From positions 1 through 43,000 of the forward strand of contig JAMPIG010000021.1 of NCBI GenBank assembly GCA_023662875.1: DNA of 43,000 bases, in the 5' to 3' direction. Made by a program: the position numbers and the translations under genes. This DNA is from Roseburia sp. (GTDB lineage: Bacteria > Bacillota > Clostridia > Lachnospirales > Lachnospiraceae). Each line of letters starts with the position of its first letter. The stretch's first letter is position 1. Below are positions 1 through 43,000 of this stretch, piece by piece. Under the pieces are notes generated by a model. That model did no database searches and was not told the origin of the DNA. It saw only the letters and a program-made list of their open reading frames with translations.

Positions 1-1
1 C

Positions 2-310
2 TATCAGGACGACGGCAGCGAGGTTTATCTGGTGGATAAGGTGGTACGGGGGGCGAACGGCAGCGTGGGAAGCAGCACGGCGGGGGGCTTTGACTGCGAG
101 GACAGGGAAAAGGAGAAGCTGCTGAACCATATGCTGCTGAGGCAGCTTTTAGATACGTTGGAGCCGACGGAAAGGTCGCTGATCTCCATGCGCTATTTTC
201 AGAACAAGACCCAGACGGAGATCGCTTCGCTGATGGGAATCAGCCAGGTACAGGTCAGCCGACTGGAGAAAAAGATACTGCTTAGGCTTCGGGAGAAGGC
301 AATTCGTTAA
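2..310 (+). CDS. sigF: RNA polymerase sporulation sigma factor sigma-F, C-terminal part (5' end outside window)
   Basis: Open from the first bases of the window, so the gene begins upstream. The visible ~102 residues are sigma region 4. The helix-turn-helix contains KTQTEIASLMGISQ followed by VQVSRLEKKIL, which is the sigma-F/sigma-G type of DNA-binding helix. It directs early forespore transcription in spore formers. The residues before it (YQDDGSEVYLVDKV) resemble the sigma-F linker. Sigma-F is preferred over sigma-G because of the SQVQVSRLEKKIL ending and because spoVA genes follow closely, as they follow spoIIAC/sigF in Bacillus. The apparent GTG at 32 is internal, not the start. Confidence 0.85.
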   Translation, partial: YQDDGSEVYLVDKVVRGANGSVGSSTAGGFDCEDREKEKLLNHMLLRQLLDTLEPTERSLISMRYFQNKTQTEIASLMGISQVQVSRLEKKILLRLREKAIR

Positions 311-370
311 GATTTTCTTAAATGTAATATTTACCGCTTTTCCTATTTCGTAAATTCGATTAATATAATA

Positions 371-440
371 ATAGAAGTTGGATAATAAATTCTGCCCTTT
401 GATTTTATTATAGAAGTTGGATAATAGGATTTGGATAATA
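371..440 (+). repeat. 17-bp direct repeat with a third partial copy
   Basis: ATAGAAGTTGGATAATA occurs at 371-387 and again at 410-426 (39-bp period). Its last ten bases TTGGATAATA recur at 431-440, where they merge into the left arm of the hairpin at 435-465. The stretch is very AT-rich and lies between sigF and the muramidase gene. It could be an operator array or a remnant of a small repeat element. Function unknown. Confidence 0.6.
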
Positions 441-465
441 GAAATCGCGAAGTGATTTCTATTAT
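435..465 (+). other. perfect 12-bp inverted repeat (hairpin) upstream of GH25 gene
   Basis: Left arm ATAATAGAAATC (435-446), 7-nt loop GCGAAGT, right arm GATTTCTATTAT (454-465). No T-tract follows, so a standard terminator is unlikely. It ends 18 bases before the AGGAG ribosome site of the muramidase gene, so it would fold in the leader of that mRNA or act as an operator. Confidence 0.6.
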
Positions 466-494
466 AGAAATTCAAATGAAAACAGGAGATGGCG

Positions 495-1634
495 ATGAAT
501 ACAAACAGAGACAGAGAAATGAGGGTGAATGCGACGGCCCGCAGGAACAGACGGCGTATTTCTACGGTAAAGGCAGCTCTGGCTATGCTGGGATGCCTTG
601 TGGTACTGGTGCTGGCTATGTACGGGGTGTTCAGCCTGGTGGATGGACTGCTGCACGGCGGGGAGGATGTGCCCGCGATGGCGGACGGCGCAATAAACGG
701 CCAGGAGGATCCTGCGGGGGAAGTTCCCAGCCAGGCGGTCTACTCGCAGGAAGAGCTGGACGCCTTGATTGCGGAGGCGGTGCTGGCGGCCCAGGACGAG
801 GAGGCGGAGCGGGTGCTGGACGGCATCCGGACGGCGCTGTCGGAGGGAACGACGACGGTGGAAACCCTGCGTCCCTTTTATCCGAATGAGCTGGTCGTCG
901 TCAGCAACAACCGATTTCATTTTATTCCGATCAACCGGGAGCTGAAGCTGAACCAGCTGGACGTTGCGAACCTGAATATTCTGGAGAGCGGAGAGTATCA
1001 ATACCTGACGGACGGGCAGGTGACCTCTCATAAGGGGATCGACGTCTCCAGCCATCAGGGAAAAATTGACTGGAATCTGGTAGCGCAGGACGGCGTTGAG
1101 TTCGCTATTATCCGGGTGGGCTTCCGGGGTTACGGCGCGGAGGGGCGTCTTGTGGTGGACGAACAGTTTGAGAGCAATATCCAGGGGGCGATCGCCGCAG
1201 GGATCAAGGTTGGCGTCTACTTTTTCAGCCAGGCGGTCAACGAGACGGAGCTTCTGGAAGAAGCAAATCTCGTGTTGTCGCAGATTGAACCCTATCATCT
1301 GGACTGTCCGGTAGTGTACGATGTGGAGAAGACCAGCAGCGACGGCCGGATGAATAAGATCTCGGCGGAGGAGCGAACCAATCTGACGAAGCTTTTCTGC
1401 CAGACCGTGGAGGAGGCGGGCTATACGCCCATGATCTACCACAATACGGAGATGGGAGCGCTGATGATCGATATTGCTGAGTTGGAGGACTACGACAAAT
1501 GGTACGCGTCCTACAGCAGCAAAATGTTTTACCCGTATGAGTATAAGATCTGGCAGTACTCGGACAAGGGGAAGGTGCAGGGGATCAAGGGGGATGTGGA
1601 TCTGAATATCTGCTTTGCGCCTGTCTGGGAGTGA
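495..1634 (+). CDS. Membrane-anchored GH25-family muramidase (lysozyme)
   Basis: A 379-aa protein predicted to cleave the N-acetylmuramyl beta-1,4 bonds of peptidoglycan outside the membrane. ATG 495 is chosen because AGGAG (484-488) lies 6 nt upstream; ATG 489 abuts that site. The N-terminus is Arg-rich and cytoplasmic, followed by one membrane segment (about residues 27-48), then a ~130-residue acidic linker. The GH25 domain covers about residues 180-379: it opens with GIDVSSHQGKIDW carrying the catalytic Asp, has GVYFFSQA, the acidic VYDVEKTS strand, and a C-terminal IWQYSDKGKV/DVDLN motif typical of the family. It sits between sigF and spoVAB, so a role in spore cortex or mother-cell wall remodelling is possible but inferred. 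Confidence 0.9.
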   Translation: MNTNRDREMRVNATARRNRRRISTVKAALAMLGCLVVLVLAMYGVFSLVDGLLHGGEDVPAMADGAINGQEDPAGEVPSQAVYSQEELDALIAEAVLAAQDEEAERVLDGIRTALSEGTTTVETLRPFYPNELVVVSNNRFHFIPINRELKLNQLDVANLNILESGEYQYLTDGQVTSHKGIDVSSHQGKIDWNLVAQDGVEFAIIRVGFRGYGAEGRLVVDEQFESNIQGAIAAGIKVGVYFFSQAVNETELLEEANLVLSQIEPYHLDCPVVYDVEKTSSDGRMNKISAEERTNLTKLFCQTVEEAGYTPMIYHNTEMGALMIDIAELEDYDKWYASYSSKMFYPYEYKIWQYSDKGKVQGIKGDVDLNICFAPVWE

Positions 1635-1978
1635 GTGGGAGGAAAAGCGAAAAGGCAGGAGCAAAAAAGGCATAGGAACGAAAAGAATAGGAACGAAAAG
1701 AATAAGAACAGAGCGGAGGCGGTGCAGAAAATGCGCCGCCTTCTTGCGGTATCAGCGGAGGACAGCTTCCGGCACGACCAAAACGGCGCTTGCGCAGGTT
1801 GCGGCTGCGCCGAAAATCGGACGAGCAAAGCGAACGAGGAAGGCAAAGTCTTCCGAGTTTTCCGGTCAGGAGTCAATAACCCCGCTGCAAGCGACGGGGC
1901 ATGGAATAAACCGAAATTTTCTTGCGCATAATAAAGACACCTGTTCAGGCGGATGATTTTGAAAGGGACATAAAGGAA
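1635..1978 (+). other. 344-bp gap with no convincing gene; hairpin at 1880-1899
   Basis: The first part is purine-rich and carries a short tandem repeat around 1673-1705 (GGAACGAAAAGAATA and variants). A small hairpin, CCCCG/CGGGG, lies at 1880-1884 and 1895-1899, with an inner CGCT/AGCG pairing. Two overlapping open frames cross the region, but their Arg/Lys-rich translations look like artefacts of purine-rich DNA and lack convincing starts. Confidence 0.5.
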
Positions 1979-2458
1979 ATGAGAACGCTATTTTTGATCA
2001 TTTTTGGGATGAGCTACGGTCTTTTGGCGGCGGCGGGAGTCTTTACCGTGCTGGTGGCGGTGGGGCTGATACCCCGGTTCGCGGGGAAGACCCACACGGC
2101 CGGTAGGGCGGTTCTGTACGAGGAGATGGTGATTTTCGGCACATTGACGGGCAGCTTTTTAAGTATTTTTACCAGATATTGTCAGTTCGGTGCCTGGTGG
2201 CAGGAACGGTTTCCGGGGGGCGAAGAGCTGCTGCAGGGGATCGGGGGATTCTGTCAGGGAATCTTCGGTCTGTTCGCGGGAATGTTTATCGGCTGTCTGG
2301 CCCTGGCGATTGCGGAGATGCTGGACAGTATACCCATCTTTGCCAGGCGGATTTCGTTCCGTCACGGGATCGGACTTGCCGTGTTGAGCATGGCGGCGGG
2401 AAAGCTTTGCGGCTCCCTGTTTTATTTTTGGGCGGAGCTGCACAGGACGGCAGGGTAA
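1979..2458 (+). CDS. spoVAB: Stage V sporulation protein AB (SpoVAB)
   Basis: A 159-aa multi-pass membrane protein. It aligns by eye with SpoVAB: an N-terminal hydrophobic helix, GLIPRFAGKTHT (compare the MGIIPR motif), the central G-F-AGMFIGCLALAIAEMLDSIPIFARRI segment (compare the AALTEVLNVLPILAKRI region), and a final GLAVLSMAAGKLCGSLFYF helix. SpoVA proteins form the forespore inner-membrane channel system that moves dipicolinic acid during sporulation and germination. ATG 1979 is preferred over the upstream in-frame TTG 1922 because homology starts at MRTLFL; AGGG at 1964-1967 is a plausible ribosome site. spoVAA follows 231 bp later, the reverse of the Bacillus order. Confidence 0.85.
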   Translation: MRTLFLIIFGMSYGLLAAAGVFTVLVAVGLIPRFAGKTHTAGRAVLYEEMVIFGTLTGSFLSIFTRYCQFGAWWQERFPGGEELLQGIGGFCQGIFGLFAGMFIGCLALAIAEMLDSIPIFARRISFRHGIGLAVLSMAAGKLCGSLFYFWAELHRTAG

Positions 2459-2689
2459 AAACAGGCTGTTTTGCAAGCGCTTAAGTCGCATAAGCTGTTT
2501 GAGAAATTTAAATCATGCCAGGAGGGTTCGTCCCGCAACCTGTTTATGCTGCCGAGCAGCGGATTTCGGGAATATGTCTGTTCGCGGGAACGAATGCGGC
2601 CTGCAGGGAGCGAACACTGTCCGGCGATCCGGAGGGCGAGAAGAACGGACGCCGTCTGCAGGGAGCGGGAGGGAGGAGAGAAGCAGGGA

Positions 2690-3316
2690 ATGCAGAACAC
2701 AACGGTTTACTTGAAATGTGAGAGAAATATAGAGGTGCAGTCGGAGGACGTATTTCTCTCTGATCTGGGAACGCTGCGCTGCGCGGATTCGGCGCTGAGC
2801 GCAAGGCTGAAGGCGCTGAAGGTACATCATTTCAGAAAAGATGACTGCAGAAGATGTGTGATCAGCGCCCTGAAGCTGGTAGAGCTGATGGAAAAGGAAT
2901 GTCAGGAGATTACGGTACAGGTGCTGGGAGAAGTGGATGTGCTGGTGGAGTGGGTTTCCGTTGACACGCATAAGGGCTGGCAGCAGTGGCTGAAGGCGGC
3001 GCTGGTCTGTCTGGTCAGCTTTTTCGGGACAGCCTTCACAATTATGGCCTACCATAACGATGTGGGGATCAATGATGTGTTTGCGGAAATTTACCGGATG
3101 GCAATGAACCGGGAGCCCCAGGGGCTGAATGTGCTGGAGGTATCCTACTCTGTGGGGCTGGCGCTGGGGATAATCGTGTTTTTTAACCATGTGGGCGGCA
3201 GGCGGCTGACCAAGGATCCCACGCCGATCGAGGTATCCATCCGCCAGTACGAAGAGGATGTAGACAAGACGCTCATCGTCCAGGCGGGAAGAGAAGGCCG
3301 GGAGGAAGACGCGTAG
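2690..3316 (+). CDS. spoVAA: Stage V sporulation protein AA (SpoVAA)
   Basis: A 208-aa protein, close to the ~206 aa of Bacillus SpoVAA. ATG 2690 follows a purine-rich GGGAGGAG site; the frame is open further upstream (to 2471) but that part is poorly conserved in character. The first ~100 residues form a soluble domain beginning with VYLKCERNIEVQSEDVFLSDLGTL, followed by two membrane helices (about residues 105-122 and 150-168) and a short tail containing DPTPIEVSIRQYEEDVDKTLI, which is characteristic of the family. It is expected to work with SpoVAB and SpoVAC in dipicolinate transport in the forespore inner membrane. Its 3' end is convergent with the YitT gene, with a shared hairpin. Confidence 0.85.
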   Translation: MQNTTVYLKCERNIEVQSEDVFLSDLGTLRCADSALSARLKALKVHHFRKDDCRRCVISALKLVELMEKECQEITVQVLGEVDVLVEWVSVDTHKGWQQWLKAALVCLVSFFGTAFTIMAYHNDVGINDVFAEIYRMAMNREPQGLNVLEVSYSVGLALGIIVFFNHVGGRRLTKDPTPIEVSIRQYEEDVDKTLIVQAGREGREEDA

Positions 3317-3346
3317 CTTCCGGGGATCAGTTGAAGCCCCGGAAGC
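3316..3346. terminator. Bidirectional hairpin between convergent spoVAA and yitT-like gene
   Basis: GCTTCCGGGG (3316-3325) pairs perfectly with CCCCGGAAGC (3337-3346) around an 11-nt loop. It begins at the last base of the spoVAA stop codon and overlaps the final codons of the opposing YitT gene. There is only a weak T-run (CCTTTCCC), so termination is plausible rather than certain. Confidence 0.6.
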
Positions 3347-4193
3347 CTTTCCCGATGATTTCGCTGCTGTTGGTGATGGCGATGAAAGCGCCGGGCTGAG
3401 TTTTGCGGATGAAATTCCGAAGCTCTACGGCCTGGCTGCGCCGTGTGATGGTGATGATAACGGTCTTTTCGTTGTGCAGATAAGCGCCCACAGCCGGATG
3501 GACGGTCGCGCTGCGGCCCAGCTGATGAGTGATGAAGTCGCAGATGGGATCCGGGTTGTCGCAGATAATCGTAAAGTACTTACAGAGATTGATATTCTCG
3601 ATCACGCCGTCCACCACTAAGGATTTTGCCAGCAGGCCGCAGAGGGAGAACAGACCGGTCTGGGCGTTGAACACGCAGCAGGAGGCGATTACAATCCCCA
3701 GATCTACCAGAAAGAGGGCGGTTCCGATGTTCAGGGTCGTATGCTTTTTCAGGATCATGGCGATGATATCCGTCCCGCCGCCGGAGGCACCCATATTAAA
3801 GAGCAGGGCGGAGCTGAAGGCGGGCAGGACAATCGCGTAGATCAACTCCAGCACCGGCTCCGAGGTCAGCGGATGCTCCATGGGGAAGAGGATTTCCGCC
3901 GCGGACAGCGCTACGGAGGTCAGGACGCTGACATAAACGGTTTTGATTCCCGCCTCTTTCCCGAGGAAAAGGAAGCCCAGAATTAGCAGCACCATATTGA
4001 TAATGAAGTTGATGCTGCCCGACGAAACAGGGAGGACGGCGCTTAAAACCACGGCGATACCCGTGACTCCGCCGAAGGAAAAATTGTTCGGAAATTTAAA
4101 CAGATAGACGCCGACGACCAGGATCAGGGTGGCAAGGGTCAGCAGGGCGTATTCTCCGATCAGGTGTCTGATATTTTGTTTATCCGTATGCAT
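3327..4193 (-). CDS. YitT-family membrane protein (with C-terminal DUF2179 domain)
   Basis: A 288-aa protein of normal length for the family. The N-terminal half has about five or six hydrophobic segments with the family features FPNNFSFGGVTGIAVVLS and NMGASGGGTDIIAMILKK (Gly-rich loops). The C-terminal ~80 residues form the soluble DUF2179 domain (CDNPDPICDFITHQLGRSATVHPAVGAYL...EKTVIITITRRSQAVELRNFI). The transported substrate or role of YitT proteins is not established. ATG is the first in frame and follows a GGAGTC-type site. It is transcribed against spoVAA and diverges from the DUF1016 remnant. Confidence 0.88.
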   Translation of the reverse strand: MHTDKQNIRHLIGEYALLTLATLILVVGVYLFKFPNNFSFGGVTGIAVVLSAVLPVSSGSINFIINMVLLILGFLFLGKEAGIKTVYVSVLTSVALSAAEILFPMEHPLTSEPVLELIYAIVLPAFSSALLFNMGASGGGTDIIAMILKKHTTLNIGTALFLVDLGIVIASCCVFNAQTGLFSLCGLLAKSLVVDGVIENINLCKYFTIICDNPDPICDFITHQLGRSATVHPAVGAYLHNEKTVIITITRRSQAVELRNFIRKTQPGAFIAITNSSEIIGKGFRGFN

Positions 4194-4331
4194 GATGAAA
4201 GAAGACTCCTTTTTCGATGGTATTGTTGAAAGGGCAGAATCATTATATCACACTTCATTTCGAATTCCACCTGTTTTCGATTCTTTTTTCAGAGCTGTCT
4301 GGTACTACGACGGAAGGCGGATACAAATCAC

Positions 4332-4360
4332 TTGAATATATTCGCATTTTTGACTATAAT
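4332..4360 (+). promoter_or_regulatory. Sigma-A-type promoter
   Basis: TTGAAT (4332-4337), 17-nt spacer, TATAAT (4355-4360): near-consensus spacing and a perfect -10. It faces the DUF1016 remnant and then the M24 peptidase gene, so it probably once drove the lost gene and may now drive the aminopeptidase. Confidence 0.7.
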
Positions 4361-4379
4361 TGTATCTACATCTCTATCA

Positions 4380-4565
4380 GTGACAGCGTCTGCATCCGTG
4401 TTTTGAAAGCGGTCAATGCTGAGCTGATTCAGATGTAATGGGAGATCGGCGCATATGTCGGTGAAAGGCTTTTCAGCGCTGAACATCCGGCGCAGGAAGC
4501 AGTTTTATGAAACCTGCTGTAATAATGGAAAAACTCTCGCCGCTGGTGAGAGAAATGGATCAAGG
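4380..4565 (+). pseudogene. Remnant of a DUF1016 / YhcG-type (PDDEXK nuclease superfamily) gene, N-terminal fragment
   Basis: Pieces of the DUF1016 N-terminal domain can be read across three frames. First frame: VLKAVNAELIQM, an in-frame TAA where the family normally has Tyr, then WEIGAYVGER. Second frame, after a shift: KGFSALNIRRRKQFYETC. Third frame: EKLSPLVREMD. In intact proteins these blocks occur in this order with similar spacing (a Y-W-E-I-G motif, then G-F-S-x-x-N-I-x-x-M-x-x-F-Y, then L-S-W-type block). The rest of the gene is missing: the third block runs directly into the M24 peptidase leader. Family assignment is from memory of the motifs. Confidence 0.7.
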
Positions 4566-4629
4566 GGTAAGGAGAAAAATCGCAGGAACGAAGGACAAAA
4601 ACGAAAACCGGAAGGAAGGGAAGAGGAGA

Positions 4630-5778
4630 ATGAAGGAAGAGAGAATCAGGAGAGTGTTGGACGGGATGGCGGAGAAGGGACTGGAGCAGCTTCTGGTCAC
4701 GGATCCCGCCTCCCTTTTTTATCTCACCGGCCATTATGAGGAGCCTATGGAGAGATTCTGGGGACTTTTGCTGAGAGACGACGGGGTGCACAGGCTGGCG
4801 GCCAATCGGCTGTTCAGTCTCCCGGAGGTGGAGGGAGTGGAGATCCTCTGGCATGAGGACGGCGAGAGCGGCGTGGGGAAGCTTTGCCCGTACATAAAAA
4901 AGGATTCGCCGTTGGGGATAGACGGAAGCGCCAGAGCTTGTTTTCTGCTGGAGCTGATGGAGAGAGAGGCAGCGGCGGGGTATCGGGACGGCTCGGACGT
5001 CATGAAGAGGGTGCGGGCCTGCAAGGACGCCGAGGAGCGGTGGAAGATGGCGGAGGCGTCCCGAATCAACGACGAGGCCATGGGGTATTTCCGGGAATTG
5101 ATTCGGGAGGGCGTCACAGAGCTTGAGATAGCCGGACAGATGGAGGGGATCTACCGGAGGCTGGGAGCCGACGGTTATTCCTTTACGCCGTTGGTGGGCT
5201 TCGGGGCGAACGCGGCCAGCGGACATCACAGTCCGGACCGCACGGTATTGAAGAAGGGAGACTGCGTGCTTTTTGACGTGGGCTGTAAGAAGGACGGCTT
5301 CTGCTCAGATATGACCAGAACCTTTTTCTTCGGAGAACCGGAGGAGGAAAGCAGGCGGGTTTACCAGACCGTACTGCAGGCTCAGACGGCGGCGGAGGAG
5401 GCGGTCAGGCCGGGAGTTCCTCTCCGGGAGCTTGACCGGATCGCGAGAGATATCATAACGGAAGCCGGATACGGCCTGTATTTTACCCACAGGCTGGGTC
5501 ACTTTATCGGGTACGATGTTCACGAGGCGGGAGATGTCTCCCCGGCTTCGGATCTGATTGCGGAGCCCGGCATGATTTTTTCCATAGAGCCAGGTATCTA
5601 TCTGCCGGGGCGTGTCGGCGTGCGGATTGAGGATCTGGTACTGGTGACGGAGGAGGGAGCGCAGATTTTAAATCATTACCCCAAGGAGCTGATATGCGTA
5701 GAGCCGTCGGACGAAGCGACGGAGGTCGAATCGCGAATCGACCGGGACGTCAACGAAAATTCAAGCGGAAAAGATTAA
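4630..5778 (+). CDS. M24-family metallopeptidase (Xaa-Pro aminopeptidase-like)
   Basis: A 382-aa protein, typical for short Xaa-Pro dipeptidases/aminopeptidases of Firmicutes. Residues ~1-125 form the creatinase-type N-terminal domain (LEQLLVTDPASLFYLTGHY). The C-terminal pita-bread fold has all expected metal ligands: FDVGCKKDGFCSDMTR (two Asp, ~residues 216-230), HRLGHFIGYDVHE (His), FSIEPGIYLPG (Glu) and GVRIEDLVLVT (Glu). It likely removes N-terminal residues preceding proline in cytoplasmic peptides. ATG 4630 is chosen because homology begins at MKEERIRRVLDGM; the frame is open to 4507, but that 41-residue extension derives from the DUF1016 remnant. Confidence 0.92.
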   Translation: MKEERIRRVLDGMAEKGLEQLLVTDPASLFYLTGHYEEPMERFWGLLLRDDGVHRLAANRLFSLPEVEGVEILWHEDGESGVGKLCPYIKKDSPLGIDGSARACFLLELMEREAAAGYRDGSDVMKRVRACKDAEERWKMAEASRINDEAMGYFRELIREGVTELEIAGQMEGIYRRLGADGYSFTPLVGFGANAASGHHSPDRTVLKKGDCVLFDVGCKKDGFCSDMTRTFFFGEPEEESRRVYQTVLQAQTAAEEAVRPGVPLRELDRIARDIITEAGYGLYFTHRLGHFIGYDVHEAGDVSPASDLIAEPGMIFSIEPGIYLPGRVGVRIEDLVLVTEEGAQILNHYPKELICVEPSDEATEVESRIDRDVNENSSGKD

Positions 5779-5818
5779 AGCGGCAAAAGGAAACTGTAGA
5801 AAGGCACGGTCATTCATC

Positions 5819-6277
5819 ATGAGAAAACAGGATACCATATTAAAAATACTTTGGTGGGCGTATATTGCTCTATTGTTTGTCTTTGTCGTTGTCAAATTCA
5901 AGGGTTCATTCTATGAATTAAGCGACAGGATAAATCGTTACGCAATGCAAGACTCCATCAACTATAATCTCATTCCCTTCAGAAGTATTTCTGTTCAGAT
6001 AGAATACATCACCGAGTGGTGGGCATTGAAAAACCTGTTGGGAAATGTCGTTACGTTTATTCCCTTTGGCCTCCTTTTTCCTGCTGCATACAAAAAATTC
6101 AACTCGCCGCTAAAAGTTTTATCTACGGGATTAGCTTCCATATTGCTGATAGAAATTTTTCAGTTTTTTACAAAACTCGGCAGCTTTGACGTCGACGATA
6201 TCATTCTTAATATGATCGGAATTGTCTGCGGGTATTTGATGTTTTTGGTCGTCCGTCTCTTTGCAGGAAAACGGTAA
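5819..6277 (+). CDS. VanZ-family membrane protein
   Basis: A 152-aa protein with four hydrophobic segments. VanZ-like features are NLIPFRSI after the first helix and loop, NLLGNVVTFIPFGLLFP, and EIFQFFTKLGSFDVDDIILNMIGIVCGYL, where the final Asp-rich turn and NxxG are typical. VanZ proteins influence glycopeptide susceptibility in some contexts, but most members like this one are not linked to a van cluster and their role is unknown. The gene is visibly more AT-rich than its neighbours, suggesting separate acquisition. The ribosome site (AAAGG, about 5800) is weak and rather distant. Confidence 0.88.
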   Translation: MRKQDTILKILWWAYIALLFVFVVVKFKGSFYELSDRINRYAMQDSINYNLIPFRSISVQIEYITEWWALKNLLGNVVTFIPFGLLFPAAYKKFNSPLKVLSTGLASILLIEIFQFFTKLGSFDVDDIILNMIGIVCGYLMFLVVRLFAGKR

Positions 6278-6645
6278 TTATCCATATGGCAGACATATTC
6301 ATGTGGCAAGCAGCGTCGCAATAGAACAATGACAGAGTGTCGTCGCCTCCGGAACCGCAGAGGCGGACAGGCAAAACGGCCACGGAGTATACGAGAAGCA
6401 TTATGCAGGCGCTGAAAAAGTAGAAAATTCAACGAATAGTTGAAAAATTCTCCCCGAACAGGTTATTGCGGATTCCGCACGGTTCCGATAGGATAAAGAC
6501 AGAACCGGTTCGAATAAAGCGGAAGCTTCTCGCGGCGTTCGCCAAATGTCCGTGTGTGTACGGACGTCGGGTGCATTGTCCGCGGGAAAGTGTGCAAAGA
6601 TTGGTTTGTGCCGCCGTTTAGCGGCATGACGGGAAGGGAGAAAAA
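6278..6645 (+). other. 368-bp intergenic stretch with hairpins and no clear gene
   Basis: No convincing coding sequence. A ~33-codon open stretch ending at 6423 (…EYTRSIMQALKK-stop) might be a gene tail, but has no start. GTCCGT/ACGGAC forms a 6-bp hairpin around 6547-6564. TGCCGC (6609-6614) pairs with GCGGCA (6621-6626), immediately before the GGAAGGGAG ribosome site of the XRE gene. The string GTGTGCAAAGATT at about 6591 matches the start of the hairpin element at 14121. Confidence 0.5.
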
Positions 6646-7467
6646 ATGGAGCTTAAAATCGGAACTAAAATCAGAAATCTGCGGAAGCAGAAAAATATTT
6701 CCCAGGAGGTGCTGGCTCAGTACCTGGGGGTATCCTTTCAGGCGGTGAGCAAGTGGGAGAGCGGAACTACGATGCCGGACGTACCTATGATACCGGCGAT
6801 CGCTTCCTTTTTCGGGGTGTCTACGGACGAACTGTTCGACTACAATCAGTATGAGCTGGAAAAGAAAATCGAGGAGATCGTGGCGGAGTCCGTCCCTTAT
6901 CGGGGGAAGGATGACGCCAGATGTGAGGAAATCCTGCGGGAGGGGCTGAAGAAGTATCCGGGCAACGACGTGCTGTTGAACTGTCTGCTTTATTCTATCC
7001 CTACGCCGGAGCGAAGCGACGAGGTGATCAGTATCTGCAAATCCCTGATCGAGGGGACAAAAATGGATGACGTCAGATACGACGCCTGCCGGATTCTGGC
7101 GGAAACCTATGCGGCGATGGGAGAAACGGGCCTTGCAAAGGAGACGATCCGGCGCATCCCGGAGATTTATTTTACCAGCCTGGAGCTGGAGGCGGAGTTG
7201 CTGACGGGAGAAGATAAGTTCAGGGCGGCTGATATTCAGAAGGGACTGTCCGCGGATACACTCCTTGCCATGCTGGAATGCCTGGCGGACTGCTATCAGG
7301 AGAAGGGAGAGCCGGAGAAGGCAAAAATCCAGTTGGAAATTGCAGAGCGGGTCATCGAGGCCTTTCGGGAGGATTTTCCGACAGAGGGGATGAAAACCGT
7401 GTATCAATGCAGTGAGGAACGCCTGCAGAGGATACGGAAACGCCTGCAGGAGGAATTTGCAGAATAA
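6646..7467 (+). CDS. XRE-family transcriptional regulator with helical (TPR-like) C-terminus
   Basis: A 273-aa protein. Residues ~4-60 are a lambda-Cro/C1-type helix-turn-helix: IRNLRKQKNISQEVLAQYLGV, SFQAVSKWESG and TTMPDVPMIPAIASFFGVSTDELF. The remaining ~200 residues are alpha-helical with TPR-like Ala/Gly/Tyr spacing (CRILAETYAAMGETGLAKETIRRIPEIY; LLAMLECLADCYQEKGEPEKAKIQLEIA). This arrangement is common in Firmicute regulators that sense a ligand or peptide. ATG 6646 is preceded by GGAAGGGAG. Target genes cannot be inferred; the gene is upstream of and co-oriented with spoVAC. Confidence 0.88.
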   Translation: MELKIGTKIRNLRKQKNISQEVLAQYLGVSFQAVSKWESGTTMPDVPMIPAIASFFGVSTDELFDYNQYELEKKIEEIVAESVPYRGKDDARCEEILREGLKKYPGNDVLLNCLLYSIPTPERSDEVISICKSLIEGTKMDDVRYDACRILAETYAAMGETGLAKETIRRIPEIYFTSLELEAELLTGEDKFRAADIQKGLSADTLLAMLECLADCYQEKGEPEKAKIQLEIAERVIEAFREDFPTEGMKTVYQCSEERLQRIRKRLQEEFAE

Positions 7468-7517
7468 AGATTTTGAGGCTGATTCTCCGTATATTTTTTG
7501 CACAAGGGCGTATACTA

Positions 7518-7583
7518 GTGCGAGAAGAAGTTCTAACCGCTTGCAGCAGAGGCTGCCGCGCGGAGAACTTCTAAGTCTCGCAC
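7518..7583 (+). other. 66-nt structured intergenic element (architecture A, copy 1) in the spoVAC leader
   Basis: Outer arm GTGCGAGA (7518-7525) pairs with TCTCGCAC (7576-7583). The next arm AGAAGTTCT (7526-7534) pairs with AGAACTTCT (7564-7572). CCGC (7537-7540) pairs with GCGG (7560-7563), and an apical GCAGC/GCTGC hairpin closes it. AAG (7573-7575) is bulged on the right side. A second AGAAGTTCT at 7588-7596 could compete for AGAACTTCT, giving two mutually exclusive folds just ahead of spoVAC. The element at 14121-14180 has the same plan with different bases. Confidence 0.7.
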
Positions 7584-7639
7584 GGCAAGAAGTTCTGATT
7601 GTCAGGCGGCATGGCAGGAAGCAGAAAAGAGGTATGGAG

Positions 7640-8113
7640 ATGGAAACGACGGGCGAAGAAAAGAAAGCGCAGCAAAAAGAATATGAAAAATATGTGAAGG
7701 AAGTAACGCCTACTCACAATCTGGGCCTTCAGATGCTGAAAGCCTTTCTAGTGGGCGGGATCATCTGCTGCATTGGGCAGTGTATCCTCAACTATGCGGG
7801 AAACATGGGGTTGGATAAGCAGACCGCGGGAAGCTGGTGTTCGCTGATTCTGGTGCTTTTGTCGGTGGTTCTCACGGGCTTTGGCATCTATCCGAAAATC
7901 GTAAAGTGGGGCGGAGCCGGGGCGCTGGTTCCCATCACAGGCTTTGCCAACAGTGTGGCGGCTCCGGCCATCGAGTACAAGGCGGAGGGCCAGGTTTTCG
8001 GGATCGGATGCAAGATCTTCACCATCGCCGGGCCGGTGATTCTGTACGGAATCTTTTCCAGCTGGGTGTTGGGGTTAGGGTACTGGATCGGGAAGTGCTT
8101 TGGGGTGTGGTGA
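7640..8113 (+). CDS. spoVAC: Stage V sporulation protein AC (SpoVAC)
   Basis: A 157-aa membrane protein, close to the ~150 aa of Bacillus SpoVAC. Diagnostic stretches are KAFLVGGIICCIGQ in the first helix, LTGFGIYPKIVKWGGAGALVPITGFANSV in the middle, and IEYKAEGQVFGIGCKIFTIAGPVILYGI near the end. SpoVAC is the mechanosensitive channel component of the SpoVA dipicolinate transport system. ATG 7640 is preferred to ATG 7634 because AAGAGG (7627-7632) is 7 nt upstream. It is separated from spoVAB/spoVAA by about 4.3 kb of unrelated genes, and no spoVAD or spoVAE follows, which is unusual. A terminator lies at 8215-8251. Confidence 0.88.
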   Translation: METTGEEKKAQQKEYEKYVKEVTPTHNLGLQMLKAFLVGGIICCIGQCILNYAGNMGLDKQTAGSWCSLILVLLSVVLTGFGIYPKIVKWGGAGALVPITGFANSVAAPAIEYKAEGQVFGIGCKIFTIAGPVILYGIFSSWVLGLGYWIGKCFGVW

Positions 8114-8214
8114 GGGATTTTTACTCCAGGGTATATGGTTTATGAAAGCAGAATTTCTGCGTAATGTAAGTTTACTATTGAGATGATAGAGAGTGGAAAT
8201 GAAACAGACAAAAG

Positions 8215-8251
8215 CAGGACGGCGAAACGAAAGGGACGCTGCCCTGTTTTT
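8215..8251 (+). terminator. Rho-independent terminator after spoVAC
   Basis: CAGGACGGCG (8215-8224) pairs imperfectly with CGCTGCCCTG (8237-8246), followed by TTTTT (8247-8251). It lies 100 bp after the spoVAC stop codon and before the hipA promoter. The rest of 8114-8436 holds no gene. Confidence 0.7.
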
Positions 8252-8303
8252 GTGTGTTTGGAGTGTCTGTATTTGAATGATGTAAATTGTAACTTGATGT
8301 TTG

Positions 8304-8332
8304 GTGACAAATAGAACTTGTTATGTTAGAAT
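8304..8332 (+). promoter_or_regulatory. Promoter for the hipA-like operon
   Basis: GTGACA (8304-8309, five of six consensus), a 17-nt spacer, and an extended -10 TG-T-TAGAAT (8324-8332). It is about 105 bp upstream of the chosen hipA start. Confidence 0.6.
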
Positions 8333-8436
8333 AAAATAAAACAGTTTGCTTTCGAAAGAAAATCGGGTAAAGCTGGAGCAGAAAATTGCCTGCTATGGAA
8401 AGATGCACACGGATTCCGTTAAAAATGAGGGGTGCA

Positions 8437-9573
8437 ATGAATAAGGTAAAACAGTTGTCTGTCTTGTACCACGGGAAAAAAGTTGGAACGTTGGCTCTTT
8501 ATAGAAATCAACTGGCCGCGTTTGAATATACGGCTGAATGGTTGGCGGAGGGGTTTGCAATCAGTCCTTTTTCCCTTCCGCTGGAGAAAAAGGTATTTCT
8601 GCCTAAGCCGGATCCTTACGACGGAGTGTTTGGGGTATTTGCAGACAGTCTGCCCGATGGATGGGGCAGGCTTCTCGTAGACCGTCTGATGCTGAAAAAC
8701 CATATGGATCCCCATGCGCTTGGGAGTCTGGATCGACTTGCCATTGTGGGTGATTCAGGAATGGGAGCGCTCACCTTTGAGCCGGAAGCGGATCTGGAAT
8801 ATGAGGCTTCTGACATGAGTCTGGATGCGATTGCGGAAGAATGTCGCAGGCTTCTTGAAACAAAAGAATCCGAAAAATTGGATGATCTGTTTGCTATGGG
8901 AGGTTCTTCCGGCGGAGCCCGTCCTAAGATTCTGACTCTCATAAACGGAGAACATTGGATTATCAAATTTCCGTCCGCTTATGACGGGGATGAGGCCGGA
9001 AGACAGGAATATGAGTATTCTCAATGTGCGAAAGATTGCGGTATTCTCATGGAACCTACAGCGCTTTTTTCCTCTCAAAAGTGTGGGGGGTATTTTGGAA
9101 CCAGGCGTTTTGACAGGAGTCAGGAAGAAGCAGGTGAGAACCGAATTCATATGATTTCTGCGGCGGCATTGCTGGAAACATCTCACAGGATACCGAATCT
9201 GGATTATGATATATTGATGCGGCTGACATTGGCGCTGACGAGGGATATTGCGGAGTGTGAAAAGCTTTTCCGGCTCATGTGCTTCAATGTTTTTGCCCAT
9301 AACAGAGATGACCATTCCAGAAATTTTTCATACCTATATCTGGAGAAGGAAAACAGATGGATTTTGTCTCCGGCTTATGATTTGACGTACAGCAATTCTC
9401 TGGGGGGAGAACACGCCACCACTGTCCACAGCAATGGCGTCAATCCGGATATGGCGGATATCCTTGCCGTAGCAAAGGAGATTGGCATCGGCTCCAAAAG
9501 GGCGAAGCAGATAGCCTCTCAGATACAGGAATGTGTGGCAGATCGTTTGTCGGAATTTATCAGGAACCGGTGA
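8437..9573 (+). CDS. HipA-family serine/threonine kinase toxin
   Basis: A 378-aa protein that includes the HipA N-terminal subdomain (VLYHGKKVGTLAL; PDPYDGVFGVFADSLPDGWGRLLVDR) and the kinase core. Visible motifs: GSSGGARPKILTL (Gly-rich loop), EHWIIKFPSAYDG (ATP-binding Lys), FAHNRDDHSRNFSYL (catalytic Asp/His/Asn, ~residues 287-301) and LSPAYDLTYS (metal-binding Asp). In E. coli HipA phosphorylates glutamyl-tRNA synthetase and induces persistence; the substrate here is unknown. ATG 8437 has GAGGGG 4-8 nt upstream; the upstream in-frame ATG 8386 has none. An XRE protein follows 79 bp downstream, i.e. toxin before antitoxin, opposite to E. coli hipBA. Confidence 0.9.
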   Translation: MNKVKQLSVLYHGKKVGTLALYRNQLAAFEYTAEWLAEGFAISPFSLPLEKKVFLPKPDPYDGVFGVFADSLPDGWGRLLVDRLMLKNHMDPHALGSLDRLAIVGDSGMGALTFEPEADLEYEASDMSLDAIAEECRRLLETKESEKLDDLFAMGGSSGGARPKILTLINGEHWIIKFPSAYDGDEAGRQEYEYSQCAKDCGILMEPTALFSSQKCGGYFGTRRFDRSQEEAGENRIHMISAAALLETSHRIPNLDYDILMRLTLALTRDIAECEKLFRLMCFNVFAHNRDDHSRNFSYLYLEKENRWILSPAYDLTYSNSLGGEHATTVHSNGVNPDMADILAVAKEIGIGSKRAKQIASQIQECVADRLSEFIRNR

Positions 9574-9613
9574 GAAACAACCTTAAATGACTTTGGGACT
9601 AAAATATAAATCT

Positions 9614-9625
9614 TTTTAGCTAAAA
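9614..9625. promoter_or_regulatory. Palindrome, candidate operator of the hipB-like gene
   Basis: TTTTAGCTAAAA is a perfect 12-bp palindrome in the 79-bp gap between hipA- and hipB-like genes. CTAAAATA occurs twice around it (9599-9606 and 9620-9627). Position and symmetry suit binding by the XRE antitoxin, but this is inference. Confidence 0.4.
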
Positions 9626-9652
9626 TAAAAGAAAAAGGATAATATTTGAGCA

Positions 9653-9934
9653 ATGAACAACCTGACGTTACTACAAAAAACGCCGCTGGAATTGAACCGG
9701 CTTCTTGCGAAAAGAATTTCCTCTATCCGTAAACGACGGAAGATAACTCAAAAAAAGTTGAGTGAAAAATCGGGTGTCAGTCTCGGCTCCCTCAAGCGCT
9801 TTGAACAGACAGGGGAAATATCGCTTCTGTCCTTTACCAAACTGGCTGTTGCGCTGGAAATCGACGGTGAATTGGAAACGTTATTTGAAGAGGTTCCCTT
9901 TGCGTCCATTGAGGAGGTGATCCGGCAGCAGTGA
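9653..9934 (+). CDS. XRE-family HipB-like antitoxin
   Basis: A 93-aa protein consisting almost entirely of a helix-turn-helix domain: RISSIRKRRKITQKKLSEKSG, VSLGSLKRFEQTGEISLLSFTKL, AVALEIDGELETLF. The VSLGSLKRFE recognition-helix region is common in Firmicute and Proteobacterial HipB-like partners. Its adjacency to the HipA-family kinase supports an antitoxin and autorepressor role. The ribosome site (AAAAAGGAT, 9631-9639) is somewhat distant from ATG 9653, so translation may be weak or a better signal may exist. Confidence 0.8.
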   Translation: MNNLTLLQKTPLELNRLLAKRISSIRKRRKITQKKLSEKSGVSLGSLKRFEQTGEISLLSFTKLAVALEIDGELETLFEEVPFASIEEVIRQQ

Positions 9935-10005
9935 CAGTTGCTCAACAACAGCAACAGGCTTTCATCGAAAAGCGGCAGGACAGACATTGACGTGGATCTT
10001 ATAGA

Positions 10006-10854
10006 TTACCCCGTCAGCGGCTTTAACACTCGTTCAAAGATCGTGTAATTCCTTTGATCCCGAGGGCTGCAATAAACGGCGAATTCTATATTTCGGAATG
10101 CTTTTAAGTACCCGGCGATCACATTCCCGGCGGCCCGTGCGACGATTTCCGGATCATTGGAGAAAGCGCCGCAGCCGAAGGCACCTAAAATGACTGACTC
10201 GACATTCTGCAGAAGAGCCGCATCCAGAATCCTTTTCAGTCTTTTTTCGTGGAGCGCCAAAAGCTGGTCGTCTTCCAGGAAGGCGCGCTTATCCCCGTCG
10301 CCGGAATTGTAGGGGTTGCCGGGGCGCTGTCTCAGATTAGGAGCGGCACAGGTGATAACGTCAACGGCGTACCAGTCCTTTTCCGCCATGAGCTCAGGAT
10401 CCTCGGTGTCCGTCTTAAATACCGCGACATCCGGCGTAAAAATAATATCATCGTTGTGAATCGGATCCGACGCGCTGCGGTGAGGAGAATAGAAGGCGTC
10501 CCACATCTTGGGGGTATTTAAGCAGAAATACAGGTTGGAGCAACGACACAGACATTCCTCCTGCGCACTTGCGCCACGAACTACCCCGCCGCCGGGGTTG
10601 GTGGCGGACGCGAAATTGAGGACGGCGGTTCTCTGGCCCTTGTATCGCCGGGCCGCCTCCAGGGAGCGTCTGGAGGAAACGGCGACCCTGGCGTCATCCG
10701 CATATCGATTATAAATGAGCCCCGGCAGCGTTTCCGCTTCCGGGATCATTTTTTGCCCGGCAATGGCCCGGTTGGTAGCGCTTAACAGGGTCGGGTTGGT
10801 CTTACATAGTTTTTCAGTGTCGCGGAAAATCTGTATGTTTTTTGTGTGATTCAT
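10006..10854 (-). CDS. Bacterial-type poly(ADP-ribose) glycohydrolase (TIGR02452 / microbial PARG family)
   Basis: A 282-aa protein. Residues 88-100 read GGGVVRGASAQEE, the PARG signature (GGG, seven residues, QEE), with the tandem glutamates that hydrolyse the ribose-ribose bond of ADP-ribose chains. The fold is a macro domain: TAVLNFASATNPGGG, YAVDVITCAAPNLR, and VILGAFGCGAFSNDP, the last being the usual substrate-binding loop. Start ATG 10854 (minus strand) follows GAGGG; an in-frame ATG at 10983 would add 43 residues encoded by an imperfect tandem repeat and is rejected. It is probably co-transcribed with the metallophosphoesterase gene upstream on the same strand. Role is likely reversal of ADP-ribosylation. 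Confidence 0.88.
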   Translation of the reverse strand: MNHTKNIQIFRDTEKLCKTNPTLLSATNRAIAGQKMIPEAETLPGLIYNRYADDARVAVSSRRSLEAARRYKGQRTAVLNFASATNPGGGVVRGASAQEECLCRCSNLYFCLNTPKMWDAFYSPHRSASDPIHNDDIIFTPDVAVFKTDTEDPELMAEKDWYAVDVITCAAPNLRQRPGNPYNSGDGDKRAFLEDDQLLALHEKRLKRILDAALLQNVESVILGAFGCGAFSNDPEIVARAAGNVIAGYLKAFRNIEFAVYCSPRDQRNYTIFERVLKPLTG

Positions 10855-10880
10855 TTTTCCCTCATTTCTGCGTTGGTTCC

Positions 10881-10978
10881 TGCGTGTGTTTTTTCGGAAT
10901 TCTTTTTCGGCAGGGAACATTGCCCGCTGCGTATGCTTTCCGAAATCTTTTTGACAGGAAACATTTGCCCGTTGTGTA
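10881..10978. repeat. Imperfect ~47-bp tandem duplication in the leader of the PARG gene
   Basis: Two diverged copies start at about 10881 and 10928; each carries a TTTCGGAAT/TTCCGAAAT block, CTTTTT, CAGG(G/A)AACAT and TGCCCG(C/T)TG. A third partial start is at about 10973. The unit stays open in the frame of the PARG gene, which explains the artificial N-terminal extension. Confidence 0.55.
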
Positions 10979-10979
10979 A

Positions 10980-11927
10980 TCACGGTGTGGACGGCGGCGT
11001 CTGCCCTGTTGTCTCAGTCAGCTTTTCATGCAGCTTTTGAATCATTCGCAGCTCCTGAGGCGAATACTGATCCTTTTCCCCTTCGATTTCGGAAGCGTGC
11101 GGATTTTCCAGGATCTTTTCCAGGACGCCTTCAAAACCGTGGGCGTGGTCTCCGTCGGAAAATTTGTAGAAAAGGCCGTCCTGAATCAATTCGCTGACCC
11201 GATAGAGCAGGTCGCCGTCCGCATCTTCGCAATCCTGCGGGTTCTCAGAGACAGTTCCGTCATATCCGTCCATGATTTCCTGCGGGTTCTTAAAGGCGGT
11301 TCCGCCATACCCGCCCATGATTTCCTGCGGGTTTTCAGGAGCAATCCTGTCATATCCGTCCATGATTTCCTGCAGGCTTCTCGGCGTATAGCCTATAACC
11401 TCTTTCATACATCCCACATTGTAGGCCCGGACGGTCTGTCCGTCGCTATGCCGGAAATATTGTGCGGCGTCCATGCTGTGGAGAGCTTGCTGAAAATAGA
11501 AGTCCTCGGCGCTGTTGTGGGTATGGCCGTACAGGAGGATTGCTGCCTGTGCCATCTTATTCCAGCTGAAAACAGGATAGTGGCAGAGTACAAGCTTGTA
11601 ACTGTTTCCATCGGCCCGATCCTGAATTTCTTTATAATCGCAGATCTCCGCAAACAGCTGCTTATATCGGTAATCGGAAATATCGTCATGGTTTCCCTTT
11701 ATAAGAATCTTTTTTCCCTTCAGCCTTGCGACGAGAGAGATCAGCTCCTCGTTCTTTCCGCGCATACTCAGGTCTCCCAGAATGTACACGGTATCGCCGT
11801 TGGTGACAGTGCGGTTCCAGCTCGCCAGGATTGTATTGTGCATCTCCTCCAGCGAAGAAAACGGGCGGTTGTCAAAGCGTATGGAGGCTTCGTGAAATAA
11901 ATGAAGATCGCTGATATAATAATTCAA
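10980..11927 (-). CDS. Calcineurin-like metallophosphoesterase with internal 15-aa repeats
   Basis: A 315-aa protein with all metallophosphoesterase motifs: YYISDLHLFHEAS, YILGDLSMRG, IKGNHDDIS, LCHYPVFSW and LYGHTHNS. The start is a TTG at 11925-11927 (minus strand) because AAGGGAGGG lies 7 nt upstream and the domain begins at once with NYYISDLH. Residues ~185-235 hold three tandem ~15-aa units of type NPQEIMDGYDGTVSE (45-bp DNA repeat), followed by an acidic helical tail. The catalytic part is the same subfamily as the 175-aa gene at 20961. Substrate unknown; close coupling to PARG suggests nucleotide or ADP-ribose-related phosphate chemistry, which is inference. Confidence 0.85.
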   Translation of the reverse strand: MNYYISDLHLFHEASIRFDNRPFSSLEEMHNTILASWNRTVTNGDTVYILGDLSMRGKNEELISLVARLKGKKILIKGNHDDISDYRYKQLFAEICDYKEIQDRADGNSYKLVLCHYPVFSWNKMAQAAILLYGHTHNSAEDFYFQQALHSMDAAQYFRHSDGQTVRAYNVGCMKEVIGYTPRSLQEIMDGYDRIAPENPQEIMGGYGGTAFKNPQEIMDGYDGTVSENPQDCEDADGDLLYRVSELIQDGLFYKFSDGDHAHGFEGVLEKILENPHASEIEGEKDQYSPQELRMIQKLHEKLTETTGQTPPSTP

Positions 11928-11990
11928 AGGCTTACCCTCCCTTCGTAAAACGATACTCGCAAGCACGCGCTTGATTTTTCCCTGGCGTCC

Positions 11991-12020
11991 ATTATATCAT
12001 ATGGAAAAGCTTTTTGACCA
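11991..12020 (-). promoter_or_regulatory. Minus-strand promoter for metallophosphoesterase-PARG pair
   Basis: On the minus strand TGGTCA (12015-12020), an 18-nt spacer and a perfect TATAAT (11991-11996). It lies about 65 bp upstream of the TTG start, supporting a start there rather than at the upstream ATG 11966. Confidence 0.55.
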
Positions 12021-12161
12021 CCAGATATCGGATTCTTTTTCAGCGCTCTTTTCCGGCTGGCAGGGGGCGGAGAGTAAAAGCGGTATAGCAGAATCCGACG
12101 TTTGATGGAGAAAAGGGCGGAGCTTTGGTGTAAGATCGATAATGGAACAGGGGGGAAGGCC

Positions 12162-12926
12162 ATGGCGGGGAGGATATTTGTCACGGGAGATTGCCACGGA
12201 GATTTCCGAAGATTTAATATGGCTTCGTTTCCGGAGCAGAAGGAGCTGGATCGGGATGACTATATGATTATCTGCGGTGATTTCGGCGGGATCTGGAATA
12301 GAGAGGAGAGCCGCGAGGAGGAATACTGGCTTGACTGGCTCGACAGGAAGAGCTACACGACGCTTTTTGTGGACGGAAACCACGAGAATTTTGACCGGCT
12401 CAATTCCTACCCTGTCAGGGAGTGGAAGGGCGGCAGGGTACATGAAATCAGGCCTTCCCTGCTTCACCTCATGCGCGGGCAGATATTTTGCTTGGGCGGA
12501 AAGAGCTTCTTTACGTTTGGAGGAGCCAGCAGCCACGATATAGCCGGGGGGATTCTGGAGCCCGAGGATCCGGACTTTCGGGGAAAGAAAAGGCGGCTCG
12601 ACCAGGAAGGGGCTCTTTACCGGGTCAGACATATCAGCTGGTGGGAGGAAGAGCTGGCGGACGAGCGGGAGATGGAGGAGGGAAGGGAGAACCTGGAGAA
12701 AGCGGGATACCGGGTGGATTATATTATCACGCATTGCTGCGCCACGGGCACACAGGAGGAGTTGGGCGGAAGGGGTCTGTACGATGCGGATCGGGAGACG
12801 GATTATCTGGAGTACATCAGAAATCACACTGCGTTTACCCGATGGTTTTTCGGACATTATCATATGGATGGTATGGTAAACGACCGGGAAGTATTGCTTT
12901 ATGAGCAGATAGTAGAGGCGGATTAA
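12162..12926 (+). CDS. Calcineurin-like metallophosphoesterase
   Basis: A 254-aa protein. Motifs in order: IFVTGDCHGDFRRF, MIICGDFGGIW, FVDGNHENFDRL, a long insert with SFFTFGGASSHD and a charged helix, then YIITHCCATG and WFFGHYHMDGM. All metal-binding residues of the superfamily are present. The GNHENFDRL block and the GGASSHDI insert define a subfamily often labelled simply metallophosphoesterase; substrate unknown. ATG 12162 has GGGGGAAGG just upstream. The next gene starts 51 bp after the stop, so the two are probably co-transcribed. Diverges from the metallophosphoesterase-PARG pair. Confidence 0.85.
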   Translation: MAGRIFVTGDCHGDFRRFNMASFPEQKELDRDDYMIICGDFGGIWNREESREEEYWLDWLDRKSYTTLFVDGNHENFDRLNSYPVREWKGGRVHEIRPSLLHLMRGQIFCLGGKSFFTFGGASSHDIAGGILEPEDPDFRGKKRRLDQEGALYRVRHISWWEEELADEREMEEGRENLEKAGYRVDYIITHCCATGTQEELGGRGLYDADRETDYLEYIRNHTAFTRWFFGHYHMDGMVNDREVLLYEQIVEAD

Positions 12927-12946
12927 TGTTGTTTAAGCGTTTAGTG

Positions 12947-12960
12947 CCCGCTGAAGCGGG
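12947..12960 (+). promoter_or_regulatory. Short hairpin directly before a ribosome binding site
   Basis: CCCGCT (12947-12952) and AGCGGG (12955-12960) form a 6-bp stem with a GA dinucleotide between them, so the top pairs probably open. It ends 3 nt before AAGGAGG (12964-12970) of the 243-aa gene. Similar hairpins precede the ribosome site at 6609-6626 and stand at 14291-14310. Confidence 0.55.
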
Positions 12961-12976
12961 AGTAAGGAGGAAAAGT

Positions 12977-13708
12977 ATGAATTTAAAAGAAGCGTACCGC
13001 TATGCAAATTTTCTGAACGAACTGCTGGAGCGTTCCTATGCGCTGCTGGGGGATCCGAACGTTGTCACGACGGTGAAGCAGAAGCACTTTCGTTCCAAAG
13101 CGGTAAAGGAAGCGGAGGACGAAACGATGGTGGCGGAAAAGCCCTTTAACGAGAATTTTACGCCGATGATCCTGGTGGATTTCGCCGTGGAGGCGCTGGC
13201 GGAAAAGGAAGCTTTAGCTAAAGCGATCGCAGAGGCCAAGGCGGGCGTGGAAATCAATATTGACGACGCCGTTTTCATGAACAAGAAAAAGCAGCAGTTT
13301 GTACGGGTGCTGAAAAATATGGCGGACAGAAAGGCGAGCGTCAGGAATATCACGGGCAGAGGCTACCGCTTTAACGTGAACAACGAGCAGGTTTCCTATG
13401 TGTACGATATCGAAGAGACCGTCACGATTGACTACGATCGCGTTGATGTCAGGAATCTGATCAAAAAGTACCGCAGGGAGACGGATGAAATATCCGCAAA
13501 GCTGGATCAGATCGAGATCCTGACGGAGGTTGACTTTACGCCGAAGTGGGATGTGAACGACAGCCTGGGCGTCATTCTGGATATCGAAGGACTGGATTCG
13601 TATCAGGGATCTGACGCATACCAGAATACAGGCGCGCCTGCTCCCCGCACCGGGGGCGGACGGGAGTCCGGGGTGCAGGCGCTGCTGAGAGCGGCGGGGA
13701 AATATTAG
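12977..13708 (+). CDS. Conserved-looking protein of unknown function (243 aa)
   Basis: Not recognised. Strong start: AAGGAGG 6 nt before ATG 12977. The sequence looks soluble, charged and mixed alpha/beta: N-terminal helix NLKEAYRYANFLNELLERSY, a Lys-rich KQKHFRSKAVKEAEDE segment, an Ala/Glu/Lys helix (EALAEKEALAKAIAEAKAG), then MNKKKQQFVRVLKNMADRKASVRNITGRGYRFNVNNEQVSY, an acidic strand region with TVTIDYDRVDVRNLIKKYRRETDEISAKLDQIEI, and a flexible Gly/Pro tail. No membrane segment or catalytic motif is evident. It follows a metallophosphoesterase by 51 bp and ends at a strong hairpin, so the two form a unit. Confidence 0.75.
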   Translation: MNLKEAYRYANFLNELLERSYALLGDPNVVTTVKQKHFRSKAVKEAEDETMVAEKPFNENFTPMILVDFAVEALAEKEALAKAIAEAKAGVEINIDDAVFMNKKKQQFVRVLKNMADRKASVRNITGRGYRFNVNNEQVSYVYDIEETVTIDYDRVDVRNLIKKYRRETDEISAKLDQIEILTEVDFTPKWDVNDSLGVILDIEGLDSYQGSDAYQNTGAPAPRTGGGRESGVQALLRAAGKY

Positions 13709-13734
13709 GGCGTCGGGAACCGCTTCCCGGCGCC
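13709..13734 (+). terminator. Strong hairpin immediately after the 243-aa gene
   Basis: GGCGTCGGGAA (13709-13719) pairs with TTCCCGGCGCC (13724-13734) with one G-T wobble and a CCGC loop. It begins directly after the stop codon. There is no T-tract, so it may act as an mRNA 3' stabiliser or a weak terminator. Confidence 0.5.
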
Positions 13735-14120
13735 TGCGCCGGATGCTGAAAGGGGAACTGAAAAGGAGTCTGTGGCGGTCGGCCGCTTCAGGTGCAGACG
13801 AAGTATAGCGCTGCATGGATGGTATTATCCTTAAAATACCGAACAAATCAAAAATAGGAGTGGCAAGGTGCCAACAGGATCTGAAACATCCTGGTCGAAG
13901 AAGCGTCATACGCAAGTCCGTCATTCGATTTGTCATTCGCCTTTCCTGCTTTTGCGATATTGTTCCTTCCGTATCCCTTTATACCGAAATTGCGTCAAAC
14001 GCCTCGCTCAAAACAGATTCCCTGCATAGGAATAAAAAAGATCAGTTGCTTCGGCAAATTGGCCGAGGCCGCGGGCGAGAGTTCAGTTTCCTTTTCAGCA
14101 TCCGGCAGACGCCCGGGCAA

Positions 14121-14180
14121 GTGTGCAAAGATTTTCTAAGCCCGCAAAGTACGCGGACTAAGAAAATCTAAGTTGCACAC
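14121..14180 (+). other. 60-nt structured intergenic element (architecture A, copy 2)
   Basis: GTGTGCAA (14121-14128) pairs with TTGCACAC (14173-14180). AGATTTTCT (14129-14137) pairs with AGAAAATCT (14161-14169). CCGC (14142-14145) pairs with GCGG (14153-14156) around loop AAAGTAC. AAG (14170-14172) is bulged on the right side exactly as in the element at 7518-7583. Arms differ in sequence between the two copies but keep pairing. Confidence 0.7.
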
Positions 14181-14181
14181 A

Positions 14182-14310
14182 GAAGAATGCCCAAAGTACG
14201 GGCATTCTTCCGGGCTTGCGCTAATTGTTTGTGCTGCCGTTGGCAGGCATGGGTGTAAGTATGAAAGTTCCTTTCATACTATTGAAATTTATGCCCGCTG
14301 GAGCGGGCAT
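14182..14310 (+). other. Row of three further perfect hairpins
   Basis: (1) GAAGAATGCCC (14182-14192) with GGGCATTCTTC (14200-14210), loop AAAGTAC, the same loop as the preceding element. (2) AGTATGAAAG (14258-14267) with CTTTCATACT (14271-14280), loop TTC. (3) ATGCCCGCT (14291-14299) with AGCGGGCAT (14302-14310), two unpaired bases. A weaker CTGCC/GGCAG hairpin lies near 14234-14246. None has a T-tract. Confidence 0.65.
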
Positions 14311-14380
14311 GGGGTGTAGGTTTGAAGAAAGCAGTAAAAACAGCGCAGTAAAAAACAAAGTACAAAAATGTATAATATTC

Positions 14381-14410
14381 TTGACTAGGGGGGGGGGTAA
14401 ATCTGATAAC
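14381..14410 (+). promoter_or_regulatory. Promoter-like site with a G10 tract in its spacer
   Basis: TTGACT (14381-14386) and GATAAC (14405-14410) are separated by 18 nt that include ten consecutive G residues (14388-14397). Slippage in the tract would change the spacer length. The downstream gene is the 87-aa membrane protein, 206 bp away. Confidence 0.4.
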
Positions 14411-14462
14411 ATGTTAGAGTAAACGTTAGCCCGTCGGATGACGAGCGGGAATCGAAGGTTCA

Positions 14463-14471
14463 TGCTATAAT
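14463..14471 (+). promoter_or_regulatory. Extended -10 promoter element upstream of the 87-aa gene
   Basis: TG-C-TATAAT (14463/14464-14471) is an extended -10 with a perfect hexamer and no good -35. A transcript from here would have a leader of about 140 nt before ATG 14616. Confidence 0.5.
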
Positions 14472-14615
14472 GAATGCAAAGGAAAATCAAGCGATGCGAA
14501 GCAGGACAAAGGGTGCGAAGCGCGTGTTTGCGGGTTAAGGCAGCACTCAGGTGCAAAAACAGGACAAAAGGGATATCAAAAAAGTAAAAAAATACAGAGA
14601 CGGAGGAAGAAAAAG

Positions 14616-14879
14616 ATGACTATGATGACTATGTTTGCGCACATTTTTGCAAATCTGGATTGGAAGACGATCGCCGTTCTTATAGGGCTTGCCATATTGG
14701 TCTATGGACTGTTTCTCGGTCCGAAGCGCAAGGATTACGATAAGAAGGAAAAGAGCGAGATAAGGCATGACCTCCGGAAAGCGGAAGGCGGGAAGGATTA
14801 TATCTACAAGGGCAGCGGTATGTACAGGGATTCTAAGGGCAATGTAAAAAACGAGCAGTCAACGAATAAGAAAAAATAG
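14616..14879 (+). CDS. Small single-pass membrane protein of unknown function (87 aa)
   Basis: GGAGG lies about 12 nt upstream of ATG 14616. One membrane helix (about residues 18-35: KTIAVLIGLAILVYGLFLG) is followed by a highly charged cytoplasmic-looking tail rich in Lys/Asp/Glu with GKDYIYKGSGMYRDSKGNVKNEQ. No known family recognised. It is bounded by its own promoter elements and a clear terminator, so it is probably monocistronic. Confidence 0.75.
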   Translation: MTMMTMFAHIFANLDWKTIAVLIGLAILVYGLFLGPKRKDYDKKEKSEIRHDLRKAEGGKDYIYKGSGMYRDSKGNVKNEQSTNKKK

Positions 14880-14915
14880 GAAACCGGGAACAGTCGGTAA
14901 GTAGGGCGGTATAAT

Positions 14916-14959
14916 ACCCTGCCAGAGTTTGGCGAAGACCAAACTTTGACAGGGTTTTT
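14916..14959 (+). terminator. Rho-independent terminator after the 87-aa gene
   Basis: ACCCTGCCAGAGTTTGG (14916-14932) pairs with CCAAACTTTGACAGGGT (14939-14955) with two mismatches; loop CGAAGA. Followed by TTTTT. It isolates the small gene from the STAND operon downstream. Confidence 0.85.
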
Positions 14960-15075
14960 GCCAGTTATTCCCGCAGACGATGAGCCAGGTTGGCAATGCT
15001 GACCCTGGGCGTTGCTGAAAACCGGCCGCGGGTTAACTTGAACGGGCAGGCGAAAGCCGCGGGAGGGAGCGGAAC

Positions 15076-16341
15076 ATGACCGTTGCGGAGAAGTTTGAGC
15101 GATTGATGAGCATTATCGAATATTGGACGGGAAATGTGACGGAGACGGATCGATATGCGGGTCCTTTCCGATATTTGAGGGAGGAGCTGTGGCTGCGGGA
15201 GATATGCGTTGTCCCCGGCGTCAGCGTCAGCATCGCGCAGCTCAAGACCTTTCTGGCTTCCGCGGTTCTGGAAATCTATCCCTGGCGGAACGGTTCCAAA
15301 ATTTCCTACCGTGATATCCAAAAATACCTGGCCGGAGAGGAGCATTGCAAAAAGTACTCTTTTTTCTTCGGGGAGCTGGAGAAGTGCTTTTCCCGGGAGG
15401 AGAATGGAAGGGCTGCCGAAAGGACTCAGCTATGCGGGAGGAGCGCCGGGCTTATGGGAGATCCGGAGGAGAAGGGAAGCGTCTCTCTGTATCTGCTGGA
15501 GAAGCTTCAGACAATGGCCCGGATCAAAATTGGCGAGTATTGGCGCATGTGCGATCCGGATGGTGCGATACCGGAGGCCGGGGCGGGCGAAACGATAAAA
15601 TGGAAGCAGAAAGCGGTGCCGCTCCCGAAGGAAACGGACGAGGGAAAATCGGAGCGGGATGAGGAGGATGAGATATCGGCCCGGAAGCAGAACAAGTATA
15701 TGGAGTGTCTGCTGACAATCGCTCTCCATGAGATTTTTGTGAGGGAATGCGAACGACAGTACGGGCTGCGGCGGGCGGAGGCCGATGTGAGGCAAAGCAG
15801 CGTCGGGGAGCTGCGGGAGCTGCTGGAAAGCCTTGTGGATGCGCTGGCGCAGGAGAGCGGGGCGGAGGCCCGAACCTGTGTGGAAAGCGCGGAGGAAAGG
15901 GTACAGGGGGTGATCGAATATACACAGCGGCTGTCGAAGATGGTTTCCCTTTTGAATTCCTATGTGGAGCATGTGGTCGGTGTGGAGGCGGAGATAATAC
16001 TCGTCATGATTCTGGAGGCGAGGAATCTGGCGGACATAAAGAATGACGCGGATCTGTGGCAGCAGATGACAGAGTATCTGGAATGTATGCGGGACAGGTG
16101 TACGGAAAATTTTGTGCGATATAATAAAAACAGGGGAAGGCACTACCGGCAGCTGGAGGATGACGTCGAGCGATTTTTCCTGCGTTATATGAGGCAGACC
16201 GGCTTCGCGGGAAAGCAAAGCTTCGCCGGGGCGATGCGCGCTTATCTGGAGATTGCGGAGAGAGGAAGGCCTGACGGGGAAGGCCGGAGGAGACTGTGGG
16301 AGGTGCAGTGCGTTCTGGTGATGCCTCTGTGGCAAGGTTAA
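15076..16341 (+). CDS. Unrecognised 421-aa protein, first gene of the STAND operon
   Basis: ATG 15076 is preceded by GGGAGGGAG at good spacing. No known domain recognised. The sequence appears soluble and mainly alpha-helical. Residues ~1-115 contain aromatic-rich blocks (EYWTGNVTETDRYAGPFRYL; AVLEIYPWRNGSKISYRDIQKYL), and ~120-215 include a charged, probably disordered linker (KETDEGKSERDEEDEISARKQ). Residues ~215-421 are long amphipathic helices that may form a coiled coil or helical bundle (LRELLESLVDALAQES; ERVQGVIEYTQRLSKMVSLLNSY; FFLRYMRQTGF). It ends 104 bp before the STAND gene with no terminator between. A partner, adaptor or effector for the STAND protein is the natural hypothesis, by position only. 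Confidence 0.75.
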   Translation: MTVAEKFERLMSIIEYWTGNVTETDRYAGPFRYLREELWLREICVVPGVSVSIAQLKTFLASAVLEIYPWRNGSKISYRDIQKYLAGEEHCKKYSFFFGELEKCFSREENGRAAERTQLCGRSAGLMGDPEEKGSVSLYLLEKLQTMARIKIGEYWRMCDPDGAIPEAGAGETIKWKQKAVPLPKETDEGKSERDEEDEISARKQNKYMECLLTIALHEIFVRECERQYGLRRAEADVRQSSVGELRELLESLVDALAQESGAEARTCVESAEERVQGVIEYTQRLSKMVSLLNSYVEHVVGVEAEIILVMILEARNLADIKNDADLWQQMTEYLECMRDRCTENFVRYNKNRGRHYRQLEDDVERFFLRYMRQTGFAGKQSFAGAMRAYLEIAERGRPDGEGRRRLWEVQCVLVMPLWQG

Positions 16342-16344
16342 TGT

Positions 16345-16430
16345 ATTCAGCGCCCTCCGGGAGAGCGGGTACATAGCGTAGGGAAAACGGTTGGAAGGCC
16401 GATACATTCAGCGTTCTCCGGGAGAGCGGA
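16345..16430 (+). repeat. Duplicated ~25-bp hairpin motif between the 421-aa and STAND genes
   Basis: ATTCAGCG, two variable bases, then CTCCGGGAGAGCGG occurs at about 16345-16368 and again at 16406-16429. Each copy can fold around CTC/GAG and CGC/GCG arms. The second copy ends about 5 nt before the GAAGGAG ribosome site of the STAND gene. It resembles the pre-ribosome-site hairpins elsewhere in the window. Confidence 0.6.
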
Positions 16431-16445
16431 CGAAGGAGTAAAAAG

Positions 16446-19400
16446 ATGAAGATTTTGGAGTACAGGCAGGAAGAACTGTGTTATATGTGGAAGGACAGGC
16501 AGGTTCGGATGGAACGGGAGGATCTTTGGGGCAGCCCGGAGGAAAACAGGGGCTCCATCCTGGGCTATTGCAGGGATTTTTCGGAGGAGGAAGAGGACGA
16601 TAACGCTCATGTGGTTTACTATTACGGCCAGGGGGGAATCGGAAAGTCCTTTGTGTGCGGCGAGATCGCCCGAAGGCTTTCGGAGGTGCCGTACGAGGAT
16701 CGGCTGTATGTGGTCGCGGTGGATTTGCAGAGGCAGAAGAGCTTTGAGGATAATCTGAAGTGTCTGGCGGAGGGTATTGAGGAGCAGCTGGGCGGGAAGG
16801 AATCGTTTCCCAGATTTCAGATGGCATACTATAATTATAAAATGAAAAAGGGAGAGGAGGCTCAGCAGGAGGAGCGCTCTACAAAGTGGGACAGGCTGCA
16901 GGATAACGATTCCTTCGGTCTGGCGGCAGGCGTGGCGGGCTTTCTGACGTCCTTCGGAACCGTCAGCGACGTGATCGGTCTGGCTAACGACGGGTATAAG
17001 TGGTTCCTCAAGATGAGGGATAATGTGAAATACAAGGCTCTGGCGCATCGGCTCGAGGCGATGGGCGAGAAGGAGCTCAAAAACGAGCTGGTCAGGTATT
17101 TTGCGGCGGATTTCCGGGAGAATGTGGAGGCCCGGAAGGAGGTTAAAAAGAAGAAGAAAAAATTTGCGTTTCTGCTGGATACGGTGGAGAGTATGCGGTA
17201 TCAGGCGCTGCGCAGGGGAGACGACGAGGACTATCTGGAGTGGCTGGCCGGGAGCGACGGGCTGTTTCGGCTGCTGCCCGGGTGCTTCTGGCTGCTGTTC
17301 GGGCGGGAGGAGATTTCGTGGAGAGATTATGACAGGGAGTGGGAGGTTTCCTTCGTCTCAAAAGAGTTTGAGAAGCCGCAGGAGACGGCGGTTCGGGATT
17401 ATCTGCGGCGGCTGTTGTGTCCGGGGGGTATGGAGAGAGGCAGTGGGGCAGGGGATGAGCGGCCCGCTATTATCGAAGAAATCATCCGGCAGACGGAAGG
17501 GTATTCCCTGGGAATCGAAAACTGCGTCGATGTGTATTTCCGTATCTGGAATCGGAATCTGAGGACGAACCGGGTCGCGGACGAGAATGCGGCAGATCGG
17601 TACAGGCCGTCGCTGGAGGAGATGAGGGAGGTGCTGGCGGGGGGAAGCGGCAGCAAGCTGGTCTCCGCCCGCTTCCTGCAGTATTACACCCTTCAGGAGA
17701 GGGAGGTGCTTTATACTCTGGTCTGTCTGGGGACATGGACGGACGATATTCTGGAAAATGTGATCTGGCGGGGAATGTCGAACAATATTTTGATCTATGA
17801 GGAAATGTGCTCTACCTCCTTTATCCATACCTCAGGAGACGGCGTGAGAAGCATTCAGGGGCTGATGCTGGACGCCGTCATGGAGGACTGCGCCCCGAGG
17901 CTGAAAAAGAGGCTGCTGACCGTTATCCTGCAGGCGATGAAGGACAGGAGTCCGGACGAAATCTATTGGCTGCTCTTCCACTCGGCGATCCATACGGCCG
18001 GATTCTGTCAGCGGGATGTAAAGACCTGCGGGCAGCTGGGAGAACAGCTTGTCCGGGCGGCGGAAAGGATGTCGCAGGGCACGGAATTCGGCGAGCTGTC
18101 GGAGATCTGCGGCGGGCTCTTAAAAGTAGGGGGCGGGGCGGACGAGGATCTCTATAACGCAGCCGGGATCGGGGCGTATTTTGCGGGCGTGCTGCGGAAA
18201 AAGGATGTCGCGGAGACGCTGGCGCTGCTGCGCGGCCGGGAGCGGTTCGGAGCTTACAGCCTGCAGGTATGGAGGCTGCTGCAGCGGACGGCCTGGTACG
18301 CGGGCTGCTTCGGGGAGGCTTATGAGATAACGGAGCTCCTGGAGGAGCGCCTGGCGGGAGGGCCCGCGGACGTCGAGTATTACGGGCTTCTCCGCCAGAA
18401 GGCGGAGCTGATGCAGCGGCTCCCGGAGCGCTTTGAGAGCGGGCAGATGGAACAGGAGCTGGAGCGTGTCTGCAGTCTTGCGCAGGAGTTGTCGCCCGCG
18501 AAGCCCGAGGTGGCGGAGAAGCTGAATATGCGGCTCTGGGCGGAGTATCATTATAACAGGCGGGAGCTCTGGGGAGAGATCGCCTCCCGGAGGATCGGGG
18601 AATGCATCGAGAGATACCGCGCCTGCTGTACGAGGGAGGAAGCGGAGGAGGATGCGGGTCTGTGCGTGATGGAGATCATGCGGGAGCGCGCCAAGGGAAA
18701 ATTCTGGCTGGATGTGGCGAACGAATGGGCCTTAAAGGGGCTGCGGATTCTGGAGCGGCTTTACGGAGAACGGGCGGCGGAGCAGTCGGATATGAGCTTT
18801 TTGTTTTACTCCGTCCTCACAGGCGTACCGATGACGAAGGATGACAGGGAGCTGTACCGGGAGCTTTTTGAGGAGTACTATAAGGCTTTTTATAAGGGCG
18901 GGAGCTGGGACGTATTTCCCCTGTTGAATCATGCCTGCGTCGGCAGAAAGTATCGCGCCGGGGAGGATAGCGCCGAGAACGGGATGGAGAGGGTAGAGCT
19001 GGCTGACATCCTCGGGCAGGGTATCCTGTATCTTTCCAATCTCAGCAAAAACAGCCAGCAGAATCAGCTGAGGCTTTTATTGAGCTATTATCTCCGCGGC
19101 GAGTCGGAGCAGGATCAGGTCAGTCTGTACGACGACGGCGGCGAGGTCAATACCCGCATTCAGTGCGCTATCGGGAACAACAGGGTTCTCCTGTTCTTCC
19201 TGCAGAAACTGTTAGAGGAGCTGTGCCCGGAGAAGGAAGGCGCGGAGAAGGAAGGCCGGGAAACGAAGGGCGAGGAGCAGGGAAGCCGGGAGATGAGAGG
19301 CGCGGAGTCAGAAGGCCGGACAATGGAAGGTCGGGAGAAGGAAAGTGCGGGGTCGGAAGATCGGACAATGAAAGGCTCGGAGTCGGAAGACCGGGAGAAG

Positions 19401-20903
19401 AGAGGCGCGGAACAGGAAGAGACAAGGAGAAAAATCAGGGTGCTTTTACAGGCGGTCTTCGCGGACAGGCCGTTCTCGGACGCTCATTTTACGGCGGAGG
19501 AAAAGCGGCAGCTTCTGAGCCTTCTGAGAATCTGCGGGCTGGATACTGGCCGGGCGGAGTGGAGAGCGGAGTACACAGACAGCGCGGAGGGAGAGGAATT
19601 TAGGATTCTGGGAGCCCTCCGGGGCTGGGTGTGGAAGCTGGATTCCCGGGCGGATATTCAGATGGCGGCGACTCTGCTTTACGCGGCCTGGCGGCTGGAG
19701 GAGCCGTCCCTGGAGAAGCGTCTGTTGGAGCTGCTGGAGGAGCGGTTCCCGGATGGAAACAAAAGGATATCCTTCTGGTTTGCCCTGAGGCGGGAGGCGC
19801 AGACGGAGGGCGGCGAGTGGGAGAGCCGCTGCGAGGAATTACTCCGGGAAGCGATCGGGAAGGAGGATCCGGGAAAGAACGGGCAGAAATTCTCCGTAAG
19901 AACCAGAGCGCTGATGCGTCCCTATAGGCCGGAGCTGGAAGAGCGGTTGGACAGCGGCTCTCCTGAATTGGAGGAAAGCGGCGGTGACGGGAAGGCCGCC
20001 GGGAACGGATGGCAGGACAGCTATGAGACGGAATTGCAGGACAGGCTGGCGGCGGGGGACTTTGACGCCATGCGCGGCATGATCCAGGAGGTTCTGAACG
20101 GATTCAAGCCCTCTGCTCCGGACGATCGGTTTGCCGTGGCGCACTTTTATGTGCCTGCGCTGAAAAAGAGAGGGCTGGACGGCTTTTTGGATGGCATACA
20201 GGATCTGGCGCAGCAGCGCTCCTTCCTGGGAGGAGAATACTTTATCCTGCGGGCCTATGCGTACCTGGACGACAGGGAGGGCTTTACCGCTTATTACCGG
20301 GAAAACCGCGAGGCAATCTGGGAACGGCTGAAAAGCTCGTACACGCTTGCGCTCTATCCGGAGCAGGAGCTTTTCCGGACGGCGGATTATGTTTTCCGGA
20401 CAGGAGAGGGCTGGCTGGCGGAGGATTACTGCGGCAGACTGGCGGATTTATACGGATCTTCCGCTTATGGGGGAGCTAACAATTATGGAAAGAGGATTCT
20501 TCGGCGGTTGGGCTGGCTTACGAGCCATGTGCCGGTTCAGACGGTCTGGCGGCGAGAGCTGTTTACGGAGGCGCTGACCCTTTCCAACTATGAGGAGATG
20601 TACGGCCTGGCGGAAAAATATCTGGAGCGGTCGGAGCTGCTGGACTGCTTTGCGGACTGGGGACGCCGGATTTGGAAGCAGCTTTGCGATTATCCGAAGC
20701 TTGTGGACTTTAGCTTCTTTGAGAGCGAGTATTATAGATGGATGACGGAAAGGTTCGGAGAGGCGTTTCAGGAGCGCATGGAGAGGGAACAGCCGGATTT
20801 GTACGCCGCGAAAAGAGAATTTGAGGAATGCTTCCAAAAGGAGTATGTGCATCTGGTCAACAGCGCGGTTTGCAGGATCCGAAGCCTGACGGACAGGATG
20901 TGA
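16446..20903 (+). CDS. Large STAND-type (NLR-like) P-loop NTPase with long helical C-terminus, 1485 aa
   Basis: Start ATG 16446 with GAAGGAG 6-12 nt upstream. After ~55 N-terminal residues comes Walker A (YYGQGGIGKSF, ~residues 58-69), then VVAVDLQRQKSFEDN, a long insert with a small hydrophobic patch (FGLAAGVAGFLTSFGTVSDVIGLAND), Walker B (KFAFLLDTVESM, ~238-249) and a sensor-like GCFWLLFGREE (~279-289). A winged-helix-like region (LQEREVLYTLVCLGTWTDDILENVI) follows. Residues ~400-1485 are helical repeats without a clean TPR consensus, broken by a low-complexity Glu/Lys/Arg/Gly tract (~925-993). This is the layout of signal-transducing STAND ATPases, many of which are defence or conflict sensors. 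No N-terminal effector domain is fused; an effector may be the 421-aa neighbour. Identity beyond STAND-like is inference. Confidence 0.8.
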   Translation: MKILEYRQEELCYMWKDRQVRMEREDLWGSPEENRGSILGYCRDFSEEEEDDNAHVVYYYGQGGIGKSFVCGEIARRLSEVPYEDRLYVVAVDLQRQKSFEDNLKCLAEGIEEQLGGKESFPRFQMAYYNYKMKKGEEAQQEERSTKWDRLQDNDSFGLAAGVAGFLTSFGTVSDVIGLANDGYKWFLKMRDNVKYKALAHRLEAMGEKELKNELVRYFAADFRENVEARKEVKKKKKKFAFLLDTVESMRYQALRRGDDEDYLEWLAGSDGLFRLLPGCFWLLFGREEISWRDYDREWEVSFVSKEFEKPQETAVRDYLRRLLCPGGMERGSGAGDERPAIIEEIIRQTEGYSLGIENCVDVYFRIWNRNLRTNRVADENAADRYRPSLEEMREVLAGGSGSKLVSARFLQYYTLQEREVLYTLVCLGTWTDDILENVIWRGMSNNILIYEEMCSTSFIHTSGDGVRSIQGLMLDAVMEDCAPRLKKRLLTVILQAMKDRSPDEIYWLLFHSAIHTAGFCQRDVKTCGQLGEQLVRAAERMSQGTEFGELSEICGGLLKVGGGADEDLYNAAGIGAYFAGVLRKKDVAETLALLRGRERFGAYSLQVWRLLQRTAWYAGCFGEAYEITELLEERLAGGPADVEYYGLLRQKAELMQRLPERFESGQMEQELERVCSLAQELSPAKPEVAEKLNMRLWAEYHYNRRELWGEIASRRIGECIERYRACCTREEAEEDAGLCVMEIMRERAKGKFWLDVANEWALKGLRILERLYGERAAEQSDMSFLFYSVLTGVPMTKDDRELYRELFEEYYKAFYKGGSWDVFPLLNHACVGRKYRAGEDSAENGMERVELADILGQGILYLSNLSKNSQQNQLRLLLSYYLRGESEQDQVSLYDDGGEVNTRIQCAIGNNRVLLFFLQKLLEELCPEKEGAEKEGRETKGEEQGSREMRGAESEGRTMEGREKESAGSEDRTMKGSESEDREKRGAEQEETRRKIRVLLQAVFADRPFSDAHFTAEEKRQLLSLLRICGLDTGRAEWRAEYTDSAEGEEFRILGALRGWVWKLDSRADIQMAATLLYAAWRLEEPSLEKRLLELLEERFPDGNKRISFWFALRREAQTEGGEWESRCEELLREAIGKEDPGKNGQKFSVRTRALMRPYRPELEERLDSGSPELEESGGDGKAAGNGWQDSYETELQDRLAAGDFDAMRGMIQEVLNGFKPSAPDDRFAVAHFYVPALKKRGLDGFLDGIQDLAQQRSFLGGEYFILRAYAYLDDREGFTAYYRENREAIWERLKSSYTLALYPEQELFRTADYVFRTGEGWLAEDYCGRLADLYGSSAYGGANNYGKRILRRLGWLTSHVPVQTVWRRELFTEALTLSNYEEMYGLAEKYLERSELLDCFADWGRRIWKQLCDYPKLVDFSFFESEYYRWMTERFGEAFQERMEREQPDLYAAKREFEECFQKEYVHLVNSAVCRIRSLTDRM

Positions 20904-20960
20904 GCCATTTGGCTCCATATGGATATTCTGGAGGAGTACCGGGAAAGAATCGGGTGAGGA

Positions 20961-21488
20961 ATGAAGTACTATATCGCGGATACGCATTTTGGGCACAGAA
21001 GTGTGCTGACCTTTGACAATCGGCCGTTTTCGGATGTGGAGGAGATGGATCGGGAGATGATCCGCTATTGGAACGCGACGGTGAGAGAGGAGGACGAGGT
21101 ATATATCGCGGGAGATTTCGCTTATCGCAACGAGCGTCCTGAGGAATGGTATCTGTCGCAGCTGAAAGGAAGGAAGTATTTAATCATCGGCAATCATGAC
21201 AAGAGGCTTTTGCAAAATGAGAAGGCGATGGGATATTTTGAAGCGGCGGATAAGATGATGCATGTGTCCGACGAAGGGCATCAGATTTGCGTCTGTCATT
21301 TCCCGCTGGCGGAATGGAACGGGTTCTACCGGGGCGCTCTGCATATCTACGGACATATTCACGGCAGGCAGGACGAGACCTGGAGATTCATGAGGACGAG
21401 GCGTGGAGCGTACAACGCGGGCTGTATGCTCCACGGTTACCGGCCGGTTACCCTGCGGGAGCTGCTCAGGCAGCCGACGGATTCCTGA
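20961..21488 (+). CDS. Small calcineurin-like metallophosphoesterase
   Basis: A 175-aa single-domain enzyme with YYIADTHFGHRSV, VYIAGDFAYR, LIIGNHDKR, VCHFPLAEW and IYGHIHGR: all metal ligands present. By eye it is the same subfamily as the catalytic part of the 10980-11927 gene (shared TFDNRPFS-(D/S)-(V/L)-EEM block). Starts 57 bp after the STAND stop and is followed 30 bp later by another metallophosphoesterase, so it is part of the same operon. Candidate substrates are nucleotides or small phosphodiesters; unknown. Confidence 0.88.
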   Translation: MKYYIADTHFGHRSVLTFDNRPFSDVEEMDREMIRYWNATVREEDEVYIAGDFAYRNERPEEWYLSQLKGRKYLIIGNHDKRLLQNEKAMGYFEAADKMMHVSDEGHQICVCHFPLAEWNGFYRGALHIYGHIHGRQDETWRFMRTRRGAYNAGCMLHGYRPVTLRELLRQPTDS

Positions 21489-21518
21489 CGAAGAGTGCCA
21501 AGAGAGAGGAGTTTTGCG

Positions 21519-22517
21519 GTGAATTATGTGATAGGAGACGTACACGGGTGTTATCATGCGCTGATGCGGCTGCTGGAGAGGCTGCGTCTCACGGAAGAGG
21601 ACAGGGTTTATTTTGTGGGGGATTTTGTGGATCGGGCACCGGATCACGGGCAGATGCTGATGACAAACCGGTGGGTCTGCGAGCATATCACGGAGGACGG
21701 CCCGTTTCAGGCAGTGCTGGGAAATCATGATCTGGATCTGCTGGATACCTATCAGGAGCTTTCCGGCTATGAGGGAACCCCCGCGTTTTCCTTTCTGATT
21801 GACCGGGATACCTATGGAAGCCTTGGCGATATCACGAAAAAGATCCGGACGCTGCCCTTGTTCCGGAGGGTGGAGGCGGGAGGATTTACGAATATCATAA
21901 CGCATTCCTGGCTGTGCGACGAGGCCGGGCGCAGCGCGATAGCGGAGGACGGCAGCGTCAGGGAGGATTACAGTATCCGGGAGTCGCTGTGGGACAGAGA
22001 GCATTCCATAAAGGATATTCCCGGCAGCTGCCGGGTCATACACGGTCATACCATTACCTCCAGCAGCTGCTACGGGGAGAAACGGCGGGGAGCGCAGAGT
22101 AAGATTCTGTTTCAGGGAGCCGCCAATGTAAATGTGGATTGCGGGTGCTTTATGGGGCTGGCAAACGGCGGAAACCTGGCGGCCTTCCGGCTGGAGGACG
22201 GGGCTGCGTTTTACGCGTATGACCTTGAGGACGCCGTTGCGGTATATGAAGAGCTTGCGCAGCTGTCGCAGGAACCGTATGCCCTGAGGGATTATCAGAT
22301 TTTTCTGGCGTGCAATCCTCTGCGGGAACAGGTTTTTCTGTACGACGATTCCGATTACGTCAGGTACGCCTTAAATGCGTTTGAAAAGGAACAGAAGGTC
22401 GCTTTTTCCGACCGGGAAGCGTTTTTTGAGCGATGCCGGAAACGCATTTACTGGTGGAAGGCCTGTATAAGAAGGAACCGTAGGATTGACAGCAGATTTA
22501 TCGTCTGGAGCGAGTGA
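21519..22517 (+). CDS. PPP-like serine/threonine phosphatase or Ap4A-hydrolase-type metallophosphoesterase
   Basis: A 332-aa protein. GTG 21519 is chosen because GAGGAG lies 7 nt upstream and the domain begins at once: YVIGDVHGCYHALMRLLERL, VYFVGDFVDRAPDHG, VLGNHDLDLLD, NIITHSWLCDE, RVIHGHTIT. The GDVHG/GDFVDR/GNHD set is that of PPP phosphatases and ApaH/PrpE-type hydrolases. The C-terminal ~110 residues form an additional region (NVDCGCFMGLANGGNLAAFRLEDG, then an aromatic/charged tail). It is the last gene of the operon; a terminator follows at once. Confidence 0.85.
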   Translation: MNYVIGDVHGCYHALMRLLERLRLTEEDRVYFVGDFVDRAPDHGQMLMTNRWVCEHITEDGPFQAVLGNHDLDLLDTYQELSGYEGTPAFSFLIDRDTYGSLGDITKKIRTLPLFRRVEAGGFTNIITHSWLCDEAGRSAIAEDGSVREDYSIRESLWDREHSIKDIPGSCRVIHGHTITSSSCYGEKRRGAQSKILFQGAANVNVDCGCFMGLANGGNLAAFRLEDGAAFYAYDLEDAVAVYEELAQLSQEPYALRDYQIFLACNPLREQVFLYDDSDYVRYALNAFEKEQKVAFSDREAFFERCRKRIYWWKACIRRNRRIDSRFIVWSE

Positions 22518-22524
22518 AAAAAAT

Positions 22525-22560
22525 AAACATCAGGGTCTTGACAGGCTCTGATGTTTGTTT
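22525..22560 (+). terminator. Terminator of the STAND/metallophosphoesterase operon
   Basis: AAACATCAG (22525-22533) pairs with CTGATGTTT (22548-22556), followed by GTTTTAT. It physically overlaps the -35 box of the next promoter (22538-22543), which sits in the hairpin loop region. Confidence 0.65.
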
Positions 22561-22566
22561 TATACT
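22538..22566 (+). promoter_or_regulatory. Sigma-A promoter of the GntR/ABC operon
   Basis: Perfect TTGACA (22538-22543), 17-nt spacer, TATACT (22561-22566). It is embedded in the terminator of the upstream operon and directly followed by an operator. Confidence 0.85.
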
Positions 22567-22568
22567 CA

Positions 22569-22593
22569 AGTGTATTAAGAGACATAATACACT
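22569..22593 (+). promoter_or_regulatory. YtrA-type operator
   Basis: AGTGTA, exactly 13 nt, TACACT: this is the inverted repeat known for the B. subtilis GntR-family repressor YtrA. The arms extend to 9 bp (AGTGTATTA/TAATACACT). It starts 3 nt after the -10 box, so binding would block transcription start. A half site TAATACACA lies further downstream (about 22606-22614). Confidence 0.85.
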
Positions 22594-22699
22594 CACGAAT
22601 CATAATACACATGGCTTTTGCAGATGGAACCGGGCGACGGGCACCGGTATATTGTTCTTTTACAGGAAACTTCGGGACAATCAGGAAAGGAGGAAGTCC

Positions 22700-23110
22700 A
22701 TGATTCTGTTGGATTACAGAGACAAGAGGCCGATCTACGAGCAGGTAGTCGAAAAGCTGGAGAGGCTGATTGTGAACGGCGCGCTGGAAGCGGACTCCAG
22801 GATGCCCAGCGTCAGGAGTATGGGAGTGGATCTGGCGGTGAATCCGAATACCATTCAGCGCGCCTACAACCAGCTGGAGCAGGAAGGGTATCTCTACACC
22901 GTGTCGGGGCGGGGCAGCTTTGTGGCACCGGAGGGCGAGTGGCGGGACGGCAAGAAGAAAAAGATGCTGTCAGAGTGGAATCTTGTGACGCAGAGGGCCA
23001 GAGAATCAGGACTGAGCAGAGAGGAACTGGAAGAGGAGCTTTTCCGAATCTATGGGGGCGGCGAGAGTAAACCTAAGCCGAAAATCGATTGGGGGGGGGC
23101 AGAAACATGA
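22700..23110 (+). CDS. GntR-family (YtrA-like) transcriptional repressor
   Basis: A 136-aa protein with AAAGGAGG 6-9 nt before ATG 22700. Residues ~1-75 are the GntR winged helix: RPIYEQVVEKLERLIVNGAL, DSRMPSVRSMGVDLAVNPNTIQRAYNQLEQEGYLYTVSGRGSFV. The C-terminal part is a short helix (WNLVTQRARESGLSREELEEELF), as in the YtrA subfamily that lacks a ligand-binding domain. YtrA regulators control adjacent ABC transporters induced by cell-wall antibiotics; the operator at 22569-22593 fits autoregulation. The stop overlaps the ABC ATPase start (ATGA). A G9 run lies near the 3' end. Confidence 0.92.
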   Translation: MILLDYRDKRPIYEQVVEKLERLIVNGALEADSRMPSVRSMGVDLAVNPNTIQRAYNQLEQEGYLYTVSGRGSFVAPEGEWRDGKKKKMLSEWNLVTQRARESGLSREELEEELFRIYGGGESKPKPKIDWGGAET

Positions 23111-24009
23111 TTGAAATTAAGAACCTTTCGAAGGGATTTGGAGCGGTAAAGGCTGTGGACGGTATCAGCGCAAGGATCGAGGAAGGACATGTGTTCGGAC
23201 TGATCGGCACCAACGGCTCGGGGAAGTCTACTTTTATCCGGATGACGGCGGGAGTATTGAAGCCGGACGCGGGGACGATTCTGGTGGACGGGGAGCAGGT
23301 TTACGATAATCCGTCGGCGAAGGAAAAGATTTTTTATATTTCGGACGACCAGTACTTTTTCAGGAGCGGGACGCCGCAGGATATGCTGAAGCTGTACCAG
23401 ACCTTCTATCCGGGCTTTGACGGGGAGAAGTGGAGGGAGCTGATCGAAAAGATCGGCCTGGATCCGAGGCGTAAGATCAATACTTTTTCCAAGGGAATGA
23501 AAAAGCAGCTGGCTGTGATCTGCGGGATCTGCGCCGGCACAAAGTATCTGCTCTGCGACGAGACCTTCGACGGTCTGGATCCGGTGATGCGGCAGGCGGT
23601 AAAGGCATTGTTTATCAAGGAGATGGATGAGAGAGGACTGACGCCGGTGATTGCTTCCCACAATCTTCGAGAGCTGGAGGATATCTGCGAGTATGTGGGG
23701 CTGCTGCATCAGGGCGGAATCCTGTTGGAGAAGGATGTGGAGAGCATGAAGCTGAGCCTCCACAAGCTGCAGTGCGTCATCCGGAGCGAGGAGATGCTGC
23801 AGAAGATCAAAAACACGCTGGATGTGGTCAGCTGTGAAAACCGGGGTTCCCTGTATACGATAACGGTACGCGGCAGCAGGGAGGCGGTGGAGGAGTTTAT
23901 GGAGCTTTTAAACCCGGTGTTTTACGAATTGCTGCCGCTGTCTCTGGAGGAAATCTTTATCAGCGAAACGGAGGTGAAGGGCTATGACGTCAAGACGCTG
24001 CTTCTTTAG
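23107..24009 (+). CDS. ABC transporter ATP-binding protein
   Basis: A 300-aa protein starting at ATG 23107, overlapping the regulator's stop by 4 bp. Walker A GTNGSGKST (residues 34-42), Q-loop region FYISDDQYFF, signature TFSKGMKKQL (in place of LSGGQ), Walker B KYLLCDETFDGLDPV and H-loop VIASHNLRELE. The KGMKKQL signature is typical of YtrB/BcrA-like exporters. It energises the large permease encoded next, whose start overlaps this gene by 26 bp. Likely function is export or sensing of a cell-envelope-active compound, inferred from the YtrA-type control. Confidence 0.92.
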   Translation: MIEIKNLSKGFGAVKAVDGISARIEEGHVFGLIGTNGSGKSTFIRMTAGVLKPDAGTILVDGEQVYDNPSAKEKIFYISDDQYFFRSGTPQDMLKLYQTFYPGFDGEKWRELIEKIGLDPRRKINTFSKGMKKQLAVICGICAGTKYLLCDETFDGLDPVMRQAVKALFIKEMDERGLTPVIASHNLRELEDICEYVGLLHQGGILLEKDVESMKLSLHKLQCVIRSEEMLQKIKNTLDVVSCENRGSLYTITVRGSREAVEEFMELLNPVFYELLPLSLEEIFISETEVKGYDVKTLLL

Positions 24010-26467
24010 GGTATTGCAGGAGGATCTTCGACATAAGATATGGATGCTGGCCCTTTCCGTCCTGGGAAGTCTGCTGACGCTTCCTGTGAGCTATCTGATT
24101 TACAGCGGCGAGAGAAGCCAATATCTGCAGTATGCGCCGGGGAATACTGCTTTGCAGGCGCTCCAGGAGACAGCCTTCCGGATCGAGGGCTTTTACGGGG
24201 CGACCATCTGCTTCGGTGCCGGGGCGGTGGCGGTGCTGGGGGCTGTCATCGTCGGGCTCTTCGGTTTTCGGTATGTTTTCCAGCGGAATATGACGGATCT
24301 CTATCACAGCCTGCCGGTGAGCCGGAGGACGATGTTCCTGGCGGGGTGGCTGAGCGGTTTCCTGATCTGGTTTGTGCCGTATCTGATCAGCCTGGCGGTG
24401 ACGGTGCTTTTGGGGGAGTATAAGCTGGCGGAGCTGAAAAAGCAGGCGCAGCAGTATGGAAATCTGTCCTGGGAGACCTGGCCTGATGGAAGCGGGATTC
24501 TGATGAACTCTCTGATTTCCAGCCTGGCGATCCTGACGGCCTTCCTGCTGGTCTATCATCTGGTTCTGCTGGCGGTGATGCTTTGCGGAAATATTCTGAA
24601 CACGCTGACGGTAGCCGGGATTCTTGGCGCGGGCTCCGTGGTCGCCTGGGTCATTTTCACCCTGCTCCGGGAGACTTATCTGGATACGTTTTCGGGTCTC
24701 TGGGGAGTAGAGTTTCGGTGGGTCTCCTATACCGCGCCGCTGATTTCCGCGGTCTGCGTACTGTATCAGAGGGTCGAGTCCTTTTTATATGAGCAATCCG
24801 CTTTACCCGGGTGGGACGGATTTCTCTCCGGAAGAATTTTGATCGGTCTTCTGACGGCGATTGGTCTGGGATTCCTGGCTTATTTGATCTATCTGCGGAG
24901 ACGGTCGGAGCTGGCGGATCAGGGAACGGCGGGGAAGGCGTTTCGGCTGATTCTGCAGACGGCGGTCTCCTTGGCGGCGTTTTGCGGCGGGTGGATGCTG
25001 TTCTGGTATTTTGCTCCTTACAGCGGAGGCGCGCAGCTGGTTTGGAGTATTTTCGGCGGAATTCTGGTCGGCGGGGTCGTCTTCGGGGTACTGGACGTTA
25101 TCTTCAATATGGATTTTAAGGCCTTTTTCAGCCATAAGGGACTGATGGCCGGGGTGCTGGCGGCGGGGCTGTTCGCTGGATTTTGCTTCACGTTTGACTG
25201 GCTGGGGGTAGACGTGTATCTGCCGGAGAAGGAAGAGATTGCGGAAATCGCCGTCAATGCGGACTTTCTCGGCAGCAGGTTGGTTTACAGCGACTCGGGG
25301 ATACTGGAGGAGATTCATATCCGGGACGGGGAAGCGGCTTACGCCTTCCTGGAGAAAGCGGTTGCCGGTCAGAGGGAAGCAGGCGGAAGAGGGCTGTCCG
25401 CCTACGATACTTATGTATACTCCGCCTACAACAGCGATTATGAATATATCGAGACAAAGGTCACATTGAAAAGCGGCAGGAGCTATTATCGAAATTACCG
25501 GATTTACGCGGGAGACAGCGAACCGCTCTATGCGCTGGTTATGGAGCCGGAGTATCTGGAGAGCCGCTATCGGATCAGCGACAGGGCCAGAGACGCCTTT
25601 TCGGAAATTTCGCTGCGGCGCGGCAATATTGCCTACGAGCCGAGCAGGCTGACGAAGGAGGACGAACAGCGGATTCGGCTGATCTGCGACGCCTACAACC
25701 GGGATCTGGAGGAAAATCCGGGGGCGGTCGTCCGGGGAGAGGGCAGGATGCTCGCAAGGATTTATCTGAGCGGTCTGCAGGGGAATTTTCAGATTGCGGT
25801 TTACGAGGGAATGAGCCATACCAGGGAAGCCCTGCGGCAGGCAAACCTCGGATATTACGCGGATCCGGCAGCGGCGGAGGAGGTTGGCGCGATTGTTCTG
25901 ACGACGAATCTTTCGCTCCGAAGGCTGGAGGAAGAAGACGATCTGGCGGAGTATATAAGGGAGCTCTACGGTTTGACCGTTCCGGCGGACGAGAATTCGG
26001 AGCATCCGGGAGCGATAGGCGAGGCAGCGGAGACTTGGAATCCGGAGAATCCGACCCGCGAGACGGAGGATGTCCCTGCGGGGGAGAGCTGGAATCAGCA
26101 GGATCCGGACAGCCAGGCGGAGAAGGATCTCGCAGCGGAGAGCTGGGAATTTCAGAATCCGTCCGCTCAGACAGATGATCTCCCGGCGGCGCAAACTGTG
26201 AGGGATCTCTCGGTCATGGACGGGAATCTGGAGCTGGAAATAACGGATCCCGGGGAGATCGCGGAGTTGCTGGAGCTGCTTTCCTACGGCTCTAACCGGT
26301 GCGGCTATCTGTTCGGCGGGCCGGAGCAGCTTTACAGCCGGGTCAGGATTCTGGAAAAGAACGGGAATCAGTATGACGTCTGTATTTCCGGCGGCGCGCT
26401 GCCGGAGAAATATATCGAGAGATTTATGCAGGCCGCGGAGGAGCTTCTGGGGCAGGGGAATCCCTGA
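23984..26467 (+). CDS. ABC-2-type permease with large extracytoplasmic C-terminal region
   Basis: An 827-aa protein. ATG 23984 follows GGAGGTGA with 8-nt spacing. The first ~410 residues contain about eight membrane segments (LALSVLGSLLTLPVSYLIY; CFGAGAVAVLGAVIVGLFGF; GWLSGFLIWFVPYLISLAV and others), with the NMTDLYHSLPVSRRTMF loop typical of this family. The rest is soluble and probably extracytoplasmic. Residues ~680-740 hold three ~18-aa tandem repeats (ETWNPENPTRETEDVPAG-like, with Trp-Asn/Glu and Asp-Leu-Pro/Ala positions), then a conserved-looking end domain. The C-terminal half resembles DUF6449-type extensions; that name is from memory. Confidence 0.88.
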   Translation: MTSRRCFFRVLQEDLRHKIWMLALSVLGSLLTLPVSYLIYSGERSQYLQYAPGNTALQALQETAFRIEGFYGATICFGAGAVAVLGAVIVGLFGFRYVFQRNMTDLYHSLPVSRRTMFLAGWLSGFLIWFVPYLISLAVTVLLGEYKLAELKKQAQQYGNLSWETWPDGSGILMNSLISSLAILTAFLLVYHLVLLAVMLCGNILNTLTVAGILGAGSVVAWVIFTLLRETYLDTFSGLWGVEFRWVSYTAPLISAVCVLYQRVESFLYEQSALPGWDGFLSGRILIGLLTAIGLGFLAYLIYLRRRSELADQGTAGKAFRLILQTAVSLAAFCGGWMLFWYFAPYSGGAQLVWSIFGGILVGGVVFGVLDVIFNMDFKAFFSHKGLMAGVLAAGLFAGFCFTFDWLGVDVYLPEKEEIAEIAVNADFLGSRLVYSDSGILEEIHIRDGEAAYAFLEKAVAGQREAGGRGLSAYDTYVYSAYNSDYEYIETKVTLKSGRSYYRNYRIYAGDSEPLYALVMEPEYLESRYRISDRARDAFSEISLRRGNIAYEPSRLTKEDEQRIRLICDAYNRDLEENPGAVVRGEGRMLARIYLSGLQGNFQIAVYEGMSHTREALRQANLGYYADPAAAEEVGAIVLTTNLSLRRLEEEDDLAEYIRELYGLTVPADENSEHPGAIGEAAETWNPENPTRETEDVPAGESWNQQDPDSQAEKDLAAESWEFQNPSAQTDDLPAAQTVRDLSVMDGNLELEITDPGEIAELLELLSYGSNRCGYLFGGPEQLYSRVRILEKNGNQYDVCISGGALPEKYIERFMQAAEELLGQGNP

Positions 26468-26476
26468 GGGGCTCCG

Positions 26477-26705
26477 GGACGGAAAACCGTCGAAGGAAAG
26501 CAAGGAGCTTCAGGACGGAGAACCGTCGAACGAAAGCAAGGGGCTCCGGGACGGAGAAGCGTTGAACGAAAGTAAGGGGCTTCGGAACGGAGAGCCGTCG
26601 AACGAAAGCAAGGAGCTCCGGGACGGAGAGCCGTCGAACGAAAGCAAGAGGCTTCGGGACGGAAAACCGTCGAACGAAAGCAAGGGGCTTCGGGACGGAA
26701 AATTG
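26477..26705 (+). repeat. 36-bp minisatellite, six full units and one partial
   Basis: Units begin GG(A)ACGG at 26477, 26513, 26549, 26585, 26621 and 26657, with a partial one at 26693. Each unit contains a GACGG-4 nt-CCGTC hairpin and ACGAAAGCAAGG. All three forward frames are open through it; the translation LRDGEPSNESKG repeats in one frame but has no start or ribosome site of its own. It lies between the permease stop and the response-regulator gene. Confidence 0.9.
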
Positions 26706-26757
26706 CCGGGCGGAAGAAAGTTCAGGAAAAGACGCCGGGAATATTCGGGAGGTAGAA

Positions 26758-27471
26758 ATGATGAGGAACGAAACGCAGGGAGAAGAAAAAATATTGGTTT
26801 ATGGAGCGGAGGGCGCTTCGGAGATGCTGGAGTGTATGCTGAAGGGCTACGGCTACGGCGTGGAACGCCTGGACGACGCCGGGGAGCTGGCGGAGCGCTT
26901 TCAGCAGGAGGAGGCGCTGCTGCTGTTGTTTGACTTTCAGACGGAGGCCGGAAACCAGAAGGAGGCGCTGACGCTGCTGGCGGATCTGCGGCGGAACTGT
27001 AAAAAGCCTATCGTAGCTATCGTGGATCGGGAGAGGGAGATGCTGCGGATTCTGGCGCTGAACGCGGGAGCGGACGATCTGCTGGATCAGGGCTGCTCCG
27101 CTATGGAAAGTCTGGCGCGGATTCAGGCTCAGATCCGGTGCTTCCAGAGGCTGTCGGCGGCGGAAGCGACGTCCCGGCGAATCCGCCTGAACGACCTGGA
27201 GATAGACGACCGGGCGAGACTTGTAACCGTAAAGGGAAGGCGGGTGGATCTGACGCCCACGGAGTACAAAATCCTTCGGCTGCTGCTGGAAACTCCCGGC
27301 AGGGTTCTTTCCAATCGGCAAATTTACGAGAGGATCTGGAAGATGACGCCCATCGGGGCGGATAACACGGTGGCCGTCCATATCCGCCACATTCGGGAGA
27401 AAATCGAAGAAAACCCCCAGGAACCCCGCTATCTGCAGGTGGTCTGGGGGCAGGGATACAAGGTGGGGTAA
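26758..27471 (+). CDS. OmpR/PhoB-family response regulator with atypical receiver
   Basis: A 237-aa protein after GGGAGGT (26748-26754). The C-terminal winged helix is standard: LTPTEYKILRLLLETPGRVLSNRQIYERIWK and NTVAVHIRHIREKIEENPQEPRYLQVVWGQGYKVG. The N-terminal receiver is degenerate: the start lacks the acidic pair after the first strand (KILVYGAEGAS), the phosphoacceptor position is only approximated by LLLLFDFQTE, and the usual Thr/Lys region reads KKPIVAIVDRERE. No histidine kinase is adjacent. It may be phosphorylation-independent and could regulate the upstream ABC genes. Confidence 0.85.
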   Translation: MMRNETQGEEKILVYGAEGASEMLECMLKGYGYGVERLDDAGELAERFQQEEALLLLFDFQTEAGNQKEALTLLADLRRNCKKPIVAIVDREREMLRILALNAGADDLLDQGCSAMESLARIQAQIRCFQRLSAAEATSRRIRLNDLEIDDRARLVTVKGRRVDLTPTEYKILRLLLETPGRVLSNRQIYERIWKMTPIGADNTVAVHIRHIREKIEENPQEPRYLQVVWGQGYKVG

Positions 27472-27513
27472 AGGTGGCAAGGGCCGCATTTATGGCTTGC
27501 CGTCCTGTAGCGC

Positions 27514-28143
27514 TTATTCCTTTCCGTCCGGGAAGCTGGTAAAGAAGCTGTGCTCCTGAACCGGCGTCCCATACTTTTCCTTTCCGTCGGCGATCGCTTT
27601 CATCAGAAAGGCCATATTCCGGCCAAGATTGCGCATAGTCTGCAGGCCCTCCAGATCCTTTTGGACGTCCTCCGCGGTAAAGCCGTGCACCTGATTCCAA
27701 TAGGTGCTGGGGGCCACAGGCATGGAGCTGATCGTGAAATATTTGTTTAAAACATCGAAAGACGCAGTATTTCCGCCTCTCCGGCAGCTTACGACGGCGG
27801 CTCCTACCTTCAGGTGCTTTGAGAAGGAGGTACTGTAGAACAGCCGGTCTAAGAAGGAGAGAAGGGTTCCGTTGGGGGAGCCGTAGTACACAGGGCTGCC
27901 GATCAGCAGGCCGTCCGCCTCCTGAAACTTCTCCGCCGTTTCATTTACCAGATCGTCAAAGACACATTTCCCGCGCTTCGCGCACTGACCGCAGGCGATA
28001 CAGCCCCGGATATCCCGGCTGCCGACCTGGATCAGCTCCGTATCGACGCCCTCCGCGTTTAAAACTCCGATCACTTCCCTCAGCGCCGCGGCTGTGCAGC
28101 CGTTTGCGCGGGGGCTTCCGTTTAAAACCAATACCTTCATCAT
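27514..28143 (-). CDS. Flavodoxin-family NAD(P)H-dependent oxidoreductase (iron-sulfur flavoprotein-like)
   Basis: A 209-aa protein starting ATG-ATG after GGAGG on the minus strand. MKVLVLNGSPRANGCTAAAL is the FMN-binding first strand and loop. CIACGQCAKRGKC gives four cysteines as in iron-sulfur flavoproteins (spacing CxxCxxC...C). LLIGSPVYYGSPNGTLLSFLDRLFYS is the second flavin-binding loop. The remaining half (VVSCRRGGNTASFDVLNKYFTISSMPVAPSTYWNQVHG) is typical of the NADPH-dependent FMN reductase group in Clostridia. Cytoplasmic electron-transfer role; partner unknown. Own promoter at 28203-28231. Confidence 0.88.
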   Translation of the reverse strand: MMKVLVLNGSPRANGCTAAALREVIGVLNAEGVDTELIQVGSRDIRGCIACGQCAKRGKCVFDDLVNETAEKFQEADGLLIGSPVYYGSPNGTLLSFLDRLFYSTSFSKHLKVGAAVVSCRRGGNTASFDVLNKYFTISSMPVAPSTYWNQVHGFTAEDVQKDLEGLQTMRNLGRNMAFLMKAIADGKEKYGTPVQEHSFFTSFPDGKE

Positions 28144-28202
28144 GAATACCTCCTGGATTTGAAATTATTTTGCCGTGATTGTTGCAAGTGCCATTTGCGG
28201 AT

Positions 28203-28231
28203 ATTGTACCATGTGCGCTGTGTCCGTTCAA
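28203..28231 (-). promoter_or_regulatory. Promoter of the flavodoxin-like gene
   Basis: On the minus strand TTGAAC (28226-28231), 17-nt spacer, TACAAT (28203-28208) with a TG one base before it (extended -10). About 60 bp upstream of the start codon. Confidence 0.7.
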
Positions 28232-28267
28232 GCGTTTTTCCTATGGAAAAAAGGAAGGCGGTGTGCT

Positions 28268-28996
28268 ATGATAGAAGCGTCGCAGGGGAGGTTGGAGAAT
28301 AAGCTGCGGAAAGGTATGGTTATTGCGATGAAGATGGGGTGCTTTGCCAGGCCGCCGAAATTCGGGAAGAGGCTGGCGCTGATGGCGGCGGGAGTACTGC
28401 TGCAGGGATTTGGACTGTCGGTATTGATCAATATTAATCTGGGAACGGATCCCTGCTCCTGTCTGACTCAGGGAATCATCCGCCACATAAATATCAGCTT
28501 TGGAACGGCGCAGCTGTTGTCCCAGCTGGTAATGTTTCTGGTGGTGATAGCGTTTGACAGGAGTCTGATCGGATTCGGTACTCTGGGGAATATGATATTT
28601 GTGGGTTATATCTCCGACTTCTGGTGCTGGGTATGGGCCAGGGTCGTCCCGGAGGGGCTGTTCGGGCGGCTTCCGGCGCGCTGGGGGCTGCTGCTCCCGA
28701 CGCTGGCGGTTTTTATATTCGGGGCGGCGCTCTATATGTCGGCGGGGCTTGGAACCTCTCCCTACGACGGGATTCCGTTTATTATCGCGAGCCGTCTCCC
28801 GAAGCTGCGTTTTCGGATCGTCCGGGTACTTTGGGATTTTTGCTTTATGGCGGCGGGCTTCGTCCTGGGAGGAGACGTAGGAATCGTAACTCTTGGGGTA
28901 GTACTCTTTTTGGGGCCGGTCATCAGCTGGCTGAAGAACCGGATCGAGGGGATGCTTCTCGGCGGTGAAAATCCGGGGAAGGCGAGGCGGGGATGA
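28268..28996 (+). CDS. YczE/YitT-like integral membrane protein
   Basis: About 243 aa from ATG 28268 (GGAAGG about 10 nt upstream); later in-frame ATGs at 28316 and 28328 are possible because a TG-C-TATGAT extended -10 overlaps the first ATG. Five or so membrane helices: ALMAAGVLLQGFGLSVLI, the NLGTDPCSCLTQGI loop, LLSQLVMFLVVIAFD, the LGTLGNMIFVGYISDFW segment, then LLLPTLAVFIFGAALYMSAGLGTSPYDGIPFII and the final helices. The GTDPxS/GTSPYD loops are characteristic of YczE proteins. Function not established; in Bacillus YczE is linked to lipopeptide production. Confidence 0.82.
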   Translation: MIEASQGRLENKLRKGMVIAMKMGCFARPPKFGKRLALMAAGVLLQGFGLSVLININLGTDPCSCLTQGIIRHINISFGTAQLLSQLVMFLVVIAFDRSLIGFGTLGNMIFVGYISDFWCWVWARVVPEGLFGRLPARWGLLLPTLAVFIFGAALYMSAGLGTSPYDGIPFIIASRLPKLRFRIVRVLWDFCFMAAGFVLGGDVGIVTLGVVLFLGPVISWLKNRIEGMLLGGENPGKARRG

Positions 28997-29048
28997 GGCG
29001 GCGCGGAGCGGAAGGATAGCGTATTTTTGATAGAGAGGGATGTTGGAA

Positions 29049-29936
29049 ATGGAGGACTGGCTAGGCAGGACAGAGCTGCTCTTAGGCAGGGCAGGAATCG
29101 GACGGTTGAAGGGGGCAAGAGTGGCCGTGTTCGGCGTGGGCGGCGTAGGCGGTTATGTCGTGGAGGCGCTGGCGCGAAGCGGCGTCGGGGCGCTGGATTT
29201 GATCGACAACGACGTAATAGCGCCCAGCAATCTGAACCGCCAGATCATCGCGACTGTGAGCAATATCGGAAGGGCGAAGGTGGAGGCGGCGGCGGAGCGC
29301 GTCAGGGAGATCAACCCGGACTGCATCGTCCGGCAGCATAAGGTCTTTTACCTTCCGGAGACGGCGGCGGAATTTGATTTTCGGGAGTATGATTATATCG
29401 TGGATGCTATTGATACCGTGTCGGGAAAGCTGATGCTGGCGGAGCGGGCGGCGGAGGCGGGCGTTCCCATCATGAGCTCTATGGGCGCGGGGAACAAGCT
29501 GGATCCCACCGCTTTTCGGGTGGCGGATATTTATGAGACGAAGGTATGTCCTCTGGCGAAGGTGATGCGCCGGGAGCTGCGAAAGCGGGGGATCGGGAAG
29601 CTGAAGGTCGTTTACTCGGAGGAAGCGCCGATCAGGCCGGGCGGGGAACAGGGCGATCGTCGGCCCCCCGGCAGCGTGGCCTTTGTCCCCGCGGTGGCGG
29701 GGCTGATTATCGCGGGGGAGGTAATTAAGGATCTATGCGCTCGGGCGGAGACGGGAGAGGCAGTTAAGGGTTTAGGCGTCCGGTCGGAAACGGGAGAGGC
29801 GGTTTCGAGCGAGAGCGGGAGTAAGAGAGACGCAGGAATTTCGACGGAAGACGGCGGTACGGAATCCCGGGAGGCATCCAGGGAAGGAGCCGGAAAGCTT
29901 TCCGGCGGTACGGAATCAGAAAGGCGGGAGAAGTAA
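29049..29936 (+). CDS. tcdA: ThiF/E1-like tRNA threonylcarbamoyladenosine dehydratase (TcdA-like)
   Basis: A 295-aa protein. ATG 29049 is preferred to 29040 because GAGAGG (29033-29038) abuts the first. MEDWLGRTELLLGRAGI is the usual beginning. The Rossmann loop VAVFGVGGVGGYVVEALARSG, the adenylation motif LIDNDVIAPSNLNRQ, DYIVDAIDTVSGK and the KVCPLAKVMRRELRKRGI region are all present. TcdA enzymes cyclise t6A to ct6A at position 37 of ANN-decoding tRNAs. The final ~50 residues are a Ser/Glu/Gly-rich extension with ETGEAV and GGTES repeats, probably a recent expansion. The stop almost touches folD, so the two are co-transcribed. Confidence 0.9.
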   Translation: MEDWLGRTELLLGRAGIGRLKGARVAVFGVGGVGGYVVEALARSGVGALDLIDNDVIAPSNLNRQIIATVSNIGRAKVEAAAERVREINPDCIVRQHKVFYLPETAAEFDFREYDYIVDAIDTVSGKLMLAERAAEAGVPIMSSMGAGNKLDPTAFRVADIYETKVCPLAKVMRRELRKRGIGKLKVVYSEEAPIRPGGEQGDRRPPGSVAFVPAVAGLIIAGEVIKDLCARAETGEAVKGLGVRSETGEAVSSESGSKRDAGISTEDGGTESREASREGAGKLSGGTESERREK

Positions 29937-29937
29937 A

Positions 29938-30780
29938 ATGTATCAGATCATTGACGGCAAGAAGATTTCGCAGGAAATCAAGGATGAGCTGAGGGAGAAG
30001 ATGGCGCGGATCCGGGCGGCGGGCGGCAGCCGCAGCCTGGCGGTCATTCAGGTGGGCAGCGACCCGGCCTCCAGCGTCTATGTGAACAACAAAAGAAAAG
30101 CCTGCGAATATGTTGGCATCGACTCTTATGTTTATGAGCTGCCGGAGGAGACGTCCCAGGAGGAGCTTCTAAAGCTGATTGGGGAATTGAACGGAAGAGC
30201 GGATGTGAACGGAATCCTGGTGCAGCTGCCCCTCCCGGCGCAGATCGACGAGGAGAAAATCCTGCTGGCCATCGATCCCGGGAAGGATGTGGACGGGTTT
30301 CATCCGGTAAACGTAGGGAATCTCAGCATCGGCAGACCGGGATATGTCTCCTGTACCCCGGCGGGGGTGATCCAGCTGCTGAAGCGTTCCGGCATCGAAA
30401 TCGAGGGGAAGGAATGCGTGGTGCTGGGCAGGAGCAATATTGTGGGCAAGCCTATGGCCATGCTCCTGACCCGTGAAAACGGGACGGTTACGGTCTGCCA
30501 TTCCCGGACAAGGAACCTGAAGGAGATTACGCGCCGGGCGGATATCCTTGTGGCGGCGATCGGAAAGCCGAAATGGATTGACGGAAGCTTTATCAAGGAG
30601 GGGGCTGTCGTCATCGATGTTGGGATCCACAGGAACGAGAACAACCGGCTTTGCGGGGATGTGGACTTTGATAGCGCCGCGCCGCATTGCAGCGCGATCA
30701 CGCCGGTGCCGGGGGGCGTAGGGCCTATGACGATCGCCATGCTGATGAATAATTGCGTGAACGGGGGAGTTTTCACCTGA
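29938..30780 (+). CDS. folD: Bifunctional methylenetetrahydrofolate dehydrogenase / methenyltetrahydrofolate cyclohydrolase
   Basis: A 280-aa protein, normal FolD length. Motifs: VGSDPASSVYVNNKRKAC with the catalytic Lys, GILVQLPLPAQID, KDVDGFHPVNVG, SCTPAGVIQLL, the NADP-binding VLGRSNIVGKPMAMLL, and the C-terminal PVPGGVGPMTIAMLMNN. It interconverts methylene-, methenyl- and formyl-tetrahydrofolate in one-carbon metabolism in the cytoplasm. ATG 29938 overlaps the end of the tcdA-like gene region (1-bp gap), with GGCGGGAGAAG as ribosome site within it. Confidence 0.96.
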   Translation: MYQIIDGKKISQEIKDELREKMARIRAAGGSRSLAVIQVGSDPASSVYVNNKRKACEYVGIDSYVYELPEETSQEELLKLIGELNGRADVNGILVQLPLPAQIDEEKILLAIDPGKDVDGFHPVNVGNLSIGRPGYVSCTPAGVIQLLKRSGIEIEGKECVVLGRSNIVGKPMAMLLTRENGTVTVCHSRTRNLKEITRRADILVAAIGKPKWIDGSFIKEGAVVIDVGIHRNENNRLCGDVDFDSAAPHCSAITPVPGGVGPMTIAMLMNNCVNGGVFT

Positions 30781-30932
30781 GCGTAAGCGACGGACGCTTT
30801 TTATCGAATAGGAAACTTCGCTCGCTTTTTTACAGGCGTGCGGAAGAACCGGGAAAGACGACGGCATTCCTCCGCGTTGAGAAAAGAAAATAGAGACAGT
30901 CAAGAGCCACTGCGGTTTCGCGGTGGTTTTTT
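30780..30932 (+). terminator. Two hairpins after folD; the second is a convincing terminator
   Basis: A weak one (AGCGT/ACGCT then TTTTT) occupies 30780-30802. The stronger one is at 30907-30932: CCACTGCG, loop GTTT, CGCGGTGG, then six T. The stretch from 30781 to 31133 holds no gene other than these signals and the promoter below. Confidence 0.75.
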
Positions 30933-31035
30933 CTATGCCCGGAGCTTTTGGGGATACGACAGGACAGCTTTTGGTAGAGAAGCCGGAAGCTTGATTGATA
31001 TGATTTAAAACAACGATATACAATAATATTATATC

Positions 31036-31063
31036 TTGACATGACCGCGCAAAGTGATAAAAT
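31036..31063 (+). promoter_or_regulatory. Promoter of the RHS toxin gene
   Basis: Perfect TTGACA (31036-31041), 16-nt spacer, TAAAAT (31058-31063). It lies inside the in-frame upstream extension (ATG 31041), which shows that the true start is at 31134. Confidence 0.75.
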
Positions 31064-31133
31064 AGAATCCGATAAAACAACGAAAGATGATAGATTAATA
31101 TTAAAGAAAAGAGACAATAAAGGAGACAGCAAG

Positions 31134-34100
31134 ATGAAGAAGCGGAAAAGCATCAGGCGGTTTTTAAGTATCCTGCTGGCGGCAGTCCTGGTATTGGGAG
31201 ACGGCTCGCCCCTGCAGGTTCTGGCAGCGGCGCAGGAGGCCTTCACGGTATCGGAGAGCGGCCGGGAAGAGAAGGCAGCGGAGGAAAGCCATGCGGATAC
31301 GGTTTCCGGCAGCGACGCGGATGGCAGTTATGCGGGGAGCCCTTCCGGGGCGGAGGCCGATAGCGCTGGAAGTACTTTGCCCGGGGCGGACGGGGCTCCT
31401 TCCGGAAATGCTTCGCCCGGGGCGAACGGCGGTAACTTCGAAAGCGATTCACCAGAGGCGAACGGAGATTCTTCCGGAAATATTTCGTCCGAGACAATCG
31501 ACGATTATTCCGGGAATACGATGCCGGGAACGCCGGACAGCGCTTCCGAAGATACCGCGTCCGGGGCGGAAACCGGCGGCGACTCGGGAGACTCGATCTC
31601 CGGAATAGCTGACGGCAGCCACGGAAGCTCTGTATCCGGTAACGACGCGGCGGAGTCTGCGGACACGGTTTCCGGTAACGACGCAGCTCTTCCCGGGCGT
31701 GCGCCGGAGCGGTTTTACGAGGAGTCGGCCCCGGAGAATTACGGGGAGCTGGTGGCATACGACGCCTACAGCCGTACCTACCATGTCGAGGGGAACCGGT
31801 ACGTAACGGTAATCGGCAGCGACGGCAGCACTTATCTCGACAGCCAGGGACGGCTGCAGGCGGTTGACAACCGGCTGGCGGAGGATCCCGCGGCGTCTTA
31901 TTCCGCCCTGGGAGCCGGAAAGGGGTATGTCAACCGGGCGAACGATTATATCGTATCTCTGCAGGAGACGGTTTCCGAGGGCGGCGCGCTCTACAGCGTG
32001 GCGTCAGGGGAGCATGCGCTCTGGGTCATCCCGACGGAGGGGAGCTTTCGGGCGGGGGTTGTCCGGGATAACGCCATCCGTTACAGCGAGGTTTTCCCGG
32101 GGATCGACTATCAATATACCGTGCTGGGGGACAGCATCAAGGAGGATATCATCCTGCTGGAGCCCGGGGAGAAGAGCAGCTTTTCCATGCTGGTCGGCAC
32201 GGACGGGCTGAAGGCGGCGCTTCTGGGCAATACGGTCTGTCTTTATGAGGAGGGGAGCGACCCGGAGCGGGAAGCGGTCTTTCTTTTGGAGGCTCCGGAG
32301 ATGGAGGACGCAGCCGGGGAGATCAGCTTCGGCGTCCGGCTGGAGCTTGCGGAGACGGAGGAAGGGTATCTGATCACGGCTTATGCGGACGAGGACTGGC
32401 TGCAGGCCCCGGAGCGGGTCTACCCGGTGCGCATCGATCCCACGGCGGTACAGGTAGGCGGCAGCGCCATCCACATCGCCTGCGCGGAGGAGGGAAGTCC
32501 CAGAACCGTCATCGGAGACAACGCCTACCCTTATGTAGGCTATGACGACGGGATTACCTCGGGGAACCTGGCGGGCTTCGGGACAAAGCATAAGAACTGC
32601 CGTTCCTATTTCCAAATTGACTATGATTTTGCGGGGCTGGCGGCGGAGGCGGAGATCGTCAGCGCTACGTTCCAGGTAACCCAGAAGACCCGTTGGAGCA
32701 AGGGAACCGCGGAATTTGGCCTTTACGGAGTAGAGGAGGAGTGGAAGGTAAACCGCTTAAACTGGGAGAACCAGCTGGCCTACAGCCATTATTTCCTGGA
32801 TTCCCAGCCCGCCTCCACAACCCGGGGGGAGGCCCTGGCCTTTGACGTGACGGAGGAGGTCAGCGCCTGGATCAACGGGACGGCGGAAAACCATGGATTT
32901 GTCATGAAGGCCCTTCTGGAGGCGCCCAACGAGGAGACTGCCGCCGCAGGGGTCAAGATGCAGTGCGAGGTATTTTATAACAACGCCTCTTCCCGGTACG
33001 CGCCGAAGCTGGTGCTGTCCTGGACGGGCGAGCCGACAGATCTGGACGGGCTGGGGCTGGACGACACGACGATCGAGATCTACCCGGCGGTAGCGCGGCT
33101 GGGGGACAAGTCTACCAGCACTCTGGGCGTCGTGGCCCACGGGCTGGCCAAGGCGGGAAGCACGGTACATTACCGGCTGGTCAACGGGAGCACCGGGGAG
33201 ACGGAGGCGGAGACCAGTCTTCTGTACCCGGATTCCGCCCTGTACCAGGGGCAGCTGCCTTCCGCCCTGGAGTATAAGAGAAGGCTTTCCAACTGGCAGA
33301 GCGAGGTCTTCCGGAACCTTGTGCCGGGACAGGTGTACTATATCGAGGCTTACGCGGAGGGAACGCCGGGAACCGCAGACGGAGATACGGCGGACGCGGG
33401 TTCCGGCGGCGGGGCGGGTTCGTCCGGGACGATTGTCCAGGGAGCCACGGTTCGCAGCGACAGCTTCCTGATTTACCGGGAGGGGGCCTTTGACCTGATC
33501 CCCCGGATTGCCAACCATTACGGGGTGCCCCTGGATACGGTGATGGCGGATATGCGGATGCAGGACTGCCTGACGAAGGAGGGGAACCTGATCTTTCTGC
33601 GGAACCCGGAGAACACCGCCGCCTACCCGGGCGGGGAGCTCCCGGCGTTCTACCAGGCCGCAGTGGACGGGCTGCTGTTAGGGCGGGCTCAGCACTGCCA
33701 CTTCGGCTATGAGCCGGTGAACCTGAATACCGGAAACTTCTTTATGCAGCAGACGGACGCATCCCTGGAGGACATCGGCGGGGAGGCGACTCTGGAGCGC
33801 AGCTATAATTCCCGGGCCGCGGCTCTCTCCGGGAGCCTGGGCTACGGCTGGAGCTTTTGCTACGACGAGCGGCTGGGAGAGCTGGCGGACGGCAGTATCC
33901 TCTGGCAGAAGGCGGACGGCGGCATCCTGACCTTTACCCGCTCCGGAACGGGCTGGCAGGCCCCGGCAGGGGAGGACTACCTTCTGGAGGAGACGGCGGA
34001 GGGCTATACCGTTACGGATTTGTCCGGCGGGGAGAAGCGTTTCTTTGACAGCTACGGTCTGCTGAAGGCCCTGGAGGACCTGCAGAGGAACCGTACCGCG

Positions 34101-37100
34101 CTGACCTATGACATGGATCTGCGGCTTTGCGCCGTTGTGACGCCCTCGGGAAAGACCTTCGGGATCGAGACGGAGGCGTCCGGGCGCATCGGCGCTGTGA
34201 CCCTGCCTGACGGGGGAAGGATTGTTTACGCCTACGACGGGGCAGGGAACCTGGCCTCGGTAACGGATCCGGAAGGGGAAAAGATCTTATTTGTCTACGA
34301 TGAGAACCACTACATGACGGCCTGGTACGACGAAAACGGGAACCGGGTGGCGGAGAATACCTACGACAGCCTGGGCCGCGTTACCCGGCAGGAGGACGCG
34401 GAGGGCGGCGTGGTCACGCTGGAGTACCGGGAGGACGGCTCTACCAGGGCGACGGATTCCCTGGGGAATGTGACGGTCTATCATTATGACAGCCAGTACC
34501 GCACTACCCTCGTAGAGTACCCGGACGGCACAGAGGAGCGTTCCGCTTATGACGGGGAAGGGCGGCTGGCGTCCCTGACCGACCGAACCGGCACGACGAC
34601 CCGCTATACTTATGACGGGAAAGGAAACCTGCTCTCGGAGGAGCGGGAGGACGGCAGCGTCCGCTCCTATACCTGGAACGATTCCTGCCAGCCCCTGTCC
34701 TTTACGGACTATGACGGGGCGGAGACGCTTTATACCTATGACGAAAAAAACCGGCCGGTTTCCGTGACGGATCCCGAGGGCGGCCTGACAGTCTACGCTT
34801 ACGACGGACAGAACCGGGTGGTTTCCGTAACCGACCCGGAGGGGAACGCGACCTCCTATACCTACCGGGAGGGGGAGGCGCTGCCCGAGAGCCGGACGGA
34901 CGCGGCGGGAAACCGCTGGCAATATACCTATGACGCCATGAACCGGCAGCTGACGGAGACGGATCCCCTGGGGAATACGTCCTCCCGGAGGTACAACCGG
35001 AAGGGCTGGCTTTTAGAGGAGACGGACGCGGCGGGAAACCGCACGGTTTATACCTTTGACCCGGCGGGGGCGGTAACGGCGATCACGGACAAAAACGGCC
35101 AGACCAGCGTCTTTTCCTACGATCGGATGAACCGGATGATTTCGGGGAAGGATCCCCTGGGGAATACGCTGGCCTATACCTACGACGCAGCCGGAAACCG
35201 GCTGACGGAGACGGACACGGAAGGGTATGTGACCTCCTACGGCTATGACGCCATGGGCAGGGTGATTTCCGTCCGGGGGCCGGTACGAGAGGAGGAAGGA
35301 AGCGATACTGCCAAGGATTTGGGATTGGAAGCGAATCGAGACGCGGAAGGCGGGGAACAGGAGCTTCCGGGAGAGGTGCCCGCGGCGACCCTTTACACCT
35401 ACGACGGGGCGGATCGGATCTTAAGCGTGACCGACCGAACCGGGGCTGTGACCTCCTATACCTACGATTCCGTAACCGGGGCGCTGCTGACGGAGACGGA
35501 CGCCCGGGGGAATGTGACTGTCTATGAAAACGACGCCTGCGGACGGGTTTTGAGAGTCCTTTCGCCGGACGGCTCCGTCGTGTCCTATACCTATGACAGG
35601 CTGGGGAGAACCCTGACGGCGACGGATCCGCTGGGGATGGTGACGAGCTTTACTTATGACGGGAACGGAAACGTGGTTTCCGTCCGGGAGGACGGAGGAT
35701 CGGTTCTTTCCGGAGAGGCGGCAAATGAGGAAGATGGCGGAACGGCTGCTTCCGGAGAGGCGGCAGGCGGAGAGGCTGGCGGAACGGCTGCTTCTGGAGA
35801 CGGCGGCGCGTCTCTGGTTCGGGAGTATACCTACGAATACGATGTCCGCGGCCTGCTGGTCAGGACGACGGATCCCCTGGGCGGAGTCTGCGCCTATACT
35901 TACGACGGGGCGGGAAGACTGACGGGGACAGTCAATGAGTTGGGCGGCAGCACCGGCTACGCTTATGACGCCCTGAACCGGCTGACCGAGGCGACGGACG
36001 CCCTGGGCGGGAAGCAGGTCTTCGCCTACGACCCGGAGGGCAGGCTTCTATCCGAGACTACGCCGGAGGGCCGCAGGACAGAATACCTGTATGACCTGAT
36101 CGGCCAGCTGACCAAAGCCACGGACGCCGCCGGGCAGGAAAGGTTGTATACCTACGACGGCATCAGCCGGATCCTGACGGCCCGGGACGAGGAAGGCGTT
36201 TACACGTCCTACCGCTACGATGGAAGCGGAAATCTGGAGTCCCTGACGGACGCGCTGGGCAACGCCCATACCTATACCTACGACGGGGAAGGACGGCTGC
36301 TGACCGACACCTATCCCAACGGGGAGCGGGAAGTCTATACCTACGACGGGAAGGGCAACCTTCTGACTTACACGGATCGCTACGGGGTCGTGACGACCTT
36401 TACCTATGACGCGATGGATCGGCTGGCGGAGGCGTCGGACACGGCGGGGAACCGGATGTCCTACGCCTACGACGGGGCGGGAAATCTGGTAAAGCAGACG
36501 GACGTCCTGGGGAGAAGCGCGCTCTATACCTATGACCGGTTTGGTCGGCCTGTGTCCGTAAGGGACGTAGACGGGGCGGAGACGCGCTACGGCTACGACG
36601 CCCTGGACCGGCTGGTTTCGGTGACGGATCCGGCGGGGAACATAACGGTTTACGAGTACGACGCGGCGGGGAACCTGACGGGCCTGACCAGGCCCGGGGA
36701 GGCGGTCTACGCCTATACCTACGACGCCTTAAACCGCCTGACGGAGAAGATCGACCCGGAGGGCGCGGCCACAACCTTTGCCTACGACCGGGACGGCAGC
36801 CTGACCGGGACGACCGACGGCAACGGGGTGAAGACCTCTTACGCTTACGACGCCCTGGCCCGGCTGGCGGCCTATACCGACGGAAACGGCGGGGTGACCC
36901 GGTATACCTATGATCTTCGGGGCAACCTGACGGCCATCACGACCCCGGAGGGGATCACGGAGCGTTACGGCTACGACGCGGCGGGCAACCTGACGGCGGT
37001 GACCGACGGGGAAGGGGCGGTCTGGAGCTACACCTACGACCGGCTCTACCGCCTGGTGCGCAGTACTTCGCCGCTGGGCGCGGAGGAGACCTATACCTAC

Positions 37101-40100
37101 GACCGGCACGACGTGGTGACCAGCGTGACCGACGCGCTGGGGAACGTAACGCTGTATGACGTAAACGCCAACGGGCAGGTCGAGGAGAAGATCCTGCCCA
37201 ACGGCGGGCGCTACCGCTACGCCTACGACGCGGCGCAGCGCTTAGAGAAGCTGACTACGCCCCTGGGGTATGAGACGGCGTTTACCTACAGCGACGGGGA
37301 CGATATTTTAGAGCAGGCGGACAGCCTGGGCAGGGTGACGCGGTACGCCTATGACGTTCTGCACAACCTGACGGAGGTGATTGACCCGGAGGGCGGGGTG
37401 ACGGCCTATGCCTATGACGCCAGAGGGAATCAGGTCAGCGTCAGGGATGCGTTAAACGCTGTCTGGGAGTACGGCTACGACAAGCTGGATCGGATGACGA
37501 CGGTAACGGATCCGGAGGAGAAGGCGACGGCGGTGGTTTACGACCCGGCGGGCAACATCGAATCTATCACTTCCCCCGGCGGCCGCAGGGTGCAGTACAG
37601 CTACGACGGGAATTATAATACGGTATCCCTGACAGATCCCATGGGATACGTTTACGGCTATACCTACGACAAGGACGACCGGCTTACCGGCACGGCGGAT
37701 CCCCTGGGGCAGACCACCGTCTATCGCTATGACCAGGCCGGGCGCACGGTATCCTATACGGACAAGATGGGCCTGCGGGAGGAGTATACCTATGACGCCC
37801 ATGGGAACCTGCTGTCCCGGAAGGACACCGGGGATCTGACCACGTATTATACCTACGATTTATTGGATCGGCTGACCTCCGTTACAGACCCGATGGGCAG
37901 TACGGCCTACTACCGCTGGGATCCCATGGGGAACCTGGCGGCGGTGACGGACTACCTGGGCCGGGGGACGAGTTATACTTACGACCTGGAGAATAACCTG
38001 ACTTCCATCACCGGCCCCACCGGACGGCAGGAGGGCATGGCCTACGACCAGGCGTCCCGGCTGACCTCCTACACGGCGAACAGCGGGAAGCGGATCCAGT
38101 ACGATTACGACAAGCTGGACGACCTGGCGGAGAAGGCATACACCGACGCCACCGGGCAGGAGAGCGCGGTTCCGGCGGAGTATACCTACAACGCGCTGGG
38201 ACGGCGGCTGACCATGACGGACAGCACCGGGGAGACGGTGTATTCTTACGACGCCTTGGGAAGACTGACGGAGGTGACGACCTACCGGAAACCGGCGGCT
38301 GGGAGCAATGGTGCGGGAAATGCGTGGAATGGCGGAAACAGCACGGAAAATGCGTGGAATGGCGGGAACAGCACGGGAAATGCGTGGAATGGCGGGAACA
38401 GCACGGGAAATGCGTGGAATGGTGGAAACGGTGCGGGAAATGCGTGGAATGGTGCCGGAAACGCATGGAACAGCGGAAACAGCGCCGGGAATGCGGGAAC
38501 CAACGGCAGCTCCGATGGCAGCGAAGCGGCGGAAAACAGCGCCTCCTTGTTCTCCCATGCGGAGGGAAGCGGGGACACGATCGGCTACACCTACAACGAG
38601 GCCGACGACCTGGCGGCGATCACCTACCCGGACAGCACAAAGGTTCTCTACGAGTATGACCTGAACGGCAACCTGACGAAAGTAACAGGCCGCCGCGGGG
38701 AAGTGACGACCTACGAGTACGACGCTTTAAACCGCCCTGTGGCGGAGCACCGCCCCAACGGAATCAGTACCTACAAGACTTACAACGCCAGAAACCAGAT
38801 CGTGGAGCTGACGAACCAGTGCGACGACTGCGGCTGGGTATTGGGGCATTATGTCTACACCTATGACAATCGGGGTTATATCGTGGCAGAACACGCGGAG
38901 GAAGCCCGGGAGATGGATCCTTACGGCAGGGAGCCTTATGCCTCTTACAAGCCGGAGAAGCAGGGGGAAAACTGCGACCACGGCAGGAATCGGAGTTTGG
39001 CATATCGGCTGCTGGTCACGGACAATACCTTTACCTATGATGACGCTGGGAAGCTTCTGACCGCCACGGAGGCGGAAGAGGGCTGCAGTACCGTGACGGT
39101 TTGGGTCTATTCCTATGATTTGATGGGGAACCTGACGGAGAAGACGCAGTATCAGGCGGCAAAGACACTGCTGGAGGAGACATCCGAAAGCATAAATATT
39201 TATAATACCACAAATATTTTGGAAAAGGTTTCCAAAATGGACGCCATTTCCAGTGAAAAGTATGCTTATAATGAGAGCAACCAGCTGTCCGAGGCGACCA
39301 TCTGCGACGGCAAGACCACGAAGAAGGTCTGCTACACCTACGACGAAGACGGGAACCTGATCCAGGAGTACAGCCCCACCGACCGGAGCCTGACTTCCTA
39401 CCAGTACACGGTCGAAGACCGCTTGGAGGCGGTTTATAAGGGTAATTCTTACAACAAGACCCTGCAGATGGCGGCGGCCTACGACGGGGACGGCAACCGG
39501 GTTTACCAGCTGAATTACAACCCGGAGAAGGACGAGGATTTCTCGGACTACTACTGCTCTTACAAGAACTGCGATTACAACGGCACGGGAATCCAGCTGC
39601 AGGCCGGAGGGGAAGTCAGCCAGGCGGAGAAAGACCTGATTGCCCTGATTAAAGCTTCCGGCGCAGTAGGAAACAGCTCCTATGAGCTGATCGAGTACCT
39701 CAACGACGTGAACCGGGAGTATGTGGAAGTGCTGGTCGAGCAGAATATCAATGGCAGGACGGATACGGTCTACACCTACGGGAACGAGCGGATTAGCCGG
39801 GAGATGTTCAATCAGACGAATCGCACGGCGTATTACCTGTATGATCCCAGAGGCAGCGTCAGCGGGCTGACGGACGCCAAGGCTCATTTGACAAAGACTT
39901 ACCGTTACAGCGCAAATGGTGAGCTGACCTATGGCAGCGCAAAGTACGAGAACGAGTATACCTACAACGGGGAATCTTATAATCCGAATATCCGGAGCCA
40001 GTATTTGAGGGCGCGGTATTACAGTGTGGTACATGCTTCCTTCCTGACGGAGGACAGCTACCTGGGGAATATCGCCGAGCCGCTGACCCTGAACCGGTAT

Positions 40101-41225
40101 AACTACTGTGTGAGCAGCTGGGTGAATTATGAGGATCCGAGCGGGAATCTGGCAAACCTGGTGGCCGGTTTAGTAGTCGGCGTGGTGGTTGGTGTTGTCA
40201 CAGGAGCTGTCAGCGGAGACTGGAGGACAGGAGTGGTCGCCGGCCTGGCCAGCGGTGTAGGGGTAGCTACTTTTGGAGCGAGCCTGGCGGCCATGGGTGT
40301 TGGTACGGCCGCTGTCGGCACAGCTGCTGCAGGTGGCACCACCCTTGGCACGATGATGGTAGCGGGCGGAGTGAGTGGACTGGCATCTACTCTTACAGAA
40401 ATAGCGGGGAATCATGTGCTGAAAGGCGAGCAATATACGGCAAAAGAAGTGGCTGTTGAGGCCGCCAAGGGAACGGCAGAGGGAGTAGCATACAGCGCCC
40501 TGTTCCACGGTTTAGGAAAAGGAATAAAAGCTATAGCGAAACTGAAACCGGTTCAGAATACTATCTCGAAAGCCGGGCAGGCAATTGGGCAACGTATACC
40601 GGTATTGGCGAAGGCAGAGAAAGCCGTTGAGAAAGCAGCGCATGCGGTCAAAGAGGGGATACAGAAGGCTGAGAATTCCTATGCTGAGACAGCGGTTGGA
40701 AAGTGGGAACAGAAAATTCTTGCCCAGGCAGGAAGGCCGCTTCGCGCGGTGGCAGGGAAAATTGATAAGGCTGTTTCCGCGGTAAGAAACAGTACGGCAC
40801 AGGCGATCAAAAGTGCGAAAACTGCGTGGTGTGATGCGAAGAATGCTGCGAAAGCGGGTTCAGGTGGTACAGTATGGGATAATATAAAGGCAACGCAAGA
40901 TTGTTACCCTAATACTAATATACCTAAATCATTTGAAATTGAGGTAAATGGACAAAAAATGTGGGTGCATGGAAATGCAACGGAGCACATGTATGATGAT
41001 GTTTTTGCAAAAATTATGGCGGGAGAAGGTACAGCATACATTAACCCAGACTTATATACACAGTATCTTATGAGTGATTTTTATGGTTCGTTAGAGCAAG
41101 CAACTGCTTCTGGAATTAAATATGGAGAGATAATTTCTTCGGGAAATTGGGAATTTATCTTTGCTCAACCAAGGCAAGAAGGTTTATTACCGGTAATAAA
41201 ACACGCTAAGTTTAATGGTTGGTAA
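31134..41225 (+). CDS. Secreted RHS/YD-repeat polymorphic toxin (WapA-like), 3363 aa
   Basis: ATG 31134 has AGGAG 8 nt upstream. A Sec signal peptide (KKRKSIRRFLSILLAAVLVLGDGSPLQVLAAA) with cleavage near residue 35 is followed by a Ser/Gly-rich repeat linker to ~190, an N-terminal region and a DNRLRE-type beta domain (~437-636), a LysM-like segment (~784-826), and a DUF6531-like entry (NLNTGNFFMQQTDASLEDIGG, ~860). Dozens of YD repeats (GxxTxYTYDxxGRLxxxTD) run to the terminal RHS signature (YLRARYYSVVHASFLTEDSY ... LNRYNYCVSSWVNYEDPSGN, ~2960-3003). A Gly/Ala/Val-rich pre-toxin region (~3003-3240) precedes a ~120-aa toxin tip (~3244-3363) with IPKSFEIEVNGQKMWVHGN, ATEHM, NWEFIFAQPR and VIKHAKF. 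The tip family is not recognised by name. Such proteins act in contact-dependent competition; immunity genes follow. Confidence 0.93.
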   Translation: MKKRKSIRRFLSILLAAVLVLGDGSPLQVLAAAQEAFTVSESGREEKAAEESHADTVSGSDADGSYAGSPSGAEADSAGSTLPGADGAPSGNASPGANGGNFESDSPEANGDSSGNISSETIDDYSGNTMPGTPDSASEDTASGAETGGDSGDSISGIADGSHGSSVSGNDAAESADTVSGNDAALPGRAPERFYEESAPENYGELVAYDAYSRTYHVEGNRYVTVIGSDGSTYLDSQGRLQAVDNRLAEDPAASYSALGAGKGYVNRANDYIVSLQETVSEGGALYSVASGEHALWVIPTEGSFRAGVVRDNAIRYSEVFPGIDYQYTVLGDSIKEDIILLEPGEKSSFSMLVGTDGLKAALLGNTVCLYEEGSDPEREAVFLLEAPEMEDAAGEISFGVRLELAETEEGYLITAYADEDWLQAPERVYPVRIDPTAVQVGGSAIHIACAEEGSPRTVIGDNAYPYVGYDDGITSGNLAGFGTKHKNCRSYFQIDYDFAGLAAEAEIVSATFQVTQKTRWSKGTAEFGLYGVEEEWKVNRLNWENQLAYSHYFLDSQPASTTRGEALAFDVTEEVSAWINGTAENHGFVMKALLEAPNEETAAAGVKMQCEVFYNNASSRYAPKLVLSWTGEPTDLDGLGLDDTTIEIYPAVARLGDKSTSTLGVVAHGLAKAGSTVHYRLVNGSTGETEAETSLLYPDSALYQGQLPSALEYKRRLSNWQSEVFRNLVPGQVYYIEAYAEGTPGTADGDTADAGSGGGAGSSGTIVQGATVRSDSFLIYREGAFDLIPRIANHYGVPLDTVMADMRMQDCLTKEGNLIFLRNPENTAAYPGGELPAFYQAAVDGLLLGRAQHCHFGYEPVNLNTGNFFMQQTDASLEDIGGEATLERSYNSRAAALSGSLGYGWSFCYDERLGELADGSILWQKADGGILTFTRSGTGWQAPAGEDYLLEETAEGYTVTDLSGGEKRFFDSYGLLKALEDLQRNRTALTYDMDLRLCAVVTPSGKTFGIETEASGRIGAVTLPDGGRIVYAYDGAGNLASVTDPEGEKILFVYDENHYMTAWYDENGNRVAENTYDSLGRVTRQEDAEGGVVTLEYREDGSTRATDSLGNVTVYHYDSQYRTTLVEYPDGTEERSAYDGEGRLASLTDRTGTTTRYTYDGKGNLLSEEREDGSVRSYTWNDSCQPLSFTDYDGAETLYTYDEKNRPVSVTDPEGGLTVYAYDGQNRVVSVTDPEGNATSYTYREGEALPESRTDAAGNRWQYTYDAMNRQLTETDPLGNTSSRRYNRKGWLLEETDAAGNRTVYTFDPAGAVTAITDKNGQTSVFSYDRMNRMISGKDPLGNTLAYTYDAAGNRLTETDTEGYVTSYGYDAMGRVISVRGPVREEEGSDTAKDLGLEANRDAEGGEQELPGEVPAATLYTYDGADRILSVTDRTGAVTSYTYDSVTGALLTETDARGNVTVYENDACGRVLRVLSPDGSVVSYTYDRLGRTLTATDPLGMVTSFTYDGNGNVVSVREDGGSVLSGEAANEEDGGTAASGEAAGGEAGGTAASGDGGASLVREYTYEYDVRGLLVRTTDPLGGVCAYTYDGAGRLTGTVNELGGSTGYAYDALNRLTEATDALGGKQVFAYDPEGRLLSETTPEGRRTEYLYDLIGQLTKATDAAGQERLYTYDGISRILTARDEEGVYTSYRYDGSGNLESLTDALGNAHTYTYDGEGRLLTDTYPNGEREVYTYDGKGNLLTYTDRYGVVTTFTYDAMDRLAEASDTAGNRMSYAYDGAGNLVKQTDVLGRSALYTYDRFGRPVSVRDVDGAETRYGYDALDRLVSVTDPAGNITVYEYDAAGNLTGLTRPGEAVYAYTYDALNRLTEKIDPEGAATTFAYDRDGSLTGTTDGNGVKTSYAYDALARLAAYTDGNGGVTRYTYDLRGNLTAITTPEGITERYGYDAAGNLTAVTDGEGAVWSYTYDRLYRLVRSTSPLGAEETYTYDRHDVVTSVTDALGNVTLYDVNANGQVEEKILPNGGRYRYAYDAAQRLEKLTTPLGYETAFTYSDGDDILEQADSLGRVTRYAYDVLHNLTEVIDPEGGVTAYAYDARGNQVSVRDALNAVWEYGYDKLDRMTTVTDPEEKATAVVYDPAGNIESITSPGGRRVQYSYDGNYNTVSLTDPMGYVYGYTYDKDDRLTGTADPLGQTTVYRYDQAGRTVSYTDKMGLREEYTYDAHGNLLSRKDTGDLTTYYTYDLLDRLTSVTDPMGSTAYYRWDPMGNLAAVTDYLGRGTSYTYDLENNLTSITGPTGRQEGMAYDQASRLTSYTANSGKRIQYDYDKLDDLAEKAYTDATGQESAVPAEYTYNALGRRLTMTDSTGETVYSYDALGRLTEVTTYRKPAAGSNGAGNAWNGGNSTENAWNGGNSTGNAWNGGNSTGNAWNGGNGAGNAWNGAGNAWNSGNSAGNAGTNGSSDGSEAAENSASLFSHAEGSGDTIGYTYNEADDLAAITYPDSTKVLYEYDLNGNLTKVTGRRGEVTTYEYDALNRPVAEHRPNGISTYKTYNARNQIVELTNQCDDCGWVLGHYVYTYDNRGYIVAEHAEEAREMDPYGREPYASYKPEKQGENCDHGRNRSLAYRLLVTDNTFTYDDAGKLLTATEAEEGCSTVTVWVYSYDLMGNLTEKTQYQAAKTLLEETSESINIYNTTNILEKVSKMDAISSEKYAYNESNQLSEATICDGKTTKKVCYTYDEDGNLIQEYSPTDRSLTSYQYTVEDRLEAVYKGNSYNKTLQMAAAYDGDGNRVYQLNYNPEKDEDFSDYYCSYKNCDYNGTGIQLQAGGEVSQAEKDLIALIKASGAVGNSSYELIEYLNDVNREYVEVLVEQNINGRTDTVYTYGNERISREMFNQTNRTAYYLYDPRGSVSGLTDAKAHLTKTYRYSANGELTYGSAKYENEYTYNGESYNPNIRSQYLRARYYSVVHASFLTEDSYLGNIAEPLTLNRYNYCVSSWVNYEDPSGNLANLVAGLVVGVVVGVVTGAVSGDWRTGVVAGLASGVGVATFGASLAAMGVGTAAVGTAAAGGTTLGTMMVAGGVSGLASTLTEIAGNHVLKGEQYTAKEVAVEAAKGTAEGVAYSALFHGLGKGIKAIAKLKPVQNTISKAGQAIGQRIPVLAKAEKAVEKAAHAVKEGIQKAENSYAETAVGKWEQKILAQAGRPLRAVAGKIDKAVSAVRNSTAQAIKSAKTAWCDAKNAAKAGSGGTVWDNIKATQDCYPNTNIPKSFEIEVNGQKMWVHGNATEHMYDDVFAKIMAGEGTAYINPDLYTQYLMSDFYGSLEQATASGIKYGEIISSGNWEFIFAQPRQEGLLPVIKHAKFNGW
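38311..38490 (+). repeat. 30-bp tandem repeat inside the RHS gene (GNAWNGGNST units)
   Basis: About six 30-bp units (some shortened) encode GNAWNGGNST and variants, inserted between two YD repeats at protein residues ~2390-2455. The units are nearly identical at DNA level, indicating recent expansion. Similar non-YD inserts occur at 35281-35390 and 35690-35820. Confidence 0.9.
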
Positions 41226-41238
41226 GAAGGACATAACT

Positions 41239-41712
41239 ATGGAAAATATAAAAAATGAAATAGTAAAAATATCAATCGGCTTAGAGGAATATATTCCTCT
41301 GAAAGTGTTGATTGATAGAAAAGACGAGCCTATCAAAAATATATCATATTCTAAAGATAAAAATTCTCTTTTAGAAATTGCCGTAGGAGCGACAAGTGGA
41401 TTTATAAAGAGAATTACCCTGTTGTTGTGTAAAGAGTACGATATAAATGAAAGCAAATTAGACATTGCTGTTTACGAGATAGGAGATTTAAAGGTTACTG
41501 CAAAATTGCAAAATACATGTTCTCATTTCAAAACCTATTTATATGAGGATGGAGTAAGTATAGAAATATCAGAGGAAAAAGTTTTTAAATATATAAAAAT
41601 GGATAGGTTGTATGTGGGATTGTCAAGTTTGGGAGGTATTGCAAAGATATGTCTATGTCAATTAACATCGAGCGAAATGAATCATATAAAAACTGAGTTA
41701 GTTTTTCAATGA
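41239..41712 (+). CDS. Putative immunity protein for the RHS toxin (157 aa)
   Basis: ATG 41239 has AAGAAGG 8 nt upstream; the gene begins 13 bp after the toxin stop codon. It is strongly AT-rich, like the toxin tip and unlike the RHS core. The protein is soluble and mixed alpha/beta with Lys/Ile/Glu-rich composition (ENIKNEIVKISIGLEEYIPL; LLEIAVGATSGFIKRITLLL; KYIKMDRLYVGLSSLGGIAKI). No family recognised. Immunity role is inferred from position directly after a polymorphic toxin tip. Confidence 0.75.
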   Translation: MENIKNEIVKISIGLEEYIPLKVLIDRKDEPIKNISYSKDKNSLLEIAVGATSGFIKRITLLLCKEYDINESKLDIAVYEIGDLKVTAKLQNTCSHFKTYLYEDGVSIEISEEKVFKYIKMDRLYVGLSSLGGIAKICLCQLTSSEMNHIKTELVFQ

Positions 41713-41966
41713 GTAGTTTTATGAAAAGGATTTTCAGACATGATTTCCCAAACATACAAATAAGTGAAATAATTATTACAGTGAAAGAATTGCGGGAAAT
41801 GATTGTTGAGTTAAACGTTTTTGAGCTGACACTTTTGAGTAACGGAGATTTAAAGGGACTCTTTACAATGAGTATAGTAAAATGGTATGATAATGTGAAT
41901 TTTGAACGGATATCTATCTCGAAGAGGAGGTGGTTTGCGCCTAAACTTACATCTCAAACTGTCTGA
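41709..41966 (+). CDS. Small AT-rich protein, second putative immunity-related gene, possibly truncated
   Basis: 85 aa; its ATG overlaps the previous stop (ATGA), typical of co-translated genes. An alternative start is ATG 41721. Sequence: IRHDFPNIQISEIIITVKELR-like beginning with alternating hydrophobic and charged residues; no family recognised. The last ~12 codons run into GC-richer DNA that belongs to the junction with the RHS remnant, so the natural C-terminus may be lost. Confidence 0.55.
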   Translation: MSSFMKRIFRHDFPNIQISEIIITVKELREMIVELNVFELTLLSNGDLKGLFTMSIVKWYDNVNFERISISKRRWFAPKLTSQTV

Positions 41967-42075
41967 CGAAAAAGACTGCGTTGGAGGACTCGGCGAGCAA
42001 TTTTACTTGTGACTGGGACAGCAAATCTAACCGAGACTATTGACGGTAATTGATCTTGGGAAGAGGACGGCGGTT

Positions 42076-43000
42076 GGCGAGCAACATCGAATCCACTACT
42101 GCTCCCGGCGGACGCAGTACGGCTATGGCGGGAATTACAATATGGTATCCCTGACAGAACCCATGGCGGACGACCTGGCGGCAATCACCTACCCGGACGG
42201 CACAAAGGTTCTTTACGAGTACGACCTGAATGGCAACCTGACGAAGGTCACAGGCTGCCGCGGGGAAGTGACGACCTACGAATACGATGCTTTAAACCGC
42301 CCGGTAGCGGAGCACCGCCCCAACGGCATTAGCACTTACAAAATCTACAACGCCAGAAACCAGATCGTAGAGCTGACGAACCAGTGCGACGACTGCGGCT
42401 GGGTGCTGGGGCACTATGTCTACACCTATGACAACCGGGGCTACATCGTGGCGGAGCACGCGGAGGAAGCCCGGGAGATGGATCCTTACGGCAGGGAGCC
42501 CTATGCCTCTTACAAACCGGAGAAGCAGGGGGAGAACTGCGACCACGGGAAGAATAAGTCCTTAGCTTACCGCCTGCTCATCACGGACAACACCTTTACC
42601 TACGATGACGCCGGGAAGCTTTTGACTGCCACGGAGGCGGAAGAGGGCTGCAGTACCGTGACGGTCTGGATCTATTCCTATGACCTGATGGGGAACCTGA
42701 CGGAGAAGGTGCAGTATCAGGCGGCGAAGGAGCTGCTGGAGGAGATGGCCACGGAGGACGGAACCCAAGATGCCCAGAGCGAAAACGGCGAAGTTTCGGA
42801 AGCTTCGAGCGGCGCTCAGGATGGCACGGTTGCGTCGGATAAAGGTATAATTTATTATAATACCACAGATATTTTGGAAAAAGTTGCCAAAATGGACGCC
42901 ATTTCCAGTGAAAAGTATGCTTATAATGAGAGCAACCAGCGGTCGGAGGCGACCATCTGCGACGGCAAAACCACGAAGAAGGTCTGCTACACCTACGACG
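42076..43000 (+). pseudogene. Displaced, truncated RHS cassette (continues beyond the window)
   Basis: 42092-42165 matches the RHS core at about 37557-37650 but with a 7-bp deletion that shifts the frame. It is then joined directly to sequence matching the core from about 38602 onward, so roughly 950 bp of core is missing at the junction near 42163. From ATG 42163 the frame stays open to the window end and reads ADDLAAITYPDGTKVLYEYD, continuing colinear with the main gene at ~90% or better by eye. It differs by a ~27-residue insert near 42745-42845 (ATEDGTQDAQSENGEVSEAS). No signal peptide or start region is present. It is best read as an orphan RHS-CT cassette able to recombine with the intact gene. 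Confidence 0.82.

What the first reader, a model, noticed from the sequence alone, without database searches (positions are those of the whole stretch)
15076..22517. Four-gene operon: unknown 421-aa protein, 1485-aa STAND NTPase and two metallophosphoesterases
Seen: four co-oriented genes with gaps of 104, 57 and 30 bp, bounded by terminators at 14916-14959 and 22525-22560. The large protein has Walker A (GQGGIGKS), Walker B (FAFLLDTVE), a sensor-like arginine motif and over 1000 residues of helical repeats but no fused effector. Known: STAND/NLR-like ATPases often act as anti-phage or conflict sensors with fused or adjacent effectors. Inferred: the 421-aa protein and/or the phosphoesterases could be the effector or signal-processing parts of an undescribed NLR-like system.
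Basis: partly seen in the sequence, partly recalled or inferred. Interest (0 to 1): 0.78.

Follow-up and report, generated by a model that had tools for sequence, protein, structure and literature searches.

The report
STAND ATPase with new helical partner
A rare gene cluster from gut bacteria pairs a large immune-type switch protein with a previously unnamed helical protein that, in relatives, sits beside several other kinds of molecular machine and sometimes beside restriction or defence genes; it looks like an interchangeable part of bacterial immune systems, but nothing here has been tested in the laboratory.

Summary
The four genes are real. The 1485-aa protein is a STAND ATPase: the Walker A lysine, Walker B D/E and sensor arginine are invariant in 9 of 9 aligned rows, window included. 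The 421-aa protein (p421) matches nothing in Pfam, NCBIfam or PHROGs. I found 12 family genes at 11 intact loci, all in the window's family: 8 of 138 genus genomes (one a fragment), 4 of 397 sampled from the family, own genome only of 398 sampled from the phylum. At the other 9 loci p421 has no STAND beside it: neighbours include TmtA-type/GmrSD, helicase or ParA/AAA/vWA genes, or a restriction island. One relative lost STAND but kept p421. Phosphoesterases lie within 5 kb of p421 at 5 of 11 loci (0.33 expected, P 8.9e-6), yet 14 fetched loci of other MPE1 relatives lack p421. Best reading: p421 is an exchangeable adaptor of NTPase-driven conflict systems. Fold search could not be run.

The parts
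14616..14879 (+). 87-aa protein with one predicted membrane helix; conserved gene directly upstream of p421
   Evidence: 65% aa identity over 75 aligned residues to an 80-aa protein upstream of p421 in L066; also found in L067. Hydropathy maximum 2.24. By tblastn against 12 loci only L066 and L067 matched well; the best hit elsewhere had E 0.26, and L055 had none.
14916..14955 (+). terminator-like hairpin between the 87-aa gene and p421
   Evidence: -23.7 kcal/mol followed by TTTTT; a hairpin with a T run sits at the same place in L066.
15076..16341 (+). p421: helical protein of a new family, proposed exchangeable adaptor
   Evidence: No Pfam or NCBIfam match at E <= 1 and no PHROGs match at E <= 0.01. 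Family of 12 genes at 11 intact loci; the two halves of the family align with hhalign probability 99.3, E 3.5e-20 over 335 columns. AlphaFold model pLDDT 73.5, pTM 0.78; helices only, no strand of 3 or more residues.
16446..20903 (+). STAND NTPase, 1485 aa, proposed sensor/switch
   Evidence: K67, D245, E248, R287, G352, W431 invariant in 9 of 9 aligned rows, window included; 63% identical to the L066 relative over residues 1-489 and 44% over 490-1485.
16626..16649 (+). Walker A, GQGGIGKS (residues 61-68)
17163..17189 (+). Walker B, FAFLLDTVE (residues 240-248)
20961..21488 (+). metallophosphoesterase 1 (MPE1, PHROG 547 type), 175 aa
   Evidence: Metallophos E 1.8e-6; phrog_547 E 2e-45; solved relative aq_1665 E 9.7e-11; 83% identical relative beside a p421 fragment in L069; GNHD and GHIH motifs.
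21495..22517 (+). metallophosphoesterase 2 (MPE2), PPP-like (ApaH/NinI type); likely start at 21519
   Evidence: Metallophos E 2e-12; ApaH-type model E 3.2e-17, below its cut-off; phrog_246 NinI-like E 2.8e-28; solved Ap4A hydrolases E 3.4e-8.
22520..22561 (+). terminator-like hairpin after gene 4, overlapped by a promoter-like site
   Evidence: -23.6 kcal/mol; promoter-like site 22538-22566.
10006..11966 (-). context, not claimed as part of the module: PARG-type macrodomain gene (10006-10983) and metallophosphoesterase (10980-11966)
   Evidence: PARG_cat_microb E 2.1e-37; Metallophos E 1.9e-9. A relative of this PARG gene follows p421 in L079 (48.5% identity).
12102..13708 (+). context: metallophosphoesterase (12102-12926) and a 260-aa protein of unknown family (12926-13708)
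   Evidence: Metallophos E 1.3e-11; the 260-aa protein has no match above a cut-off.

Best explanation
This is a conflict module built on p421, a new helical protein that I read as the shared adaptor or regulatory core of several NTPase-driven immune machines in one bacterial family. In this locus its machine is a STAND ATPase: the long C-terminal region would sense an invader signal, ATP binding would drive assembly, and p421 would couple the assembled STAND to an output, perhaps at the membrane through the 87-aa one-helix protein. The phosphoesterases are recurrent accessories, possibly hydrolysing a nucleotide or nucleic acid signal or product. Shown: the STAND catalytic residues, the p421 family, STAND plus p421 plus the small protein together in the window and in one further genome, different NTPase-type neighbours of p421 at other loci, and phosphoesterase enrichment. 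Inferred: sensing, assembly, coupling, membrane output and defence.
For: STAND residues invariant in 9 of 9 aligned rows, with the C-terminal region less conserved than the ATPase (44% against 63%), as expected of a sensor. Full-length close STAND copies occur in 2 of 138 genus genomes (the window's own and G552), and both loci carry p421 and the small protein; a third close relative, G466, is seen only from about residue 450 on and that genome has no p421. p421 relatives sit next to a TmtA-type protein with weak HATPase and NOV_C matches (L071, PADLOC E 1.9e-98), near GmrSD (L078, Pfam E 1e-27, next but one gene) and another TmtA-type protein (L078, E 1.4e-104, 7.4 kb away), overlapping a SNF2/DEAD-type helicase (L080, Helicase_C E 3.4e-12), and in a cluster with ParA, an AAA ATPase and a DUF2201 vWA gene (L068/L082); one lies at the edge of a restriction island (L055: type I REase E 9.9e-101, type IV REase E 4.2e-103). 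Phosphoesterases within 5 kb of p421 at 5 of 11 loci, 0.33 expected, P 8.9e-6; without the window 4 of 10, P 1.1e-4. p421 model helical.
Against: No phage, toxicity or binding data. p421 has no effector or adaptor family match. Apart from the window the intact STAND-p421 locus was seen once. 9 of 11 intact p421 loci show no STAND, and L067 kept p421 after deletion of STAND. Two genus genomes (G490, G523) have 24-26% identical STAND relatives and no p421. At 7 of 11 loci (window, L066, L067, L068, L070, L077, L079) no strong defence match was found, but coverage was partial: L067 was not scanned by PADLOC or Pfam, L070 by Pfam only, L077 one gene only. L077 lies by genes that look like clpC and radA (my reading of the ORFs). 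Each kind of NTPase partner rests on one or two loci. The constant partner could equally be an effector. No background rate of defence genes was measured.
Confidence: 0.42

Rival explanations
1. p421 is the effector: a helical toxin or membrane- or nucleic-acid-acting protein held inactive until STAND, or another NTPase elsewhere, oligomerises it.
For: It is the gene next to an effector-less STAND. A weakly related STAND on a Priestia plasmid has an annotated HEPN protein in the same position. Two glutamates (E219, E314) are invariant in 12 of 12 family members.
Against: The HEPN R-x4-6-H motif (recalled) is not visible as a conserved feature of the p421 alignment and p421 is not similar to the Priestia HEPN protein (BLASTP E 1.2). 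Effectors are usually the variable part of such systems, whereas p421 is the constant part here. An effector left without STAND in L055 or L067 would need another activator.
Confidence: 0.22
2. p421 is an inhibitor, immunity-like or antitoxin partner that keeps different NTPase machines off.
For: It persists without STAND (L055, L067): dN/dS 0.14 between L066 and L067, amino-acid changes on the two branches 9 against 7 with 28 unresolved, as orphan immunity genes might.
Against: Usual antitoxins are small and specific (general knowledge); one 400-aa family serving several unlike machines would be unusual.
Confidence: 0.12
3. A non-immune stress or signalling operon: STAND regulator, p421 scaffold, and phosphoesterases that process nucleotides or phosphoproteins.
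For: STAND proteins also act as transcription and signalling switches (recalled). PARG and NADAR genes sit by some of these phosphoesterases, a nucleotide-modification theme. At least one p421 locus lies in ordinary surroundings (L077).
Against: Patchy presence (8 of 138 genus genomes) and strong restriction/defence matches at 4 of 11 loci.
Confidence: 0.15
4. Chance neighbourhood: p421, STAND and phosphoesterases merely share a variable region.
For: 14 of 14 fetched loci of other MPE1 relatives have no p421; gene order differs between window and L066; the intact STAND-p421 pair was seen in only one genome besides the window.
Against: In that genome p421 and the small protein are again in the STAND locus; phosphoesterase enrichment P 8.9e-6, or 1.1e-4 without the window.
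Confidence: 0.09

Closest known systems
STAND NTPases with TPR-type repeats (L016, 1210 aa; Priestia plasmid NZ_CP026738 HEPN plus TPR-STAND pair)
   Same: Same ATPase core: Walker A/B, GR sensor, conserved tryptophan W431; Priestia also has a two-gene layout with a roughly 400-aa upstream partner.
   Different: 20-25% identity to the window STAND in the N-terminal alignment; the Priestia protein is annotated as tetratricopeptide, no repeat is recognised here; the partner in Priestia is annotated HEPN, and p421 is not similar to it.
Avs/bNACHT anti-phage STAND proteins (recalled; PMC12169576 seen in a listing only)
   Same: An effector-less STAND switch with a large C-terminal region is compatible with that design.
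   Different: No PADLOC 2.0.0 STAND-defence model matches at E <= 1 (that the library holds Avs models is recalled); no fused effector; separate helical partner.
[quoted passage not shown]
   Same: A variable multi-gene conflict locus with exchangeable effectors; calcineurin-type phosphoesterases are listed there as effectors; a DUF2201 vWA gene and a weak MoxR-like AAA occur about 7-10 kb from p421 in L082.
   Different: The window has an active STAND, and no MoxR or vWA was found among the 19 window proteins scanned; p421 matches no Pfam family.
Metallophosphoesterases of PHROG 547 and ApaH/NinI type
   Same: MPE1 and MPE2 are ordinary members by sequence.
   Different: Only their placement beside p421 is unusual.

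Membership tests
STAND NTPase | Walker A with catalytic lysine | tested here: met
   GQGGIGKS, K67 invariant in 9 of 9 rows
STAND NTPase | Walker B of hhhhD-x-x-[DE] type (form recalled) | tested here: met
   FAFLLDTVE, D245 and E248 invariant in 9 of 9 rows
STAND NTPase | sensor arginine and wHTH after the NTPase core (recalled) | tested here: inconclusive
   GR 286-287 and W431 invariant in 9 of 9 rows; the wHTH fold itself was not modelled
STAND NTPase | curated family score | tested here: not met
   ATPase_2 17.4 bits against a cut-off of 33.2; NPHP3_N 14.8 against 24.8; the family is placed by motifs and relatives, not by a curated model
STAND NTPase | C-terminal helical superstructure (TPR-like) sensor | tested here: inconclusive
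   No Pfam repeat; the structure job for residues 490-1485 was never accepted
Avs / AVAST and other catalogued STAND defence | match to a PADLOC model | tested here: not met
   Only chance-level ZorA3 0.019 and Cas13d 0.039
HEPN RNase (for p421) | R-x4-6-H motif and similarity to a HEPN partner | tested here: not met
   No such conserved motif seen in the 12-row alignment; BLASTP E 1.2 to the Priestia HEPN protein
iSTAND / VMAP ternary system | adjacent MoxR and vWA genes and inactive STAND or VMAP | tested here: not met
   Catalytic residues present; no MoxR or vWA among the 19 window proteins scanned; other window ORFs not scanned
Metallophosphoesterase (MPE1, MPE2) | Metallophos domain above cut-off and metal-binding motifs | tested here: met
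   29.0 and 48.4 bits against 21.5; GNHD in both, GHIH in MPE1, D-x-H in MPE2
Anti-phage defence system | protection against phage | not testable with these tools
   needs cloning and phage challenge

The most novel reading that the evidence does not exclude
p421 founds a new class of immune adaptor: one helical protein on which unrelated NTPase machines (STAND, TmtA-type, SNF2-type helicase, ParA/AAA-vWA) dock in turn, so that a lineage of gut bacteria swaps sensors on a fixed signalling core, with phosphoesterases tuning a nucleotide signal.
Probability: 0.27. Interest if true: 0.75.

Novelty: new variant of a known kind. Interest (0 to 1): 0.52.

Why it matters
STAND switches without a fused effector raise the question of what they switch. 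Here the partner belongs to a family with no match in Pfam, NCBIfam or PHROGs, occurs in few genomes, and recurs beside several different NTPase-type genes and, at some loci, restriction systems. If p421 is a common adaptor it would show that bacterial immune sensors can be exchanged on a shared core, and it gives a small, expressible protein with which to test that.

Tried and rejected
A strictly obligate p421-STAND pair was rejected: no STAND is seen at 9 of 11 intact p421 loci, and the genome of L055 gave no STAND match at E <= 1. In L067 STAND but for its last 80 bp, most of the 321-aa gene and the whole 430-aa gene of L066 are missing between conserved flanks, while the small gene and p421 remain. 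p421 as a HEPN protein was rejected. MPE1 as a dedicated part was rejected (13 fetched stretches plus L072, no p421 in any; stretches reach about 6 kb to either side or to a contig end; in 3 of the 14, L109, L116 and L119, the script's ORF list did not show the MPE itself), but the enrichment was kept. Phage or plasmid origin: 5 scans of viral contigs gave no relative of p421 or STAND; in the phage and plasmid records only the Priestia plasmid STAND (E 2e-3) and a Salmonella phage match to p421 that I take as chance (E 0.8) appeared. Solved structures: nothing I trust for p421 (eS24 E 0.0026; odorant receptor E 0.0015, both taken as chance on helical segments) or for STAND (DnaI E 0.19 and 0.084). 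Of the 11 of 397 family genomes matching STAND, one is the own genome and seven are 55-69-residue hits in frames of 332-355 codons, which I read as DnaI-like and dropped; G348, G086 and G358 were kept. The search of the p421 model against known folds could not be run, so 'new fold' is not claimed. Papers: searches listed no description of such a locus; PMC7159879 was read in passages, PMC12287305 as abstract and outline, the rest in listings only; the library holds open-licence papers and misses most subscription journals.
Full report
OBSERVATION. The four co-oriented genes exist as stated. Gene gaps are 104, 57 and 6 or 30 bp, depending on the start of gene 4; the GTG at 21519 seems to have the better ribosome-binding site. 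Terminator-like hairpins flank the set. The window is a whole 43-kb contig (G000:C65) of a 3.72-Mb genome in 151 contigs, so nothing beyond it can be seen on that contig.

THE LARGE PROTEIN. Pfam and NCBIfam give only weak ATPase matches below their cut-offs, but an alignment with eight relatives (L066, L016, L018, L097, L098, L099, L017 and the Priestia protein) shows K67, D245, E248, R287, G352 and W431 invariant in 9 of 9 rows. I take it as an intact STAND ATPase. Residues 1-489 are 63% and residues 490-1485 44% identical to the closest relative. No second domain is recognised; its repeat nature remains unproven because the structure job for residues 490-1485 was never accepted.

THE 421-AA PROTEIN. 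No match in Pfam or NCBIfam at E <= 1, or in PHROGs at E <= 0.01; PADLOC gives only a chance-level ZorA (E 0.011). One genome-collection scan gave a 52% identical relative (L055). Profile searches then found it in 8 of 138 genomes of the genus (own genome and one fragment, G528, included), 4 of 397 of a family sample (own included, with the 8-row profile), and only the own genome among 398 of a phylum sample. In all there are 12 genes at 11 intact loci: window, L055/L065, L066, L067, L068 (two genes), L070, L071, L077, L078, L079, L080. The two halves of the family align over 335 columns (hhalign probability 99.3, E 3.5e-20). Residues invariant in 12 of 12 include G29, L34, E219, I220, A305, E314, Y390 and P417. 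The AlphaFold model is helical, with a compact N-terminal part and long helices from 193 to 420; mean pLDDT 73.5, pTM 0.78, 38 residues below 50.

WHAT TRAVELS WITH WHAT. In L066 the STAND relative (1396 aa) is followed by 321-aa and 430-aa genes, an 80-aa protein and p421; the 80-aa protein is the relative of the window's 14616-14879 gene. So STAND, p421 and a one-helix protein occur together in the window and in this one further genome, in different order, with a terminator-like hairpin between the small gene and p421 in both. The STAND profile matched 5 of 138 genus genomes: these two; G466, seen only in pieces from about residue 450 on, with an opposite-strand gene where the ATPase should be; and G490 and G523 with 24-26% identical relatives. 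G466, G490 and G523 have no p421 match. In L067 the DNA matches L066 on both sides but STAND (except its last 80 bp), most of the 321-aa gene and the 430-aa gene are missing, while the small gene and p421 stay (89% identical p421, dN/dS 0.14). Amino-acid changes on the two branches are 9 (with STAND) and 7 (without), 28 unresolved: no relaxation is visible, but the loss may be recent.

OTHER NEIGHBOURS. p421 is directly followed by a TmtA-type protein in L071 (PADLOC E 1.9e-98; Pfam NOV_C E 1.3e-4 just over its cut-off, HATPase_c E 0.019 below it). In L078 GmrSD (Pfam E 1e-27) is the next gene but one and a TmtA-type protein (E 1.4e-104) lies 7.4 kb away. A SNF2/DEAD-type helicase overlaps p421 by 4 bp in L080. 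L068/L082 holds ParA (E 1.7e-42) and a phosphoesterase between its two p421 genes and, about 5-10 kb on, an AAA ATPase (E 1.5e-12), a DUF2201 vWA gene (E 2.4e-14) and an AAA gene with a sub-threshold MoxR match. L055 ends a restriction island (type I REase E 9.9e-101 about 9 kb away, type IV REase E 4.2e-103 about 4 kb). At the other loci (window, L066, L067, L068, L070, L077, L079) I have no strong defence match, but L067 was not scanned at all, L070 only by Pfam and L077 by one gene. What TmtA does I do not know; no paper was found. I did not measure how often random genes of these genomes lie near defence genes.

PHOSPHOESTERASES. Metallophos genes number 3 to 18 per genome in the 11 genomes with p421 or its fragment. 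Within 5 kb of p421 they occur at 5 of 11 intact loci (window, G005, G477, G398 twice) against 0.33 expected (P 8.9e-6); leaving out the window, 4 of 10 (P 1.1e-4); within 1.5 kb 3 of 11 (P 2.3e-4). The places were matched by hand, and the model assumes genes spread evenly over rounded genome sizes. Against a dedicated role, 14 of 14 fetched loci of other MPE1 relatives lack p421. MPE1 and MPE2 keep metal-binding motifs.

MECHANISM. [quoted passage not shown] Sensing, assembly and output are inference. Effector (0.22), non-immune signalling (0.15), inhibitor (0.12) and chance (0.09) remain.

NOVELTY. STAND switches and phosphoesterase effectors are known kinds; the p421 family and its change of NTPase partners are not described in what I searched. 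Hence a new variant of a known kind.

Noticed in passing
window 31041-41225: A 3394-aa RHS-repeat protein (36 matched RHS repeat stretches, DUF6531) followed by small ORFs in a stretch of 33% GC (41001-42000), which looks like a polymorphic toxin with its variable tip and immunity gene.
   Followed up: no
window 10006-11966 (-): PARG-type macrodomain gene overlapping a phosphoesterase of the MPE1 kind; L079 has a relative of the PARG gene next to p421, suggesting a link between these phosphoesterases and ADP-ribose chemistry.
   Followed up: partly
L069 1016-4425: p421 fragment, then an ORF with a piece of the window's 260-aa protein ahead of an MPE1 that is 83% identical, then a NADAR gene (DarT1-type antitoxin, E 3.6e-68) and MPE2: a decayed relative of this region.
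   Followed up: partly
L066 6531-7496: 321-aa protein whose start resembles the DUF2201 vWA/metallopeptidase protein and whose end resembles the MoxR-like AAA protein of L082, as if an internal deletion had fused the two genes.
   Followed up: partly
L015 4712-9045 (Priestia megaterium plasmid NZ_CP026738): Two-gene unit annotated HEPN plus tetratricopeptide (STAND) near an annotated restriction endonuclease gene.
   Followed up: no
window 26467-26699: 36-bp tandem repeat, 6.5 copies, directly after the 827-aa membrane protein gene.
   Followed up: no
window 19237-19380: 30- and 45-bp tandem repeats inside the STAND gene encode part of a charged linker (about residues 930-995) that is largely absent from the L066 relative.
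   Followed up: no
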